Of a stretch of DNA of 64,000 nt, positions 1 to 64,000 are shown piece by piece (the first letter of the stretch is position 1; every line of letters starts with the position of its first letter). This DNA is from Pseudomonadota bacterium (GTDB lineage Bacteria > Chloroflexota > UBA6077 > JAJPHF01). The stretch lies in the NCBI GenBank assembly GCA_021325365.1, contig JAJPHF010000144.1, positions 1 to 64,000 on the forward strand, written 5' to 3'. A program made the translations under genes and the position numbers. The notes under the pieces were generated by a model. The model had not been told where the DNA came from, did not search any database, and saw only the letters and a list, made by a program, of their open reading frames with translations.

Positions 1-155
1 CCCCGCCGGCCCGGCCCGCGGCAGGAGAGCCGGGGAGTATCGTACGGGGCAAACGATGCGACCTTCCGCGCCCGACCAGCACGCGCCAACCCGCGCCCGG
101 CCTAGCAGTTAACCACCCGGTCAAGGAGCATCGTTTGACCGTTCCTCGGATAAAC
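1..155 (+). repeat. Left copy of a 155-bp inverted repeat
   Basis: This stretch is the reverse complement of 6526-6680 with no gaps; by hand I count 13 mismatches in 155 positions (about 92% identity). It contains an internal perfect 10-bp inverted pair, caaacgatgc at 50-59 and gcatcgtttg at 128-137. The left end coincides with the window edge, so the repeat may extend further left. No transposase gene is associated. It may be a MITE-like or other dispersed intergenic repeat. Confidence 0.85.
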
Positions 156-401
156 CTATCCGCTCCCGCGTGCCTGGGCAGGCGGACCGCGTGCGCCGTC
201 CATCGCCCAACGCATACGTGGCGCCATCACACTGCCTCGCGCTCGCCGGCGCCCTCGCCTCGCCGACGCCCCGCCAGCACGTGGAGGACCACTCCATGCC
301 TGCGCCGGCGTGCGGCTTTGCGCTATGATCGGGCCGCGAGCCAGCGGCCGCGGCAGCGGGCCGGACCTGCTGCGCCCCAGCCACCGCCTTGTAGGACGAA
401 C

Positions 402-1553
402 ATGCTGAACGACTGGTGGATCGTCGACGCCGATGCGCACGTCAACCCCCCGACCCGCGTCTGGGACTACCTGGACGAGGAGTACCGGCCGCGACGCCCC
501 TACCCGGTAACGCTCACCGAGCACGACGCGAATCGCGGCCCGCTCAACAGCTTCTGGGTCGTGGACGGCCACACCATCCCGAACCCCATCGGCCCGGGCG
601 CCATCCCGGGTGGCGTGCCGCCCACCAGCGTCTACGCTCGCTCGAAGGTTGCCTACAGCGTGCCCAGCCAGGACCTCACCGATGCGGCAGCGCGCGTCGC
701 GGACCTCGACCGGCTTGGCATCGACGCGCAGGTGATCTTTCCCGGCGTGACGTTCGCCCAGATGACCCGCGATGCCCTGTTCGAGGCGGCGCTTTACCGC
801 TCCTACAACCGTTACATAGCCCAGGCGTGCCGCCCGGCCGCCGCGCGCCTGAAGTGGGCCGGACTCGTGCCGCTCCGTCACGTCCCATCGGCCATCGCGG
901 CGATCGAGGAGATCAAGGCGCTCGGCGGCACCGCACTGGTCATCTACGGGACGGCCGGCGAGCAAATGCTCGGCGCACGTCCGCTCGATCCGGTCTGGGA
1001 ATCGGCCGCGGTGGCGGGTTTGCCGATCTGCGTCCACGTCGGCCGCAGCTTCCCCGCCCTGGCCGACACCGTCGAAAGCGCCTTTGCCGCCACCGGCTTT
1101 AGCCTGACGCTCCCGATTCTCATGGCCTTCTTCAGTCTGATCGAGGGCGGCGTGCTCGACCGCTATCCGAGGCTGCGCTTCGCCTTTCTCGAGGCGGGCT
1201 CGCTCTGGGTCCCGTTCCTGGTCGATCGTCTGGATGAGTACTACCGCATCATGCGGATGAAAGGCCATCCGTGGACCTGGCGGCTGCCCGCCGACGAGCC
1301 ATCCGCCTACTTGCGCCGCGGCCAGCTCTACGTCACCCCGGAGGCCGACGACCGTTGGCTGCCCGACGTCGTCGAGCTTATCGGGGAAGACCACGTCATG
1401 TACTCGTCCGACATCCCGCACGTGGAGCTGCGCGACAACGCCGCGCTCGAGTTCCTGGAGCGCACCGACCTGGGCGAGCGCGTCAAGCGCAAGCTCCTGG
1501 GCGAGAACGCGGGCCGCTTCTACAACCTGGCCCTACCGCCGAGGGATGGCTGA
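402..1553 (+). CDS. Amidohydrolase family 2 (TIM-barrel metal-dependent hydrolase)
   Basis: The predicted protein has 383 residues. It opens with WIVDADAHVNPP, which carries the Asp-x-His metal-binding motif typical of the amidohydrolase_2 family (decarboxylases and hydrolases related to ACMSD). Further conserved elements are a mid-protein CVHVGRS histidine and a C-terminal SDIPHVE aspartate. The open frame extends upstream to 135, but the family signature begins at the ATG at 402, preceded by a modest GTAGGAC ribosome-binding site; the upstream frame overlaps the intergenic repeat and is unlikely to be translated. The stop overlaps the next gene's start (TGATG), so the two genes are probably translationally coupled. 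The substrate cannot be told from sequence. Cytosolic, since no signal peptide is visible. Confidence 0.85.
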   Translation: MLNDWWIVDADAHVNPPTRVWDYLDEEYRPRRPYPVTLTEHDANRGPLNSFWVVDGHTIPNPIGPGAIPGGVPPTSVYARSKVAYSVPSQDLTDAAARVADLDRLGIDAQVIFPGVTFAQMTRDALFEAALYRSYNRYIAQACRPAAARLKWAGLVPLRHVPSAIAAIEEIKALGGTALVIYGTAGEQMLGARPLDPVWESAAVAGLPICVHVGRSFPALADTVESAFAATGFSLTLPILMAFFSLIEGGVLDRYPRLRFAFLEAGSLWVPFLVDRLDEYYRIMRMKGHPWTWRLPADEPSAYLRRGQLYVTPEADDRWLPDVVELIGEDHVMYSSDIPHVELRDNAALEFLERTDLGERVKRKLLGENAGRFYNLALPPRDG

Positions 1554-2698
1554 TGCCTTGGGCCGATCGCACCCGCCAGCAGCGGCTCATCGTCTGCCGC
1601 TGGCCCAGTGCCCTGCTCTTGATCGCGCTGGCCGCCAGCCACGGGTCGTGTGCGCCTGTGCCGCCGCCGTCGAGTACGTCAGGCACGGCGGCGGGCCCCG
1701 CCGCCGTGGCCGGGCCGCCCACGCGCTACGAGGATCTCGCGCTTTACAGCGGCGCGGACCGCGACGCGGCCCTGCTCGCTGGCGCCCAGCGTGAGGGCAC
1801 AGTTACCTGGTACACCTCGCTCGCGGGCATCGGTCCCCAGGTCGTCGCGGACGCCTTCCAGCAGCGCTACGGCGTACCGGTGGACCTGTACCGCGCCGAC
1901 GATGCCAATCTCCTCAAGCGGTTCACCGAGGAGCAGCGCGCCGGGCGCTACGCCGCCGACGCGATCGAGACGACCGGCGCTGCCATCCAGGAGCTAGCTC
2001 GGGCCAACCAGATCATCCCGTTCTATACGGTCCACGCGGGCACCTACCCTGGCCGGGCGCTGCGCGGCGCCGGCACCGACCGGGTGCTCGGCATCGTGGA
2101 CCGCGAGTCCTATCAAGTCTTCGCCTACAACACGCGCCTCTTCAGCCGCGACGCCGCGCCGCGCACCTACCGCGACCTGGCGCGGCCCGACTTTCGCGGC
2201 AAGCTGGTTATGGCCGGCACGAGCACGGGCGTGAATCAGGTTGGAAATTGGCTGCTCAATGTGGGCGGCGACTTCGTCGAGCAGATGCAGCAGCAGCAAA
2301 TCCAGATCCAGAACGTCTCGGGCGCGGCCGTGCTCGGGCTGGTGGTGACCGGCGAGTTCCCCGCCTCGCCAACTACCTTCCGCGAGCACCACGTCGAGCT
2401 TCGCCAGAAGGATCCGGATGCCCCGGCCGACTACGTCCCGCTGGAGCCAGTCGTGACCAATGCCGGCACGATCGTCCTACCGGTTGGCGCGCCGCACCCG
2501 AACGCCGCGATCCTGTTCGCCGACTGGATCGTGGCGCCCGACGGAGGGCAGGCCGTCCTCGAACAATTGGGGCGCGGCAGCGCCGCGAAAGATCCCGGCT
2601 TCCAACGCTGGTATCCCGACGATCTGCCCCCCGACCGCCTGGAGGCTCAGTACGAGGACTGGCAGCGCCGCCTCTACCAGCTCGGCGGCCTCCGCTAA
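1553..2698 (+). CDS. ABC transporter extracellular solute-binding lipoprotein (family 1 / iron-type)
   Basis: The predicted 381-residue protein has an N-terminal hydrophobic stretch ending in ASHGSC, a lipobox, so it is probably a lipoprotein anchored outside the membrane. After an Ala/Pro/Ser-rich linker comes GTVTWYTSLAG, typical of the extracellular solute-binding family that includes Fe(III) and putrescine or small organic anion binders. The ATG at 1553 overlaps the stop of the amidohydrolase. No permease or ATPase gene is adjacent, so its transporter must be encoded elsewhere. Pairing with a hydrolase suggests uptake of that enzyme's substrate, which is inference. Confidence 0.8.
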   Translation: MPWADRTRQQRLIVCRWPSALLLIALAASHGSCAPVPPPSSTSGTAAGPAAVAGPPTRYEDLALYSGADRDAALLAGAQREGTVTWYTSLAGIGPQVVADAFQQRYGVPVDLYRADDANLLKRFTEEQRAGRYAADAIETTGAAIQELARANQIIPFYTVHAGTYPGRALRGAGTDRVLGIVDRESYQVFAYNTRLFSRDAAPRTYRDLARPDFRGKLVMAGTSTGVNQVGNWLLNVGGDFVEQMQQQQIQIQNVSGAAVLGLVVTGEFPASPTTFREHHVELRQKDPDAPADYVPLEPVVTNAGTIVLPVGAPHPNAAILFADWIVAPDGGQAVLEQLGRGSAAKDPGFQRWYPDDLPPDRLEAQYEDWQRRLYQLGGLR

Positions 2699-2757
2699 CC
2701 GACCCGCGCAGGCGAGATTCCCTGGAGCTACTGGCCATCTTCTGAGCGAGGGCGCGT

Positions 2758-3015
2758 ATGAGAGAACCAGAGTCTATGATCTCGAGCCTACAGTCTCGAG
2801 CTGATTTCATCGCCTTTGTGGACGCGCTGCGCCGCGATCTCGACGCGAACCCGGCTGCGTGGGAGAACCCGACCCTCGACAGCTATCTGGCGGCGGTAAG
2901 TGCTTGGACGACTGATATGGACGGCTTCTATAAAAATCAAGGACTACCCGTTCCCGAGGCTCCGAGCTGGCAGACTTTCGCGCATATCATGCTCGGCGCA
3001 ACCTTGTACGAGTAG
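2758..3015 (+). CDS. Small DUF7660-like protein
   Basis: The 85-residue protein contains the pattern NP..WEN..L..YL.A...W..DMDGFY.NQG, then PSW..FA and a C-terminal YE. This matches my memory of the DUF7660 family, small cytosolic proteins of unknown function. It starts at ATG 2758, after a purine-rich GAGCGAGGG; a second in-frame ATG at 2776 is possible. It lies about 60 bp after the lipoprotein gene on the same strand. The local GC content is somewhat lower than in its neighbours. The family call is from recall, not a search. Confidence 0.65.
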   Translation: MREPESMISSLQSRADFIAFVDALRRDLDANPAAWENPTLDSYLAAVSAWTTDMDGFYKNQGLPVPEAPSWQTFAHIMLGATLYE

Positions 3016-3033
3016 GCCCGCCCTACGCGGTGG

Positions 3034-3363
3034 TCAGCGCCGAACGGTGGTCACGCAGCCCGCGCAGCGGCCGCTCGCGTCCAGCGGCATCCCGCAGGTC
3101 GGGCAGTCCATCAGCTCGTCGTCCTCCGAGACGTCAGCCAGGTCGGCAATCGGCGTCAAGTCGGCGCTCGGCGCCTGGAGCGCCGCGAGGATGGCGTCCG
3201 CGCGGCGAGCGCTGTCCTCGGCACAGGCAGTGCAGACGTAGCGGTGGCCCTCGGGCAGCGGCGCGTGGCAGGCGGCGCAGTCAGTGCCAGCGTCCACGGC
3301 CGCCGCACCCTGTTGAAACGCATCGAGGTCGTCGGCCGCCACGGCCTTGCGAGTAGTCGCCAT
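3034..3363 (-). CDS. Zinc-ribbon protein of unknown function
   Basis: The protein has 109 residues if the ATG at 3363 (MATTRK) is used. It has two cysteine clusters: CAACH with CTAC in the N-terminal half, and CPTCG with CAGC near the C-terminus. Each is spaced like a zinc ribbon, with an acidic, helical-looking segment between them. The frame is open further upstream to 3624, but that part is GC-rich and overlaps a strong hairpin, so the shorter start is preferred. I do not recognise a family. It lies downstream of rpmE on the same strand, separated by a probable terminator. Confidence 0.6.
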   Translation of the reverse strand: MATTRKAVAADDLDAFQQGAAAVDAGTDCAACHAPLPEGHRYVCTACAEDSARRADAILAALQAPSADLTPIADLADVSEDDELMDCPTCGMPLDASGRCAGCVTTVRR

Positions 3364-3557
3364 AGAATGCTCCAGCGCCAGATTGGCGGTCCCGCCATGA
3401 CATGGCCGGCCACGCATGCGTGGAACGGACAAGGACATTGTAGGCCGGGCGAGCTGGGCGGGAGATGTCGGCTCAGGACTCTGTGACGTGGCTGTCGCGC
3501 GGCGGACCGCCGCGCGAGCCCACACTGCTCGCGGCCAGCGCCGGGCCATGAGTATAA

Positions 3558-3606
3558 GCAGGGACGGGGCCTGGCCAACCCTACGCTGGCCTGGCCCCGT
3601 CCCTGC
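3558..3606 (-). terminator. Large hairpin downstream of rpmE
   Basis: Arms at 3558-3577 and 3587-3606 pair over 20 positions with one T-T mismatch and a 9-nt loop. It lies about 40 bp after the rpmE stop on the minus strand, where a terminator of the ribosomal operon is expected. No U tract follows, so intrinsic termination is uncertain. Confidence 0.5.
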
Positions 3607-3645
3607 GGCGTATCCCCGGAGCACGCGTGCGCGTGGCGGCCGAGC

Positions 3646-3852
3646 TTAGCTCTTGGTCCGGTTCATGCGACGCATGAACTTCTCGACCTGACCTCCGGTA
3701 TCGACGAGCCGCTGCTCGCCCGTGAAGAACGGGTGGCATTTCGAGCAGATGTCGAGCCGTAGCTCGGGTCGCGTCGACCGCGTGGTCCAGCGATTGCCGC
3801 AGGCGCAGCGTACCGTCGCCTCAACGTATTCGGGATGGATGTTTGCTCGCAT
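3646..3852 (-). CDS. rpmE: 50S ribosomal protein L31 (zinc-binding type)
   Basis: The 68-residue protein begins [19 protein letters not shown] and contains CAC and CSKC cysteines. These are the four-cysteine (C+) zinc-binding form of L31; the HPFFTG motif is characteristic of the family. It sits at the end of an rplU-rpmA-rpmE arrangement on the minus strand, 81 bp after rpmA. The ribosome-binding site is weak. A zinc-binding L31 would normally be expressed under zinc sufficiency; no Zur box was identified by eye. Confidence 0.96.
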
Positions 3853-3933
3853 CGTAAAGTCCAGTGACCTGGGCCGCCGGCTCGCGCGCGGTGCCCTGAA
3901 TTAAGACGGGAGCAGAGCGCCTGCTGGCGCCCC

Positions 3934-4206
3934 TTACTCCTCGCCACCTGCCATCGGCGCGTACACGCTAACGCGCTTCCGGACCCGTGTCGCGTTCTCG
4001 AACCTGACGTGTCCGTCGACCAGCGCGAACAGCGTGTGATCGCGCCCGCAGCCGACATTCACGCCGGGCTTGAGCGGCGTGCCGCGCTGGCGCACGATAA
4101 TGCTGCCGGCCCGGATGAACTGGCCATCGCCTACCTTTAGTCCGAGTCGTTGTCCGGGACTATCCCGCCCGTTGCGGGAGCTTCCCATGCCTTTCTTGTG
4201 AGCCAT
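3934..4206 (-). CDS. rpmA: 50S ribosomal protein L27
   Basis: The 90-residue protein begins [16 protein letters not shown], the conserved L27 N-terminus, which reaches the peptidyl-transferase centre. [10 protein letters not shown] and [13 protein letters not shown] follow as expected. There is no N-terminal cleavable extension of the Firmicutes type. It is preceded by a strong GAGGAG ribosome-binding site. It lies between rplU (upstream) and rpmE (downstream) on the minus strand. Confidence 0.97.
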
Positions 4207-4299
4207 GCTGATCTCCTCGTCGTCCGCCCGGCGGCTCTCGGCTCGCGGCGCCGCCGCGCCCCAGTCCGTACCGGCCGACGGCTGGCTACTGATAGCGTA

Positions 4300-4611
4300 C
4301 TACCGGGCGATCTCCTTCACCAGTAGCCGCGTTAGCCGCTGCCGATGCCCCGTCTTGCGCCGGTAGCGCACCTTCCGCTTGTAGCGGAAGACGACGATCT
4401 TGTCGGCCTTGTCCTGGGAGACGACTTCGGCGACTACCCGCGCGCCGGCTACTAGGGGCCGGCCTACCTCGACCGCATCGCCGTCGCCCACAAGCAGCAC
4501 CCGCTCCAGCTCGACGGTCGCTCCGATCTCCGCGGGCAGCAGCTCCACCTGGAACGTCCCGCCCGGCTCGACCTTGTACTGTTTGCCGCCGGTCTCGACT
4601 ACTGCGTACAT
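4300..4611 (-). CDS. rplU: 50S ribosomal protein L21
   Basis: The 103-residue protein starts MYAVVETGGKQYKVEPG, the standard L21 opening. It continues with the LL..GD and R.GHRQ.LT elements that contact 23S rRNA. The frame is open upstream to 4758, but conservation begins at the ATG at 4611, preceded by AAGGAAG. It is the first gene of the ribosomal operon. A terminator-like hairpin after tRNA-Pro at 4732-4755 separates it from the tRNA, so its promoter should lie in 4612-4731; I could not pick it out. Confidence 0.97.
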   Translation of the reverse strand: MYAVVETGGKQYKVEPGGTFQVELLPAEIGATVELERVLLVGDGDAVEVGRPLVAGARVVAEVVSQDKADKIVVFRYKRKVRYRRKTGHRQRLTRLLVKEIAR

Positions 4612-4731
4612 CGCCCGCTTCCTTCGCATTCGCCCCGGCGCCACGGCCGAGCGGGGATACGCGGCGCCCTCGGGCGGACGCCACCGGTCGTGCGGCGTCC
4701 AGCCGACGACCGCAAAGCTCCATGGCAGCGA

Positions 4732-4755
4732 AAACCCGCTCCGACGAGCGGGTTT
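4732..4755 (-). terminator. Intrinsic terminator after tRNA-Pro
   Basis: A perfect 10-bp stem with a 4-nt loop (AAACCCGCTC at 4732-4741, GAGCGGGTTT at 4746-4755) is followed on the minus strand by a short T run. It starts 23 bases past the tRNA 3' end and precedes rplU, so it probably ends tRNA transcription. Confidence 0.75.
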
Positions 4756-4777
4756 CATCGGCCTATCCGGTCTCAGG

Positions 4778-4852
4778 TCGGGGCGCCCAGATTTGAACTG
4801 GGGACCTCAGCGTCCCGAACGCTGCGCGCTAACCAGGCTGCGCTACGCCCCG
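4778..4852 (-). tRNA. tRNA-Pro (anticodon CGG)
   Basis: Read on the minus strand, the sequence folds as a cloverleaf. The acceptor stem is CGGGGCG/CGCCCCG with discriminator A. The anticodon stem is CAGCG/CGCTG with loop TTCGGGA, giving anticodon CGG. The T arm is CCCAG-TTCAAAT-CTGGG. The 3' CCA is not encoded (the genome continues CCT). A terminator hairpin follows at 4732-4755. Confidence 0.95.
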
Positions 4853-5116
4853 CAGCAAACAACTCATTGTAGCAGAAGCCCGAAGCCGGCCGCAAACCGC
4901 TATAGCGCGCAGACGAATGAGCGAGAGCGCCGCCGGTTGCTTCTACTACCAGCCTAAGGCAGGTTTGCTCGCCGCGCCGCCGGGTTCCCCCTCGCTGACC
5001 GCGCCTGCTGAGGTAAACTTTCAATGTAGTCGCGCCCCCCTTTGACGGCCGGGCTGTCCCCGCTCGCGAGAGGCAGCGCGTCCCACACGGTTCGCTGCTG
5101 CCACCGGGGTGATCGC

Positions 5117-6120
5117 GTCCTCCGGATCCAACACATCCTGGCTGGCCGTCCGCTGGCGGGCACCAGCCGCGGGAGGCGGATTGGTCGCGGAAGCCGGCTA
5201 CTCGACGCACCTCCTCTACGTCGGCGACCCGCACGCGCCCGGCGCCGAGTCTCGCTGTGACGGCGGCCTGATGCTGCACCGCTGATGCCAGAGGATCAGC
5301 GCCTACCACCCCGGCGGCGTGTCCGAGGGCGAGGAGGGCAAGCTGCGCGACTTCAATGCCTCCGCCCCGCCGTTCGTCATGGACGAGATCGCCCTCCCCG
5401 CAATCGCTGCGGCGCAGCTCGTCGTCGTCCTGGGCGAAGAATGGCACACCGCCGAGGCCATGTGGCCCGTGTCCGACTTGCTGCACGCCGCCGGGTGCCG
5501 CGCGTCAGCGGTGCTGCTCAGGAGTGCCAATAACACCATGGGCTTTCCGCGCGTCGATTGGCCACGCCTCGCCCTTGCGACAACTATCACGACGGTCAGC
5601 CGCTACATGAAGCACGAGATGCAGACCTGCGGCGTCAATCCGCTCGTCATTCCCAACGGGATTCCGCGCCGGCTGCTACGACCGATCGTCGAGACGGATT
5701 GGAACTCGATCACGTTTGCCGAGTCCGGGCGGATTCCGCGCCGGCTGCTACGACCAATCGGCGAGACCCTGGTCGGTATCCTCAGGCGCAGCCTCCACAA
5801 GCCTACCGTGCTCGCCGGGGTTGCCCGGTGGGACCCTGCCAAGCGTTGGATAATGGCTGTCGAAACCGTTGCCCAACTCAAGGCGCGGGGCGGCGAGCCC
5901 GTACTCGCCGCCCGCGGCGGTAGGGAAGCACATGAGTCTGAGGTGCTCGACCATGCGCGGGGGCTTGGCCTGCACGTCGAAGACGTCGAGGTCCCCGAGC
6001 CATCCGTGATCGAATATGCCTGGGCGTTTCGCGACGCTGGCGACGCCGACGTTGTGAACCTCAAATCCGTCGTCCCCCTCGATTACCCGCGCCGGCTCTA
6101 CGCCGGCGCTGCCTCGGCGG
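5117..6120 (+). pseudogene. Decayed family 4-like glycosyltransferase
   Basis: Conserved glycosyltransferase segments can be followed in order but not in one frame. RIQHILAGRPLAGTS (frame of 5117) is followed, after a shift near 5170, by LVAEAGYSTHLLYVGDPHAP. An in-frame TGA at 5283-5285 comes next, where related proteins appear to have Trp (LHR-stop-CQRISAYHPGG). Then come EEWHTAEA, TTVSRYMKHEM, NPLVIPNGIP and VLAGVARWDPAKRW, the donor-domain hinge. Homology stops near 6120, before the EPFG nucleotide-sugar motif expected in the C-terminal domain. The 5319-6197 part remains open for 292 residues but lacks both ends. Most likely inactive. The family comparison is from recall. Confidence 0.75.
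5659..5766 (+). repeat. Two 36-bp direct repeats inside the glycosyltransferase remnant
   Basis: 5659-5694 and 5731-5766 match at 34 of 36 positions and are offset by 72 bp, so the duplication is in frame. Both encode the peptide IPRRLLRPI.ET. It follows the NPLVIPNGIP motif and lengthens the inter-domain linker. It looks like a local tandem duplication. Confidence 0.85.
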
Positions 6121-6205
6121 AGGTACCGGGCTTGCAGAGGCCGATGAGCCGGGCGCGGTGCTCGCCCCGCCTTTACAGCGGTTTACAGCCCGGCTGAGGA
6201 GGCGG

Positions 6206-6313
6206 CCGGCGCCGGGGCTGCGGCCAGTGGCGCTGGCCGTATGCCGCGCCTCACGCCCCCGCTGCACCGGCCCTCCCGGTGGCTCCGGCGCCGGGGCGGC
6301 GGCCAGTGGCGCT
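6206..6313 (+). repeat. Pair of 29-bp direct repeats; otherwise gene-free 6121-6525
   Basis: 6206-6234 and 6285-6313 are identical except for one base. They lie in a GC-rich, gene-free interval after the decayed glycosyltransferase. I see no credible coding sequence, RNA gene or promoter elsewhere in 6121-6525. Confidence 0.7.
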
Positions 6314-6525
6314 CGCAGTATTCTGCGCCACAGGCCGCGGCCGGCCACGTGAGCCGCCCCTGCGGGACGCTCGCTGCTCAACTTCCCGGCAAGTTGCTTT
6401 AAACGGCACACCGCGCGCTCCTCTCGTCGCAATCCGTAAGGCGTAGGCCGGCGCCGCCGTGTGCCGAGCGGGAGCGCGGTTCGGGCTACCGCTCGATCGG
6501 GTGCGCGCCACCATGCGACGGTGTA

Positions 6526-6680
6526 GTTTAGCCGAGGAACGGTCAAACGATGCTCCTTAACCGGATGGTTAACTGCTAGGCCGGGCGCGGGTCTGCGCGC
6601 GCTGGTCGGGCGCGGAAGGTCACATCGTTTACCCCGTACGATACTCCCCCGGGGGCCTGCCGCGGGCCGGGCCGGCGGGG
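6526..6680 (-). repeat. Right copy of the 155-bp inverted repeat
   Basis: This is the reverse complement of 1-155 with 13 mismatches. It keeps the internal inverted pair, caaacgatgc at 6544-6553 and the 8-bp core catcgttt at 6623-6630. The most divergent part is the ten bases around 6649-6656. Together the copies flank about 6.4 kb. Confidence 0.85.
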
Positions 6681-6872
6681 CGGCCCCGGGCCGGGCGCGG
6701 GCGGCGGGTGCGGGGGGAGGCGTGTACGGGCAGGGACGGCGACCACGTCGCGCGAGCTAGCGGGCGCTCTCCTGCGCGCCTCGCGGCCTTTCTACTGATA
6801 ATGCATTGGCGAGGGGCTATCGTCCGGCACCGAGGGGGCCGCGATCTGGTCGGGAGGGCGCCCAGCGGGCCT

Positions 6873-7093
6873 GCCCTCACCCTGGCCCTCTCCCATTGGG
6901 AGAGGAGGAAGGACGCGGGGCGGGCCCTCACCCCGACCTCTCTCAGGGGGCGAGGGGGAGGACGGACCTCACCCATCTGCCGGCCTCTCCTGAGGGAGAG
7001 GGGGAGGACGCCCTCACCCCGGCCCTCTCCCAGGGGGAGAGGGGGAGGGCGACCGCCCTCACGCAGGCCCTCTGGCAGGGGGAGAGGGGGAAG
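6873..7093. repeat. Cluster of five palindromic CCCTCACCC/CCCTCTCCC repeats
   Basis: Five imperfect copies of a unit of roughly 35-45 bases occur head to tail. Each has a CCCTCAC... lead followed by GGCCCTCTCCC, a short spacer and GGGAGAGGGGGAGG. Each unit can fold into a hairpin through the CCTCTC/GAGAGG arms. The same repeat family recurs at 37203-37303 between ilvN and ilvC. This is a dispersed intergenic palindrome of unknown function, REP-like in form. Confidence 0.85.
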
Positions 7094-7477
7094 GATGTCG
7101 CCTCACCGGATTCGATATGACGCTGGCCCGATTGGCCGACCGCGCAGGGCGCAGCAAGCGGCGCCGGAAACGCCGAGCGGCGATCGGGCAGGGCGCGGGA
7201 AGCTGCGCCCCTACGAGGTAAGGCATTAGGGAGCGGCGATCGTCCGGAGCGGGCGAGGGGCGGCAGCAGGGGGAGGGCGGGCAGCAGTGTCGCGGCGCCG
7301 GGAGCGGAGGTAGCGGGCAGCGCGACCGACCGTAAGCCCGGGCGGACGCGCCGACGCCCCGGGCGCCTGCTGGCTGCCGCGTCTCGGAATCGAGATGCCG
7401 TGGTACATCCCTTGCAGGCGCGGGCCGTGCGAGACTGGGTAACAAGCCGCGCGGTGGCGCGGCGGTGGAGGTGAGGG
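7094..7477. other. Gene-free interval
   Basis: This GC-rich interval lies between the palindrome cluster and the next gene. I see no supported coding region, RNA or clear promoter; the open frames on both strands lack recognisable protein character. The only clear signal is the GGAGGTGAG ribosome-binding site just before 7478. Confidence 0.5.
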
Positions 7478-8470
7478 ATGCGTGGTCTGCTGCGGGCGCT
7501 GCCCGCGCTCGTGCTGCTCCTGGCGAGCGTGCCGTTCTGGCTGTGGCGCGGCGATCCGGCGCCGGCGGGGGCGGCGCCCGCCGCCCAGCTGTCGCCCACG
7601 CCGGCGGTCCTGCCGCCGAGCCTGCGCGGGAGCACGCCGACGCCGGTCCAGGCGCCGCCGAGTCAGCGGCAGGCGACGGCGACGCCGGTGCCGCAGCCGA
7701 CGAGCCCGCCGGTGCCCAACCTCGGGCCGGCGCCGCCAGGCCGCTACTTTCCCGAGTCGGGCTACGCGATCCGCGACGACGCCTTCTGGGGCTTCTTCCA
7801 AGGGTACGGTGAGATACGCACCTTCGGCTACCCGATTTCGCGTGAGTTCCAGTTCCTCGGGTTCCCCGTTCAGTTCTTCCAACGGCAGATCATGCAGAAG
7901 TGGGCGGACGGCAGCGTACACACGCTGAACTTGCTCGATCCCGAGCTAATGCCGTACACGCACATCAACGGCTCGGTGTTCCCCGACGTGGATCAGGCGC
8001 TGAAAGACCAGACCCCCAGTGTGGGCAGCCCGACCTATGCCACGGATATCGTGCGCTTCGTGCAGCAGAACGCGCCGGATCAGTGGAACAACCTACCAGT
8101 GAACTACTGGCAGACGTTCCGCACGACGGTGCCGGGCAGCGAGTCCGACCCGCTGTTCAACCTGGACATCTGGGGCGCGCCGATCAGCCATCCGGCGTTC
8201 GATCCGAGCAACCAGGGGTTCGTGTACCAGCGCTTTCAGCGCGGGATCATGCACTTCGACGTGACCTGCACCTGTACGCAGGGACTGCTGCTGGCGGAGT
8301 GGTTCAAGACCGTCATCACCGGGGACGGGGTGCCGCCAGATCTGGCGGCCCAGGCGCAGAACAGTCGCTACTTCCGGCAGTACAACAACGCGCAGCCGGC
8401 CGGGCTGAACCGCCCGGGCGACTTGCCTGCCACGGACATGCGCTTCGCCTTCGAGCGGGAGCAGCCGTAG
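7478..8470 (+). CDS. Secreted protein with LGFP-like repeats
   Basis: The 330-residue protein starts with an N-terminal signal segment (LLLASVPFWLW). A Pro/Ala/Thr-rich linker at about residues 25-85 is typical of surface proteins in this window. The folded part begins GRYFPESGYAI and has FGYPIS, followed by a second, looser copy (NQGFVYQRFQRGIMHFD). The pattern FPE(T/S)G...FW...GG..FGYPIS resembles LGFP-like repeats of exported bacterial proteins. The start is set by a strong GGAGGTGAG ribosome-binding site before ATG 7478. A convergent terminator hairpin follows the stop. The role is unknown, possibly cell-wall or surface binding. Confidence 0.65.
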   Translation: MRGLLRALPALVLLLASVPFWLWRGDPAPAGAAPAAQLSPTPAVLPPSLRGSTPTPVQAPPSQRQATATPVPQPTSPPVPNLGPAPPGRYFPESGYAIRDDAFWGFFQGYGEIRTFGYPISREFQFLGFPVQFFQRQIMQKWADGSVHTLNLLDPELMPYTHINGSVFPDVDQALKDQTPSVGSPTYATDIVRFVQQNAPDQWNNLPVNYWQTFRTTVPGSESDPLFNLDIWGAPISHPAFDPSNQGFVYQRFQRGIMHFDVTCTCTQGLLLAEWFKTVITGDGVPPDLAAQAQNSRYFRQYNNAQPAGLNRPGDLPATDMRFAFEREQP

Positions 8471-8513
8471 GGCAGCGGGCTGGCGACGGACAGCAAGCGG
8501 CGACGGACAGCAA

Positions 8514-8540
8514 GCAGGGGGGCCGGTATGGCCCCCCTGC
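8514..8540. terminator. Bidirectional hairpin between convergent genes
   Basis: GCAGGGGGGCC (8514-8524) and GGCCCCCCTGC (8530-8540) form a perfect 11-bp stem with a 5-nt loop. It lies between the stops of two convergent genes, as a shared terminator would. No T tract is present. A short direct repeat (gcgacggacagcaagc, twice) precedes it. Confidence 0.6.
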
Positions 8541-8560
8541 CTGGGGTCGCGTCAGGGTTG

Positions 8561-8812
8561 CTAGCCGCTTTGCTTCGCCTTCCCGCTCAGGCGGTCGGCT
8601 TTGCCCTCGGCCTCCAGGCGCTCGTCGCCGATCAATTGGCCGACGCCCTCCTTGACGGAGCCGCCGGCCTGCTCCACGGCGCCCTTCGTCTCGCGCATAG
8701 TCCGCGCCTTGTCGGCTTCGGCGCGTCCCTCGGCCTCGACGCGCTCGTTGCCCGTCAGCTTGCCCCAGTCTTCCTTGACGTTGCCTTTCAGCTCGTCCAC
8801 GCGATCGCCCAT
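8561..8812 (-). CDS. CsbD-family stress protein
   Basis: The 83-residue hydrophilic protein begins MGDRVDELKGNVKEDWGKLT. It has a second related segment, KGAVEQAGGSVKEGVGQLIG, so two CsbD-type motifs are visible (G..KE..GK.TG..., then D..LEAEGKAD). CsbD proteins are small general-stress proteins of unknown mechanism. A strong GGGGGAGGAAG ribosome-binding site precedes the ATG at 8812; the longer open frame upstream is not supported. It sits in a run of small minus-strand stress-related genes. Confidence 0.85.
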   Translation of the reverse strand: MGDRVDELKGNVKEDWGKLTGNERVEAEGRAEADKARTMRETKGAVEQAGGSVKEGVGQLIGDERLEAEGKADRLSGKAKQSG

Positions 8813-9064
8813 GATGCTTCCTCCCCCGCGCTGGCGCACGGTTATGATCTGCCCCTCCGCTAATTGGACAATGCACGGCGCGTGCCAGAGCGGACGGCCG
8901 GTTCGCCGGCCGAGACATTTCGCCTGCGGTGTGGGGAGCGCGGCGCTGGCACGTGGCTCGACCATCGCCTGCGAGGGGCCGCGCCCCGCGGCCCCTCGCG
9001 CTTTAGAGGCGAGACGCGCTATGCCGTGGACCCGATGAATCGCGCGGGCCGCGGGCAAGGCTGG

Positions 9065-9244
9065 TCACCCTGCTGCCGGGGTGTCGTCCTCGGGGTGCCG
9101 TGACTCCTGCGGCCACTCGTGGCCGCACTCGCGGCAGCGCCAGCTCTGCTCCCCGGTGAGCAGCTCGTCGTGGACGAGGTTGGTGCTTCCACATACCGGA
9201 CACTGAGGCAGCGTATGCAAAGGCTTGCGGTGGTCCTGGGGCAT
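9065..9244 (-). CDS. Small zinc-ribbon protein
   Basis: The 59-residue protein starts MPQDHRKPLHTLPQCPVCG and carries CPVCG and CRECGHEW, a single rubredoxin-like zinc ribbon. The ATG at 9244 has a GGGAGAAGG ribosome-binding site, so the longer frame to 9289 is not used. It might be nucleic-acid binding, but no family-level function can be assigned. Confidence 0.7.
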   Translation of the reverse strand: MPQDHRKPLHTLPQCPVCGSTNLVHDELLTGEQSWRCRECGHEWPQESRHPEDDTPAAG

Positions 9245-9361
9245 GTGCCTTCTCCCAGCGCTGCTGCCCAGTGCCTGCACGCCGCTCACGCTTTCAGCTG
9301 AAGCGACACGCTATTGAGGGGCTTTGCGGAAGCGCCGCTCCAAGAGTGGAGCGAAGGGGTT

Positions 9362-9811
9362 CTAGCTGCCTGGCTGATGCTGGACGGAGATCCGGCGTCG
9401 CTTGGCCCCCTCCGCCTTCGGCACCGTCAGGTGCAGCATCCCGTGCTCGAAGCGGGCCTGCGCCTTGTCCGCATCGATTTCCGTCGGCAGCGTGATGGTG
9501 CGCTCGAACTGGCCCCGCGGCAGCTCGCGGTGCAGCTGCTGCCGCCCCGGCTGCCCCTCCGCAGCGGCGGGAAACTCGCCGCGAACGGTCAGCTGGTTGC
9601 CCAGCACGGAGATCTCGACCGCGTCCGGCTTGACGCCCGGCAGCGCCATTTCAATCACGTAGTTGTCGCCCTCGGCATGCACATCCATCGGCGCCGCGAG
9701 CATGCGGCCCATTGTTCCTGTCGGGGGTACCATGCTCCGCTCGAACAGCTGGCTCATCGCGTCCCGGAGACTGGTCATCTCGCTGAAGGGATCCCACCGC
9801 TGCATCGCCAT
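9362..9811 (-). CDS. Hsp20 / small heat-shock protein
   Basis: The 149-residue protein begins MAMQRWDPFSEMTSLRDAM, a typical bacterial Hsp20 N-terminus. An alpha-crystallin domain follows at about residues 40-135 (DNYVIEMALPGVKPDAVEISV; ...GQFERTITLP; ...NGxL-like HGMLHLTVPKAE). It should be an ATP-independent holdase chaperone in the cytosol. An AGGGAG ribosome-binding site precedes the ATG. TATACT and TATGAT boxes lie 40-65 bp upstream, but no convincing -35 or CIRCE element was seen. Confidence 0.95.
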   Translation of the reverse strand: MAMQRWDPFSEMTSLRDAMSQLFERSMVPPTGTMGRMLAAPMDVHAEGDNYVIEMALPGVKPDAVEISVLGNQLTVRGEFPAAAEGQPGRQQLHRELPRGQFERTITLPTEIDADKAQARFEHGMLHLTVPKAEGAKRRRISVQHQPGS

Positions 9812-10051
9812 GGTGATGTTCTCCCTAGCTGGAACAACTGCTGGACTCCGGCCAAATCATACCAGAGTCATAGTATAGCGCGCGTCCGGCCTGCGCTGAG
9901 GCGGTCTCTGACCCCCGGACCTGGGTTCCTGCTCGCTAGGCAACCGGGCGCTAGGCGGCCGGGGAGATCGACCAAGCCACCTACTAGCGGATGAAGCACG
10001 AGCTGGAAGGGTGATGACGGCCCCGGCTCGGCTAGGTGCGCGCAGCCCAAC

Positions 10052-10291
10052 CTAGGGAGTGTCCTCCAGCACGAAGGTCACCAGCATGTTCACTTGATAC
10101 CCCACGATCTTCCCGTCCTTCAGTTCCACCCGCTGGTCTTTGATCCAGGCCGCTTCCACCTGGCGGAGGGTCTTGTTCGCCCGCTCGATCCCCACCCGGA
10201 TGGCGTCGTCGAAGCTCTTGTCCGACCGGGCACTGATCTCGATCACTCGGGCGACCGTCTCGGTCATGCTGCTCGGCTGACTCGCGGTCAT
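10052..10291 (-). CDS. Dodecin (flavin-binding)
   Basis: The 79-residue protein contains TETVARVIEISARSDKSFDD, GIERANKTLRQVEAAWIKDQ and YQVNMLVTFVLED. These are the beta-alpha-beta-beta elements of dodecin, which forms hollow dodecamers that bind flavins and limit free flavin damage. The conserved central Trp of the flavin site is present (AAWIKDQ). A GAGGAGG ribosome-binding site supports the ATG at 10291, giving a short Ser-rich N-terminal tail before the family start. Confidence 0.92.
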   Translation of the reverse strand: MTASQPSSMTETVARVIEISARSDKSFDDAIRVGIERANKTLRQVEAAWIKDQRVELKDGKIVGYQVNMLVTFVLEDTP

Positions 10292-10482
10292 GGCCCACCT
10301 CCTCATCGCGGGAGGTCGCTGCAAAGCTCATGCCAGAAACGCGGGCGGCTGCCCACCGACCAGAGCCGCGACCGAAGTACGGGATGCTAACGAGCGCCCA
10401 ATTGCCGCAGCCCGAGTAGCCGAGCCACCGCACCAACCAATACCGCGCCGGATGCTCGGTCGGGCGGGCATCCCGGGGGCCG

Positions 10483-10980
10483 CTAGTAGTGGATGTAGAT
10501 GGGGGTGCCGATGTCTGCCCAGTTCCAGAACCAGCGCGCGTCCTCCAGGCTCATCCCCAGGCAACCGTGGCTCCCCGGATGGCCGAAGTTGCTGGACCAG
10601 TAGTTGTAGTGGAGCGAGGCACCATCGTTCGTGAAGTACTGGGTGTACAGCACGTGCCGTAAGTAGTAGCCGCCCGGTGCGTTCCGCGGAATGCCGATAG
10701 TCGCGCTGTCCATAGTCTCATCAGCGACTCGACGGAGGATGCGGTAGTGGCCGGTGGGCGTCCGGTGGGCCCCGGTGCCGATGATCACCAGCGCACTACG
10801 GACGGCCTGATCCCCCTCGTAGGCGGTGATGCGCGCCGGCTCGGTGAGGTTCGCATCGATCCAGCGGCCCGATGGCGAGTCCGAGAGGGGCGCCGCCCGG
10901 GAGCTACCACTGGGTAGGACGAGCAGGGCGATGGCGGCCACGAAACCGCCGATGGCAAGGATGCGGCCCACATTCATCAT
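10483..10980 (-). CDS. L,D-transpeptidase (YkuD domain), exported
   Basis: The 165-residue protein has a signal segment at about residues 5-30. Its catalytic domain contains GTGAHRTPTGHYRI and the active-site motif GHPGSHGCLGM with Cys140. YkuD enzymes form 3-3 cross-links in peptidoglycan or attach lipoproteins outside the membrane. Two consecutive ATGs (10980 and 10977) could start it. The domain is compact, with no LysM or PG-binding extension. It ends a run of short stress-related genes, all on the minus strand. Confidence 0.9.
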   Translation of the reverse strand: MMNVGRILAIGGFVAAIALLVLPSGSSRAAPLSDSPSGRWIDANLTEPARITAYEGDQAVRSALVIIGTGAHRTPTGHYRILRRVADETMDSATIGIPRNAPGGYYLRHVLYTQYFTNDGASLHYNYWSSNFGHPGSHGCLGMSLEDARWFWNWADIGTPIYIHY

Positions 10981-11187
10981 GTCAACTCCGCGGGCAGTGC
11001 CTCTGAGCTGAGCGCCTTCAGACTCGCCCGAGCACCCCTCGGGAGGGATGTGCAGACTTCAGGCCAGGCTGCCCTATTGGCCCCGCCCCGCATCAGATGG
11101 CACGACGACGGATGGGAGTTATGCCGGCGCTTGCGTCGGTCGCGCGTTCTTCCGGGTCGCAAAGTTCGAGCGCCGTGAAGTAGCTCT

Positions 11188-12297
11188 TTAGTACGGCCCG
11201 AGCTGCTGGGCGGCGTACTCGGCGAAGGAGTTGTCGACGAGCTGCGAGAGGTCTACGGTCTGCGGGATGACGCCGTTGCGGAGGTAGTAGTCCTGCACGC
11301 GGTCGTAGTCGAGCGTGTTGAACGCCCCGTCGGGGTCCATATAGGGCATCACCATGCGGTCGTAGAGCGATCGGTCCTTGAGCGCCGTCTGGCGCACGAA
11401 CAGGTCGATCACGCGGTCGCGGTCGATATTGCGGGTGAAGGCGTCGAGGTAGGTGCGCACACCGCGCAGGTGCGCGACCATGAAGCGGCGGGCCAGATCG
11501 GTCTGAGCGGCGAATGGCTCGGAATAGGCCAGCACGCCGAGGTCGAAGTTCGGGACCGCCTCGTCGCCGCCGCGCAGGCGGACGCCGAGGCCCTGGCCGA
11601 CGACGGTGGTCGGCGCCGGCTCGGCGCCCCAAATGGCATCGACGCTGCCGCCGGCCAGGCCCGTCGCCTGGTCGGCGAAGCCGAGCGGCACGTACTCCAC
11701 GTCGTCCTCGCGCAGGCCGGCGTTCTCCAGCAGGCGCGAGAGCACGTAGTAGCCGGGCGTGGCGTAGAGGGGGGGCTGCGACGCGATCTTGCGGCCGCGC
11801 AGGTCGGCCACGTCGCGCACCTGGCCGCTGTCCACAAGATCCTTCCGGACGACGAGCGCCAGGTAGCCATGACCGGGCGCCAGCGTGCCGCGGTCGCCGA
11901 CCATGCGCAAGCGTATGCCGCGGAGCGCCGCGTTCAACAGCGCGGCGGTCGGGCCGATGCCGCCGACGTCCACCTGCCCGGCGGCCATGCCGGCTTGCAG
12001 CTCCGGGTTGTCGAGGCGCTGCGGCTGGATCTCGATACCGACCTCGCGGAAGTAGCCCCACTCGTCGCCGATCAGCACACCGGCGTCGCTGATGAGGTAC
12101 TGCATGCCGACGCGGACGGGGGTCAGGTCTTGCTGGAGTGGCACGCCGGCGGCGGCGGCCGACGCGGCGGCCGGGCCGGGGGCCGCGAGGACCGGTGCGG
12201 GGCGGGGCAGCGCGGTGGGGCCGGCGAGTAGCAGCGCGGCCAGCGCCAGGCCCCAGCCCACGAGACGCCAGGATCGAACACGGCTCTTGGTGTGCAT
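11188..12297 (-). CDS. NMT1/THI5-like ABC substrate-binding protein
   Basis: The 369-residue exported protein has an N-terminal signal (LALAALLLAG) without a lipobox Cys, then an Ala-rich linker. The mature part contains PVRVGMQYLISDAGVLIGDEW, GYFREVGIEI, DVADLRGRKIA and SVDAIWGAEPA. These are the elements of the nitrate/sulfonate/taurine and pyrimidine-precursor binding family. It lies downstream of a 2-hydroxyacid dehydrogenase gene on the same strand with a 49-bp gap, so the two may be cotranscribed. No transporter subunits are adjacent. The substrate is unknown. Confidence 0.85.
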   Translation of the reverse strand: MHTKSRVRSWRLVGWGLALAALLLAGPTALPRPAPVLAAPGPAAASAAAAGVPLQQDLTPVRVGMQYLISDAGVLIGDEWGYFREVGIEIQPQRLDNPELQAGMAAGQVDVGGIGPTAALLNAALRGIRLRMVGDRGTLAPGHGYLALVVRKDLVDSGQVRDVADLRGRKIASQPPLYATPGYYVLSRLLENAGLREDDVEYVPLGFADQATGLAGGSVDAIWGAEPAPTTVVGQGLGVRLRGGDEAVPNFDLGVLAYSEPFAAQTDLARRFMVAHLRGVRTYLDAFTRNIDRDRVIDLFVRQTALKDRSLYDRMVMPYMDPDGAFNTLDYDRVQDYYLRNGVIPQTVDLSQLVDNSFAEYAAQQLGPY

Positions 12298-12346
12298 GGA
12301 CTCGTCCTCCGGTGCCGTTTGGGTCGCCGGGACTCCGGGACACGCC

Positions 12347-13360
12347 TCAGGCGGGTGCGGCGTCGGCGCGCGCGGGGATGGCCACGCCGTTGAACACGTC
12401 CAGCGGCGGCTCGCCGTGGGCCACCCGCGCGAGGTTGGCGAGCGCGCGCTGGGCGCCGCGGACCGACGACTCGGCGGTCACGCCGGCGAGGTGCGGCGTG
12501 AGGATGAGGCGCTCGCAGCCGGAGCGGGCCAGCTCGACCAGCGGGTCGGTATCGGGGGCCGGTTCGGTTTCGAACACGTCGACGGCGGCGCCGGCGAGCA
12601 GGCCGTCGGCCACCATCGCCGCCAGCGGCGCGGGATCGACGAGCGGGCCGCGGGCGGCGTTGATCACCAGCGCCGACGGCCGCAGCTTGGCCAGCTCCGC
12701 CTCGCCGATGAGGTGATAGGTGGACTTCTCGAGCGGGACGTGGACGGTGAGGATGTCGGCGCGGGCCAGCAGGTCGGAGAGCGGCGCGAAGCTGACGTGG
12801 TAGCGCTGCTCCTCCTCGGGGTCGGGCCGGACGATGTCGTAATAGATGACGTTCATGTCGAAGGCCGCGGCGCGCTTGGCCACCTCGCGGCCGATACGGC
12901 CGAAGCCGACGATGCCCAGCGTCTTGCCCCACAGCTCGTAGATGCCCTCGGCCATGAGGCGGTTCTTCTCGGGCTGATAGCGTCCCGCTGTGATGCCGGC
13001 ATGGCTGGGCAAGAGCCGCCGTTGCAGCGCCATCATGACCATGAAGACGTGCTCGGCCACCGACAGCGCGTTGCCGCCAGGCACGTGGGCGGCGGGGATG
13101 CCGCGCCGGGCGGTGGCCTCGACGTCCACGCGATCGAAGCCGGTGCTGGGCACCTGGATGAACCGCAGGCGCGGCGCCGCGTCGAGCAGGGCGTCGTCTA
13201 CCGTCAGCCGGGGCGTCGTCAACAGCAGCTCGGCGTCGGCCAGGTGGGGCTTCAGCGTCTCCAAGGGCTGCAGGTCGACATACGTCATGTCGAGAGCGGG
13301 ATCGATCGGTACCCCCGAGCGCTCGATCCGGTCGCGCAGGTCCACCACCAGCGTCTTCAT
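12347..13360 (-). CDS. D-isomer-specific 2-hydroxyacid dehydrogenase
   Basis: The 337-residue protein has an N-terminal catalytic half and a central NAD-binding fold with GIVGFGRIGREVAKRAAAF. The catalytic triad of the family is visible: Arg in NAARGPLVD, Glu in DVFETEP and His in LTPHLAGVT. It could be a phosphoglycerate dehydrogenase-like or glyoxylate/hydroxypyruvate reductase-like enzyme; there is no ACT domain. The open frame runs upstream to 14230, but ATG 13360 has an AGGAGGCGAGG ribosome-binding site and matches the family start. It is divergent from the tandem binding-protein genes at 13620. Confidence 0.88.
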   Translation of the reverse strand: MKTLVVDLRDRIERSGVPIDPALDMTYVDLQPLETLKPHLADAELLLTTPRLTVDDALLDAAPRLRFIQVPSTGFDRVDVEATARRGIPAAHVPGGNALSVAEHVFMVMMALQRRLLPSHAGITAGRYQPEKNRLMAEGIYELWGKTLGIVGFGRIGREVAKRAAAFDMNVIYYDIVRPDPEEEQRYHVSFAPLSDLLARADILTVHVPLEKSTYHLIGEAELAKLRPSALVINAARGPLVDPAPLAAMVADGLLAGAAVDVFETEPAPDTDPLVELARSGCERLILTPHLAGVTAESSVRGAQRALANLARVAHGEPPLDVFNGVAIPARADAAPA

Positions 13361-13619
13361 GCCGCCTCGCCTCCTGTTCGTGTGCCTCCGCGCGGCCATT
13401 GTACTCCGTTTTGTGGGCGGCGAGCGTCCGCGCCCGGGGTGCCCGCCGGTCCGGCCTCGCGCTATACTGGGCGCACAGGCCCGGACGGATCGCGTGGCGA
13501 TGCGCGGGGAGGCGGCGCGGCCGGCCCCGGAGCTTTCTGGACCGCGCAGCGTGGCGAGCGCGCGCCCGGGCGCGGTCCGCCCGCCAGTGGCTCTGACCCG
13601 ATCAGTGGGAGGATGAAGC

Positions 13620-14768
13620 GTGAGGCTGACGACGAGCGCGAGAGGTTCTCGGTCGCGCCGCGCCGGCGGCTGGCACCTGGGCGCGGCGCTGCTGGCGCTC
13701 GCCTGGCTCGTGGCCAGTTGCGCGCCCAGCGCGGCGCCGGCACCCGCGGCCTCGCCCAGCGGCACCACCGGCTCGGCCGCGGCCGCGGCCAACGGTCCGG
13801 CGGCGGCCAGCGGCCCCGCGGCGGCCGTGCCCACTGCACCGCCGGCGCCCGTCCATCTGGTCACCAACTGGACGGCCGTCAGCGGCTCGCAGTCGGGCAT
13901 CTGGATGACGTACGAGGCGGGGCTGTTCCAGGAGCAAGGGCTGGACGTCGACCTCGTCAATATCGCCAGCACCTCACGAGCAATCCAGTCGATGGTCGCG
14001 GGGGAGGTGCAGATGGGCAGCCTCGATCCCGCGGCGACGGTCGAGGCGAGCCTGAACGGCGCCGATCTCTGGATGCTGTTCGCATCGGTCAACCGACTCG
14101 TGTTTTCGATCATGACGCAGCCGACGATCCGGCAGCCTGAGGACTTGCGCGGGAAGACGCTCGGCATCACCCGCTTCGGGTCGTCGACGCACACGGCGGC
14201 GCTGGTCGCACTGCAGATGTGGGGACTCAAGCCCGACCAGGACGTATCGCTCCGCCAGCTTCAAGAGGTGCCGGCGATCCTGGCAGGCATGCAGGCGGGT
14301 CAGATCGACGCGGGGGCCGTGTCGCCGCCGACTAACACGCAGGCGCGGCAGGCCGGCTACTACGAGCTAATCAACCTGGCGACGCAAGGCCCCGAGTACC
14401 CGTCGGTCGCGGTGGGCGGCCCGAAGAGCTGGGTGGATGCGAACCAGGACGTGGTGCGGCGCTTCGCGCGCGCTTACGTGCAGGGCATTCAGCGGTTCAA
14501 GAGCGACAAGCCCTGGGCTATCGAGGTGTACCGCAAGTATTTGAAGGTGGATGACCCGGCGGTGCTCGACGACACATACGCGCAGTTCAGCAACTACTTC
14601 CCGTTGCCGCCCTACGTCAGCGAGGCGGGCATGGCGCGACTGCTGGAGGACATGGCGAAGGACGAGCCGCGCCTGGTCGGCCGCAAGCCGTCCGAGTGGA
14701 TCGACTCGCACTACGTGCGCGAGCTGGAGCAGTCGGGGGCGATTCCCCCGGCTAGCTTGTCACACTAG
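13620..14768 (+). CDS. NMT1/THI5-like ABC substrate-binding lipoprotein, tandem copy 1
   Basis: The 382-residue protein starts at GTG 13620, seven bases after GGGAGG. A signal peptide ending LAWLVASC marks it as a lipoprotein, followed by an Ala/Pro linker. The binding domain has HLVTNWTAVSGSQSGIWMTY, GLFQEQGLDVDLVNIAS and LRGKTLGITRFGS. A C-terminal signature PPYVSEAGMARLLEDMAKDE is repeated in the next two genes. It is the first of three clearly homologous genes in a row. No permease or ATPase is linked. Confidence 0.87.
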   Translation: MRLTTSARGSRSRRAGGWHLGAALLALAWLVASCAPSAAPAPAASPSGTTGSAAAAANGPAAASGPAAAVPTAPPAPVHLVTNWTAVSGSQSGIWMTYEAGLFQEQGLDVDLVNIASTSRAIQSMVAGEVQMGSLDPAATVEASLNGADLWMLFASVNRLVFSIMTQPTIRQPEDLRGKTLGITRFGSSTHTAALVALQMWGLKPDQDVSLRQLQEVPAILAGMQAGQIDAGAVSPPTNTQARQAGYYELINLATQGPEYPSVAVGGPKSWVDANQDVVRRFARAYVQGIQRFKSDKPWAIEVYRKYLKVDDPAVLDDTYAQFSNYFPLPPYVSEAGMARLLEDMAKDEPRLVGRKPSEWIDSHYVRELEQSGAIPPASLSH

Positions 14769-14777
14769 CAGAGGCCG

Positions 14778-15893
14778 ATGCTCTTCACTGCTGAGCGCGC
14801 TGGAGGCGTACGGCGCGGACTGTCGTGCGCGCTCGGCGCGGGCGCCCTAGTCGTGCTGGGCTGCGCGCCGAGTCGCGGCGCGTCGAGCCCAGCCGCGGGA
14901 GCGGCGGGCGTGGCCGCGGCGAGCGCGGCCACCGCCCCGACGGTGGCCGTGAGCGCGCCGACGGCTGCGCCGGCGCCCATCCGCCTGCTGGTCAACTACG
15001 CGGCGGTCGGGCCGAGCCAATCGGGCCTGTGGGCCGCGTACGAGGGCGGCTACCTACGTGAGCAGGGGCTCGACGGCGAGCTGACGAACGTCCCCAACAC
15101 CGCTCGCGCGGTGCAGGCGATGATGCAGGGGGACGTAGACATCAGCATGATGGAGCCCGCGACGGCCATCCAGATCAGCCTGAGCGGCGCCGATACGGTC
15201 CTGCTGTTCGGATCGGTGAACCGCCTGCTGTACTCGGTGATGAGCCAGCCGGCCATCACGGACCCGCAGATGATGCGCGGGCGCGTGCTCGGCATCACGC
15301 GCATCGGCTCGGCGACGCACTCGGCGGCGCGCGTGGCGCTGCAGGACTGGGGCCTGGCGCCCGACCGCGACGTGGCGCTGCGGCAGCTCGGTGAGAACAC
15401 GGCCGTCTACGCCGCGCTGGATGCCGGCCAGATCGACGCGGGGATGATGACGAGCCCGTTCAACATCCGGGCGCGGCGCGAGGGCTTTTACGAGCTGGCG
15501 GACCTCAGCCGGCAGGGGCCGGACTACGTGTCGCTGGCGGTGGGGGGCCTGCGGAGCTGGGTCGGCGCGAACGACGAGGCGCTGCGGCGCTTCGCGCGCG
15601 CGTACGCCCAGGCGATCTATCGGCTGAAGACCGACCGGCCGTGGGCGCTCGGCGTCTGGCGCAAGTACATGCAGACCGACGACGAGCAGCTGCTGGACGA
15701 TTCGTACGACGTGTACCGCGACAACTTCCCGTTGCCGCCCTACGTCAGCGAGGCGGGACTGGCTCGCCTGCTGGAAGACCTGGTGGCGGACGATCCCCGC
15801 CTGGTCGGGCGGCCGGCCACCGATTGGGTGGACGGACGCTTCGTGCGGGAGCTGGAAACCTCGGGCTTCATGCGCCAGCTCACCGGCCAGTAG
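14778..15893 (+). CDS. NMT1/THI5-like ABC substrate-binding lipoprotein, tandem copy 2
   Basis: The 371-residue protein begins at ATG 14778, nine bases after the stop of copy 1, behind AGAGGCC. The lipobox is VVLGC. It shares with its neighbours YEGGYLREQGLDGELTNV, GRVLGITRIGSATHSAA, DAGQIDAGMM and PPYVSEAGLARLLEDL. Loop regions differ, so substrates may differ. It is probably cotranscribed with copies 1 and 3. Confidence 0.87.
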   Translation: MLFTAERAGGVRRGLSCALGAGALVVLGCAPSRGASSPAAGAAGVAAASAATAPTVAVSAPTAAPAPIRLLVNYAAVGPSQSGLWAAYEGGYLREQGLDGELTNVPNTARAVQAMMQGDVDISMMEPATAIQISLSGADTVLLFGSVNRLLYSVMSQPAITDPQMMRGRVLGITRIGSATHSAARVALQDWGLAPDRDVALRQLGENTAVYAALDAGQIDAGMMTSPFNIRARREGFYELADLSRQGPDYVSLAVGGLRSWVGANDEALRRFARAYAQAIYRLKTDRPWALGVWRKYMQTDDEQLLDDSYDVYRDNFPLPPYVSEAGLARLLEDLVADDPRLVGRPATDWVDGRFVRELETSGFMRQLTGQ

Positions 15894-15937
15894 CCCGCGG
15901 ACGGCCGCGCCGCCCACTCTCGCGGAGGCAAACAACC

Positions 15938-17095
15938 GTGTATCCACCTGGCGTTCTCCGCACCGCGGCGCGGGTGGCATCTTGTCCCGCGGCGTGGGGC
16001 CGCGCGATCGGCGCGCTGCTCCTCGCGCTCGCGGCGGCCTGCGGATCGGGCGGCGCCGCGTCGCCCGCGGCCCCCACCACGCCGGCGGCCGCGAGCCAGC
16101 CGGCTGGCGGCGGGACGGCCGGCGCCCCGCCGGCCGCGGGAAGCGCCGCGACGGCAACGCTGCCGCCCGCGCCGCTGAAGCTCGTGGCGAACTATGCCGC
16201 TCGGGGCAGCGGCCAGTCCGGCTTCTGGATGGGCTACGAGGGCGGCTATTTCCGCGAGCAGGGCCTCGACGTCGAGCTGATGAACATCACGAGCACGTCG
16301 CCGGTGATCCAGGCGATGCTGGCCAACGAGCTGCAGCTTGGCGGCATCGACGCGAGCGCGAGCATCCAGGCCACCGTCTCGGGCGCGGACCTGGCGCTGC
16401 TCATCGCGGGGTCGAACCACTCGGTGTTCTCTATCATCAGCCAGCCGGAGATCCAGGACCCGCAACAGCTCCGCGGCAAGGTGATGGGCGTGACGCGGAT
16501 CGGCTCGGCGACGCAGTCGGCGGGCCTGCTGGCGCTGGACATGTGGGGCCTGGAGCCGGAGCGGGACGTCGCGTTCCGCCAGCTTGGCCAGGTGCCGGCC
16601 ATCCTGGCGGCACTGGAAGCCAAACAGGTCGACGCGGGCGTGCTGTCGCTGCCCAGCACCACGTTCGCGCGGCGCGCCGGCTTCCACGAGTTGATCAACC
16701 TGGCAACGCAGGGACCGGAGTACCCGTCGATCGTGGTGAGCGGCTTGCGCTCGTGGGTCAACGGCAACGAGGAAGCGATGCGGCGCTTCACGCGGGGGTT
16801 CGTGCAGGGCGTCCACCGCGGCCGGACGGACAAGGCGTGGGCCGAGGACGTGTATCGCCAGTACGTCGAGGTGGACGACGCGGAGATCCTAGACGAGATG
16901 TACGCGGAGTTCGAGCGCTGCTGTCCGCGCGTGCCCTACGTCAGCGAGGAGGGGATCGCTCGCCTGCTGGCGGCCCTGGCGAAGGACGAGCCGCGGCTGG
17001 CGGGCAAGCAGCCCAGCGACTTCATCGAGTCGCGCTTCCTGCGCGAGCTAGAGACCTCGGGCTTCATCCGGCAGGTGATGGGGGATGGCACGTAA
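15938..17095 (+). CDS. NMT1/THI5-like ABC substrate-binding lipoprotein, tandem copy 3
   Basis: The 385-residue protein most likely starts at GTG 15938, nine bases after GGAGG; the frame is open upstream within copy 2. The lipobox is LALAAAC, followed by a long Ala/Pro linker. YEGGYFREQGLDVELMNIT, GKVMGVTRIGSATQSAG and PYVSEEGIARLLAALAKDEP show its origin by duplication. A GC-rich hairpin follows the stop. Confidence 0.86.
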   Translation: MYPPGVLRTAARVASCPAAWGRAIGALLLALAAACGSGGAASPAAPTTPAAASQPAGGGTAGAPPAAGSAATATLPPAPLKLVANYAARGSGQSGFWMGYEGGYFREQGLDVELMNITSTSPVIQAMLANELQLGGIDASASIQATVSGADLALLIAGSNHSVFSIISQPEIQDPQQLRGKVMGVTRIGSATQSAGLLALDMWGLEPERDVAFRQLGQVPAILAALEAKQVDAGVLSLPSTTFARRAGFHELINLATQGPEYPSIVVSGLRSWVNGNEEAMRRFTRGFVQGVHRGRTDKAWAEDVYRQYVEVDDAEILDEMYAEFERCCPRVPYVSEEGIARLLAALAKDEPRLAGKQPSDFIESRFLRELETSGFIRQVMGDGT

Positions 17096-17129
17096 AGCGC
17101 CGCCCCCAGATCTCCCGGGAGCGGCGCTT
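17095..17129 (+). terminator. Hairpin after the tandem binding-protein genes
   Basis: AAGCGCCGC (17095-17103) pairs with GCGGCGCTT (17121-17129) across a 17-nt loop. It begins at the last base of the stop codon of copy 3. No T tract follows, so it may slow or end transcription only weakly. Confidence 0.4.
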
Positions 17130-17149
17130 GCCGTGTGCCGCGCGCGCAG

Positions 17150-17359
17150 TTAGGCGTCGCGGCGGTAAATGAGGCGCGCCTCGGACTGCAGGTCGCGGCC
17201 GATTGCCACGAGGCTGGAATCGACGTCGCCACAGATCAGCGCCGGGTCATCGGTCCAGCGGTCCAGCAGGCCGTTGAGCGCGCTGCCCACGCGCGTCATC
17301 AGCCCGCGCTGGCCGGCCGCGCCACGCACGCGGCCGAGGGTGTTCCTGAGTGCCGTCAT
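17150..17359 (-). CDS. Small hypothetical protein
   Basis: This 69-residue basic and amphipathic protein has no recognisable family. Features are an N-terminal Arg-rich segment (LRNTLGRVRGAAGQRG) and a C-terminal RDLQSEARLIYRRDA. It is supported by an AGGGAGTAGG ribosome-binding site before the ATG and by a near-consensus promoter at 17530-17558 on the same strand. That promoter would give a leader of about 160 nt. Function unknown. Confidence 0.5.
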   Translation of the reverse strand: MTALRNTLGRVRGAAGQRGLMTRVGSALNGLLDRWTDDPALICGDVDSSLVAIGRDLQSEARLIYRRDA

Positions 17360-17529
17360 CTTACCTACTCCCTGCCGCCTGGCGCCGGGGCACGAGGAAC
17401 CATCAGGCGTCGAGAGCGGACGACGAGCCGAGGGCGCGTGACCGGGGCACAGCCGGCGTCAGGTCGGGCGCGACAGCCTGGCGACTGCGCCCCGCCTGAC
17501 ACTTACAGAAATTTACTATTTACACGATA

Positions 17530-17558
17530 ATTATACGAGAGAGGGGCGGAAAATACAA
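17530..17558 (-). promoter_or_regulatory. Near-consensus sigma-70 type promoter
   Basis: On the minus strand, TTGTAT (17553-17558) and TATAAT (17530-17535) are separated by exactly 17 bases. The surrounding 60 bases are unusually AT-rich for this genome. It points toward the small gene at 17150-17359. Confidence 0.7.
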
Positions 17559-17601
17559 GGGGCGGGCGGGGCCGGGCCGGGCGGCGCCGGCCCAGGTGCG
17601 T

Positions 17602-17630
17602 GTACCTGTTTGGTGAAGCCAAACGGGTAC
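17602..17630 (-). terminator. Hairpin downstream of the CoxL-like gene
   Basis: GTACCTGTTTGG (17602-17613) and CCAAACGGGTAC (17619-17630) form a 12-bp stem with one G-T pair and a 5-nt loop. It lies 20 bases past the stop of the minus-strand gene ending at 17650. No U tract is present. Confidence 0.5.
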
Positions 17631-17649
17631 GCCATTCCTGGCCGAGCGC

Positions 17650-19977
17650 TTACGTGTGAGAGCGGGCCTGGTTGATGGCCGCCCAGACGCGCTCGGCGGT
17701 GTAGGGCATGTCGAGGTGGGTGATGCCGAGCGGGGCGAGGGCGTCGGCCACGGCGTTCATAATCGGCGCGGTGCCGATGATGCAGCCCGACTCGCCGACG
17801 CCCTTGAAACCCATCGGGTTGAGGGGTGACGGCGTGTGCGTCTCGACGAGGTCGAGCGGCGGCATGTCGGTGGCGCGCGGCATGGCGTAGTGCATGAACG
17901 AGCCGGTGACCAGGCCGCCGTCGGGCTCGTAGAGGACCTCTTCCTGGAGCGCCTCGCCGATGCCCTGCGCCACGCCGCCGTAGATCTGCCCCTGCACGAG
18001 CAGCGGGTTCAGCACCGTGCCGCAGTCGTCGACGGTGTAGAGGTGCTCGACGGCGACGTGCACGGTGTCGGGGTCGATGCGCACCGCGGCGACGGCGGCG
18101 CCGAAGCCGAAGGTGGGGGTGGGCGAGTTGAAGTAGGCGCTCGACTCCAGCCCGAGCGTCTCGCCGGGGGGCAGCTTGCCGCGCCCGTAGGCGGCGGCCG
18201 CCACCTGGGCCCAGGTGACGGCCTTGTCGGCGAGGCCCGCGACCTGGAAGCGTCCCGCCTGAAGCTGGATGTCGTCGGGGTTCGCCTCGAGCTGGGCGGC
18301 CGCGATGCGCTTGGCCTTGGCGATCACCGCGTCGGCCGCCTGCACGAGCGAGGTGCCACCGAGGACGGTGCTGCGGCTGCCGAACGTCCCGATCCCGGGC
18401 GGGGTGGTCGCCGTGTCGCCGTGGCGGATGACGACCGCCTCGAAAGGGATGCCCAGGCGCTCGGCGAGGAGCTGGGCGAAGCTGGTCTCGTGGCCCTGGC
18501 CGTGCGACGACGAGCCGGTGGCGGCGGTGACGCGGCCGGAGGGCTCGATGCGCACGTGGCCGCTCTCCCAGCCGACGGCGCTGGGCTCGGTGAACGTCGC
18601 CAGCCCGACGCCGAGCAGCGTCCGCTCGCCGCGCGCGCGCTCGGCGGCCTGCTGCTCCTTCAGCTTGCGGTAGCCGCTCAGCTCCAGCACGCGGTCCAGC
18701 GCCATCGCGTAGTTGCCGGAGTCGTAGACCTGGCCGGTGGGGGTACGGTAAGGGAACTCGTCGGGCCGGATGAAGTTGCGGCGGCGGAACTCGACGGGGT
18801 CCACGTTCAGCTCGCGCGTGATCGCGTCGACGAGGCGCTCGATGGCGTCGGCGGCCTCGGGGCGGCCCGCGCCGCGGTAGGGGCCGGTGGGGTTGGTGTT
18901 GGTGAACACGCCCACGGTCTCGACGTCGGCGTTGGGCACGCGGTAGCAGCCGGGGATCATCACCGCGATCTGCGCGCCGGTCACCAGGCTGCCGTTGTAC
19001 AGGAAGGCGCCGAGATTGGCGATGATGCGGGCGCGCACGGCGGTCAGCAGGCCGTCCTTGTCCACGGCACCCTCGATGTGGATCACCGCGTCGCGGCCGT
19101 GGTGGGTGGTGCTAATGTCCTCCGAGCGGGTGGTCACGGCGCGCACCGGGCGGCCGAGGCGATGGCTGAGGACGGCGGCGACGACGAACTCGGGATAGTT
19201 GTTGTTGCGGGCGCCGAAGCCGCCGCCCATGTCGGGCGTGATGACGTGGACGCGGTTCTCGGGGAGGCCGCAGACCATCGCCAGGAAGTCGCGCATGCCG
19301 CTGGGCGTCTGGGTGGTGATCCAGGCGGTCAGCTCGTCGGCGTGCTTGTCATAGCTGGCAACGATGGCGCGCGGCTCCATCGGCGCGGGCGCGACGCGCG
19401 GGAAGGCGACGCGGACCTTCGTGACGTGCGCGGCGCTCGCGAAGGCGGCGTCCACGTCGCCCTGCTTGCGTTCGACGCGGTAGCAGACGTTCGAGCCGAA
19501 CTCCGGCCAGAGGACGACGGCGTCGTCGGCGAGCGCCGCCTCGCCGTCCACGACGGCTGGGAGCGGCTCGTACTCGACGTCCACGAGCTGCGCCGCGTCG
19601 GCTGCCTGGGCGCGCGTCTCGGCGGCCACGGCGACGACTGGCGCCCCGACGCAGCGGACGGTGTCGATCGCCAGCGGCTCGTAGGGGGGGACCTTCGGGT
19701 TGGGCGCCATCGGGACGAGCGGCATGTTCGGGATGACGGGCACGTCGCGGCCGGTGAGCACGGCGACGACGCCCGGCGCCCGGCGCGCGGCCTCGACGTC
19801 GACGCGGGTGATGCGCGCGTGAGCGTACGGCGAGCGCACGAAGGCCAGCGACAGCGTGTTGGGCAGCGTGACGTCCTCGACGTAGCGGCCCTGGCCGGTG
19901 ACCAGGCGCTGGTCCTCGACGCGGGTGCGCGCGCGGCCCAGCTCGCCGGCGGGCGCGGGATGCTCGGCAGTCGCCAT
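17650..19977 (-). CDS. Xanthine dehydrogenase/CoxL-family molybdopterin-binding subunit
   Basis: The 775-residue protein matches the large, molybdenum-cofactor subunit of the xanthine oxidase/aerobic CO dehydrogenase superfamily. Visible elements are RVEDQRLVTGQGRYVEDVTL at the start, Moco contacts GGGFGARNN, YRGAGRPEAA near residue 366, and GVGESG near residue 728 with the catalytic Glu. The active-site loop is YRGAGR, as in form II/CoxL-like enzymes, not the CSFR loop of true CO dehydrogenase. The substrate is therefore unknown and CO oxidation should not be assumed. The FAD and iron-sulfur subunits normally encoded beside it are absent here. Confidence 0.92.
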   Translation of the reverse strand: MATAEHPAPAGELGRARTRVEDQRLVTGQGRYVEDVTLPNTLSLAFVRSPYAHARITRVDVEAARRAPGVVAVLTGRDVPVIPNMPLVPMAPNPKVPPYEPLAIDTVRCVGAPVVAVAAETRAQAADAAQLVDVEYEPLPAVVDGEAALADDAVVLWPEFGSNVCYRVERKQGDVDAAFASAAHVTKVRVAFPRVAPAPMEPRAIVASYDKHADELTAWITTQTPSGMRDFLAMVCGLPENRVHVITPDMGGGFGARNNNYPEFVVAAVLSHRLGRPVRAVTTRSEDISTTHHGRDAVIHIEGAVDKDGLLTAVRARIIANLGAFLYNGSLVTGAQIAVMIPGCYRVPNADVETVGVFTNTNPTGPYRGAGRPEAADAIERLVDAITRELNVDPVEFRRRNFIRPDEFPYRTPTGQVYDSGNYAMALDRVLELSGYRKLKEQQAAERARGERTLLGVGLATFTEPSAVGWESGHVRIEPSGRVTAATGSSSHGQGHETSFAQLLAERLGIPFEAVVIRHGDTATTPPGIGTFGSRSTVLGGTSLVQAADAVIAKAKRIAAAQLEANPDDIQLQAGRFQVAGLADKAVTWAQVAAAAYGRGKLPPGETLGLESSAYFNSPTPTFGFGAAVAAVRIDPDTVHVAVEHLYTVDDCGTVLNPLLVQGQIYGGVAQGIGEALQEEVLYEPDGGLVTGSFMHYAMPRATDMPPLDLVETHTPSPLNPMGFKGVGESGCIIGTAPIMNAVADALAPLGITHLDMPYTAERVWAAINQARSHT

Positions 19978-20105
19978 CGTGGCGTCTCCTTACTTCCAGT
20001 GTTCCGGTGCGATGGCGCCGGCCGCTCGCGGCACGAGGCGAGCGGCCCGTGTGCCTTAGTGTACACAGCGGCGGCGCGGGGGGCTACTGGCGGCGAAACG
20101 CGGGG

Positions 20106-20663
20106 TCAGGCCAGGGCGCCGACCGGCCGGGCGCGGTGAAAGGCGCCCTCGAAGTACAGCGGTTCGAGACCGGAGGCCCAGTACGCGACCTGCTCACGGC
20201 TGCTCTGGGTGGTTTCCGGGTCAGTGCGCAGGACGGCACCGCCGCCGCGCGGGACGAATTCGATCCAGCCGGTCCAGGTGCCATCCGGGCGGGGCTGGCC
20301 GAGGACGCGGACCAGGTAGGACGTGCCGGCGGCGTCGTGGACGTACTCCGGGCGTTCCTGGATCAGCTCGGCGGGCGGGGCGCCGGGCGGGGCTTCGATC
20401 TCGTGCCCGCTCGCCGCGGCCGGACTACGGGTGACGCCCGCCTCTGGAGCGACGACGAAGCGCGCGGGGCCGGCGGCCACGGCCGCGAGCCGGCGCAGAG
20501 CGGCCGTGCAGCGCTCGCAGGCCTCGAAGCGCACGGCGCCGCCCCGCGCGTGCTCGATGCAGAGCGTCGAGACGAGGTGGGTAGCGGGGGTCGCGCAGAG
20601 ATCGCAGGTGCCCGGCGCGCCGGTCCCCGGCAGCACCGCAATCTGTACCGGATCGCCTAGCAT
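20106..20663 (-). CDS. Hypothetical protein with Cys4 zinc-finger-like N-terminus
   Basis: The 185-residue protein starts at ATG 20663 after a GGAGGGAG ribosome-binding site. The N-terminal half has CDLCATPATHLVSTLC and CERC, consistent with one zinc site. The C-terminal half is a possible small beta domain (YLVRVLGQPRPDGTWTGWIE). It ends with SSREQVAYWASGLEPLYFEG, which resembles tails I recall from uncharacterised proteins. No function can be given. It is upstream of the CoxL-like gene on the same strand with a 128-bp gap. Confidence 0.55.
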   Translation of the reverse strand: MLGDPVQIAVLPGTGAPGTCDLCATPATHLVSTLCIEHARGGAVRFEACERCTAALRRLAAVAAGPARFVVAPEAGVTRSPAAASGHEIEAPPGAPPAELIQERPEYVHDAAGTSYLVRVLGQPRPDGTWTGWIEFVPRGGGAVLRTDPETTQSSREQVAYWASGLEPLYFEGAFHRARPVGALA

Positions 20664-20879
20664 AGTGTTGCTCCCTCCGACGCCAGTCGCGCTCGGGTGC
20701 CTTGCCTGTGATGGCTGCCGGCGTGGCGCCACCGTGCGTAGGCGTCATGGTGGCAGGAAGAGTGCCACCGCGACATAACCGCCGGCAATGGGGCAGGCTG
20801 GCCTTCGGTTGCGAGCGCGTGTGCGCTCGCGCCAGGCGCGGTCCGCCGGGCTGACATCACGGGGCGAGGCCGCCGTGAG

Positions 20880-20909
20880 TTGCGGGAGCAGGGAGGGGGT
20901 TTCTACACT
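20880..20909 (+). promoter_or_regulatory. Candidate promoter for the beta-propeller gene
   Basis: TTGCGG (20880-20885) and TACACT (20904-20909) are spaced 18 bases apart. They lie 40 bases upstream of the ATG at 20949. Similarity to the sigma-70 consensus is moderate. Confidence 0.45.
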
Positions 20910-20948
20910 GGCAGTACCGCGACGGACGGAACGGCGAGGAGGTACACG

Positions 20949-22214
20949 ATGGCCGAGAGGACGAACGAGACGCTGCTGGACTTGCGCGGCGTGGCGCCGG
21001 CGGACCAGGTGCGACAGACGCAGGCGGCCTGCGTGGCGGCGCGCGCGACGGCCGGGACGGTGCGCGCGCTGCTCGACCGCGAGCCGGCGCGGCTCTACGT
21101 CAGCCTGCTAGAGAACGGCTATCGCTGCCGGCTGTGGCGTGAGGACGGCGCCTGGTGGCTGACGGTGCGCGCGGACAGCGTGGTGCTGGGCCACCCGCGC
21201 GGCGCGCACTCGATCGAGCTGGATCCGGCGAGCGGCCGCCTGTACGTGACCACGCTCGACGACCGTGTGGCGGTGCTGGACGCGGGCCGCCGTGCGTGCC
21301 TGCAGAGGGTTCCTGTCGGCCGCAGTCCCTCGCACCTGGCGCTCTCGCCCGACGGCCGCTGGCTCTACGTGGCGAATGCCGCGTCGCACGACCTGTCGGT
21401 GGTAGACACGGCGGCCGGCGCGGTCGTCGCCACGGTGCCGGTGGGCCAGACGCCGCTGCTGCCGTGCCTGGCGCCCGAGGGCGACCGGGTGTACGTCCCG
21501 AGCGGGCCGGACCGGAGCGTGGCGTTAATCGACGCGGCGAGCCGCGCGGTGGTGGCGACGGTGCCCGTGGGCGACTCGCCGCACGACGTGGCGGTCAGCC
21601 CGGACGGCCGCTGGGCGTACCAGCCGAACAGCGGGAGCCACACGCTGACGCTGATCGACGCGCGGGCGGGCGCGGCGACGGGGGAGCTGCCGGTGGGGCG
21701 CGGCCCGGGCCACATCGCGTTCAGCCCGGACGGCCGCCGCGCCTACGTCGCGAACACGCTCTCGGACAACGTCACGGTCGTGGACGTGGAGGCGCAGCAG
21801 GTGCTGGCGACAGTGCCGGCCGGCGCGGGCGCGCACGTGCCCGCGTGCAGCCCCGATGGGCGCTTCGTGTACGTCGCGGGGTTCTTGTCGAACGACGTGA
21901 CCGTCGTGGACATGGCGACCAACCAGGTGGTCGCCCGCCTGCCGGTCGGCGTCTATCCGCACAGCTTCGCGGTCAGCCCGGACGGGCGCTGGCTGGTCGT
22001 GGCGAACACCGGGGCGGCGAGCGCGACGATTGTGGATGCCGAGCGCCAGGCCGTGGTCGCCACGCTCCCGACGGGCGCCGGCCCGTCGCACGTGGCGTTC
22101 GACCCCGACGGGGAGTGCGCCTACGTCGCCTGCTCGGGGAGCGACGACGTGGCCGTCGTCGCGCCGGCCCGCCAGGAGGTCGTGGCGACAATCGCCGCGC
22201 GTGGCCGCGGATAG
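20949..22214 (+). CDS. DUF2249-like domain fused to a YVTN beta-propeller
   Basis: The 421-residue protein has two parts. Residues 1-75 (LLDLRGVAPADQV..., then ALLDREPARLYVSLLENGY and ...DGAWWLTVR) resemble the TusA-like DUF2249 fold. Residues 80-421 carry repeats of the type SPDGRWLYVANA...VVDTAAGAVVATVPVG. These are YVTN-type blades, roughly 42 residues each and seven or eight in number. No signal peptide is seen, although most YVTN propellers are exported. ATG 20949 follows GAGGAGG. The fusion is unusual; the function is unknown. Confidence 0.8.
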   Translation: MAERTNETLLDLRGVAPADQVRQTQAACVAARATAGTVRALLDREPARLYVSLLENGYRCRLWREDGAWWLTVRADSVVLGHPRGAHSIELDPASGRLYVTTLDDRVAVLDAGRRACLQRVPVGRSPSHLALSPDGRWLYVANAASHDLSVVDTAAGAVVATVPVGQTPLLPCLAPEGDRVYVPSGPDRSVALIDAASRAVVATVPVGDSPHDVAVSPDGRWAYQPNSGSHTLTLIDARAGAATGELPVGRGPGHIAFSPDGRRAYVANTLSDNVTVVDVEAQQVLATVPAGAGAHVPACSPDGRFVYVAGFLSNDVTVVDMATNQVVARLPVGVYPHSFAVSPDGRWLVVANTGAASATIVDAERQAVVATLPTGAGPSHVAFDPDGECAYVACSGSDDVAVVAPARQEVVATIAARGRG

Positions 22215-22427
22215 GGCGTCCGCAAGTCGGCTGGCGGGGCTGGATCACGGCCACGGTGCCGTTCCGCTTAGAGCGCCTCGCAGAGTGCGCGAACGGCCCG
22301 GGCGACTTAGGCGCGGGGCTGGCGCGCCCGCGGCCGCAGGCCGCAGCTCTTGTGGTAGCCGACCCCTCGCCGAAGGACCAAACCGCTGTAGATGCGAGAG
22401 GATGTCCTTTTCGAGCCCGATAGCAGC

Positions 22428-24887
22428 TCAGGTTGGGCAGGACACGGTGTAGTTCCACCCCGACTGCGGAGTGCTTTTCGTGACGACTACGTCAACGGTA
22501 GTCGACGCGCCGGGACCAAAGGCGACGTCTACCGTGTTGCCGTTAGACACGGGGCCACCCGTCGTGTAGATCAGCGCTCCCTCATAGTAGATGTCGAACT
22601 GATCGGGGATCGTAAACGCCTGGTAGGTGAACCTGAAGGTCCCACTACTGACTCCTAAGTCATGAGTCGTCCGGGTCACAGTTGCACTCCCGCTGGTCGT
22701 TTGAATGCCGCACGGCACAGGCGTCGCCGTCGGCGTGGCAGCGTGCGTCGGTGTAGCCGACGGAGTAATCGTGGCGGTAGCCGATGGGGTCGCCGTGGCG
22801 GTCGGGGATAGCGTGACCGACGGTGTAGTCGTGGCGGTGGCCGACGGTGTAATCGTAGCGGTCGGCGATGGCGTGGCCGATGGAGTGATCGTGGCCGTAG
22901 GGGACGGGGTCGCCGAGGCGGTCGGCGATAGCGTGGCGGCCGGGGTAAGCGTGGCCGTAGGCGACGCGGTCGCCGAGCCGGTCGGCGACGGCGTGAGCGA
23001 TGGTGTAGTCGTTGCGGTTGGGGACAGCGTGACCGACGGTGTGATCGTGGCGGTCGGCGATAGCGTGGCCGATAGGGTAATCGTGGCGGTCGGCGACGGC
23101 GTGACGGTAGCGGATGGGGCCACGGTCGGCGTGAGCGTTGGCGATGAGGTGATCGTTGGCGATGGCGTCGGGGTATCGGTTGCGCTCACGGGCGGCGTCG
23201 CGGTCGGAGACGGCGTAGGCGTGTTGCCCGCGGCCAGGGTCGGCGTGGCGGTCGACGATGGCGTCGCGGTGGGGCCCGGCGTGTCGGTTGGCGTCGCGGA
23301 CGCCGTGAGGGTCGGCGAGGCGGTTGGCGTCGGTGACGGGGTGGGCGCTGTCGTCGGGCTCGTGGTGCTGCCCACCGTCGGCGTTGCGGTGAAGGTGGCG
23401 GTCGGCGCGCCTGTCGGGCTCGACGTCGACGTCGCGGACGGGATGCTCGTTCCAGTGGCTGTGGCGAACGGGGTGCCGGTCCGCGTCGCCGTCGCGGATG
23501 GAGTGGCCGTTCGGGTAGCGGTGGCGGTGGGGGACGGCAGGCCCGGCCCGGTGACGCGTCCAGCGGCGTCGGCGCTGTCGCCGCTGAGACGCGGGTAGCG
23601 GACGGTGACCGTCGCTCCCTGCAATGGGTCGCCCACCGTCTGCCCGCTGCACCGCGCCGTCTGGCCGGAGGTGATGGGGTCGCAAGGGAACGACTCCACC
23701 CGAACCGTCGTGGGAATGAACACCGTCGGGATGCCGCCCACCTGGCCGTCGACCAAGCCCGTGGCGGTGACGACGAATGCGGCCGAGCTGATCTTGGTAG
23801 CGGTGCCCGAGACTTGCGGACCCGCGATGATGCACGTCTGGCCGACGACGGTAGCGCAGGGACCCTGTCCCGAGGCTGGCGGCGGTACGCCCACCGGGGT
23901 CGGCGCCAGCAGCTGGGCGATCTGCTGCTCGAGGGCGAGCTCTTGTTGAGTCAGGCGGTCTAGCTCGGCCTGGGCGGCGACCAGGCCGGCCTGCGCCTCG
24001 GCGGCGGCAGCCCGGGCACGCGCTTGGTCTTGCTGGCGGCGCTGCTGGCGCTCGGTCTGGCCCGCGGTCGTGTCCGCGGCTTCGGCGGGCGGGTTCGACT
24101 CGGCCGCCTGCACGGCGGTCGGCGCTTCGGGCGCCAGGCCCGGCCGGATGAGCGTCTCCAGGCCGGGCGGCAAGCGCAGCTCGGTCTGGTCCGGATCTTT
24201 GCCCTGGATGACGACGATGCTTTCCGTGCCGTCCGGCAAATTCGCGACGCGGGTCGTGCCGTCCGCGTCGACGATCACCCGCGGCACGGTGCCGCGCACG
24301 AAAGCGAAGGCGGCGGGCGTCTCCACCTGGAAGTCGGCGGGCTGGCCGACGGTGTGGACGACGCGGCTAACGGTGGTGCCGACCGCCTGGAACAGGCTTG
24401 TGACCACGTTGCCGTCGGGACCGCGCTCCAGCCGCTGCACCAATAGGCCGGTCTCGGGGCCGATGTCGGTGACCGTGCCCTCGAAGTAGACGAGGCGCGC
24501 GCTGGCGGCAGGCCCCGTACGCACGCGGTCGCCGGCGGTAACGTCCTGGCGGTCGGGCACGCTCTGCCAGCCGCCGGCGCCCGCCGGCGACCACTGCACA
24601 TCAGGCTGGCGCATCTCGAGCGTCGCCCGCGCGCTCTGATCCTGGTCGGTCGCGGCGCGCAGGACGGCGGCCTCAGCGGCTGGCGGGGCCGGCAGGACCG
24701 GCCGCGGCAGCGCCGGGCCAGGGAACGGCGGCGGCGCCAGCGGCGCGGCGACCGCGTCGCCGGCCGAGGGAGGACCGGTGGTCCCCGGCGCCCACAGGGG
24801 GCCGAGGAGGCCGGCCAGGACCGTGGCGAGCAAGAGCAGCGCGCTCGCGCAGCGCCGCTGGCGGCCGCCACCCGCCCAGGGAGTCAT
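22428..24887 (-). CDS. Secreted FecR-like protein with coiled coil and long Thr/Pro-rich linker
   Basis: The 819-residue protein starts MTPWAGGGRQRR with a signal segment (ALLLLATVLAGLLG). In order it has a FecR-like domain at about 95-230 (GDRVRTGPAASARLVYFEGT, ETPAAFAFVRGTV) and a Gln/Ala-rich coiled coil at about 285-350. A beta-rich Cys-containing segment follows at about 355-440. Then comes a very long linker of SPTATxTPSAT-type repeats (about 447-723), and last a compact C-terminal domain with IYYEGALIYTTGG, ending in SCPT. FecR domains on their own often sense or organise extracytoplasmic ligands. There is no membrane anchor at the C-terminus. A frame upstream of 24887 is open but GC-rich and unsupported. 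Confidence 0.75.
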   Translation of the reverse strand: MTPWAGGGRQRRCASALLLLATVLAGLLGPLWAPGTTGPPSAGDAVAAPLAPPPFPGPALPRPVLPAPPAAEAAVLRAATDQDQSARATLEMRQPDVQWSPAGAGGWQSVPDRQDVTAGDRVRTGPAASARLVYFEGTVTDIGPETGLLVQRLERGPDGNVVTSLFQAVGTTVSRVVHTVGQPADFQVETPAAFAFVRGTVPRVIVDADGTTRVANLPDGTESIVVIQGKDPDQTELRLPPGLETLIRPGLAPEAPTAVQAAESNPPAEAADTTAGQTERQQRRQQDQARARAAAAEAQAGLVAAQAELDRLTQQELALEQQIAQLLAPTPVGVPPPASGQGPCATVVGQTCIIAGPQVSGTATKISSAAFVVTATGLVDGQVGGIPTVFIPTTVRVESFPCDPITSGQTARCSGQTVGDPLQGATVTVRYPRLSGDSADAAGRVTGPGLPSPTATATRTATPSATATRTGTPFATATGTSIPSATSTSSPTGAPTATFTATPTVGSTTSPTTAPTPSPTPTASPTLTASATPTDTPGPTATPSSTATPTLAAGNTPTPSPTATPPVSATDTPTPSPTITSSPTLTPTVAPSATVTPSPTATITLSATLSPTATITPSVTLSPTATTTPSLTPSPTGSATASPTATLTPAATLSPTASATPSPTATITPSATPSPTATITPSATATTTPSVTLSPTATATPSATATITPSATPTHAATPTATPVPCGIQTTSGSATVTRTTHDLGVSSGTFRFTYQAFTIPDQFDIYYEGALIYTTGGPVSNGNTVDVAFGPGASTTVDVVVTKSTPQSGWNYTVSCPT
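22716..23545. repeat. Degenerate repeat encoding the Thr/Pro/Ala linker
   Basis: About 830 bp are made of imperfect units of the type gtggcggtcggcgatggcgt. They code on the minus strand for Ser/Pro/Thr/Ala-Thr repeats. The copies vary at third positions and in length, as expected for a protein linker. Such linkers are often glycosylated in exported proteins. Confidence 0.9.
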
Positions 24888-25051
24888 CCGCGTCTCCGTG
24901 GCGACCGCTCGCCGGGCAGGAAGTCGCCCGCCGAAGGCCATCCGCCAAATCAAACGGACGGGCGGTGCCCGTGTTACAGCGGGCGGACGCGCGGCGCCGG
25001 TCAGCGCGCTGGTGCGCGGGGTCCGCGCGCCGGGCGGTGCCGGGCGGGCGC

Positions 25052-26095
25052 TTAGACGGCGTGACAGGCGCGGCGCACCAGCGCGGGGCTGAGGTCGGCG
25101 ATGCGCGCCTGGCCGGTGTTGGCCATGGCGATACGCAGCTCCAGCGCCAGCAGCTCCAGCGTGCGCACGACGCCCTCCTCGCCGGCAGCCGCCAGGCCCC
25201 ACGCGGCGGCCTTGCCAATACAGACCGCGCGGGCGCCGAGCGCCAGGGCCTTCAGCACGTCGGTGCCGCGCTGGAAGCCGCCGTCCACGATGACCTCGGC
25301 GCGCCCGGCGACGGCCTCGACGATCTCGGGCAGGCTCTCGATGGTGGCCGGAGCGTGATCGATCTGCCGGCCGCCATGGTTGGAGACGTAGACGACCTGT
25401 ACGCCGTGCTCGACCGCCAGGCGCGCGTCCTCGGCGGTCTCGATTCCCTTCAGGATGAGGGGCAGCGGCGTGGCCTGGCGCAGCCACTCGACATCCTTCC
25501 AGGTCAGCGAGGCCTGGCGCGCCCGGTCGTCGGCCACCTCCAGGCCGTGGGCGTGGTTGCGGAAGTCGATGCGGCGCTCGATGTCGCGCTCGCGGCGCCC
25601 GTAGGCCGCGCTGTCGACGGTCAGCGCCAGGGCGCGGAAGCCGGCGGCCTCGATACGGCGGAAGATGCGCTCGGCCCAGGCGTTGTCGCCGCGGAAGTAC
25701 AGCTGGAAGATCAGCGGGCCAGTCGCGGCCGCGGCGACCTCCTCGGGCGGCGAGGCGGTCATGGTGCTCATCCAGTGGATCGTGCCCATGCGGCCGGTGG
25801 CGCGCGCCATGGCGACGTCGCCCTCAGGATGCACGAGGCAGAGCGAGCCCATGGGCGCGACCATCACCGGCAGCGCGAGGGGCATGCCTAGGAAGGTGGT
25901 CGAGATGTCGATCTGGCTTACGTCGCGCAGGACGCGCGGCCGGAACACCCAGTGGCTCATCGCTCGCCGGTTCCGCCGCAGCGTCGTCTCGGTCTCCGCG
26001 CCGCCCGACACGTAGTCCCACACCTCGCGGGGGATGTTGCGCAGCCCCGCGCGCCGCACCTCGGGCAGGGTCATGAACTGTTCCGTCGCGACCAT
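25052..26095 (-). CDS. FMN-dependent alpha-hydroxy-acid dehydrogenase/oxidase
   Basis: The 347-residue TIM-barrel protein has PMGSLCLVHPEGDVAMARAT near the FMN site and PLPLILKGIETAEDA with the conserved Lys. The catalytic-base motif VSNHGGRQ has its His near residue 241. IVDGGFQRGTDVLKALALGA (phosphate binding) completes the L-lactate dehydrogenase/glycolate oxidase family signature. The start is ATG 26095 after GGGAGGGAG, although the frame opens at 26167. The substrate could be lactate, glycolate, mandelate or another 2-hydroxy acid. It is divergent from the gene at 26266. Confidence 0.92.
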   Translation of the reverse strand: MVATEQFMTLPEVRRAGLRNIPREVWDYVSGGAETETTLRRNRRAMSHWVFRPRVLRDVSQIDISTTFLGMPLALPVMVAPMGSLCLVHPEGDVAMARATGRMGTIHWMSTMTASPPEEVAAAATGPLIFQLYFRGDNAWAERIFRRIEAAGFRALALTVDSAAYGRRERDIERRIDFRNHAHGLEVADDRARQASLTWKDVEWLRQATPLPLILKGIETAEDARLAVEHGVQVVYVSNHGGRQIDHAPATIESLPEIVEAVAGRAEVIVDGGFQRGTDVLKALALGARAVCIGKAAAWGLAAAGEEGVVRTLELLALELRIAMANTGQARIADLSPALVRRACHAV

Positions 26096-26265
26096 CGGCT
26101 CCCTCCCGCCGCGCGGGCGTGCGCTCTGGCGTCGCGCGCCGCGCCTACTTGGCGCCTTATAGCGCACGGCGGGCTGCGCGGCAAGCGGCAGGAATCTTGC
26201 AATTGCGGCGTCGGTAGGCCGCTCCGCACGGAGCCACGGGCGAGGAGCAGTTGAGGAGGGAGAGC

Positions 26266-26796
26266 ATGGCAGACTCCGGCCGGACCAACGTCTGGGAGGA
26301 AGTAGCTGGCGGCCTCCGTCGCCTGCTGGGCGGCTCGTGGCCGCCCGGCGACCGGCCGATCGCGGCGCTACTCGATCTGCTGGTGCGCGGCAGCAAGCTG
26401 CAAGACGACCTGCGCGCGGTGGCGCTCGATTCGCCGCCGGTGTCGGAGCGCGAGCCGGCGCAGGAGGAGGCGCGGATCGTCCAGGAAGAGCTGGATACGG
26501 CGCGGGCCGACTTGCCCGAGTTCGAGCGCGCGCTCGCCGACGCCTGGCGGCGCAGCGGCGGCCAGCAACGCGAGCTGCGCTACGATTCTGGCGATCCCGC
26601 CGAGGACCGGGCCGCCGACGTGCTCATCAAGTACCTCGTAACGACGCGCACGGCTACCGTGCGCACCGAGGACCGCCCGGCGGAGCACGGCGAGCCGCGC
26701 TACTGGTATTACATCGCCGTGGACTGGGACGCGCTATTCGCGCTGGCCAAGCACCTCGACGTGGACCTGCGCGACGCGCTCGACAGGGCCGCGTAG
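26266..26796 (+). CDS. Hypothetical acidic protein
   Basis: The 176-residue protein is predicted to be soluble and largely helical. It starts MADSGRTNVWEEVAGGLRRL behind GAGGAGGGAG. The middle is Glu/Arg-rich and may be a coiled coil (EEARIVQEELDTARADLPEF). The C-terminal half has EPRYWYYIAVDWDALFALAK. I do not recognise a family. It converges with thiD, 30 bp away. Confidence 0.55.
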   Translation: MADSGRTNVWEEVAGGLRRLLGGSWPPGDRPIAALLDLLVRGSKLQDDLRAVALDSPPVSEREPAQEEARIVQEELDTARADLPEFERALADAWRRSGGQQRELRYDSGDPAEDRAADVLIKYLVTTRTATVRTEDRPAEHGEPRYWYYIAVDWDALFALAKHLDVDLRDALDRAA

Positions 26797-26826
26797 GCGA
26801 GGCGGCGGCGCGGGAGGATGGGGGCG

Positions 26827-28131
26827 CTACGGGCGGTTGGTGGAGCGGCGGCGCTGGACCGCCTCGCGGAGCAACCGGGCCAGGGTGGCCGCGTCGAACT
26901 CGCGGTGGTAGCCCTCGGCGCCGTCGACGCTCACGCTCTCGCGACTGACGGTGAGCCCGTAGCGCGACTGGGTGCCGGCTCGGTCGAGCTCGGCGCCCAC
27001 CACGCGGAGCACCCACTCGAAGCGCGGCGGGCCGGCCTGCGGGTCGTGCGCGCCGCCCTGGCCGCGGCGCTGCGCCCGCCGGCGCGACTCTAGCTCGATC
27101 TCGCCGAGTTGAATCTCGTGCGGCCCCTTGCGACCGACCGACTGAATCACCACGCCGTGCGACCAGAGGTCGAGCACGGCCAAGTTGTCGCCCGAGTCGT
27201 CGAGCATCTGGCCGACCGTGCGGAGCAGCTCCTCATACTTGAGCGGCTCGGCGGGGCGCGCGGGGGGCGCCGCGTCTGGCGTCGCCTGGCCCGTGGCGCG
27301 CGCCCAGATCGACGCTTCGCTCGCGGCGGGCGGCTCGTCCTTCCAAAGCGCCCAAAAGTGGTGGACGGGGCCGTGGCCATGACCGAGCTGGGGCGCGCGC
27401 TCGAGCGCGGCCGTCAAGTACGCCTTGGCGCGCGCCACCGCCTCGGGCACCGTGGCGCCCTTCGCCAGCTCGGCCGCGATGGCGGAGGCGAAGGTGCAGC
27501 CGGTGCCGTGGGTGTGGCGCGAGTCGAGGCGGGGCGCGCTGTACTCGTGGAACTCTCGGCCGTCGAACAGCACGTCGACGGCCGGCCCCTCGGCGTGGCC
27601 GCCCTTCACGACGGCGTTGCGCGCGCCGAGGGCGACCAGCGCTCGCGCGGCCTCGCGCGCCTCGTCCAGCGAAGTGACGGGCCGGCCCGTGAGCACCTCG
27701 GCCTCGGGCCGGTTGGGCGTGACGACGAGCGCGAGCGGCAGCAGCAGCTCGCGGAGCGCCGCGACCGCCTCCGGCTGGAGCAGCGCGTCGCCGCTCTTCG
27801 CCACCATCACGGGGTCCACGACGAGCGTGCTCAGGCCGTGCGCGCGAATACGGTCCGCGACGACCTCGATCAGTGGCGTGTTGCCCAGCATGCCGGTCTT
27901 CACGGCGTCGGCGCCGATGTCCTCGACCACCGCGTCGATCTGCGCGGCCACGATGTTGGGTGGCAGCTCGAAGATCGCGCGCACGCCGATGGTGTTCTGC
28001 GCGGTGATCGCGGCCAGCGCCGACGTGCCGTACACGCCGAGCGCGGAGAAGGTCTTCAGGTCGGCCTGGATGCCCGCGCCGCCGCCGCTATCCGAGCCCG
28101 CGATGGTGAGCGCCGTCCGAACGTTAGCCAT
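26827..28131 (-). CDS. thiD: Hydroxymethylpyrimidine/phosphomethylpyrimidine kinase with C-terminal extension
   Basis: The 434-residue protein opens [20 protein letters not shown], the HMP-binding signature. It has [39 protein letters not shown] and the catalytic anion-hole motif [13 protein letters not shown]. That accounts for residues 1-270, a complete ThiD of the ribokinase-like fold, which phosphorylates HMP and HMP-P in thiamine synthesis. Residues 271-434 are extra: a linker with [11 protein letters not shown] and a domain beginning [20 protein letters not shown] that I do not recognise. It is the last gene of the thi operon, 49 bp after thiO. Confidence 0.93.
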
Positions 28132-28180
28132 CAGTGGTCAGCTCTCAGCCTTCAGCTATTTCATTTCAGCATACACACGA

Positions 28181-29407
28181 TCAGAGCTTGGCGGTAGAGG
28201 ACAGCGCGGCAGCGGGTGATGGCTTGGTTGGGAATCGCGCCAGACTGAACGGTGCCAGCGGCAGCGTGGTGGGCTGACCGAGGACGGTCTGCGCGATCAG
28301 CTCGCCGGTGATTGGGGCGAGCAGAATGCCGTTGCGGTAGTGGCCAGTCGCCAGGCTCACGCCGTCCAGCCCCGGCACGGGGCCGAGGATCGGCAGGTGG
28401 TCGGGCGTGCCCGGGCGCAGCCCCGCCCAAGCGCGCACGAAGGTGGCCTCGGCCAGCGACGGGGCGAGGCGGGCGAGCACGCCGAGCAGGTGGGTCATGC
28501 CGGCAGCCGTCACGCGGCGGTCGTAGCCGGCGTGCTCGACGGTGGCGCCGACGTAGATCGTGCCGTCGGCCTTCGGCACGAGGTAGCCGGCGCTGCCGTA
28601 CAGCGTGCGGCAGAGCGTGCCAGCCCGGCCTGCCAAGACGGGAGGGGGGGAGACGGCGAGCATCTGGCCCTTGACCGGCTCGACGGGGACGGGCGTGCCC
28701 AGCCAGTCGTCGCAGGCGGCTGCCCAGGCGCCGGCGGTCAGCACGACGTGGCCGGCGCGCAGCTCGCCGTCGCTCAGGCGCACGCCGACGATCCGACGGC
28801 CCTCCCGGAGGAGGCCGCGCACGACCGCGCCGAGATGGAATACCGTGCCGAGGAAGGCCGCGCCGCGCGCCAGCGCCTCGGTCAGACGGGGCGGGCTCAC
28901 CTGGTGCTCCGCCTCCGAGTACACGGCGCCGCGCACGCCAGGCGTGACGAGGGGCTCCAGCGCACGGACCTCGGCGGCGTCGAGCCAGCGCACGGGCAAC
29001 CCTCGGTCGCGCTGCGCGTCGAGGCTGGCGCGATAGGCGGCGGCCTCCGCGTCGTCCAGCGCGGGGCGCAGCAGGCCAGCGGTCAGTAGCTCCACGTCGA
29101 TGCCGGTGGCGCCGCGCAGCTCGTCGGCGAGCGGGGCGAAGCGGCGCAGGCTCGCCAGGGCGAGATCGAGAAAAGGGCCGGGCGCCGCGCCCTCGGCGAG
29201 CGGCGCCAGCATACCCGCGGCGGCGCTCGACGCCTCGGCGGCGATGCGGTCGCGTTCGAGCACGACGACGCGCGCGCCCGCTCTCGCGAGGAAGTAGGCG
29301 ACGGCGCAGCCGATCACGCCGCCGCCGACGACGGCGACGTCGGGCGACGACCTACTTCCCCCAGTCCCCCGCCCTGAAGGGAAGGGGGCGCCGTTGGCGG
29401 CGGTCAT
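28181..29407 (-). CDS. thiO: Glycine oxidase ThiO
   Basis: The 408-residue FAD-dependent amine oxidase has the dinucleotide motif [36 protein letters not shown] follows, typical of ThiO. A C-terminal [17 protein letters not shown] and [18 protein letters not shown] complete the DAO fold. It oxidises glycine to dehydroglycine for thiazole formation, in place of ThiH. The ATG at 29407 overlaps the thiS stop by four bases (ATGA), implying coupling with thiS. Confidence 0.94.
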
Positions 29408-29613
29408 GCGGCGCCCCCGCCGACCATGTGGACGATCTCCAGGCGGTCGCCGTCTTGCAGCGTCACCTCGGGGTAGCGCTCGCGGCGAACGATGTCGCCG
29501 TTGTACTCGACCGCGATCAGCTGCGGGTTGACTTTGTGGGCCTCGAGAAAGGCGAGGAGCGACGTGGGCGCGTCGATCTGGCGCGGCTTGCCATTCACGG
29601 TCAGCGAGAGCAT
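29404..29613 (-). CDS. thiS: Sulfur carrier protein ThiS
   Basis: The 69-residue ubiquitin-like protein begins MLSLTVNGKPRQIDAPTSLL and ends [14 protein letters not shown]. ThiS needs a C-terminal Gly-Gly for adenylation by ThiF and thiocarboxylate formation. Here GGG is followed by two Ala before the stop, so the tail may need trimming. ATG 29613 is the family start; the frame upstream is short and unsupported. Its stop overlaps the thiO start. Confidence 0.92.
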   Translation of the reverse strand: MLSLTVNGKPRQIDAPTSLLAFLEAHKVNPQLIAVEYNGDIVRRERYPEVTLQDGDRLEIVHMVGGGAA

Positions 29614-29655
29614 CGTAGTGTCCTCATCTCCCTGCGCGGTCGCCGCGCCCACTGC

Positions 29656-30369
29656 CTAGTCGGCGAGGGCGGGCTGGGGCGGTCGGCGCCGCAGCGGCTC
29701 GACCGTGCGGAGCGCGTCGCGCAGCCGGGCGGCAGCCGCGGCCGGGTCCGGCGCGGCCATGATGGCCGAGATCACCGCGACGCCGCGCGCGCCCGCCATC
29801 AGGACCTCGCGCGCCGTGCGGACCGTGATGCCGCCGATGCCGACGAGCGGCACGTCCGTCGTCTCGCGCAGCTCCTCCACCAGCCGCGGCCCCGCGGCGG
29901 GCTGGCCTGGATGCGACCGCGACGGGTACAGCGTGCCGACGAAAAGATAATCGGGGCGGCCGCGCGCCGCCTCCTCGGCCTGGGCCGCGTCGTGCACCGA
30001 GCAGCCGATCAGGCGGTCCGGTCCGAGCAGCGCGCGGGCCGCCGCCGGGGGCAGGCTGTGGCCGGCCAGGTGCACGCCGTCGGCGCCCGCCGCCAGCGCC
30101 ACGTCCAAGCGATCGTTCACCAGGAAGAGCGCCCGCCCCGCGGTCAGCTCGCGCAGGCGGGTCGCCAGCGACCATAGCTCGCGCGCCGGGAGGTCCTTCT
30201 CGCGGAGCTGCACCAGGTTCACGCCGCCGTCGAGCGCCGCGGCCACCACGGCGTCGAGGGGGCGCCCCTGGGCCGCGTGGCGGTCCGTCACCAGCGCCAG
30301 GCAGGGAATGGGCAGCTCTGGCGGGGCCGCCGCGGCCTCCACGGCACGGCGGGGCTCAGGTGCGCTCAC
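29656..30369 (-). CDS. thiE: Thiamine-phosphate synthase
   Basis: The 237-residue TIM barrel has [79 protein letters not shown] and [14 protein letters not shown]. All are hallmarks of ThiE, which joins HMP-PP and thiazole phosphate. It starts at GTG 30369, overlapping the thiG stop (GTGA). An Ala/Pro-rich stretch of about 20 residues precedes the domain. It is followed by thiS after 42 bp. Confidence 0.95.
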
Positions 30370-31142
30370 CGCACGACGCCTTCGAGCGGGCTGCTGGCGG
30401 AGGCATAAGCCTTCTTCGGGATGCGGCCCGCCAGGTAGGCCATGCGTCCGGCCTGGAGGCCGAGCGCGATCGCCTTCGCCATGGCCGGCGGGTCGTCCGC
30501 GAGGGCCACCGCCGTGTTCACGAGACAGGCGTCGGCGCCCAGCTCCATCGCCTGCGCCGCGTCCGACGGCGCGCCGATGCCCGCGTCCACCACGACGGGC
30601 ACGCGCGCCTGCTCGACGATGATACGGATCTGATCGAAGTTGACCATGCCTTGCCCCGAGCCGATCGGCGAGGCCAGCGGCATCACGGTCGCCGTGCCCA
30701 CGTCCTCCAGCCGCTTGGCGAGGATGGGGTCGTCGTTGATGTAGGGCAGTACGGTAAAGCCCTCGCGGACTAGCTCGCGCGCCGCGTCGAGCGTGCCGAT
30801 CGGGTCGGGCAGCAGGTACTTCGGGTCGGGGATGACTTCGAGCTTGATCCAGTCGCTCAGGCCCATCGCGCGCGCCAGGTGGGCGACACGGATCGCCTCC
30901 TCGGCAGTCTGGCAGCCGGCGGTGTTCGGCAGGATAGCGTAGCGGTTCCAGTCGACGTAGTCGAGGATCGTCTTCTTCGTCGGGTCGTCCAGGTCCAGGC
31001 GGCGCAGGGCGACCGTCACCATGTCCACGTCGGCGGCGTCGAAGGCCGCGATCATGTCCTCCATGGTGCGGTACTTGCCCGTGCCGAGGATCAGGCGCGA
31101 GCGAAAGGTGCGGCCCGCAATGACGAGGGGGCGGTCTTCCAT
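30366..31142 (-). CDS. thiG: Thiazole synthase ThiG
   Basis: The 258-residue protein begins [20 protein letters not shown] and has the conserved [23 protein letters not shown] (with the Schiff-base lysine), [25 protein letters not shown] and [15 protein letters not shown]. It condenses DXP, ThiS thiocarboxylate and dehydroglycine. It is the first gene of the thi operon, downstream of a TPP riboswitch and an attenuator terminator. The frame is open upstream through the riboswitch, but the start is the ATG at 31142. Confidence 0.96.
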
Positions 31143-31200
31143 CGACGGTACTCGCTTTCTGCGTGTCGGCGGCGCGGGCCGGCCGGCCACTCCGGGCCGC

Positions 31201-31234
31201 AACAAAAATGCCGCTTCCAGCCATCCGGAAGCGG
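31201..31234 (-). terminator. Attenuator terminator of the TPP riboswitch
   Basis: On the minus strand, CCGCTTCC and GGAAGCGG (31211-31234) form an 8-bp stem, with an 8-nt loop. It is followed at once by CATTTTTGTT (31201-31210), a U tract. It lies between the riboswitch and thiG, as expected for ligand-controlled termination. Confidence 0.85.
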
Positions 31235-31249
31235 CCCCATAATGCCTAT

Positions 31250-31356
31250 GGAGTCCCCGCTTCGCTCCGCTGGCATTACCCAGATCAGCTACGTAGGGGT
31301 TGGTGGGACAGCCCACCTCTCAGCGCGGCCCGTGGCCCCGGGCGTTGCTCCCCCAG
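31250..31356 (-). promoter_or_regulatory. TPP riboswitch (THI element)
   Basis: Read on the minus strand, the order GGGGGAGC ... GCTGAGAGGTGGG ... ACCCCTACGTAGCTGATC ... GGGTAATGCCAGCG ... GCGGGGA matches the conserved THI-box core. That core includes CUGAGA, CUGAUC and the UAAUGCCAGCG segment. It precedes thiG and is followed by an intrinsic terminator, so TPP binding should reduce expression of thiG-E-S-O-D by early termination. Confidence 0.95.
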
Positions 31357-31370
31357 CGGTTACAGGCAGA

Positions 31371-31399
31371 CTATAAGGCTGCCCCGCGACGATTGTCAA
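31371..31399 (-). promoter_or_regulatory. Promoter of the thi operon
   Basis: On the minus strand, TTGACA (31394-31399, perfect -35) and TTATAG (31371-31376) are separated by 17 bases. Transcription would begin just before the riboswitch. Confidence 0.85.
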
Positions 31400-31501
31400 C
31401 GTCGGGGGCGCGGCAATCCCGCGCCCGCGGCCGCCTGCTGGGCTGCCGAGCAGCAGGCGGCGACACCGTTGTCGTCCTGCGTGCCACATGGGCCGCACGC
31501 C

Positions 31502-33124
31502 TCAGCGGCGGCGCTGGAGCGTCCAGTAGCCGTAGCGCGCCGCTGGCTCGAAATTCTCCTCTAGATAGCCGGCGATGAGGGGCGCGTAGTCGGCGAACGG
31601 CACGCCGTCCACGTTGTCGAGGTTGGCGGTGACGACCCAGCGCACGTCGGCGGCGTCCAGGGCCGCGGTGAGCGCGCGCTGGCGGGCGCCGTCGCGCTCG
31701 CGGAGCACTTCGGTCTCGGTGGGCACGAGCTGGCCGAAGCGCGTCGGGTTGGGGCGGTCCGCCAGGAAATAGATGGCCGTTTCGGCGGGGGCGACGTAGA
31801 TCGCCTCGCCGGGCGCGGTGCGGGCCGCCAGGTCGCGCAGCAGCCCGCCCAGGTCGCGCGCCGTCGTCGCGTCTACCAGCACGGTGCCACGCGCCGTGGC
31901 GAGGGGCGCGGAAAGCTGCGCGCGCTGCGCGGCGGCCTCGCCCAGGTTCACGGCCAGAATGACAGCCAGCGGCAGCAGCGAGCAAGCCGCGGCCCACCGC
32001 GGCCAATGGCTCTCGAGTAGCGCCGACCGGGCCTGAGTGAGCAGCCAGGCGAGCAGCACGAGCGTGACGGGGAGGACCTGGCGCAGGTGATAGTAGTCGG
32101 CGCGAAAGGCGAGCGTGCCGAGCGCGAGCGCGCCGAACAGCGCGAGCGGCAGCGCTTGGCGCGTGCGGCGGTCGTCGCGGTGGCAGAGCAGGCGCGCGCC
32201 GAGGACGCCGGCCGCCGCCGCGATGGTCGCCAGCGGCAGGTACAGCATTAGCTTCACGTAGAACAGATAGGGCGGTGGTCCCCAGACGACGTTGGTTGCG
32301 AGGTCGTCGGGGACGAGGGGCAGCAGCGGCGGCAACGGCACGTGCATGTAGCGCGGCTGGTGGAAGAACGTGACGCGGAGCGTGTCGTCGAGCATCGCGG
32401 GGAGCGCCCCCTGCACGGCGCTCAGGACGACCCAGGGCAGGACTCCCGCCGCCGCACCAGCAAGCACTAGCGCGGCCCGGCCCAGCAGCGGGGTGACGGC
32501 AAGCGGAGATCGCACGAGCCAGGTGACGCCCAGGCAGCCGAGGGCGGCGCCGAGCGTGTACAGGCCGATCTCCTGGCCGACCAGGTAGCTGGCGCCGACG
32601 AGCAGGCCGCTCACCAGTAGCCCGGCGCGGCGCTCGCTCTCGGCGTAGTGGGTGAGCGCCAGCACGGTGAGTAGCCCGGCCAGCGTGCGGTAAGGGCTGA
32701 CGCCGCCGGCGATGACCACCAGGGCCGCGGCCACGGCGAGGGGGCGCCAGGCGAGGCGTGCGGCGAGGGCGTAGACGACGAGCACGAGTGCCACGTGGAC
32801 GGCGAGCAGCAGCGCGTGCTCGACGCCGAGGCTCACGCCGAACACGCGGAAGAGGCCGGCGAGCAGGTACTGGAAGCCCGGCGTGTAGATGAAGTACACG
32901 TCGCGGTAAGGCACCTGGCCGCCAGCCAGGCGCTCGGCCACGTGCAGCAGCAGGCCCTCGTCGGGCACGTCGAGGCCGCGGCCGTAGAACGCCAGGCTGT
33001 AGACGCCGAACGCCGCGAGTGTCAGCAGGGCATACGGCGCCCAACGGGGAACCGCCAGGCGGGCGCGCGGCGGGGTACTGACGGCGATTTGGGCGCCGGC
33101 GTGCGGGGTCGTGGTCTGCGCCAT
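31502..33124 (-). CDS. GT-C type membrane glycosyltransferase (family 39-like)
   Basis: The 540-residue protein has a short cytosolic N-terminus and about 10-12 membrane segments. The first outer loop carries VPDEGLLLHVAERLAGG with D55-E56, the acidic pair typical of PMT/ArnT-like GT-C enzymes, followed by YRDVYFIYTPG. A C-terminal soluble domain (residues about 420-540) contains AETAIYFLADRPNPTRFGQL and WVVTANLDNVDG. Such enzymes transfer sugars from polyprenyl-phosphate donors outside the membrane. It is 12 bp downstream of another membrane glycosyltransferase, likely one operon. The acceptor is unknown. Confidence 0.82.
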   Translation of the reverse strand: MAQTTTPHAGAQIAVSTPPRARLAVPRWAPYALLTLAAFGVYSLAFYGRGLDVPDEGLLLHVAERLAGGQVPYRDVYFIYTPGFQYLLAGLFRVFGVSLGVEHALLLAVHVALVLVVYALAARLAWRPLAVAAALVVIAGGVSPYRTLAGLLTVLALTHYAESERRAGLLVSGLLVGASYLVGQEIGLYTLGAALGCLGVTWLVRSPLAVTPLLGRAALVLAGAAAGVLPWVVLSAVQGALPAMLDDTLRVTFFHQPRYMHVPLPPLLPLVPDDLATNVVWGPPPYLFYVKLMLYLPLATIAAAAGVLGARLLCHRDDRRTRQALPLALFGALALGTLAFRADYYHLRQVLPVTLVLLAWLLTQARSALLESHWPRWAAACSLLPLAVILAVNLGEAAAQRAQLSAPLATARGTVLVDATTARDLGGLLRDLAARTAPGEAIYVAPAETAIYFLADRPNPTRFGQLVPTETEVLRERDGARQRALTAALDAADVRWVVTANLDNVDGVPFADYAPLIAGYLEENFEPAARYGYWTLQRRR

Positions 33125-33136
33125 CGTCCTCGGCCG

Positions 33137-34480
33137 CTAGCGATTGCCGCACTGCCGGGCGCCGCGTCGTTGCGGGCGGCGGTGCGCGGTGGCTGCTCCG
33201 GAGTAGGATAGCGCGCGGCGCGTGGCGACGAGCGTGCTCAGGAGGCCGAGCGGCGGCAACAGTCCGAGAAAGCGCCAGGCGGTATAGTCGCCGGGCCGCT
33301 CCAGCAGCCAGGTCGCGCAGAGGGCGGCGGCGAGGGCGAGCCACGGGCGCCAGCCGAGGCGCCAGCATGTGCTTGTCCGCACCACGAGCCACAGCGCGGG
33401 CAGTTGGAGCAGCACGGCATCGTAAGGGTAGGCATAGGGCGTGAGGAGCAGGGTCGCGCAGGCGGTCAGCGCCGCCAGGTAGGCAAGGGCGCGAGGCTTC
33501 TCGCGCGCCCAGGCGCGCAATAGCGCGAGGCTGCCAGCGGCCGCGGCGGGGACGTAGGCCGTTAGGGCGAGCGGTTGCGAGCCGGTCAGGGTGGCTAGCA
33601 GGGGTGGGAGCGCGACGGTGGAGCCCCAATAGTTCCATGTGCGGGGGCGGCGCGCGAGGAGGTCGGCGTAGGCATCGGGCGCGACGAGCAGGACGGCGAG
33701 CGCGAGCGCGACCACGACGGCGATAGCCGCGGCGAGGTAGCGCGGCAGCGCGCGTTGCCGCGCGGCGAGCACGGCGAGGCCGGCAGCGAAGAGGACGACG
33801 AGCTGCGGCTTCACCAGCGCCAGGGCGAGGATGGCGCCGGCCCGGCCGAAGCGGCGGGCCCGCGCGGCGAGGAGCGCGGCGAGCACCAGGCTGTAGACGA
33901 GCAGCGAGTTCTGGCCGAGCTTTAGCCCGAACTCGACGGGCGGCCAGAGGCCAAGCAGGAGCGCCGCGAGCAGCAGGCGCCGCGGGGGCCACTGCAGCCC
34001 GACCCGGTGGGCTGTAGCCCGCTCGCGCCGGGCCGGAGCATCTTCGTCAGGAGGCGGCCATCGCCGTCCCACGAAGCGAGCGCAGGCGACGGTGGTCAGG
34101 AGGAGCAGGGCGACGTTGAGGGCGAGCCAGATGGCGCGCGCCGCCGCGAGCGGGAGCCAGGTCACCGGGACCAGCGCGAGGGCGAACCATGGGGGGCTGA
34201 CGAAGTCGCCGACGTAGGGCGAGCGGCCGACGGCGATGGCGGCGGCGCCGCGATAGAAGACCTGGAAATCGTCGTCGCCGATGCGGGGGTCGGGGGTGGC
34301 CAGCTGCCACGCCAGCAGCGCGGCTGCGGCCGCGACCGCCAGCCACTCCAGGGCGGGGCCCGCTGCCCAGCGCCTCTGCGTGGTCGCTCCAGGGGTGTCC
34401 CTTAGGAGGTTGCGGCCGCGCTCGATGGCGGCGGGCTGAGCGGGTCGGCGGCTTCGTGGACGCGGAATAGCACGGGGCAC
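33137..34480 (-). CDS. DUF2029/GT87-family membrane glycosyltransferase
   Basis: The 447-residue polytopic protein has IGDDDFQVFYRGAAAIAVG in the first outer loop and PPWFALALVPVTWLP. FGLKLGQNSLLVYSLVLAAL and LALVKPQLVVLFAAGLAVL form the LK(P)Q core of the DUF2029/GT87 family of polyprenol-linked mannosyltransferases. The start is GTG 34480; an internal start is possible, because the first 35 residues are Arg/Pro-rich. It is divergent from the leucine T-box promoter. Confidence 0.82.
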   Translation of the reverse strand: MPRAIPRPRSRRPAQPAAIERGRNLLRDTPGATTQRRWAAGPALEWLAVAAAAALLAWQLATPDPRIGDDDFQVFYRGAAAIAVGRSPYVGDFVSPPWFALALVPVTWLPLAAARAIWLALNVALLLLTTVACARFVGRRWPPPDEDAPARRERATAHRVGLQWPPRRLLLAALLLGLWPPVEFGLKLGQNSLLVYSLVLAALLAARARRFGRAGAILALALVKPQLVVLFAAGLAVLAARQRALPRYLAAAIAVVVALALAVLLVAPDAYADLLARRPRTWNYWGSTVALPPLLATLTGSQPLALTAYVPAAAAGSLALLRAWAREKPRALAYLAALTACATLLLTPYAYPYDAVLLQLPALWLVVRTSTCWRLGWRPWLALAAALCATWLLERPGDYTAWRFLGLLPPLGLLSTLVATRRALSYSGAATAHRRPQRRGARQCGNR

Positions 34481-34498
34481 CCTCGCTCCAGGGCGCGC

Positions 34499-34528
34499 TT
34501 GACGCTGCGTCGCGCGCTGTGCTACGAT
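34499..34528 (+). promoter_or_regulatory. Promoter of the ilv-leu operon
   Basis: TTGACG (34499-34504) and TACGAT (34523-34528) are separated by 18 bases. They lie just upstream of the T-box leader that starts near 34555. Confidence 0.65.
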
Positions 34529-34554
34529 GCATGCGTCATCATCATAACGAAACC

Positions 34555-34790
34555 CGTTGAAGGGGAGTAGTAGAGGCGCGGCGGTCCCAGCGAGCCGGCA
34601 AATGGTGCAAGGCCGGTGTCCTGAAGCGCTTCGAACTCGCCCCGGAGGGGCTCCGGCGAACGGCGTGGCCGCTAGTCGGAGACGGTGTGGCAGTCGTTAT
34701 TGCTGCCAAGAGTGGATGCGCCGCGCCGGCGCACTCAAGTGGGGTGGTACCGCGAGAATGCTCTCGTCCCGACGGGGCGAGGGTTTTTTT
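34555..34790 (+). promoter_or_regulatory. T-box leader, leucine specifier (CTC)
   Basis: The leader begins with GGGGAGTAGTAG and has an apical stem I pattern (GCCGGCAAATGGTGCAAGGCC). The specifier-loop signature GAA-CTC-GCCCCGGAG follows, with codon CTC (Leu) at 34636-34638. The T-box sequence GGTGGTACCGCG is at 34743-34754; its UGGU bulge would pair with an uncharged tRNA 3' end having discriminator A, as in tRNA-Leu. A terminator hairpin with seven T follows at 34762-34790. The signal fits the downstream ilvB-ilvN-ilvC-leuA-leuB genes: leucine starvation should allow read-through. Confidence 0.93.
34762..34790 (+). terminator. First T-box terminator
   Basis: CTCGTCCC pairs with GGGGCGAG around a GAC loop (one T-G pair), followed by GG and seven T ending at 34790. 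The 5' arm overlaps the region that would pair in the antiterminator. Confidence 0.88.
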
Positions 34791-34810
34791 GTGGTTGCGG
34801 CGCGCGCATC

Positions 34811-34866
34811 AAGCGGGGTGGTACCGCGAGTGACCCTCGTCCCTGACATGGCGAGGGCTTTTTTTA
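34811..34866 (+). promoter_or_regulatory. Second T-box antiterminator/terminator module
   Basis: A second GGTGGTACCGCG occurs at 34817-34828, 74 bases after the first. A second terminator follows: CCCTCG at 34834-34839 pairs with CGAGGG at 34852-34857, then C and seven T. Only 20 bases separate it from the first T run, so it has no stem I or specifier of its own. It must either share the upstream stem I or act passively. The ilvB start follows 48 bases later. Confidence 0.88.
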
Positions 34867-34913
34867 TTGGCCGCGACGGCGCGGCGCGGGCGCAGCTGCG
34901 GGAGGAGAAGGCG

Positions 34914-36664
34914 ATGCGAATGAATGGGTCGCGCATGGTGTGCGAGGCGCTGGTGGCGGAGGGCGTGAAGGACATCTTCGGCCTGCCGGGCGGCGCGATC
35001 ATGCCGCTGTACGACGTGCTGCCGGAGTTCGACTTGCGCCACATCCTCGTGCGGCACGAGCAGGGCGCGGCCCACATGGCCGACGGCTACGGGCGGGCGA
35101 CCAACAACGTCGGCGTGTGCATGGCGACCTCAGGACCTGGCGCGATCAACCTGGTGGTGGGCCTGGCGACGGCGCAGATGGACTCGGCGCCCGTGGTGGC
35201 GATCACCGCGAACGTGGCGACGAGCGTGATCGGCTCGGACGCCTTCCAGGAAGCCGACATCACGGGCATCACGATCCCGGTGACGAAGCACAATTTCCTG
35301 GTGCGGCACGTCCGTGACCTGCCGCGCGTGATGAAGGAAGCTTTCCACATCGCGCGTACGGGGCGGCCGGGCGCGGTGCTGGTGGACGTGCCGAAGGACG
35401 TGCTGGTTGGGGAGGCGACTTCCACTATCCCGACCACGTCGAGCTGCCAGGGTACAACCCCACGTCGCGCGGCAACATGGTGCAGATCCGCAAGGCGGCG
35501 CGGCTGCTGGAGCAGGCGAGCCGGCCGGTGATCATCGCCGGCCACGGCGTGCTGATCGCGCAGGCGTGGGACGAGCTGCGGGCGCTGGCCGAGCGCCAGC
35601 ACGTGCCGGTGGTCAACACGCTGCTGGGGATTAGCGGCTTCCCGGGCGACCACCCACTGTTCCTGGGCATGCTGGGGATGCACGGCACCGCCGCGGCCTG
35701 CTACGCGGTGGACCAGGCGGACCTGGTGATCGGCATCGGCATCCGCTTCGACGACCGCGCGATGGGCAAGTTCTCCGCGTTCGCGCCAAAGGCGAAGATC
35801 GTCCACATCGACATCGACCCCGCGGAGATCGGCAAGAACGTCCGCACCGACGTGCCGATCGTGGGCGACGTGAAGCGCGTGCTGAACGCGCTGCTGCCCG
35901 AGCTGGGCGAGCCGGTGGACCGCTCGGCGTGGTTCAACGTCATTCGGGAGTGGCAGCGGCTCTACCCGCTGCCGGCGGTGCCGGCGGCGCCCGGGCAGTT
36001 GACGACGCCGCAGGTGATCGAGGCGATCCGGGAGGCGACGCGCGGCGACACGACGATCGTCACCGACGTGGGCCAGCACCAGATGTTCGTGGCGCAGCGC
36101 TTCCCGTTCACGCGGCCGAACACGCACCTGTCGTCGGGCGGGCTGGGCACGATGGGGTACTCGCTGCCGGCCGCCATTGGCGCGCAGGTGGCGCGGCCGA
36201 ACGAGACGGTGTGGTGCGTCTCGGGCGACGGCGGCTTCCAGATGGTGATGCAAGAGCTGGCCGTGGTGGCCAATGAGCGCATCCCGCTGAAGATCGCGCT
36301 GGTGAACAACCACAACCTGGGCATGGTCCGCCAGTGGCAGGAGCTGTTTTACCAGAAGAACTACGTGGCCGTGGACCTGTCGGGGACGCCGAACTTCATG
36401 AAGATCGCGGAGGCCTACGGCATCGCGTCGTGGCGCGTGAGCCGGCCCGAGGACGCACTGCCGGCCGTGCGGGCGGCGATGGCGCACCCGGGCCCGGCGC
36501 TGATCGAGTTCATGGTGAAGGCCGACGAGTGCGTGTACCCGATGGTGGTGCCGGGCACGTCGCTGGCCGAGGTGATCGTCAACGACGCGCACGCCGGCGG
36601 GCGGGAGGCGGCGGACGACGAGGGCGCGCCCATGCCGGCCGAGCCGGTGACGCTGCGGGGGTAA
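34914..36664 (+). CDS. ilvB: Acetolactate synthase large subunit, apparent frameshift
   Basis: Two overlapping frames together give a full IlvB. The first (from ATG 34914, after GGAGGAG) has [34 protein letters not shown] with the catalytic Glu, and [20 protein letters not shown]. It runs to VDVPKDVLV near 35408. The second frame resumes at once with [16 protein letters not shown] and continues with [13 protein letters not shown], the TPP/Mg motif GDGGFQMV...[12 protein letters not shown], to 36664. Loss of one base in the ggggagg run at 35410-35416 explains the break. It may be a real mutation or a sequencing error. It catalyses the first common step of branched-chain amino acid synthesis. 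Confidence 0.93.
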
Positions 36665-36670
36665 GGAAAC

Positions 36671-37189
36671 GTGCAACACACGCTTGTCGCGACCATGGAG
36701 AATGACCCGTCCACGTTCAACCGGGTGCTGAGCCTGTTCCGCTGCCGCGGCTTCGCTATCCAGAGCCTGGCGGTGGGCCACACCGACATCCGCAACGTGA
36801 TGCGGCTCACGATCGTCGTCGACGGCTCGAAGACGGCCGTCGAGCAGGTGGTGAAGCAGCTCTACAAGATCATCGAGGTCCGCAAGGTGAGCGACGTCAC
36901 CGAGGACCAGACGGTTGAGCGCGAGCTGGCGATGATCAAGGTGACCAGCAAGCCGAGCACCCGCGGCGAGATCATCCAGCTGGTCGACATCTACCGGGCG
37001 CGGGTGGTGGACGTGGCGCCCAACTCGTTGATCGTGGAGGTGACGGGCACGCCCGACAAGATCGACTCGCTGGTGCAGGTGCTGCGCGCCTTCGGCATCA
37101 AGGAGATGGTGCGCACCGGCGTCGTCGCGATGGTGCGCGGCCCGCAGGTGGCCCAGGAGAGCGACAAGGTCCGCGAGCTAACCGCGTAG
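36671..37189 (+). CDS. ilvN: Acetolactate synthase small (regulatory) subunit
   Basis: The 172-residue protein starts at GTG 36671, six bases after ilvB. An N-terminal ACT domain (HTLVATMENDPSTFNRVLSL, FRCRGFAIQSLAVG) is followed by RELAMIKV-type ERELAMIKVTSKPSTRGEI and the C-terminal IlvH domain (IVEVTGTPDKIDSLVQVLRA, GIKEMVRTGVVAM). It activates IlvB and confers valine feedback inhibition in known systems. Confidence 0.95.
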   Translation: MQHTLVATMENDPSTFNRVLSLFRCRGFAIQSLAVGHTDIRNVMRLTIVVDGSKTAVEQVVKQLYKIIEVRKVSDVTEDQTVERELAMIKVTSKPSTRGEIIQLVDIYRARVVDVAPNSLIVEVTGTPDKIDSLVQVLRAFGIKEMVRTGVVAMVRGPQVAQESDKVRELTA

Positions 37190-37202
37190 CCGGCAGGGTG
37201 GG

Positions 37203-37303
37203 GGCCCTCTCCCTGAGAGAGGGTTAGGGTGAGGGCCGGTTCCCGCACCCTAACCCTCTCTCAGGGGGAGAGGGAACAGAAACCCTCTTCCAGGGGGAGA
37301 GGG
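37203..37303. repeat. Palindromic CCCTAACCCTCTC repeats between ilvN and ilvC
   Basis: Arms 37205-37231 and 37246-37274 are inverted copies of ccctctccctgagagagg plus gttagggtg, with small indels. A shorter third unit lies at 37281-37303. It is the same family as the cluster at 6873-7093. The transcript would form a strong hairpin inside the operon and may affect mRNA processing between ilvN and ilvC. Confidence 0.85.
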
Positions 37304-37336
37304 AACAGACGCTATCGGCATAAGGAAGAGACGAAA

Positions 37337-38332
37337 ATGGCAACGGTGTATTACGACGCGGATGCCGATCTGGCCCTGCTGGAGGGGAAGAAGATCGCCA
37401 TCCTGGGCTACGGGAGCCAGGGCCACGCGCACGCGCTGAACCTGCGTGACAGCGGCTGCGACGTGGTCGTCGGGCTGTACAAGGGCAGCAAGTCGTGGCC
37501 GATCGCGGAGGCCGAGGGGCTCCAGGTGACGACGCCCGACCAGGCGGCAGCGGCGGCCGACATCATCACGGTGCTCGTGCCGGACCAGACGCAGCGTGGG
37601 CTGTACGAGAGCGACATCAAGCCGAACCTCCGGCCGGGCAACATGCTGATGTTCGCCCACGGGTTCAACATTCACTACAACCAGATCGTGCCGCCGGCCG
37701 ACGTGGACGTGACGATGGTGGCGCCCAAGGCGCCCGGCCACCGCGAGCGCGAGGTGTTCGTCGAGGGACAGGGTGTGCCGATGCTCGTCGCAGTCTACCA
37801 AGACTACACGGGCCGCGCGCACGACATCGCGCTGGCCTACGCGAAGGGCATCGGCGGCACGCGGGCGGGCGTGCTGGAGACGACGTTCAAGGAAGAGACC
37901 GAGACGGACCTGTTCGGCGAGCAGACGGTGCTCTGCGGCGGCGTGAGCGCGCTGATCAAGGCGGGATTCGAGGTGCTGACCGAGGCGGGCTACCAGCCGG
38001 AGTCGGCGTACTTCGAGGTCTGCCACGAGCTGAAGCTGATCATCGACCTGATCTACGAGGGTGGCCTGGCGCGGATGCGCTACTCGGTGAGCGACACGGC
38101 CGAGTTCGGCGACTACTACGCCGGCCCGATGATCATCGACGAGGGCGTGAAGGAGCGGATGCGCGAGCGGCTGCGCGCCATTCAGAACGGTGAGTTCGCG
38201 CGCACCTGGATCCTGGAGAATCAGGCGGGACGCCCGAACTTCCTGGCGACGCGACGGCTGGAGGCGGAGCACCCGATCGAGAAGGTCGGCGCGGAGCTAC
38301 GCGCCATGATGCCGTTCATCAAGAAGAAGTAG
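37337..38332 (+). CDS. ilvC: Ketol-acid reductoisomerase (class I)
   Basis: The 331-residue protein has [20 protein letters not shown] (nucleotide binding) and [50 protein letters not shown] (Mg-binding Asp/Glu), [12 protein letters not shown] and [16 protein letters not shown] complete the family. It isomerises and reduces acetolactate. The start is ATG 37337 after AAGGAAGAG; the frame opens earlier inside the repeat. The length fits class I (short) enzymes. Confidence 0.97.
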
Positions 38333-38484
38333 GCGCGCCTTGGTGCCGGAAGCAGTAGAGTGTGGTTGACGAGGTAGCGGGCGGTCGAGGGCGACCGGCC
38401 GGGGGCGGCGGAGAGCGGGGACGGGCGGCGGCGCCAAGCGTCCCGCGAGCGGCCCGCGCAGCGCAGCGCGGCAGGGAGGATCAG

Positions 38485-40044
<1,560 letters not shown>

Positions 40045-40105
40045 CCGCCGAGCGGTCGCGGGGGCGCGACCCGAGGAACGAGAACCGCTTTGCGCCCAGC
40101 GCGGC

Positions 40106-40142
40106 GGGCTGGCGGCCGGCGCCCCGGCGGCCAGCCCGTTTT
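40106..40142 (+). terminator. Candidate terminator between leuA and leuB
   Basis: GGGCTGGC (40106-40113) pairs with GCCAGCCC (40130-40137), and the GC-rich interior can pair further; G and four T follow. The short T run suggests partial termination, which would set leuB expression below that of leuA. Confidence 0.5.
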
Positions 40143-40175
40143 GTGCGCTCGGCAGTCCGCGCAGCGAGGGGAACG

Positions 40176-41267
40176 ATGTACCGCATCGTAGTGCTTCCCG
40201 GCGACGGTATCGGACCGGAGGTGACTGGCGAGACGATCAAGGTGCTGCAAGCCGTGGGGCGGCGGTTCAGGCACCAGTTCGAGTTTCAGGAAGACCTGTT
40301 CGGCGGCATCTGCATCGACCGGCACGGCGTCGCCCTGCGGCCCGAGACGCTCGCGCGCTGCCGCCGGGCAGATGCGGTGCTGCTGGGCGCGGTCGGCGGC
40401 CCGAAGTGGGACGACCCAAGCGCGAGCGTGCGGCCCGAGCAGGGGCTGCTGGGCCTGCGGAAGGCGCTGAAAGTGTATGCCAACTTGCGGCCGGTTCACG
40501 TGTACCCGGAGCTGGCTGCCGCGTCGCCGCTGCGCGCCGACCTGTTAGAGGGCGTGGACTTCGTCGTGGTGCGCGAGCTGACGGGCGGCCTGTACTTCGG
40601 CAAGCCGAAGAAGCAGTGGGAGGCGAGCGACGGCCCGCGCGCGGTGGACACCTGTACCTACCGGGGGAGTGAGATCGAGCGGGTGCTGCGCGTGGGCTAC
40701 GACCTCGCGCGGCAGCGGCGCCGTAAGCTCACGTCGGTGGACAAGGCGAACGTCATGGCCACGTCGCAGCTCTGGCGCCGGATCGCCCAGCGCATGGCGG
40801 CCGAGAACCCCGATGTGGAGACGGAGCACGCGCTTGTCGACTCCTGCGCGATGCACCTGCTGCGGCGGCCGCGCGACTTCGACGTGCTGGTGATGGAGAA
40901 CCTGTTCGGCGACATCCTGACGGACGAGGCGGCGGCGCTGGCCGGCTCGCTGGGGGTGATGCCGTCGGCTAGCCTCGGGGATGGCCGCCTCGGCGTGTAC
41001 GAGCCAATCCACGGCTCGGCGCCGGACATCGCGGGCCGTGGCATCGCGAACCCGCTGGGCAGCATCCTGAGCGGCGCGTTGATGCTACGGCACTCGCTCG
41101 CGCTGCCGACCGAGGCCGCGGCCATCGAGGGCGCGGTGGCCCGGGTGATCGCCGAGGGCTACCGCACGGCGGATCTGGCGCGGCCGGGCGAGGCGGTGAC
41201 CAGTACCTCCGCGATGGGCGACGCGGTGGTGGCGGCGGTTGGGGAGGCCGTGCCGGCCGGCGCCTAA
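40176..41267 (+). CDS. leuB: 3-isopropylmalate dehydrogenase
   Basis: The 363-residue protein starts [19 protein letters not shown] and has [26 protein letters not shown] and [15 protein letters not shown]. The substrate and metal motifs [16 protein letters not shown] and [20 protein letters not shown] are present, followed by [18 protein letters not shown]. It uses NAD to oxidise 3-isopropylmalate. ATG 40176 follows GAGGGGAACG. leuC and leuD do not follow in this window. Confidence 0.97.
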
Positions 41268-41390
41268 CCCGGTCGCGTGAAGAAAAGCTTACGATTCGGG
41301 GCGTTCCGGCGCCGGTTGGCCGCCCGTATTCGTTACAATGCGTGACAGGGGGAGCGGGCGGCGCGTGCGGCCCCGGCGTCAGGAGGAACG

Positions 41391-42068
41391 ATGCAGGAGC
41401 GACTGCTGCGGCAGGTGGCGCTGTTCGCTGAGCTGGCGCCGGAGCGGATCGAGCAACTCGCCCAGCTAGTGCGACGCCGCACCTACCATCGGGGCGAGAC
41501 GATCTTTCACAAGGGCGACCCCGGGACCGGCCTCTACATTCTCACGAGCGGCCAGGTGAAGGTCGTGCTGCCGTCGGAATCCGGCGAGGAAGCCGTGCTC
41601 GCGGTGCTCGAGGCAAGCGACGTCTTCGGCGAGCTGGCGCTGTTCGACGGCCTGCCCCGCTCGGCCACCGTCGTCGCCGTGCAGAACGCCGAGGTCTTGC
41701 TGCTGCACCGCGACGACTTCCTGGAGTTCGTCGCGCGCAACCCCGAGACGGCGATCGCGCTATTCGGCGTGCTGAGCCGCCGCCTGCGCGCGACCGACGA
41801 GCTGATCGAGGACGCGATCTTCCTGGACGTGCCGGGCCGGCTGGCGAAACGCCTGCTCGACCTGGCCGATCGCCACGGGAAGAAGACCGACGTCGGCGTG
41901 GAGATCGACCTGAAGCTGACGCAGCAAGACCTGGCGGCCATGGTGGGTGCGACGCGCGAGAGCGTGAACAAGCACCTGGGGTGGATGCGCGATCACCGGC
42001 TGATCCAGCTCGATCGCCAGCGCATCGTGCTCCTGCGGCCCGAAGAGCTGCGTAAGCGCATCTACTAA
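41391..42068 (+). CDS. Crp/Fnr-family transcriptional regulator
   Basis: The 225-residue protein has an N-terminal cyclic-nucleotide-binding-like fold (FHKGDPGTGLYILTSGQVKV, DVFGELALFDGLPRSATVVA), a dimerisation helix and a C-terminal winged helix. The HTH motif is LTQQDLAAMVGATRESVNKH. FGELALFDGLPRSATV is close to the cAMP-type phosphate-binding cassette (GE.AL....RSA), so a nucleotide ligand is possible. There are no Fnr-type N-terminal cysteines. It has a good AGGAGG ribosome-binding site. Its targets are unknown; adjacency to leuB need not imply regulation. Confidence 0.92.
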   Translation: MQERLLRQVALFAELAPERIEQLAQLVRRRTYHRGETIFHKGDPGTGLYILTSGQVKVVLPSESGEEAVLAVLEASDVFGELALFDGLPRSATVVAVQNAEVLLLHRDDFLEFVARNPETAIALFGVLSRRLRATDELIEDAIFLDVPGRLAKRLLDLADRHGKKTDVGVEIDLKLTQQDLAAMVGATRESVNKHLGWMRDHRLIQLDRQRIVLLRPEELRKRIY

Positions 42069-42323
42069 GCGCCGGGCACCGCCGCGCCGCGCGGTCGCCG
42101 CCGCCAAGCACCCGGTCCGGCCAGTCGGCGCGCGCCGCGCCGGTTCGTCGTCGCGGCCGGGGCTGTCCCGTATGCCCGGCCAGTTGTAGCGAAAGGCCTG
42201 ACCGTGGGCGGTCCGCCCCTCCGCGAGGCCCAGCCCGGACACACCCAGACCTCGACGTGCGAGGATGGGGTGGGGCGGGTAATGACCCGACGCTGGGGCG
42301 AGCACGTGGCGGCGGGTGAACCC

Positions 42324-42551
42324 TTAGCCGCGTGCGCCGGCGCGGCCACCGCTCTCGCGCGAGCGATCGCGGCGCTGGCGTCGGCGGAGGCGGGCCTGGG
42401 CGAGCTTGGTCTTCAAGCGTCGCGCCTGTCCCTTCGACAGGTAGTATCGCTTCCGCTTCATGTCGCGGAGCAAGCCGCCCCGCTCGGCGCCTTGCTTGAA
42501 GCGCCGCCAGAGCTGGTCAAACGATTCACCCTCGCGTCGGACTACGTACAT
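42324..42551 (-). CDS. rpsU: 30S ribosomal protein S21
   Basis: The 75-residue basic protein begins MYVVRREGESFDQLWRRFK and has GLLRDMKRKRYY, the conserved S21 core. An Arg-rich tail of about 25 residues (ARLRRRQRRDRSRESGGRAG) extends beyond most homologues. GAGGAG lies five bases before ATG 42551, so that start is preferred over a GTG two codons upstream. Confidence 0.94.
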   Translation of the reverse strand: MYVVRREGESFDQLWRRFKQGAERGGLLRDMKRKRYYLSKGQARRLKTKLAQARLRRRQRRDRSRESGGRAGARG

Positions 42552-42727
42552 AGCCACTCCTCTCCGTGGGCGCGGTCGGCACGTTCACGCCGGCGCGGCC
42601 CTCCTCGCTCAGTCGGCAGCGCGACGCCAGGTCGCCGCCGAGGGGCCTGACGGCCGGCCGTCGCTTACCAGAAGTGTACTGCGGCTCTGTCGGTTTCGGC
42701 ACTCATAGTACCGGCTGTCCGCCGGGC

Positions 42728-43228
42728 CTAATAGCCGTAGGGGCCGACGGGGACGCCCACACCGTACCCCGGATAGCCCGGGTAGCCGGCGTAGCCCGGG
42801 TAGCCGCCGTAGCCGGCATAGCCATAAGCCATCGGATTATAACCGCCGTAGCCGTATGGTGCGCCGGCATACCCATATGGCGTACCGCCGTAGAGGCCGC
42901 CGTACATCCCATATGGACTGTAGCCGCCATAGCCGCCCAGTCCGTAGGCGGCGTAGGGCGAGACGCCGTAGCCGCCGTAGCCGTAGGTGCCGGCGTAGCC
43001 GTAGGGCGTGCTGCCATAGGAGAAGCCGCCGCTGTAGGGCAGGACCGGCGTGTAAGTCCCATTCGGCGTGCTGCCATAGGGGAGGCCGGCGCCCGAGTAG
43101 GTGTACGAGAGGCCTCCGGGGCCGTAGCCGCTGCCGCCATAGCCGGTGTACTGCGCGTAGGCCGCGGGGGCCAAGGGCGCGAGCAGCAGACCTGCCAAGA
43201 GCGCTCCACCCAGAAGCAAGTGGCGCAT
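42728..43228 (-). CDS. Secreted Gly/Tyr/Pro-rich repeat protein
   Basis: The 166-residue protein has a signal peptide (LLLGGALLAGLLLAPLAPAAYA) and then a mature part almost wholly of Gly, Tyr, Pro, Ala and Ser. Motifs include PYGYGGY, YPGYAGYPGYPGYG and two copies of LPYGSTPNG/FSYGSTPYG. No globular domain is apparent. Such Gly/Tyr-rich proteins can form adhesive or structural material, but nothing specific can be claimed. A 9-bp hairpin lies in its 5' leader at 43252-43282. Confidence 0.6.
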   Translation of the reverse strand: MRHLLLGGALLAGLLLAPLAPAAYAQYTGYGGSGYGPGGLSYTYSGAGLPYGSTPNGTYTPVLPYSGGFSYGSTPYGYAGTYGYGGYGVSPYAAYGLGGYGGYSPYGMYGGLYGGTPYGYAGAPYGYGGYNPMAYGYAGYGGYPGYAGYPGYPGYGVGVPVGPYGY

Positions 43229-43251
43229 AGCGAATCCTTTCACACGACGAA

Positions 43252-43282
43252 GGCCCGTCAAGCCCTCAAAGCCTGACGGGCC
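43252..43282 (-). promoter_or_regulatory. Hairpin in the leader of the Gly/Tyr-rich gene
   Basis: GGCCCGTCA (43252-43260) and TGACGGGCC (43274-43282) form a perfect 9-bp stem with a 13-nt loop, 24 bases upstream of the ATG. No riboswitch class was recognised. It could be an attenuator or an mRNA-stabilising element. Confidence 0.45.
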
Positions 43283-43453
43283 CTGGCTATTGCCGCCGGC
43301 TCAACAAGTTCGAAGGTTCGTGCGGCGTTCGCGCTGCCGCCACTATAGCATGCTGGCGCGTCGAGGGCGAGCCAGCATCGGGAAGGGCTGGAGCGAGGCG
43401 AGGACGAGCCTACGGCTGGCCGGAGGCCCGTCCTGGGCCGCCCGCGTGGGCGA

Positions 43454-43954
43454 TTAGCGGCAGACGAGGAAGGCGCCCTGCGGCGTGCAGGTCAGGCCGC
43501 CGAAGCCGATCAGGCCGGGGCCGAAGAGGCCGAAGCCCAGCCCGCCAAAGCCGAGGCTGCCGAGCCCGAGGCTCTGCAAGGGGCTGCCTAGCCCCAGGCT
43601 GCCGCCGTTGGCCAGCAGGAACGTCTGGCTGAAGGGCTGGGCGCTAAAGAACGGGCAGAAGGCGATGCTAAAAACGCCGCAGCCGCCGAACCCGCTAAAC
43701 AGCGCGCTGGTCCCTAGCGTGGTGGGCGCGACGCCGCCTAGGCCGATCCCGCCGAGGTTCGAGCCGTTCTGGCCGCCGGCGCCCACGAAGAACGGGAAGA
43801 AGCCTTGTCCGGGCTGCGTGATGCCGATCTGATCCGGTGTGAGCACCGCGCCAGGGGCAGGCCGCGTGTCGTCGAGGCCGCTGGCCTGCGCCACGACGCC
43901 CGCGCTGCTGGCCATTAGCCCGGCCAGCACTAGGGCCGCCAAGAGACGTCGCAT
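43454..43954 (-). CDS. Secreted Gly/Leu/Phe-rich protein
   Basis: The 166-residue protein has a signal peptide (LLAALVLAGLMASSAGVVAQA). The mature part is dominated by Gly, Leu and Phe (GLGSLGFGGLGFGLFGPGLI) with four cysteines in GFGGCGVFSIAFCPFF and a C-terminal LTCTPQGAFLVCR. No domain is recognised. ATG 43954 is preferred to the TTG one codon earlier. Together with the Gly/Tyr-rich gene nearby it may encode an extracellular structural component; that is inference from composition. Confidence 0.55.
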   Translation of the reverse strand: MRRLLAALVLAGLMASSAGVVAQASGLDDTRPAPGAVLTPDQIGITQPGQGFFPFFVGAGGQNGSNLGGIGLGGVAPTTLGTSALFSGFGGCGVFSIAFCPFFSAQPFSQTFLLANGGSLGLGSPLQSLGLGSLGFGGLGFGLFGPGLIGFGGLTCTPQGAFLVCR

Positions 43955-44048
43955 CAAACCCCCCTCTCTCGCTGGGCAGAGTGGACCGGCGCAGCACGAC
44001 CGCGGCGCACGCTCCCCTGCCTATCTAAACGCAGCCGCGGCCCCGGCG

Positions 44049-44405
44049 TTACACGGGCGCGCAGTGGCGAGCGGTCACATTGGTCGTGATGCCGCCGCGG
44101 ACGTTGAACTGGCCGACGACGGTCATCTCGCGCGGGTCGCAGGCGGCCACGAGGTCGTCCAGAATGCGGTTCACGACGTCCTCGTAAAACGCGCCCTCCT
44201 GACGATAGGACCAGATGTAGAGCTTCAGCGACTTCAGCTCCAGGCAGCGGGGACCGGGCGTGTAGGTGATGCGGATGGTGCCGAAATCGGGCTGCCCGGT
44301 GATGGGACAGAGCGACGTGAACTCCGGGCAGACGATCTCGATCTCATAAGCACGCTGTGGATGCGGGTTCGGGAAGGTGGCAAGCTCGCGGGACGGGGTG
44401 GTCAT
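44049..44405 (-). CDS. queF: NADPH-dependent 7-cyano-7-deazaguanine reductase QueF (short form)
   Basis: The 118-residue protein contains [17 protein letters not shown] with the nucleophilic Cys33 and Asp40, and [21 protein letters not shown], the QueF (GTP cyclohydrolase I-like fold) signature. It reduces preQ0 to preQ1 in queuosine biosynthesis. The length fits the unimodular type. A GGAGGG ribosome-binding site precedes the ATG. No other queuosine gene and no preQ1 riboswitch were seen nearby. Confidence 0.96.
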
Positions 44406-44535
44406 CCGAATCGCCCTCCGTCATGACGCGCGTGTGCCGGCAGGAAGCTGCCGTGCGGGTTTGGCGTGAGCTGGGTGACGTGTGGTCCCTGTGTGCCGAA
44501 CGGGAACGCACGTGGGCTGAGGCGCGCTGGCGCGG

Positions 44536-46344
44536 TCAGGGCGCCTGGCGGGCGGGCGCGCCCTGCGGCTCGCCGACGGGCGGCGGCTCGGCCGGTAGCG
44601 CGTCCGAGGGAAGACCGTAGTCGGCGATCGCGCGGGCTGGCGAGACGTAGCCGTCGAGGACGTCCGCCACCACGCGCGCCGGGTCGCGCTCGCCCGGCGG
44701 GCCGTACCCGCCGCCTCCCGCCGTGTCGAAGCGGATCACGTCGCCGGGGGCGAGCGGGTAGTCGCCGCGGCGCGAGGCCAGCTGCACGGCGCGCGGCGTG
44801 TCGGGGTTTACCCAGTGGGCGCCGCGGGCGCCGGCGTGCCCGCCGGCCGCGCCCAAGGGCTCGACCACGTGCTTGTCGCCGCGGAACGAGCAGCGGGTCG
44901 GCGCCAGAATCTCGTACTCGCGGCAGATGCCGAGGCCACCCCGCTGGCGCCCCGGGCCGCCCGAGTCGCGCCGCAGCTCGAAGCGGCGCAGGCGGACCGG
45001 AAACTCGCTCTCCACGATCTCTACGGGCGTGATGGCGCAGTTCTGGGCGTGGTTGTGGACGCCGGAGGCGCCGTCGCGGCGGGCGGTCGCGCCCATGCCG
45101 CTGCCGAACAGCTCGTATTGGACGTAGGCGCGTCCGGTGCGCACCTCGTGGTGCGCCATGGTGAGCGCTCCGCCCGGCCCGCTCATGGCGATGGAGTAGG
45201 CCGGCGCGAGCTGCCCAAGCGCCTGCAGGACCGCCTCGGTCGCCTGGGACAGCGTGTAGGAGTAGACGCCGACGGGCGCGGGGAAGGCCGGGTTGAGCAG
45301 GCTGCGCTCGGCGAAGCGGGTCTCCACGACGCGAGCCAGCCCGTAGTTGTTAGGCAGCCGGGGGTCTACCATCGCGACCAGGGCGTAGTAGCAGCAGGCG
45401 CGGACCAGCGGCGGGCGAATGTTCACCGGGCCGGGGCGCTGCGCGGCCGATTCGCTAAAGTCGAAGAGGATGCGATCGCCGCGCTTGTGGACCGTGACGC
45501 GGATGGGGACCGGCTCGTCGAGGGTGATGCCGTCGTGGTCGAGATAGGACTCGCCACGATACGCGCCATCCGGCCAGTCCCGCAAGCGATCCCGCACCCG
45601 CGCCTCGGTCTTGTCGAACAGGCCCAGGAAGGCATCCAGCACGGTCGCCTGGCCGTAGCGGGCGACGAGCGCGGCAACACGCTGCTCGCCCAGCCGGTTG
45701 GCGCCTACCTGGCCGCGCACGTCGCCCAGGACCAGCTCGGGCGTGCGACTGTTCGCGGCCAGGATGGCCTCGACGGCGGGGTCCACCTCGCCCCGGTGCA
45801 GGTAGCGCACGGGGGGTATCAGCGTGCCCTCCTGGAACACCTCGCGGACCTGGCCCGCGCCGCCGCCGGGCACCATCGCGCCGAGATCGCTCTTGTGGGC
45901 CATGTTGGCGCAGAAGCCGACGAGCGCGCTGCCCGCGAAGATCGGCGTGACGACCGCCATGTCGGGCGAGTGCGCGCTGCCTCCGAGGTAGGGGTGGTTC
46001 ATGATGTAGGCGTCACCCTCGGCCATCTCGGCGGGCCGGTAGGCGGCGAGCAGCCCCTCGATGCAGGCCGGGAAGGCGCCCATGTGGCCGGGCAGCACGA
46101 CGTGCTGGCCGACCAGCCGCCCGGCGGCGTCCAGAATAGCGCAGCTCGCGTCGTGCGACTCGCGGATGATCGTAGAGAAGCCCGTGCGGAAGAGCGAGTT
46201 CTGCATCTCGCGCACGATGCCCGACACGCTGGCCGCGACCACCTGGAGCGTTACCGGATCGACGGCGGCGCCGGCCGCGCGCTCGTCGGCCGGGCGTTCA
46301 GGTGGCGGGGGCCACGTGAATGATGACGTTGCGGTAATCGTCAA
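44536..46344 (-). CDS. Hydantoinase B / 5-oxoprolinase-type subunit
   Basis: The protein has DPVTLQVVAASVSGIVREMQ and RESHDASCAILDAAGRLVGQ. PGHMGAFPACIEGL, GDAYIMNHPYLGGSAHSPDM and GPGGALTMAHHEVR follow, with a C-terminal GGGGYGPPGERDPARVVADV. All are typical of HyuB, the partner of HyuA in ATP-dependent hydantoin or oxoproline hydrolysis. The start is uncertain: no ATG or GTG lies between the hyuA stop and DPVTL. TTG 46344, inside the hyuA end, is the best visible candidate, giving about 602 residues. Overlap with hyuA implies translational coupling. Confidence 0.9.
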   Translation of the reverse strand: MTITATSSFTWPPPPERPADERAAGAAVDPVTLQVVAASVSGIVREMQNSLFRTGFSTIIRESHDASCAILDAAGRLVGQHVVLPGHMGAFPACIEGLLAAYRPAEMAEGDAYIMNHPYLGGSAHSPDMAVVTPIFAGSALVGFCANMAHKSDLGAMVPGGGAGQVREVFQEGTLIPPVRYLHRGEVDPAVEAILAANSRTPELVLGDVRGQVGANRLGEQRVAALVARYGQATVLDAFLGLFDKTEARVRDRLRDWPDGAYRGESYLDHDGITLDEPVPIRVTVHKRGDRILFDFSESAAQRPGPVNIRPPLVRACCYYALVAMVDPRLPNNYGLARVVETRFAERSLLNPAFPAPVGVYSYTLSQATEAVLQALGQLAPAYSIAMSGPGGALTMAHHEVRTGRAYVQYELFGSGMGATARRDGASGVHNHAQNCAITPVEIVESEFPVRLRRFELRRDSGGPGRQRGGLGICREYEILAPTRCSFRGDKHVVEPLGAAGGHAGARGAHWVNPDTPRAVQLASRRGDYPLAPGDVIRFDTAGGGGYGPPGERDPARVVADVLDGYVSPARAIADYGLPSDALPAEPPPVGEPQGAPARQAP

Positions 46345-48376
46345 CGACGGCCTCCTGCCCGGGGTATACGACGATGGTCGAATCGACCTGCTCGATGATC
46401 GCCGGCCCGACCACGACGTGGCCCGGCCCGAGGAGCCGGCGGTCGTATACCGGGCACAGCACGGACGCCGGCAGCTCGGCGAAGGTAGCCAGCCGCTCAC
46501 CTTTGCGCGCCGCCGCCACCTCGCCGGTGGCCGGGGGCTGGCGCCGGAGCTGCGCCTGTGGGACGCGGGCGAAGGCGACCACGCGGTAATTCACGACCTC
46601 GACCGGCTCTTCCGGCGCCTGGTGACCGTGCAGCCGCTCGTGCAGCGCGTCGAAGCGCCGCCGCACCTCGGCCAGCGCGGCGACGTCCAGCGGGTACGCG
46701 GGGGCAGCCACGCTCAGCTCGTAGCCCTGCCCCGAATAGCGTAGGTCGAGCAGGTACTGCAGGACCACCTGCTCGTCGGCGAAGCCCTCGGCGCGCAGGT
46801 CGGCGCGAGCGCGCTCGGCTAGCTCGCCAAGCACCTGGTTCGCATCGGCGGGTGGGGTGTCGGCCAGCGGCCGCAAGCGGGAGCGGACGTAATCGTGCTT
46901 CACGTCGGACATCAGCAAGCCGAGCGCCGAGGTGACGCCCGGATGCTCGGGCACGATCACGCGCGGGATGTCGAGATCGGCGGCGAGGCGGCCCGCGTGG
47001 ACCGCGCCCGCGCCGCCGAACGCGACGAGGGCGAACTCGCGCAGGTCGTGGCCGCGCTCGGAGGAGACGGCCTTGATCCCCTGCTCCATGTGGACGTTGA
47101 TGATCTCGACGATGCCGCTGGCGGCACGCAATGGGTCCAGGCCGAGCGGCGCCGCGATGCGCTCGGCGATTGCGCGCTCGGCGGCTGAGCGGTCCAGGGG
47201 CACTTCGCCGCCCAGGAAGTAATCCGGGTTTAGATAGCCCAGCGCGACGTTGGCGTCGGTCACCGTTGGCTGCGTGCCGCCCTTGCCGTAGCAGACGGGG
47301 CCGGGATCGGCGCCGGCGCTCTGCGGCCCGACCTGGAGCACGCCAACCGGGTCGACCCAGGCGAGCGTGCCGCCCCCCGCGCTGATGGTGTTGATGTCCA
47401 GCATCGGGACCGCGATGTCGCGGCCGCCGATCTGGCCGCGGGTGGTCTCGGCGGCCGCGCCGCGCTCGACGAGGGCGATGTCGGCGCTGGTGCCGCCCAT
47501 GTCGAAGGTGACGACCTTGTCGAAGCCGGCGGCCGCCGCCAGCGCCGCGCCCGCGATCACGCCTGCGGCGGGGCCGGAGAGGATCGTCGTCACGGCGCGC
47601 TCGGCCGCGCTGCCGAAGGTGGTCACGCCGCCGTTGGACTGCATCACGAAGAGCTGGCGGGTGGCGATGCCGCTCTCGCGCAGGCGCGCCTCCATGCTGG
47701 CCAGGTACTGCGCGAGCCGGGGCGCGACGTAGGCGTTGATGACGGTGGTGGACAGGCGATAGTACTCCCGGATTTGCGGCAGGATGTCGGCGGAGAGGGA
47801 AACGGCGCAGGTGGGATGCTCCTGGCGGATGAGCGCTGCCAGCCGCCGCTCGTGCTCGGGGTGCATGAACGAGAACAGCAGGCAGACGGCGATCGACTCG
47901 ATTCCCTGGTCGCGCAGCCGCCGCACGCTGGCGGCCGCCGCGGCCTCGTCGAGCGGGCGCAGGACGTGGCCCTGGTAGTCCACGCGCTCCGGGATCTCTG
48001 CCGTGTAGCGCGGCGGGGCGAGCAGCGCGGGGCGCTGGAAGAAGAGATCGTAGGTGGCCGGCCCGTAGCCGCGCGTCTGGTCCTGCACCTCGTAGACGCC
48101 GCGGAAGCCCTCGGTGATCAGCAGGCCGGTCTTGGCCCCTTTCTCCTCGAGCAGCGTATTCGTGGCGACCGTCGTGCCGTGCGAGAAGAACTGCACGTCG
48201 GCCGGGGCCACGCCGCGGGCGGCGAGCCGCGCCACGCCGTCAAGCACGGCGAGGGACGGGTCGCGGGGGGTCGAGGGCACCTTGAGGATCGTGATGGCGC
48301 CGCTCGCCTCGTCGAGGATCACGAAGTCGGAGAAGGTGCCGCCGATGTCCACGGCAACGCGATAGCGACCCGCCAT
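46298..48376 (-). CDS. Hydantoinase A / 5-oxoprolinase-type subunit
   Basis: The 692-residue protein has the ASKHA nucleotide-binding motif AVDIGGTFSDFVILDE and HGTTVATNTLLEEKGAKTGL. VVTFDMGGTSADIALVE, GAGGGTLAWVD-type SAGGGTLAWVDPVGVLQVGP and AFGGAGAVHAGRLA follow. It belongs to the HyuA/acetone carboxylase beta/oxoprolinase family. The substrate cannot be told: hydantoins, 5-oxoproline or caprolactam-like amides are all possible. It is directly upstream of and overlapping hyuB, forming a two-subunit enzyme. Confidence 0.93.
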   Translation of the reverse strand: MAGRYRVAVDIGGTFSDFVILDEASGAITILKVPSTPRDPSLAVLDGVARLAARGVAPADVQFFSHGTTVATNTLLEEKGAKTGLLITEGFRGVYEVQDQTRGYGPATYDLFFQRPALLAPPRYTAEIPERVDYQGHVLRPLDEAAAAASVRRLRDQGIESIAVCLLFSFMHPEHERRLAALIRQEHPTCAVSLSADILPQIREYYRLSTTVINAYVAPRLAQYLASMEARLRESGIATRQLFVMQSNGGVTTFGSAAERAVTTILSGPAAGVIAGAALAAAAGFDKVVTFDMGGTSADIALVERGAAAETTRGQIGGRDIAVPMLDINTISAGGGTLAWVDPVGVLQVGPQSAGADPGPVCYGKGGTQPTVTDANVALGYLNPDYFLGGEVPLDRSAAERAIAERIAAPLGLDPLRAASGIVEIINVHMEQGIKAVSSERGHDLREFALVAFGGAGAVHAGRLAADLDIPRVIVPEHPGVTSALGLLMSDVKHDYVRSRLRPLADTPPADANQVLGELAERARADLRAEGFADEQVVLQYLLDLRYSGQGYELSVAAPAYPLDVAALAEVRRRFDALHERLHGHQAPEEPVEVVNYRVVAFARVPQAQLRRQPPATGEVAAARKGERLATFAELPASVLCPVYDRRLLGPGHVVVGPAIIEQVDSTIVVYPGQEAVVDDYRNVIIHVAPAT

Positions 48377-48598
48377 GCTGCTCCCAGGGGCACTTGTCTG
48401 CTTTGCAGCGCCGGGGAGTGCGGCCGCGCCGTCGGTGGGACGCGAACGCGCGTGAGGCTCGTGGCCTAGCGCAAGGCCCCGACCATTATAGCCCCGGGGA
48501 ATCGCGGGGGCGGAGGGCGCCCCGCCGCGCGGGATTGCGGCGGGGCACGACGAGCTATGGCGAACGGCGGGCCGTGCGCCCGCGCCGCAGCCGCGCTG

Positions 48599-49603
<1,005 letters not shown>

Positions 49604-50061
49604 TTACTCTCTCAAACCCTGGAATCGCGCCGCCTCGATCCGGGTGCCGCGCGGCCGGTCGACTGAGGAGCCCCGTCCCGTGATGGATACTGCATGGACA
49701 ATGTACTCTCTTCGTCCGCCGGATGCCAATTGGCCAGCGCTTCCCGCAGCAGCCGGACAACGCCCGGGCCGTGGTGCGCCATGGGTCCGCGTCGGCGAGG
49801 GCGATCAGAGCGCGGCCGCGCCCAGCCGGTCGGCGCGCGACGATCCGGTGGTTGCGGGCGGCCCGTGCACCCGCATCGGGCGGCCGACTAGAGCCGCCGG
49901 TTTGCCGCGCGCCTGCCCGCCCTGCTAGTATCGTGCCGCCCTGGCGGGGGCCAGCGGCGCCGAGCCGTTACTGGTCACCGTCACCTTTTCCCGTACTTGA
50001 GGAGGCGCAGCGGTGCGTTGCTGAGGCGCAGCCGTACGAAGCGCGCCGGTGAGGTGAGCCC
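49604..50061. other. Gene-free interval before the protease
   Basis: The 458 bp between divergent gmd and protease genes contain only short, unsupported open frames. The last bases carry GGTGAGGTGAG, the ribosome-binding site for the gene at 50062. No promoter or RNA element is clear enough to claim. Confidence 0.5.
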
Positions 50062-52830
50062 ATGAGAGCTTTGGGCGTGGCCGGGCGACCGCTTGCGGTG
50101 GTCGGCCTGGCGGTCCTTCTGGGCGTGGCGCTTGGTGGCGACCGCTTGGTGGCGGCGCAGCAGGGCGACGACGTGCGCGCGGCCGCGATCCGGATTGCGG
50201 CCGCGCGCAGCGGTGCGCCGACGAGTCGGCTGACCGCCCTCAGCGTCGCGGAGGCCTCCTACCCCGCGCTAGGCACGGTGGGCCGAGCGGTCAAGGTGCT
50301 CGACACCGCCACGGGCGTCGTGTACGGGGTGGTGCTCGACGCGTCGCTTCAGCCACTCGATACGGGCCAGCTGGCGGCGAGCGACCAGGCGCGGCGGGCG
50401 GCGCAAGGGCCCACGTTTGAGCCCGCGCTGGAGGCCCGCCTCGCGGCCGCTCGGCCGGACGAATTGCTACCGGTAGTGCTCTGGGTGCGCGAGCCCCCCT
50501 GGGCCCGTCCGACGCGGGCCGCCCCGGCGCGCGGCGCGGCGGCGGCCGCGGGGACGGCCGCCACGGATGCCGCTCTCGCCGCGACTCGGCGGCCGGCGGT
50601 GCAGCAGGCCCTCGCGCCGGTCCTGGCGCGTTTGCAGCAGGCCGGGCGCCCGGGGACGACCGCCGGCGACGTGCCCGCGATCTACGTCAGCGTGCCGCCC
50701 GCGCTTCTCGCCGAGATGCGGACGTGGGGCGAGCTGGAGCGCGTGTACCTGGCGGGCGTGAACCAGCCAGACGGCACCACTTACAGGTCGACGATCCACG
50801 CCGACGTCGTCTACGCCCGGGGCATGACGGGCGCGGGCGTGCAGGTGGCCCAGATCGAGCCCGTTGGCCGCGTCGCCACGGCCAACCCCTACCTCGCGGG
50901 CGTCGTCCAGGACTCGACCTACGCCTGCTCCACCCCCAGCGATCACGCTACGGCCGTGGCGGGCATCCTGCGCAGCACGCTCCCCTCGCTACTGGGCATC
51001 GCGCCGGGGATGACCTTGCGCGTTGGCGGGTCGTGCAGCGGGCTGAGCTCGGAGCTGAACGACCGGGCGAGCGCCGCGGCCGACTGGGGCGCGAACCTGT
51101 TCAGTTTGAGCTATAGCAACGATACGAATCGCGTCCCCGGGGCGGACGACCGCTTCTACGACGACATGGCCTTCAACCAGCGACGGCTCGTGGTGAAGTC
51201 GGCGGGCAATCTGGGGCTCTCCGACGGCAACGTGACCAGCCCGGGTCTAGGGTACAACGTGATCAGCGTCGGCGATTTTGACGACCGGAATACGACCGCG
51301 TGGGCCGACGACGCCATGAACGGCACTTCCAGCTACCTGGGTCCCCTATCGGTACACGGGGACCGCCGCAAGCCGGAGCTCGCCGCGCCGGGCACCAACA
51401 TCACTTCGCTCGCGGTAGCCGCGCCCTGGACCGGCTATACCAGTACGGGGGCAAGCTTTGCCACGCCGATGGTGGCCGGCACCGCGGCGCTGCTCCTTCA
51501 GCGCGACGGCAGTTTGGCGCAATGGCCCGAGGCGCTCCGCGCGATTCTCATGGCGACGGCCGTGAACCCGCTGCAGGGGGACACGACGTTGGCGAGTCGT
51601 GGCGGGGTGGGCGGCCTCGTTACGGATCGGGCCGACAACGTGGTCCAGCACATCGACGGCGATTGGGGCGCGCAGCCCTATGACTGCGGGTCGCCGTCGC
51701 CGCTCGACGTTGCCAGCGTCACGTTGCAGGCCGGACAGCGATTGCGGGGCGTGATCGCCTGGAACACCGATCCGAGCTGGTCGGGTTGGCCCTCGCAGCC
51801 CGGCGCCGATCTCGACCTGAGCGCGGTCGGCCCGACTGGCGCCGTCGCGACGTCCGCGAGCCACGACAACTCGTACGAGGTCGTCGACTTTGTTGCGCCG
51901 AGTGCGGGAGCGTACGCGCTACGGGTAAGCAACACTCGCTGCGACAGCAGCCCGGGCGGGCTCGCCTGGGCGTGGCATCTCGTGCCGCCCGTGTCGGTCC
52001 TGGTGTACGGCACCGCCACGCCAACACCGACGGTCACGCCAATGCCGACGGTCACGCTAACCGCAACACCGTCGCCCACGCTGACGCCGACGGCGACGCC
52101 CGTACCGCCGATCTGCCAGCCGCGCCGGCCGCCGGTCCTGGTCTCCACCGTGGCGGCTGGGGGCGGGAGGCTGCAAGTGACCGTCACGGCCCAGACGCTG
52201 CCCGGCAGCCCGCCCAACTCGCTCCGCGAGCTGCGTTTCGGGTCGGCAGCCAACGCGCGCATCGACGCGGGGACGGTGAGCGGGGCGACCGGCAACTTCA
52301 TGATGCCCGCGCCGCCGGGGGCCCAGCAGGTCACGTTCAGCGTTCAGGAGGCCGCGGCGGGGCAGGCGGTCACTGTCCCGCTGACGGTGGTGGACGGCTG
52401 TGGCGACTGGCCGACGCTCGTCGGCGGCGGGACGAGCGCCTTCGCGTCGCCGACGGCGACGGCAGCGCCCGCGACGCCCACGCCCACACCGCCGCCGGTC
52501 TGCGCGCCGACTCGGCCGCAGGTGAACGTCTCGGTCACGCCCGGCGGCGGGCGGCTGGTGGTGACCGTTAGCGCGGAGACGTTGGCCGGCGGCTCCGTGA
52601 ACGCGGTCCAAAACCTGCGCTTTGGCGCGACTAGCAATGCGCTGATCGACGTCGGCGGCCAGACCGGCCGCACGGGGAACTTCAGCGTGCCGCTGGCGCC
52701 GGCGCGGACGCAGACGAGCTTTGTGATACGCCCGGCGGTCGCTGGCCAGGCGACGACGGTCCAGATGACCGTGGTCGACGCTTGCGGCAGCTGGCCGACC
52801 GTGGTGGGCGGCGGGCCGAACGCGTTTTAG
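50062..52830 (+). CDS. Secreted subtilisin-like (S8) protease with two C-terminal repeat modules
   Basis: The 922-residue protein has a signal peptide (LAVLLGVALGGDRLVAA) and a propeptide-like region to about 240. In the S8 fold, His295 lies in SDHATAVAGIL, Asn383 in VKSAGNLG and Ser465 in TGASFATPMVAGTAALLLQ. Where the catalytic Asp is expected, the sequence is GVQVAQIEPVGR, with Glu266. A Pro/Thr linker at about 652-685 precedes two homologous modules (about 685-795 and 812-922). Each starts with CxPxRPx and ends WPT(L/V)VGGG.xAF. It probably acts outside the cell; proteolytic activity is not certain. Confidence 0.85.
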   Translation: MRALGVAGRPLAVVGLAVLLGVALGGDRLVAAQQGDDVRAAAIRIAAARSGAPTSRLTALSVAEASYPALGTVGRAVKVLDTATGVVYGVVLDASLQPLDTGQLAASDQARRAAQGPTFEPALEARLAAARPDELLPVVLWVREPPWARPTRAAPARGAAAAAGTAATDAALAATRRPAVQQALAPVLARLQQAGRPGTTAGDVPAIYVSVPPALLAEMRTWGELERVYLAGVNQPDGTTYRSTIHADVVYARGMTGAGVQVAQIEPVGRVATANPYLAGVVQDSTYACSTPSDHATAVAGILRSTLPSLLGIAPGMTLRVGGSCSGLSSELNDRASAAADWGANLFSLSYSNDTNRVPGADDRFYDDMAFNQRRLVVKSAGNLGLSDGNVTSPGLGYNVISVGDFDDRNTTAWADDAMNGTSSYLGPLSVHGDRRKPELAAPGTNITSLAVAAPWTGYTSTGASFATPMVAGTAALLLQRDGSLAQWPEALRAILMATAVNPLQGDTTLASRGGVGGLVTDRADNVVQHIDGDWGAQPYDCGSPSPLDVASVTLQAGQRLRGVIAWNTDPSWSGWPSQPGADLDLSAVGPTGAVATSASHDNSYEVVDFVAPSAGAYALRVSNTRCDSSPGGLAWAWHLVPPVSVLVYGTATPTPTVTPMPTVTLTATPSPTLTPTATPVPPICQPRRPPVLVSTVAAGGGRLQVTVTAQTLPGSPPNSLRELRFGSAANARIDAGTVSGATGNFMMPAPPGAQQVTFSVQEAAAGQAVTVPLTVVDGCGDWPTLVGGGTSAFASPTATAAPATPTPTPPPVCAPTRPQVNVSVTPGGGRLVVTVSAETLAGGSVNAVQNLRFGATSNALIDVGGQTGRTGNFSVPLAPARTQTSFVIRPAVAGQATTVQMTVVDACGSWPTVVGGGPNAF

Positions 52831-53016
52831 CCCGGCCGCTCGACTCGTGGGAAGCCACGTGCTGGCCCTCGGCGGACCGTGACGAGCGCCGAGCGTGCTG
52901 CTCGGGACGGCACACGCCGTGCTCGCGGGCGTCAGTCGTCGTGAGGGCGCCGTCGCGGCGCGCCCTGTCCGCCAGCGGCGCCCGGGCAGACCGATCGGCG
53001 GCGCCTGGCTGGCGGT

Positions 53017-53640
53017 TTAGCGCACGGACTCCCACTTGGTGGCGTGGGCCTGGAGGTCCGGGTGGGACACGAGCAGGTGCCAGACGACCGCCTGGAAGGC
53101 CTCGGTGTGCGGCGTGACGTGGGATGGGTTGACGGTCGGGACGATCACGCAGCCATCGGCCACTTGCGCCGTGTAGCCGCCGTCGCGGCCGACAATCCCG
53201 TAGATCCGCGCTCCCACGGCGCGCGCATGCTCCAGGGCGCGCACGAGGTTCACGCTGACGTTCTTCTCGGCATTGCCCCCACCCACGGAGAAGACGAGCA
53301 GGGCATCTTTGTCCGAGAGCCGGCTGCCGCGCAGCCAGGCGGCGAAGGTCGTGTCCCAGCCGTCGTCGTTGATGCGCGCGGTCAGCTCGGACACGTTGTC
53401 GGTCGGGGCGTAGGCCTCGAAGCCGCAGATCTTGCGAAAGTCGTTGACCGCGTGGCCGGCGTGCCCGGCGCCGCCGCCCACACCGAGGATGAACAAGCGC
53501 CCACCGGCCTCGCGCACGGCGGCCAATCCCGCCGCCATGGCATCGATCTGGGCCGCGTCAAAGGCCTGAATAATCTCTATTGCTTCCGCGAGGTACGCTG
53601 AGGCGAAGGAGACTCGCGGCTGGCTGTCCGTTGCGCTCAC
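53017..53640 (-). CDS. SIS-domain sugar-phosphate isomerase (GmhA-like)
   Basis: The 207-residue protein has GRLFILGVGGGAGHAGHAVN, a SIS phosphosugar-binding loop, and KICGFEAYAPTDNVSELTAR. LLVFSVGGGNAEKNVSVNLV and the C-terminal TPHTEAFQAVVWHLLVSHPD follow. The pattern is close to sedoheptulose-7-phosphate isomerase GmhA, used for heptose synthesis, though several lineages use relatives for other sugars. It starts at GTG 53640 after AAGGGAG; the frame upstream to 53874 is unsupported. It is divergent from the low-GC membrane protein gene. Confidence 0.85.
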   Translation of the reverse strand: MSATDSQPRVSFASAYLAEAIEIIQAFDAAQIDAMAAGLAAVREAGGRLFILGVGGGAGHAGHAVNDFRKICGFEAYAPTDNVSELTARINDDGWDTTFAAWLRGSRLSDKDALLVFSVGGGNAEKNVSVNLVRALEHARAVGARIYGIVGRDGGYTAQVADGCVIVPTVNPSHVTPHTEAFQAVVWHLLVSHPDLQAHATKWESVR

Positions 53641-53970
53641 AGCTCTCCCTTGTCCGCATCGGGTAATCTGGGCCGACGCCGCGCCCGCGCCGGGCGGCCC
53701 AACAATGTTAGGCATCCGGTGTCCGCGCGGCAAGCGGCCGGCAGTCCAGTACAGGCCCAGTGGGCTGGCTACCAGGAGGCACCCGTTTGCATAGACATGC
53801 CAGTCACCTCTGACACATGCCCGGTGCCCGCTCCAGCCTCTCTGATTGATACAGCGAGCGGCAGCCCCGAACATTCTGCGGGCGGCGAATTGGACCTGGC
53901 CTCAGCGAAACGAGCTAAGCTATCATGGTTTGCCCGCTCACAGGGTACGGATTTCGGAGGGGGATAGTAG

Positions 53971-56689
53971 TTGCGACGGTCCGTACGCTGCTTGGCGGCC
54001 AAGGTCATGCTGCCCGCACGGTGGTATTTGCTGCTCGCCATCGTAGGAGCCTGGCTGGCAATTATAGCCCATGAATTACCGCACTTCTACGGCGACTTTG
54101 GCGACGACTACTATACATGCTTTAGAATTGGCTATGAAACGGTCCAAGCGTGGCAGACTGCGTTTACTAAGTGGCACGTCAACGCACCATACTACTTTCT
54201 CATCTCATATCTGCCCATCAAGCTGCATTTCGCTATTCCTGGTGTAGCTATTCCAAATTTTCAGCCGGAGCAGATTGCTCTATATCGAGGTCTCATTGCC
54301 TATACGATATTCCTGCATGCAGTGATTCTCGTACTATACGCGTTGTTTGTATACCGCGTCACGAATCGAATGTTATCGACGTTACTAGCGCTTCTGTTGA
54401 TGTTGTCTAGCCCAGTCTTTCTCGCGTGGGCTACAACGACAGAATCGCGGATTATCGGTCTGCTCTTTGCGCTGCCAGGCATGACTATTCTGGCTGGGCT
54501 GCGGTACAGTACTGCCGGTTCTCGTCGGTCTTTACTACTGCAGACCTTCACAGCAGGCTGTTTGCTAACGACTAGTTACCTTGTTCACTACACTGCGCTC
54601 TATCTCATCGTGCCGTTTGCTATAGCGTACTGGCTAGTTACTCTGTTTCATCGCGGACTATCAACCAAGATGCTTCAGGCGGTGGGGGGATTTATAATAG
54701 GTCTCGCCGCTCCGCAGGCTATAGTGGAGATCGTCGGTCAGACCGCCTTGCATATCCCCAACACTCTGACGAACTTTACCGTTCTGGCACAGGCCAACGC
54801 GCAACTCTACGGTAGCCAACTAACCTACGCTCAGAAAGCACACGAGTGGTTTACTGCCTACGCTGGCGACGATGGGTGGCCGTTGATTGTAGTTTCGCTA
54901 GCTGCAATTGCGTGTCTAGTACCGAATGGCCGACACCACTCTGCATTCGTGAACCCATCAATGAGGCTGGTGCTGTTGCTTGCGCTACTGATGGGCGTCA
55001 GTGGGTCTTTCTATGTCAAATTCGTGCCGTATCGTACGCAAGCCATTCTCCAGCCCGTGTTGTTCTTGCTGGCTGCAGTCGGTGTAACGGTTGCATTTGA
55101 TGCTATCCTTGCTCGTTGTTGGAAGTGGTTCAGCTGCCACCCTGCCGGTCGACCTCGGTTGGGTCGCGTGCTCGGTTACGCTATACCCAATGCGCTATTG
55201 TGCTTCCTGTGGCTGCTCGTATTGTGGTTGCCAGCCAGCGTATCGACAAGTCAGGTGTTGGCGCGCCGCGTAAACTTAGGGCGTCTACTGGAGCGCGTGC
55301 CACGACCCAGCGTGATGGCGGCACCTGTAGGCAATGTGGTGGATCAAGCAGTGTTCGACAGGACCGGAGTAGGAATAGGGCCTGCCCAGTTGCTCGATAT
55401 GGAACCGAACGTTTACGCCTTTGATTGCCTTCATCCGAACTGCACGTATTTGCCGAACCGAGAGCGACTGATACATGTGGTATCAGTAGACGCTGATTCA
55501 TCGTTGGAGAACGCGGCCGGCATCCATGACCCTACTCGTGTGCTAGACGGGGGTATTTCACACGACGGGATTACTGATTGGATATCCGGAGACGGGAGTG
55601 GGGACCACTGGGTTGAATTGCACTTCGACCAACCTTATGATCTCGATCAGATGGTAATCGCCAACCGCCGACAATCTATCAGAGCGGACACCATAGATAT
55701 CTATGGATGGGTAAACGGGTCGTGGGTTCAGCTCTTTACTGGAGCTGGGCTGAGCCGCGCGCCCGTCGTGCATGCGCAGTGGGATCAAATTGCGGTAGGT
55801 GGGATACGTGCTGTGGTGCGAGAGAGCAGGATTGAGGGCCAAGTGAGTCGCCGCGCCCAGTTCGATGAGATTTATTTTCCCGGTTACCGCGCCGTAGTGG
55901 GAGTCGCTGCCGAGCGGCCTTCGCTCCTGCCCCTGCAGGTAGAAGCGGTTGGTGCAGACTCCACGATGATTGACCAATGGGCAGCCTGGGAGCCGGAGTA
56001 TATCTTCGACCACGATATGGGTACCGAGAATGGGTACTCAGCTTGGCAGTCGATGCACAGGCCTGGAGCACATTACGTCCAGTTCAGGTTTGCGCGGCCA
56101 TACTTGCTTGACAACGTCCAGGTGGTGAACGCACTCCAGTCACAGCTCGTGAACGCCTATGCGCCGCGGATCGACGCGATGGAAGTCTGGCTGCTCGAAC
56201 AGGGGGGATGGCAGGAAGTTTGGGCCAGGAATGAGCTTCGGGACGAGACGGTCATTGAGGCCAAATGGCGAGCCGTAATGGCGAGCGCCGGAGCCATAGT
56301 TATACGGCGAAGCTTGGCGGGCGGGGCGCCTGTCGACTACGCACTGATCCAGGAGGTGGTGTTTCCGGGCTACTTCGCGGTCTTTGACTGGAGCGCGTCA
56401 TCGAGCGAAACGTTGCTGAAGACAGTAGAAGCCAAGGGAACCCGTGCAGGTGAAAGGGTTCAGCAACGAGCCGTTTGGGCCCGCGCGACTAGAGATTGAG
56501 TATTCGGTGGCAGACGTAGGCGCCGCCGTAATATTCGATGAGGTAGCAGTCGGCGTCGTCGACCGTAGCACTGGGCACCAGCTGGTACCGCTCCCCGCCG
56601 ATCTGTACGGTAAGCCGGGGCGCCACGAGGTCTATTTGCGGGGCAATGGGCGCGAATCGAACCGACTGGAGTTTAGGGTCGAGCCATAG
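53971..56689 (+). CDS. GT-C-like membrane protein with two F5/8-type-C-like domains; frameshifted C-terminal Ig-like domain
   Basis: It starts at TTG 53971, seven bases after GGAGGGGG. Residues 1-430 hold about ten membrane segments, with Asp45-Asp46 in the first outer loop (FGDDYYTCF), NAPYYFLISYLPIK and TESRIIGLLFALPG. Two discoidin-like domains follow, about 495-630 and 640-790, each ending FPGY. The main frame stops at 56499. A second frame (56444-56689) encodes the expected last Ig-like domain (VQVKGFSNEPFG to NRLEFRVEP). One extra base near 56437-56440 explains this. GC is far below that of its surroundings. It is a paralogue of the next two genes; the enzymatic role is inferred. Confidence 0.75.
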
Positions 56690-56784
56690 CGTCGGGAGAG
56701 CCGCCGGTAGTCACGGCGATGGTCGCGCGTCGGTCCCCGAGCGCCCGGGAACCCCTGACCGAGGGAGCGATCTGGACGACCCCG

Positions 56785-59727
56785 TTAGGGTGCTACTATA
56801 AGCTCCAGCGGCTCCGATTGCCCGTTGCTGTTCTGGACGGTCACTAGATGCTGTACGGGGTACGCCAGAAACTCCCGCGGCACGCTCGCCACCAGGGTGT
56901 GCTCGTCCTCGTAGCGCGTTGCCAGCATGACCGAGCTAAGCACGACGACGGTAGACGGCGTGAAATGCTCGCCTGTCACGCGGAGCGCCCCGGTGTCGTC
57001 GGCCTGAGCGTTGAACAGCTCGCCCGCGGTGGCCCGCGCCGGCTCGAGCGCCTCCAACACCGGCGGCAGTCCCCCGGGGCCCGCGATCGTTAGCGTCAGT
57101 GGGTTGGAGTCGCCCTCTGCGTTCCGCAGGCGGATCGTGTGCTGCCCCGCCTGTGTAAGGAACTGTCCCGGGATGTGCGCGGTCAGCGTTCGCTCGTCCT
57201 GGTACGTCGTCGGCAGGGTCACCGTGTCGAACATGACCGCGGTCGTCGGGGTGGCGTTGTCGGCATCGACGTGCAAGGTACGGCCATCGTCGGCAGCGCC
57301 AGCCGGCGCCTCCAGCGGGAAAGTGTCCGGGTGCAGCGCGCGGAGCAGCGCGGGCTGGGGCGGCCAGAGCGCCACGTTCGACTGCCGCAGGCCGTCGGTC
57401 AGGGCGATGCGGTGGGGCTCGTCTGGGTTCATGACGCCGTAGGGGGGGCGCAGCTGCAGCTCGCCGGTGTCCAGCAGCGTCGTGGGGAGCGGCTGGCCGT
57501 CGACGGCGATCGTGGTGCGCGCGGTCAGCCCCGTGCCGGAGACGGTCAGCCCGCGCGCACCCACCCGCATTGCCTGCAAGATGAGCGGAGGCAAGGGCCG
57601 CTGCGGCCTGGGCGCGGCGCTCGCATGCCCCGGGAAGACGACCTCCTCGATGGCAGCCTGGGACGTGGGGCCAGTCGCAAAGGTCTGGGCGCGCACCACC
57701 AGGCGGATGCCGACGACCGTGGCGGGGGACCACACGGGATGGACGCTAGCATAATTTTCCAGGCCTTCGCCACGCCAGACGGTGCGGTATTGGCCCGGTA
57801 CCTGGGCGAGCTGGACGTCGAGGGCGGCGATCCGGCTCGCGAAGGGGCGGCTAGCGCCGGCGCTCTGGTCGCGCGACGGCAGGACGATGGCCAGCTCGCC
57901 TAGGGGCGTGGGTTGAGCGAGGGCAATCTCCAAGATGTGTGGGAGCGGCGTGTCGTCCGAGACCCAGGCAGTGTTGCCGTCGGGCGAGCGGCCTTGGTCG
58001 AAGACGTTTGCCGGCTCCGTCTCGGCCGCGGCCGTGGAGTCCGCCGCGACGGATGCGACGGACACCTCCTCCCCGTCCCTCGCCTGCAGCAGCGCGGCCG
58101 CGTCGTAGATGCGGACCTCGCTGAGCAACGGGTCTGCGCGGAGATCGTAATGGCCGAAGCCGCGGGCCTCTGCCCACAGCGCGTCGGTGGCGTAGAACGA
58201 CGGCCAGGCGGCGAGTGGCGGCGTGGCTTCCAGAGCGGGGCGCAGCTCGCCGTGGGTCGCCAGGAACTGCCACGGGAAGTAGCTCACGACCCACGTGTGG
58301 GGGTCGGCAGGGAGCACCTGCCGCGGGTCCGTCAGGACGGTCGCGGCGGCGGAATCGCCGATGGGCAGCCACTCCAGCTGGCGGTCTCCCTTGTTAGCGT
58401 AAGCCCACTCCAGCGCTCGTCCGAGCGCCTGCTGCGCCTGGAAGACCGTTTGCGCCTGGCGCCAAGGCACTGCCCCGACGAGCAGAAGGAAGCCCACGAC
58501 CAGGGCGCCACGCAGGCGGGTGGCCCGGGTGAGGCGGGTCGCTAGCCAGACGATCCCGACCGCGGCGAACAGAAAGAGGAACGGCTGCAGCAACGACGTT
58601 TGCCGGAAGAACGGCATCGCGCCGGAGAGGACGAGGTAGCCGAGCGCCATCGGGATGCACAGGCCGAGCACGAGGTCGCGGGTGGCTTCCGGCGCGGCGC
58701 CACGCCGGAAGCCACGCGCGTACTGGAGCCAGCCGACGACGATGGCGAACAGTAGCAGCACGCCCATCTGCGTGGCAAAGGAGGTGGCCCAGATCGCGAT
58801 CGTGTCGCGCCATGCCCAATCCGAGGCGTGCTCGTTCCGCAGGAGCAGGAGCGCGCTGGTCGGCCCGTGATCGATGGGGATGCCGACCAGAAAATAGCTC
58901 ACTGCCTCCAGCGCCGCCTGGGGCCAAACCGCTCCGCCCACGAAGCAGGCCAGGCCGAGCCAGCTGCGCCGCTGGCGTCTGTCGCGCGAGAGCTTGACGG
59001 CCCAGAAGATGAGACACAGCGGGACGACGAGATAAAGGGCCGTGTAGTGGATGGCCTGGGCGAGGGTCATCAACGAGCCGGCCAGAAAGAGGGCAACTGC
59101 CCTGGTCCGGGGTCGTGCGGAACTGTTGGCGCTGGGCCGGAAGAGCAGCCAGGCGCCGACGAGCGCGAACGGCAAGCCCAGCAGGCGCGAGTCGGGCTTC
59201 GGGCTCCAGAGTATTAGCGTTGGCGAGGAGGCGAACAGCAGCAGCGAGAGCCAGGCGACCAGGCGGTTGTCGGTCAGGCGGGAGGCGAACCACGCCCACG
59301 TTGCCAGGAGCAGCGCGTGCAAGACCAGCGTGTAGAGCAGCAGGAAGCGAAACGGGCCGGTCTGCGCGCCGAGCAAGGGAACTTCGTAGGACGGCAGGGC
59401 CGCGCCGCTCTTCAACGGCAGGTAGGAGATGAGCAGGTAGTAAGGCTGGAGGGCGTTGTAGAAGAAGGTGAACGCGGCGTGCCAGTCCTGCGCCGTCTTG
59501 GCGGCTTTCAGATAGACGGTGTAGTCGTCCATGTTGATGCCGTAGACGTACTGGAAATGCGCGAGCCAGGCCACTCCATACGCCGCGAGGAGCGCCGCGG
59601 TGAGGAGCAGGTAGGCCGGGCGCGAGAGGCTCGGCGCGGCGTTCGACCGCGCGTCCGTGCCGCCTCCCGACCGTGCTGAGCGCGCGTGCTCATGAAGGCC
59701 GGCGCCCGGCGTCGCGACGGCGGTCAC
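56785..59727 (-). CDS. GT-C-like membrane protein with F5/8-type-C-like and IPT/Ig-like domains
   Basis: The 980-residue protein has three parts. Residues 35-480 are a polytopic membrane half with Asp67-Asp68 in the first outer loop (GINMDDYTVYL), PYYLLISYLPLKSG and KPDSRLLGLPFALVG. Residues about 560-710 are a discoidin-like domain (NVFDQGRSPDGNTAWVSDD ... AIEEVVFPG). Residues about 710-980 are three IPT/Ig-like repeats with SVPREFLAYPVQH and SNGQSEPLELIVAP. It resembles a polyprenyl-phosphate-sugar transferase with an outer sugar-binding tail. GTG 59727 overlaps the upstream gene's stop. Confidence 0.8.
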   Translation of the reverse strand: MTAVATPGAGLHEHARSARSGGGTDARSNAAPSLSRPAYLLLTAALLAAYGVAWLAHFQYVYGINMDDYTVYLKAAKTAQDWHAAFTFFYNALQPYYLLISYLPLKSGAALPSYEVPLLGAQTGPFRFLLLYTLVLHALLLATWAWFASRLTDNRLVAWLSLLLFASSPTLILWSPKPDSRLLGLPFALVGAWLLFRPSANSSARPRTRAVALFLAGSLMTLAQAIHYTALYLVVPLCLIFWAVKLSRDRRQRRSWLGLACFVGGAVWPQAALEAVSYFLVGIPIDHGPTSALLLLRNEHASDWAWRDTIAIWATSFATQMGVLLLFAIVVGWLQYARGFRRGAAPEATRDLVLGLCIPMALGYLVLSGAMPFFRQTSLLQPFLFLFAAVGIVWLATRLTRATRLRGALVVGFLLLVGAVPWRQAQTVFQAQQALGRALEWAYANKGDRQLEWLPIGDSAAATVLTDPRQVLPADPHTWVVSYFPWQFLATHGELRPALEATPPLAAWPSFYATDALWAEARGFGHYDLRADPLLSEVRIYDAAALLQARDGEEVSVASVAADSTAAAETEPANVFDQGRSPDGNTAWVSDDTPLPHILEIALAQPTPLGELAIVLPSRDQSAGASRPFASRIAALDVQLAQVPGQYRTVWRGEGLENYASVHPVWSPATVVGIRLVVRAQTFATGPTSQAAIEEVVFPGHASAAPRPQRPLPPLILQAMRVGARGLTVSGTGLTARTTIAVDGQPLPTTLLDTGELQLRPPYGVMNPDEPHRIALTDGLRQSNVALWPPQPALLRALHPDTFPLEAPAGAADDGRTLHVDADNATPTTAVMFDTVTLPTTYQDERTLTAHIPGQFLTQAGQHTIRLRNAEGDSNPLTLTIAGPGGLPPVLEALEPARATAGELFNAQADDTGALRVTGEHFTPSTVVVLSSVMLATRYEDEHTLVASVPREFLAYPVQHLVTVQNSNGQSEPLELIVAP

Positions 59728-62363
59728 GGCTCGATCTCGAAGACGAGCGCGTTCGACGTGCCGCGGCTGTTCTGCAACGTAATGGTGTGCCGGGACGAAT
59801 AGGCGAGGAACTCGCGCGGGACGGTGGCTGTGAGGACGTTGTCGTCGACGTAGCGCGTGGGCAGCGTGACCGTGTCGAAGAGGACGGTCGTGCCCGGGGT
59901 GAGGTCGGCGCCGTGGACTTCTAGCACCGAGCGGCCGTCGGGTTGGGCGTTGAACGGCGTGTCAACGCGCGCGCTGGCGGGCTGGAGCGCGTCGAGGGTC
60001 GGGGGCGCCCAGGGCCAACGCACGAGGTTCGAGCGCCGCGGCCCGTCGGTGAGATACATCTCGTGGCGATCGGTCTCGCTCAGGCTCGCCGGCCCCAAGG
60101 CCAGTAGCCGCGCCGTGCCCTGCGGGCGCGATGGCAGCGGGCGGCCGTCGACGACCAGGACCGTCTCGGGGGTGACGTTCGCGCCGGAGACGAGCAGCCC
60201 CTGGGGCGTCGCGCTGACGTCGTCCAGCTCCAGGGGCGGTGCCGGGCGCGTCGCGGGCGGGCCCTGCACCGTATAGCCGGGGAAGACGACCTCCTCGATC
60301 GCCGCATCCGGTATGGACTGCATCGGCAGCCGCTGCCCCCGGACGACGAGGCGGATGGCCGAGGCGGCTTGCGGCGGCCACGACGCGGCGACGACCGGGT
60401 ACTTCTCCAGGTGGGCTCCCCGCCAAACGGAGCGGTACTCGCCGCTTGGGTCGGCAACCTGAATCTCCAGGTCGTCGAGCCGACTCCCGACCGCCGACCG
60501 CCCGCCGTAGTCGCGCGGCGGCGAGACGACCTCTACCGCGCCGAGCGGCACCGGCGTGGCGAACTCCACCTCGACGCTGTGGGGCGCAGGGCTGGCCGCG
60601 GAGACCCAGGCGGTCACGCCATCGGCCGCAGCGTCCCGGTCGAAGAGGTTCGCCGGCTCGGTGGCGGCGCTCGCCTGCGAGTCTGCGACCACGCGGCGCA
60701 CCGTAAGCGCGGGGCCGCGAAGCGCGTCGCGCACGGCAGCGCCGTCGATTACCTGTACCTCGCCGAGCAGCCGGTCGGCGCGGAAATCGGTAAAGCCAAA
60801 GAGCTGCGCCTCGGCCTGCACGGCGTCCGTGGCGTAGAGCGATGGCCACGCGGCCACGGGCGCGGTCGCCTCCAGAGCCGGGCGGAGGGATGGGTGGGCC
60901 GCCAGGAAGAACCACGGGAAATAGCTGAGCAGCCAGGTGTTAGCGGGCGCCTCATCGAGCTCGCGGACGCTCGTTACTTCGGTTGCCGCCCCGGTGGGCG
61001 CCAGGGGCAGCCAGCGCAGCGGACGCTCGCCCTTGTTGGCATAGGCCCAGGCCAGGGCGTGGCCCAGCGCCTGATGGGCCTGGAAGACCGCCGCGGCCTG
61101 CCGCCACTGGACGACGCCGGCGACAACCAGCAGCCCGACCAGGAGGGTGGCCCGGCCGGCGGGGCGACGGGCTAGGCGCCGCGCCAAACCTACCATGCCT
61201 ACCGCGGCGAACAGGAACAGGAACGGCTGAAGTACCGAGGTCTGGCGGAAGAACGGAAGCGAGCCGGAAACCGATAGGTACAGGAGCCCGAGGAGAATGG
61301 CGCCGCCGACCATGAGCCGCTTTCGCGGCTCCAAGCGGCCGCCGCTAGGCCAGCCGACCAGGTACCCCGCCCCGCCTAACCCGACAAGGGCAAGCTCGAG
61401 TGGACCGAGCTGAGACAGGAAGGTTTCGACGCGACCGGCCACCGTGTCGACGAAGGACCAGGTCGTTCCGTGCTCGTTGCGGAAGTAGAGGACGCTCATC
61501 GTCGGCCCCTGCTGCCACGGGATACCGACCACGAAGTAGCTGAGCCCTTCCCAGAGCGCGTGTAGCCAGGCGCAGCCCAGGGCGAACACGGCGAGCCCGA
61601 GCCAGGCGCCGCGCACCCGCCAGCGGCCCCAGAGCCACCCCACCGTGAACGCCAGCGATACGGGCGCCAGCAGGTAGAAGGCAGTGTAGTGGATCGACTC
61701 CGCCATGCCGAGCAGCGAGCCGGCCGCGAACAGCGCGACCAGGGTGGGGCGGTCGACCCGCCGCGAGCGCCAGTCCACGCGCAGCAGCAGCCAAAGAGCG
61801 AGCAACATGAAGGGCAGGCCCAGCAGGCGAGAGTCGGGCTTGGGCGTCCAGAGGACGAACGTCGGAGACGTGGCGAGGAGCAGCAGCGCCACGAAGCTTA
61901 CCAGCCGATTGACGCCCACAGCGGTGGCGAACCAGGCCCAGACGCCCAGCAGGGCGACGTGCAGACAGACGGCGGAGAGCTGGAAAAAGCGGAATTGGCC
62001 CGTCTGCTCGCCCAGGAAGGGCACCGTGTAGGACGGGAGGCTGGCCCCCAAAGCGAGCGGCAGGTACGAGATCAGGAAGGAGTACAGATGGTGCGCGTTG
62101 TAATGGCCGAACGCGCCTCGCCAGTCACGAATGGTATCCAGGCCCTTATCGTACACGTGAAAGTCGTCCATGATAAGGCCGTAGACATACTGAAAGTGGG
62201 TTAACCAGAGCAGCAGGTAGGCGAGCAGCAGCACGGACGCCACAAGGAGATACGCCCGTGGCGACAGGTCGAGCAGTGGCGGCTGCTGGACCGCGGCAGG
62301 GGCGGGCAGCGACTCGGCGCTCGCGGGCGCTACGGTGGGGCGGTGGGCAAGAGACAGCCTCAC
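59724..62363 (-). CDS. GT-C-like membrane protein with F5/8-type-C-like and two IPT/Ig-like domains
   Basis: The 879-residue protein, from GTG 62363, has the same layout as its neighbour: membrane half about 35-440, with Asp66-Asp67 (LIMDDFHVYDKG), LYSFLISYLPLALG and KPDSRLLGLPFMLLALW. A discoidin-like domain follows (NLFDRDAAADGVTAWVSAA ... AIEEVVFPGY), then two IPT-like repeats ending TLQNSRGTSNALVFEIEP. The frame is open to 62567 but that part lies inside the preceding gene. The GTG is 10 bp after the upstream stop, so the genes form an operon. Confidence 0.8.
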   Translation of the reverse strand: MRLSLAHRPTVAPASAESLPAPAAVQQPPLLDLSPRAYLLVASVLLLAYLLLWLTHFQYVYGLIMDDFHVYDKGLDTIRDWRGAFGHYNAHHLYSFLISYLPLALGASLPSYTVPFLGEQTGQFRFFQLSAVCLHVALLGVWAWFATAVGVNRLVSFVALLLLATSPTFVLWTPKPDSRLLGLPFMLLALWLLLRVDWRSRRVDRPTLVALFAAGSLLGMAESIHYTAFYLLAPVSLAFTVGWLWGRWRVRGAWLGLAVFALGCAWLHALWEGLSYFVVGIPWQQGPTMSVLYFRNEHGTTWSFVDTVAGRVETFLSQLGPLELALVGLGGAGYLVGWPSGGRLEPRKRLMVGGAILLGLLYLSVSGSLPFFRQTSVLQPFLFLFAAVGMVGLARRLARRPAGRATLLVGLLVVAGVVQWRQAAAVFQAHQALGHALAWAYANKGERPLRWLPLAPTGAATEVTSVRELDEAPANTWLLSYFPWFFLAAHPSLRPALEATAPVAAWPSLYATDAVQAEAQLFGFTDFRADRLLGEVQVIDGAAVRDALRGPALTVRRVVADSQASAATEPANLFDRDAAADGVTAWVSAASPAPHSVEVEFATPVPLGAVEVVSPPRDYGGRSAVGSRLDDLEIQVADPSGEYRSVWRGAHLEKYPVVAASWPPQAASAIRLVVRGQRLPMQSIPDAAIEEVVFPGYTVQGPPATRPAPPLELDDVSATPQGLLVSGANVTPETVLVVDGRPLPSRPQGTARLLALGPASLSETDRHEMYLTDGPRRSNLVRWPWAPPTLDALQPASARVDTPFNAQPDGRSVLEVHGADLTPGTTVLFDTVTLPTRYVDDNVLTATVPREFLAYSSRHTITLQNSRGTSNALVFEIEP

Positions 62364-62373
62364 GCTGGCGCGC

Positions 62374-64000
62374 CTACGGCTCGATGGCGAACGGGAGGCT
62401 GTTCGAGTCCCCGTGGCTGTTGTGAAGCTTAATGGGCTGGCTGCTGGGGTACGCCAGGAACTCGCGGGGCACGCTCGCAAGCAGCGTGTGCTCGTCGAGG
62501 TACTGGGTGGGCAGCGCCGAGGTACCCCACAGCACCACGGTTTGGGGCGTCGCGCCATCTGCCGCAACTCGCAGGGCGGACGTACCGTCGGCCTGCACGG
62601 CGAATGGCGTGTCGGCGGCGGTCGCCGCGGGATCGAGGGCGCGGAGCACCGGCGGTGCGGCTGCGTTGTCCGTCACCGTGAACGGCAGCGCCGCGGACTC
62701 GCCGTCCGGGGTACGGAGGATGATTTGGTGACTGGCGGGGTAGGCCAAGAACTGGCGCGGCACTGCCGCGGTCACTACCGTGTCGGTCTGGACGGTCGTC
62801 GGGAGGGTTACGCCGTCGAAGAGCACGACCGCGCCCGGGACAGCGTGCTCGACGTCCAGGGTGAGGAGCGAGGTGCCATCGGGCTGTTCGGAGAAGGGCG
62901 TGTCGACCGGCGTGTCGGCTGGCTGAAGCCCGTTGAGCACCGGCGGCTGCGCCGGCTTTGCCACCACGACGAACTCGAGCGGATCGGACTCGCCGTTGGC
63001 GTTCCGCAGGACGATGCGGTGGGAGGCGACCTCGCTGAGGAACTCCTGGGGCACGCTGGCCCGCACGACCCGCTCGCTCTCGACGGTCGTCGGCAACGCG
63101 ATGTTGTCGAACATCGCCGTCGTGCCGGGGACTGCATGCTCCGCGGCCAGGATCAACGTCGAGGTCCCATCCGGCTGCTGGTTGAACGGGGTGTCGATCT
63201 GCGTCTCGCTCGGCTGCAAGCTCACCAGGATTGGGGCGTAAGCTGGCCTGGGCGTCACGGCGAACTGGATGGCGTTCGACGTGCCTTGACCGTTACGAAG
63301 GGTGATAGTGTGGTCGCCAGCCAGGGTCAAGAAGTCCCTGGGGATGCTGGCGGTGAGCGTGCCGGCGGCTAGCTGCTCGGTCTGCAGGGTCACGTTGTCG
63401 AAGACCACGACCGTGTCACGTGTTAGATCCGCCGCCTCCACGCGCAGCGTCGAGCTGCCGTCGGGCTTCGCTCCGAACGCGGCCCCCGCCTCGGTCGAGG
63501 GCGGCTGGATCGCGATCAGCCGCGGCGGATTGGTGGTCTTCGGGGCCACCACGAAGTCGATCGGATTGGAGTCCCCGAGGCTGTTCCGCAGCGTTACCGC
63601 ATGGCGCCCCGGGTCCAGAAGGAACTGGGCGGGCACCTGCGCGACGATGGTCCGGTCGTCGCGCGCCGTGGTGGGCAGTCCGACGCCATCCCAGAGGACG
63701 GTCGTGCTGCGGGTTAGCTCGTCGGCGGTCACCTGTAACTCCAGGCTCCCGTCCGGTCGGCCCGGGACCGGCGTATCGGCGAGCACACTCGCGGGGGACA
63801 ACTGCCGCAGGACGGGTGGGACCGTCGTCTTCTCGGTCACCACGAAGTCAAACGGCGCCGACTCGCCGAGCACGTTAGTCAACGTAATCCGGTGATGGCC
63901 GGTGTTGTCGAGAAACGAAGCAGGCAAGGTGGCCGTAAGAGTCTGCGGGCCCTGATACGTGGTGTCCAGCGCTACCGAGTCGAAGGTGACGGTCGTGCCG
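62374..64000 (-). CDS. Tandem IPT/Ig-like repeat protein, 5' end outside the window
   Basis: The frame stays open to the window edge at 64000, so the N-terminus is missing; about 541 residues are visible. They form five to six repeats of about 98 residues. Each has a strand pattern like TTVLFDGVTLPT, then SVPREFLAYP, then HTITLRN..G.SNP and a linker LQPAxTxxDTPFxxQPDGTS. The last ends LPFAIEP. The same repeat forms the C-termini of the two downstream genes, so this could be the tail of a fourth GT-C-like protein or a repeat-only adhesin. Confidence 0.75.
   Translation of the reverse strand, partial: GTTVTFDSVALDTTYQGPQTLTATLPASFLDNTGHHRITLTNVLGESAPFDFVVTEKTTVPPVLRQLSPASVLADTPVPGRPDGSLELQVTADELTRSTTVLWDGVGLPTTARDDRTIVAQVPAQFLLDPGRHAVTLRNSLGDSNPIDFVVAPKTTNPPRLIAIQPPSTEAGAAFGAKPDGSSTLRVEAADLTRDTVVVFDNVTLQTEQLAAGTLTASIPRDFLTLAGDHTITLRNGQGTSNAIQFAVTPRPAYAPILVSLQPSETQIDTPFNQQPDGTSTLILAAEHAVPGTTAMFDNIALPTTVESERVVRASVPQEFLSEVASHRIVLRNANGESDPLEFVVVAKPAQPPVLNGLQPADTPVDTPFSEQPDGTSLLTLDVEHAVPGAVVLFDGVTLPTTVQTDTVVTAAVPRQFLAYPASHQIILRTPDGESAALPFTVTDNAAAPPVLRALDPAATAADTPFAVQADGTSALRVAADGATPQTVVLWGTSALPTQYLDEHTLLASVPREFLAYPSSQPIKLHNSHGDSNSLPFAIEP

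Follow-up and report, generated by a model that had tools for sequence, protein, structure and literature searches.

Predicted GT-C glycosyltransferases with carbohydrate-binding modules and unequal TIG-like repeat tails are arrayed in a Chloroflexota genome

Introduction

To our knowledge, GT-C enzymes that carry a glycan-binding module of their own are known mainly from mycobacteria and from an O-antigen system, and ArnT (GT83) has neither a carbohydrate-binding module (CBM) nor Ig repeats. The fusion of a GT-C core to a CBM is established for the Emb proteins, AftD and GT136, which are described as taking sugar from polyprenyl-phosphate-type carriers outside the membrane while the CBM binds the acceptor (PMC3044687, PMC7341804, PMC11127046). 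The EmbA/B/C arabinosyltransferases (GT53) combine a GT-C core and a C-terminal CBM with an Asp-Asp pair required for activity (PMC7341804, PMC3044687); in EmbB the pair is D285 and D286, and its equivalents are reported to be required in corynebacterial EmbB and mycobacterial EmbC (PMC7341804). In GT136, which is ORF12 of Citrobacter youngae, the GT-C core is followed by a C-terminal CBM; according to the published description, this module binds the acceptor glycan but was dispensable under the conditions tested (PMC11127046). Changes to conserved tryptophans of EmbC are reported to reduce acceptor binding and activity.

The envelope of the Chloroflexota is poorly understood, and our search of the literature on this phylum returned no paper on TIG, the type C domain or envelope glycosylation; a search on choice-of-anchor gave no relevant title among the matches listed. 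Here we analyse a stretch of DNA of 64,000 nucleotides (the window) whose right end encodes a real, well-formed protein family. Its combination of a GT-C core with its own CBM is of a known kind, and we found no description of its repeat tails or of its amplification as an array among the matches listed in our literature searches.

Results and Discussion

At the right end of the window, three large open reading frames are complete and a fourth is partial, with the following features:

53971-56499, plus strand: P0001, 842 aa, a divergent paralogue (subfamily B)
56429..56689, plus strand: TIG-like repeat in a frame other than that of P0001, ending ...VEP-stop
56785-59727, minus strand: P0002, 980 aa
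59724-62363, minus strand: P0003, 879 aa from GTG; an alternative start of the reading frame is possible at 62567
62163..62168, minus strand: codons of Asp66-Asp67 of P0003, at the start of outer loop 1
62374-63999, minus strand: P0004, open at the window end

P0001 is convergent with the three minus-strand genes P0004, P0003 and P0002, which are probably co-transcribed as one operon, since the end of P0003 and the start of P0002 overlap by 4 bases and only 10 bases lie between the end of P0004 and the start of P0003. P0002 shares 50% identity with P0003 over 94% of the latter, far above chance; against the family profile, of which all three proteins are themselves rows, P0002 and P0003 both have an E-value of 0 and P0001 has one of 4e-218. 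On these figures the first-pass annotation, which saw three paralogues with one architecture, is borne out and needs correction in its details. It had also taken the fourth frame for a run of the same repeats. P0004 does consist of them (541 residues, with five complete TIG/CoaZ repeats and a partial sixth), but no separate protein is encoded there: its sequence is identical throughout to residues 818-1358 of P0005, a public protein of 1358 aa that has the membrane half and the CBM of the array proteins. The window end thus truncates a fourth paralogue, of which P0004 is the tail. The identity to the C-terminal 541 residues of P0005 rules out a stand-alone, repeat-only protein. P0007 and P0008 show the same longest-contig figure (91,208, given per 90% cluster) as P0002 and P0003, which makes an array of six or more members probable.

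The spans first assigned to P0002 and P0003 stand, whereas P0001 does not run to 56689: it stops at 56497-56499, and a TIG-like repeat lies out of frame at 56429-56686, with its own stop ending at 56689. The gene appears to be interrupted ahead of a TIG-like tail, either by a real break or by an assembly error; its relative P0042 has a similar tail in frame (by eye), and P0043 ends after its second CBM. P0001 also has a GC3 of 0.60, against 0.83-0.93 in ten other window genes measured, and a GC content of 55%, against about 70% in its surroundings, as if it had recently been acquired.

The predicted structures have the GT-C superfamily membrane fold, and the CBM32/F5-8 type C domains are recognized both by fold and by Pfam score; with the TIG-like repeats, every kind of domain that the first-pass annotation anticipated was found by structure or profile. 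In P0001, whose model is weaker (pLDDT 65.4, pTM 0.60), the core (residues ~5-421) precedes two CBM32/F5-8C domains (~500-638 and ~654-804). P0002 has a core, one CBM32 and then TIG/CoaZ repeats. In its 879-residue form P0003 has a core (~35-445), a small alpha/beta domain (~445-545) that the model places after the last membrane helix as a soluble unit, a CBM32 (552-696), an Ig/IPT-like domain (~700-783) and one TIG/CoaZ repeat (788-877). P0040 has the core with little or no CBM, and across the family the number of TIG/CoaZ repeats ranges from 0 to 7. The tails of P0002, P0003 and P0005 exceed the cut-off of 30 of NCBIfam NF058597 ('choice-of-anchor Z repeating domain'), with scores of 100, 48.3 and 195.8 over three, one and seven stretches, respectively; this model describes a repeat family, not the enzyme. 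It finds nothing in P0001, P0040 or P0042, and no other NCBIfam model matched at E <= 1 in the seven family proteins tested. The cut-off of PF01833 (20.9) is passed by P0002 (21.4) and P0004 (46.1), with P0003 (19.4) below it.

Several details once ascribed to all three paralogues hold for some of them. The motif LISYLPL reads LISYLPI in P0001; SRLLGLPF is present in P0002 and P0003 but is SRIIGLLF in P0001; FPGY closes both discoidin-like domains of P0001 and the one of P0003, whereas that of P0002 ends in FPGH; and the expected one to three IPT/Ig-like repeats are found in P0002 (three) and P0003 (one) but not in frame in P0001, as judged by NF058597.

The Asp-Asp pair does begin where it had been placed, at residues 45, 67 and 66 of P0001, P0002 and P0003, respectively. 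In the P0003 model a disordered stretch (residues 1-28) is followed by a helix (35-59) and then by the pair in the outer loop, directly after membrane helix 1 and at the start of an outer helix. The expectation that an Asp of this first outer loop is conserved was confirmed in a 41-row alignment (all proteins then in the set except P0004) of relatives 25-50% identical to P0003: Asp67 is kept in 39/39 ungapped rows, P0028 and P0035 being gapped, and Asp66 in 38 rows, with Glu in one. Counted as distinct proteins (P0001 and P0041 are the same protein), these figures become 38/38 and 37/38. P0043, which lies outside the alignment, also reads GDDYF. Pro102, Arg125, His135, Arg179 and Tyr230 are likewise invariant in ungapped rows, and position 373 is Arg in 40 of the 41 rows and His in the other. 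CBM32 and TIG domains are typical of surface proteins, and the numerous outer domains and varying repeat number of this family would suit non-catalytic membrane lectins or adhesins, the GT-C part being a relic that holds CBM32 and TIG repeats on the cell surface. A mere anchor, however, would need none of Asp67, Arg125, His135 and Arg179, all invariant in ungapped rows, and we regard such a role as highly improbable. There is no direct support for the earlier suggestion of an adhesion system.

The top whole-chain Foldseek match of the P0003 model is AftD (E 9.4e-10), a mycobacterial arabinofuranosyltransferase whose single chain likewise has CBM-type beta domains after its GT-C core. The alignments cover 467 residues over 28-703 of the P0003 model and 518 over 7-797 of P0001, with a high whole-chain rmsd (11.6 and 19.8 A), and the placement of the domains therefore differs. 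We know of no TIG repeats in AftD. EmbB (chain 7bvf_B) is matched at E 2.5e-5; the Emb proteins have an N-terminal CBM on two extra membrane helices that are not present in the P0003 model. For GT136, compared by description only, the published passages on its architecture describe one Ig-like CBM and do not mention a CBM32 plus TIG tail (PMC11127046). At the level of sequence, neither AftD nor Emb chains were among the matches at E <= 10 when PDB sequences were compared with our full-length profile (A1) and core profile (A3), and single-sequence PDB searches with P0001 and with P0003 had no significant match, so that none of these four queries matched any solved GT-C. The view that no named family has this layout has to be given up for the joining of GT-C and CBM, as known from Emb, AftD and GT136 (PMC7341804, PMC3044687, PMC11127046), and is kept for GT-C plus CBM32 plus TIG. 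The layout is related to, but distinct from, that of the enzymes building the mycobacterial cell wall.

Ranking of the predicted structures does not settle the GT-C subclass, and two other transferase types have to be weighed. The family might resemble oligosaccharyltransferases (OSTs) such as AglB/PglB, in which case a whole lipid-linked oligosaccharide would be transferred to protein while the CBM and TIG parts handle the protein or the glycan. GT-C cores are alike, and Z alone therefore cannot separate the subclasses; among 43 protein records only P0016 has the OST (GT66) motif WWD, which the window's proteins all lack, and we consider this reading very unlikely. A resemblance to protein O-mannosyltransferases (GT39/PMT_2), which would glycosylate secreted proteins such as TIG/CoaZ surface proteins, is suggested by PF13231: of the 25 members scanned, nine match it at E <= 0.05, and P0033 (31.0) and P0040 (30.8) pass its cut-off of 26.1. 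PF13231 is a broad family, however; P0003 scores 23.1, below the cut-off, P0001 and P0002 are unmatched at E <= 1, and the CBM suggests a glycan acceptor, all of which leaves an O-mannosyltransferase role improbable.

We therefore return to the reading that we favour and think likely, namely that the array encodes integral-membrane GT-C glycosyltransferases of a 'transferase plus own lectin' type. The fold and the conservation are observed; the donor, the acceptor, the sugar and the role of the repeats we infer, following the precedent of Emb, AftD and GT136 for the way of working. On the outer side of the cytoplasmic membrane, the core would accept sugar donated by a polyprenyl-phosphate carrier, Asp66-Asp67 may serve the reaction in the way that the Emb Asp pair does, and the CBM32 would grip the acceptor, probably a growing cell-surface glycan. 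The Ig-like TIG/CoaZ repeats could act as a spacer that sets the distance of the acceptor or could provide an extra grip on it, and the paralogues may add different sugars to one envelope polymer or act at different positions of it. Among the window reading frames scanned, which are part of the total, there was no polyprenyl-phosphate-sugar synthase. A bolder version, which we think unlikely, would make the array a Chloroflexota 'assembly line' for making or decorating a surface polymer. Six or more GT-C enzymes in tandem, drawn from two subfamilies of ancient divergence, would each have a CBM32 reader and a TIG/CoaZ arm (0-7 repeats) that measures the distance from the membrane at which sugar is added, and together they would form a length-coded extracytoplasmic glycan system. 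The literature we searched holds no description of such a system for Chloroflexota. An array of ancient paralogues with unequal repeat tails offers a concrete handle on envelope glycosylation in this phylum, and a natural series in which to test what a CBM and a spacer contribute to a GT-C enzyme.

Three protein searches, each scoring about 8,000 candidates, returned at least 38, at least 3 and at least 3 matches; the first of these figures is for P0003 (7,998 candidates scored) and includes P0003 itself. All four listed entries that name an organism or locus (P0006, P0012, P0013 and P0043) are a 'hypothetical protein' from a Chloroflexota MAG. In a tree of 37 rows, which left out P0004, P0041 and the short or partial P0028, P0035, P0036 and P0039, a branch with 100/100 support splits P0001, P0042 and P0043 from the rest. 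The array's six members are scattered over at least three positions in this tree, in which some inner forks are weak. The pairing of the two subfamilies may be kept elsewhere, since MAG VII06 has one member of each at the neighbouring locus tags 32205 and 32210 (consecutive if the step is five).

No relative was found in 140 stretches of GTDB r220 species genomes (a scan with two short patterns, then profile A1), in 93 stretches of viral contigs or in 14 genomes reached via ilvC loci. Across 400 Chloroflexota genomes, with at most two candidates scored per genome, profile A1 gave 32 matches in 28 genomes, of which 31 lie from profile position 687 onwards (the CBM end and the Ig/TIG part) and one lies in the core. 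The core profile A3, with at most four candidates scored per genome, gave seven weak partial matches in the same genomes (E 8e-6 to 8e-4); the strongest of them is to a protein that narrowly misses the PMT_2 cut-off and has no CBM match. When all candidates were scored in 16 genomes of the order of G087, the closest genome seen by leuA (84% identity), the core profile turned up three weak partial matches, all of them outside G087 itself. The family is thus rare or patchy in the collections searched, with its absence unproven, because two or four candidates were scored per genome in the scans of 400 genomes and the collection includes no genome known to carry the family.

Two sugar-related genes lie near the array:

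48602..49603, minus strand: gmd, GDP-mannose 4,6-dehydratase, 4.4 kb away (equivalog score 421.3, cut-off 415)
53020..53874, minus strand: SIS-domain protein, GmhA-like (SIS_2; gmhA equivalog score 43.6, cut-off 209)

Relatives of gmd are found in G087 (83% identity), between ABC permease-like and Ser/Thr kinase-like genes, and in G206 (76%), beside metK-like and phosphomannomutase-like genes (neighbours assigned by eye). Neither gmd stretch contains a family member by profiles A1 and A3 at E <= 1, the G087 contig extending 1.5 kb beyond gmd in the direction expected for the array, and a genome-wide search of both with the core profile gave no member and one weak partial match in G206. With other immediate neighbours and no family member in these stretches, neither gmd nor the SIS gene is tied to the array, and the proposed partnership of gmd with it is weakened.

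The SIS protein has relatives of 62-63% identity in four other Chloroflexota genomes, two of which we looked at. G079 encodes (L142:9964-11217) a GmhB-like phosphatase fused to a GmhA-like SIS domain (417 aa) beside an epimerase-like gene, and G103 has an HddA-like kinase near its SIS relative, the names GmhB-like and HddA-like resting on matches below the equivalog cut-offs. These associations in two of the four genomes hint at a heptose-type sugar or a nucleotide-heptose pathway, which we treat as a lead only.

Between gmd and the SIS gene, at 50062-52830, lies a large subtilase (Peptidase_S8) whose C-terminal part shows two repeats that look alike by eye. A separate GT87-type (PF09594) membrane glycosyltransferase is encoded at 33137-34480, about 20 kb from the array, and branched-chain amino acid genes including ilvC and leuA occupy 34557-40044; among them, an ilvB-like TPP enzyme is split over 34557-35531 and 35477-36664 by an apparent frame break.
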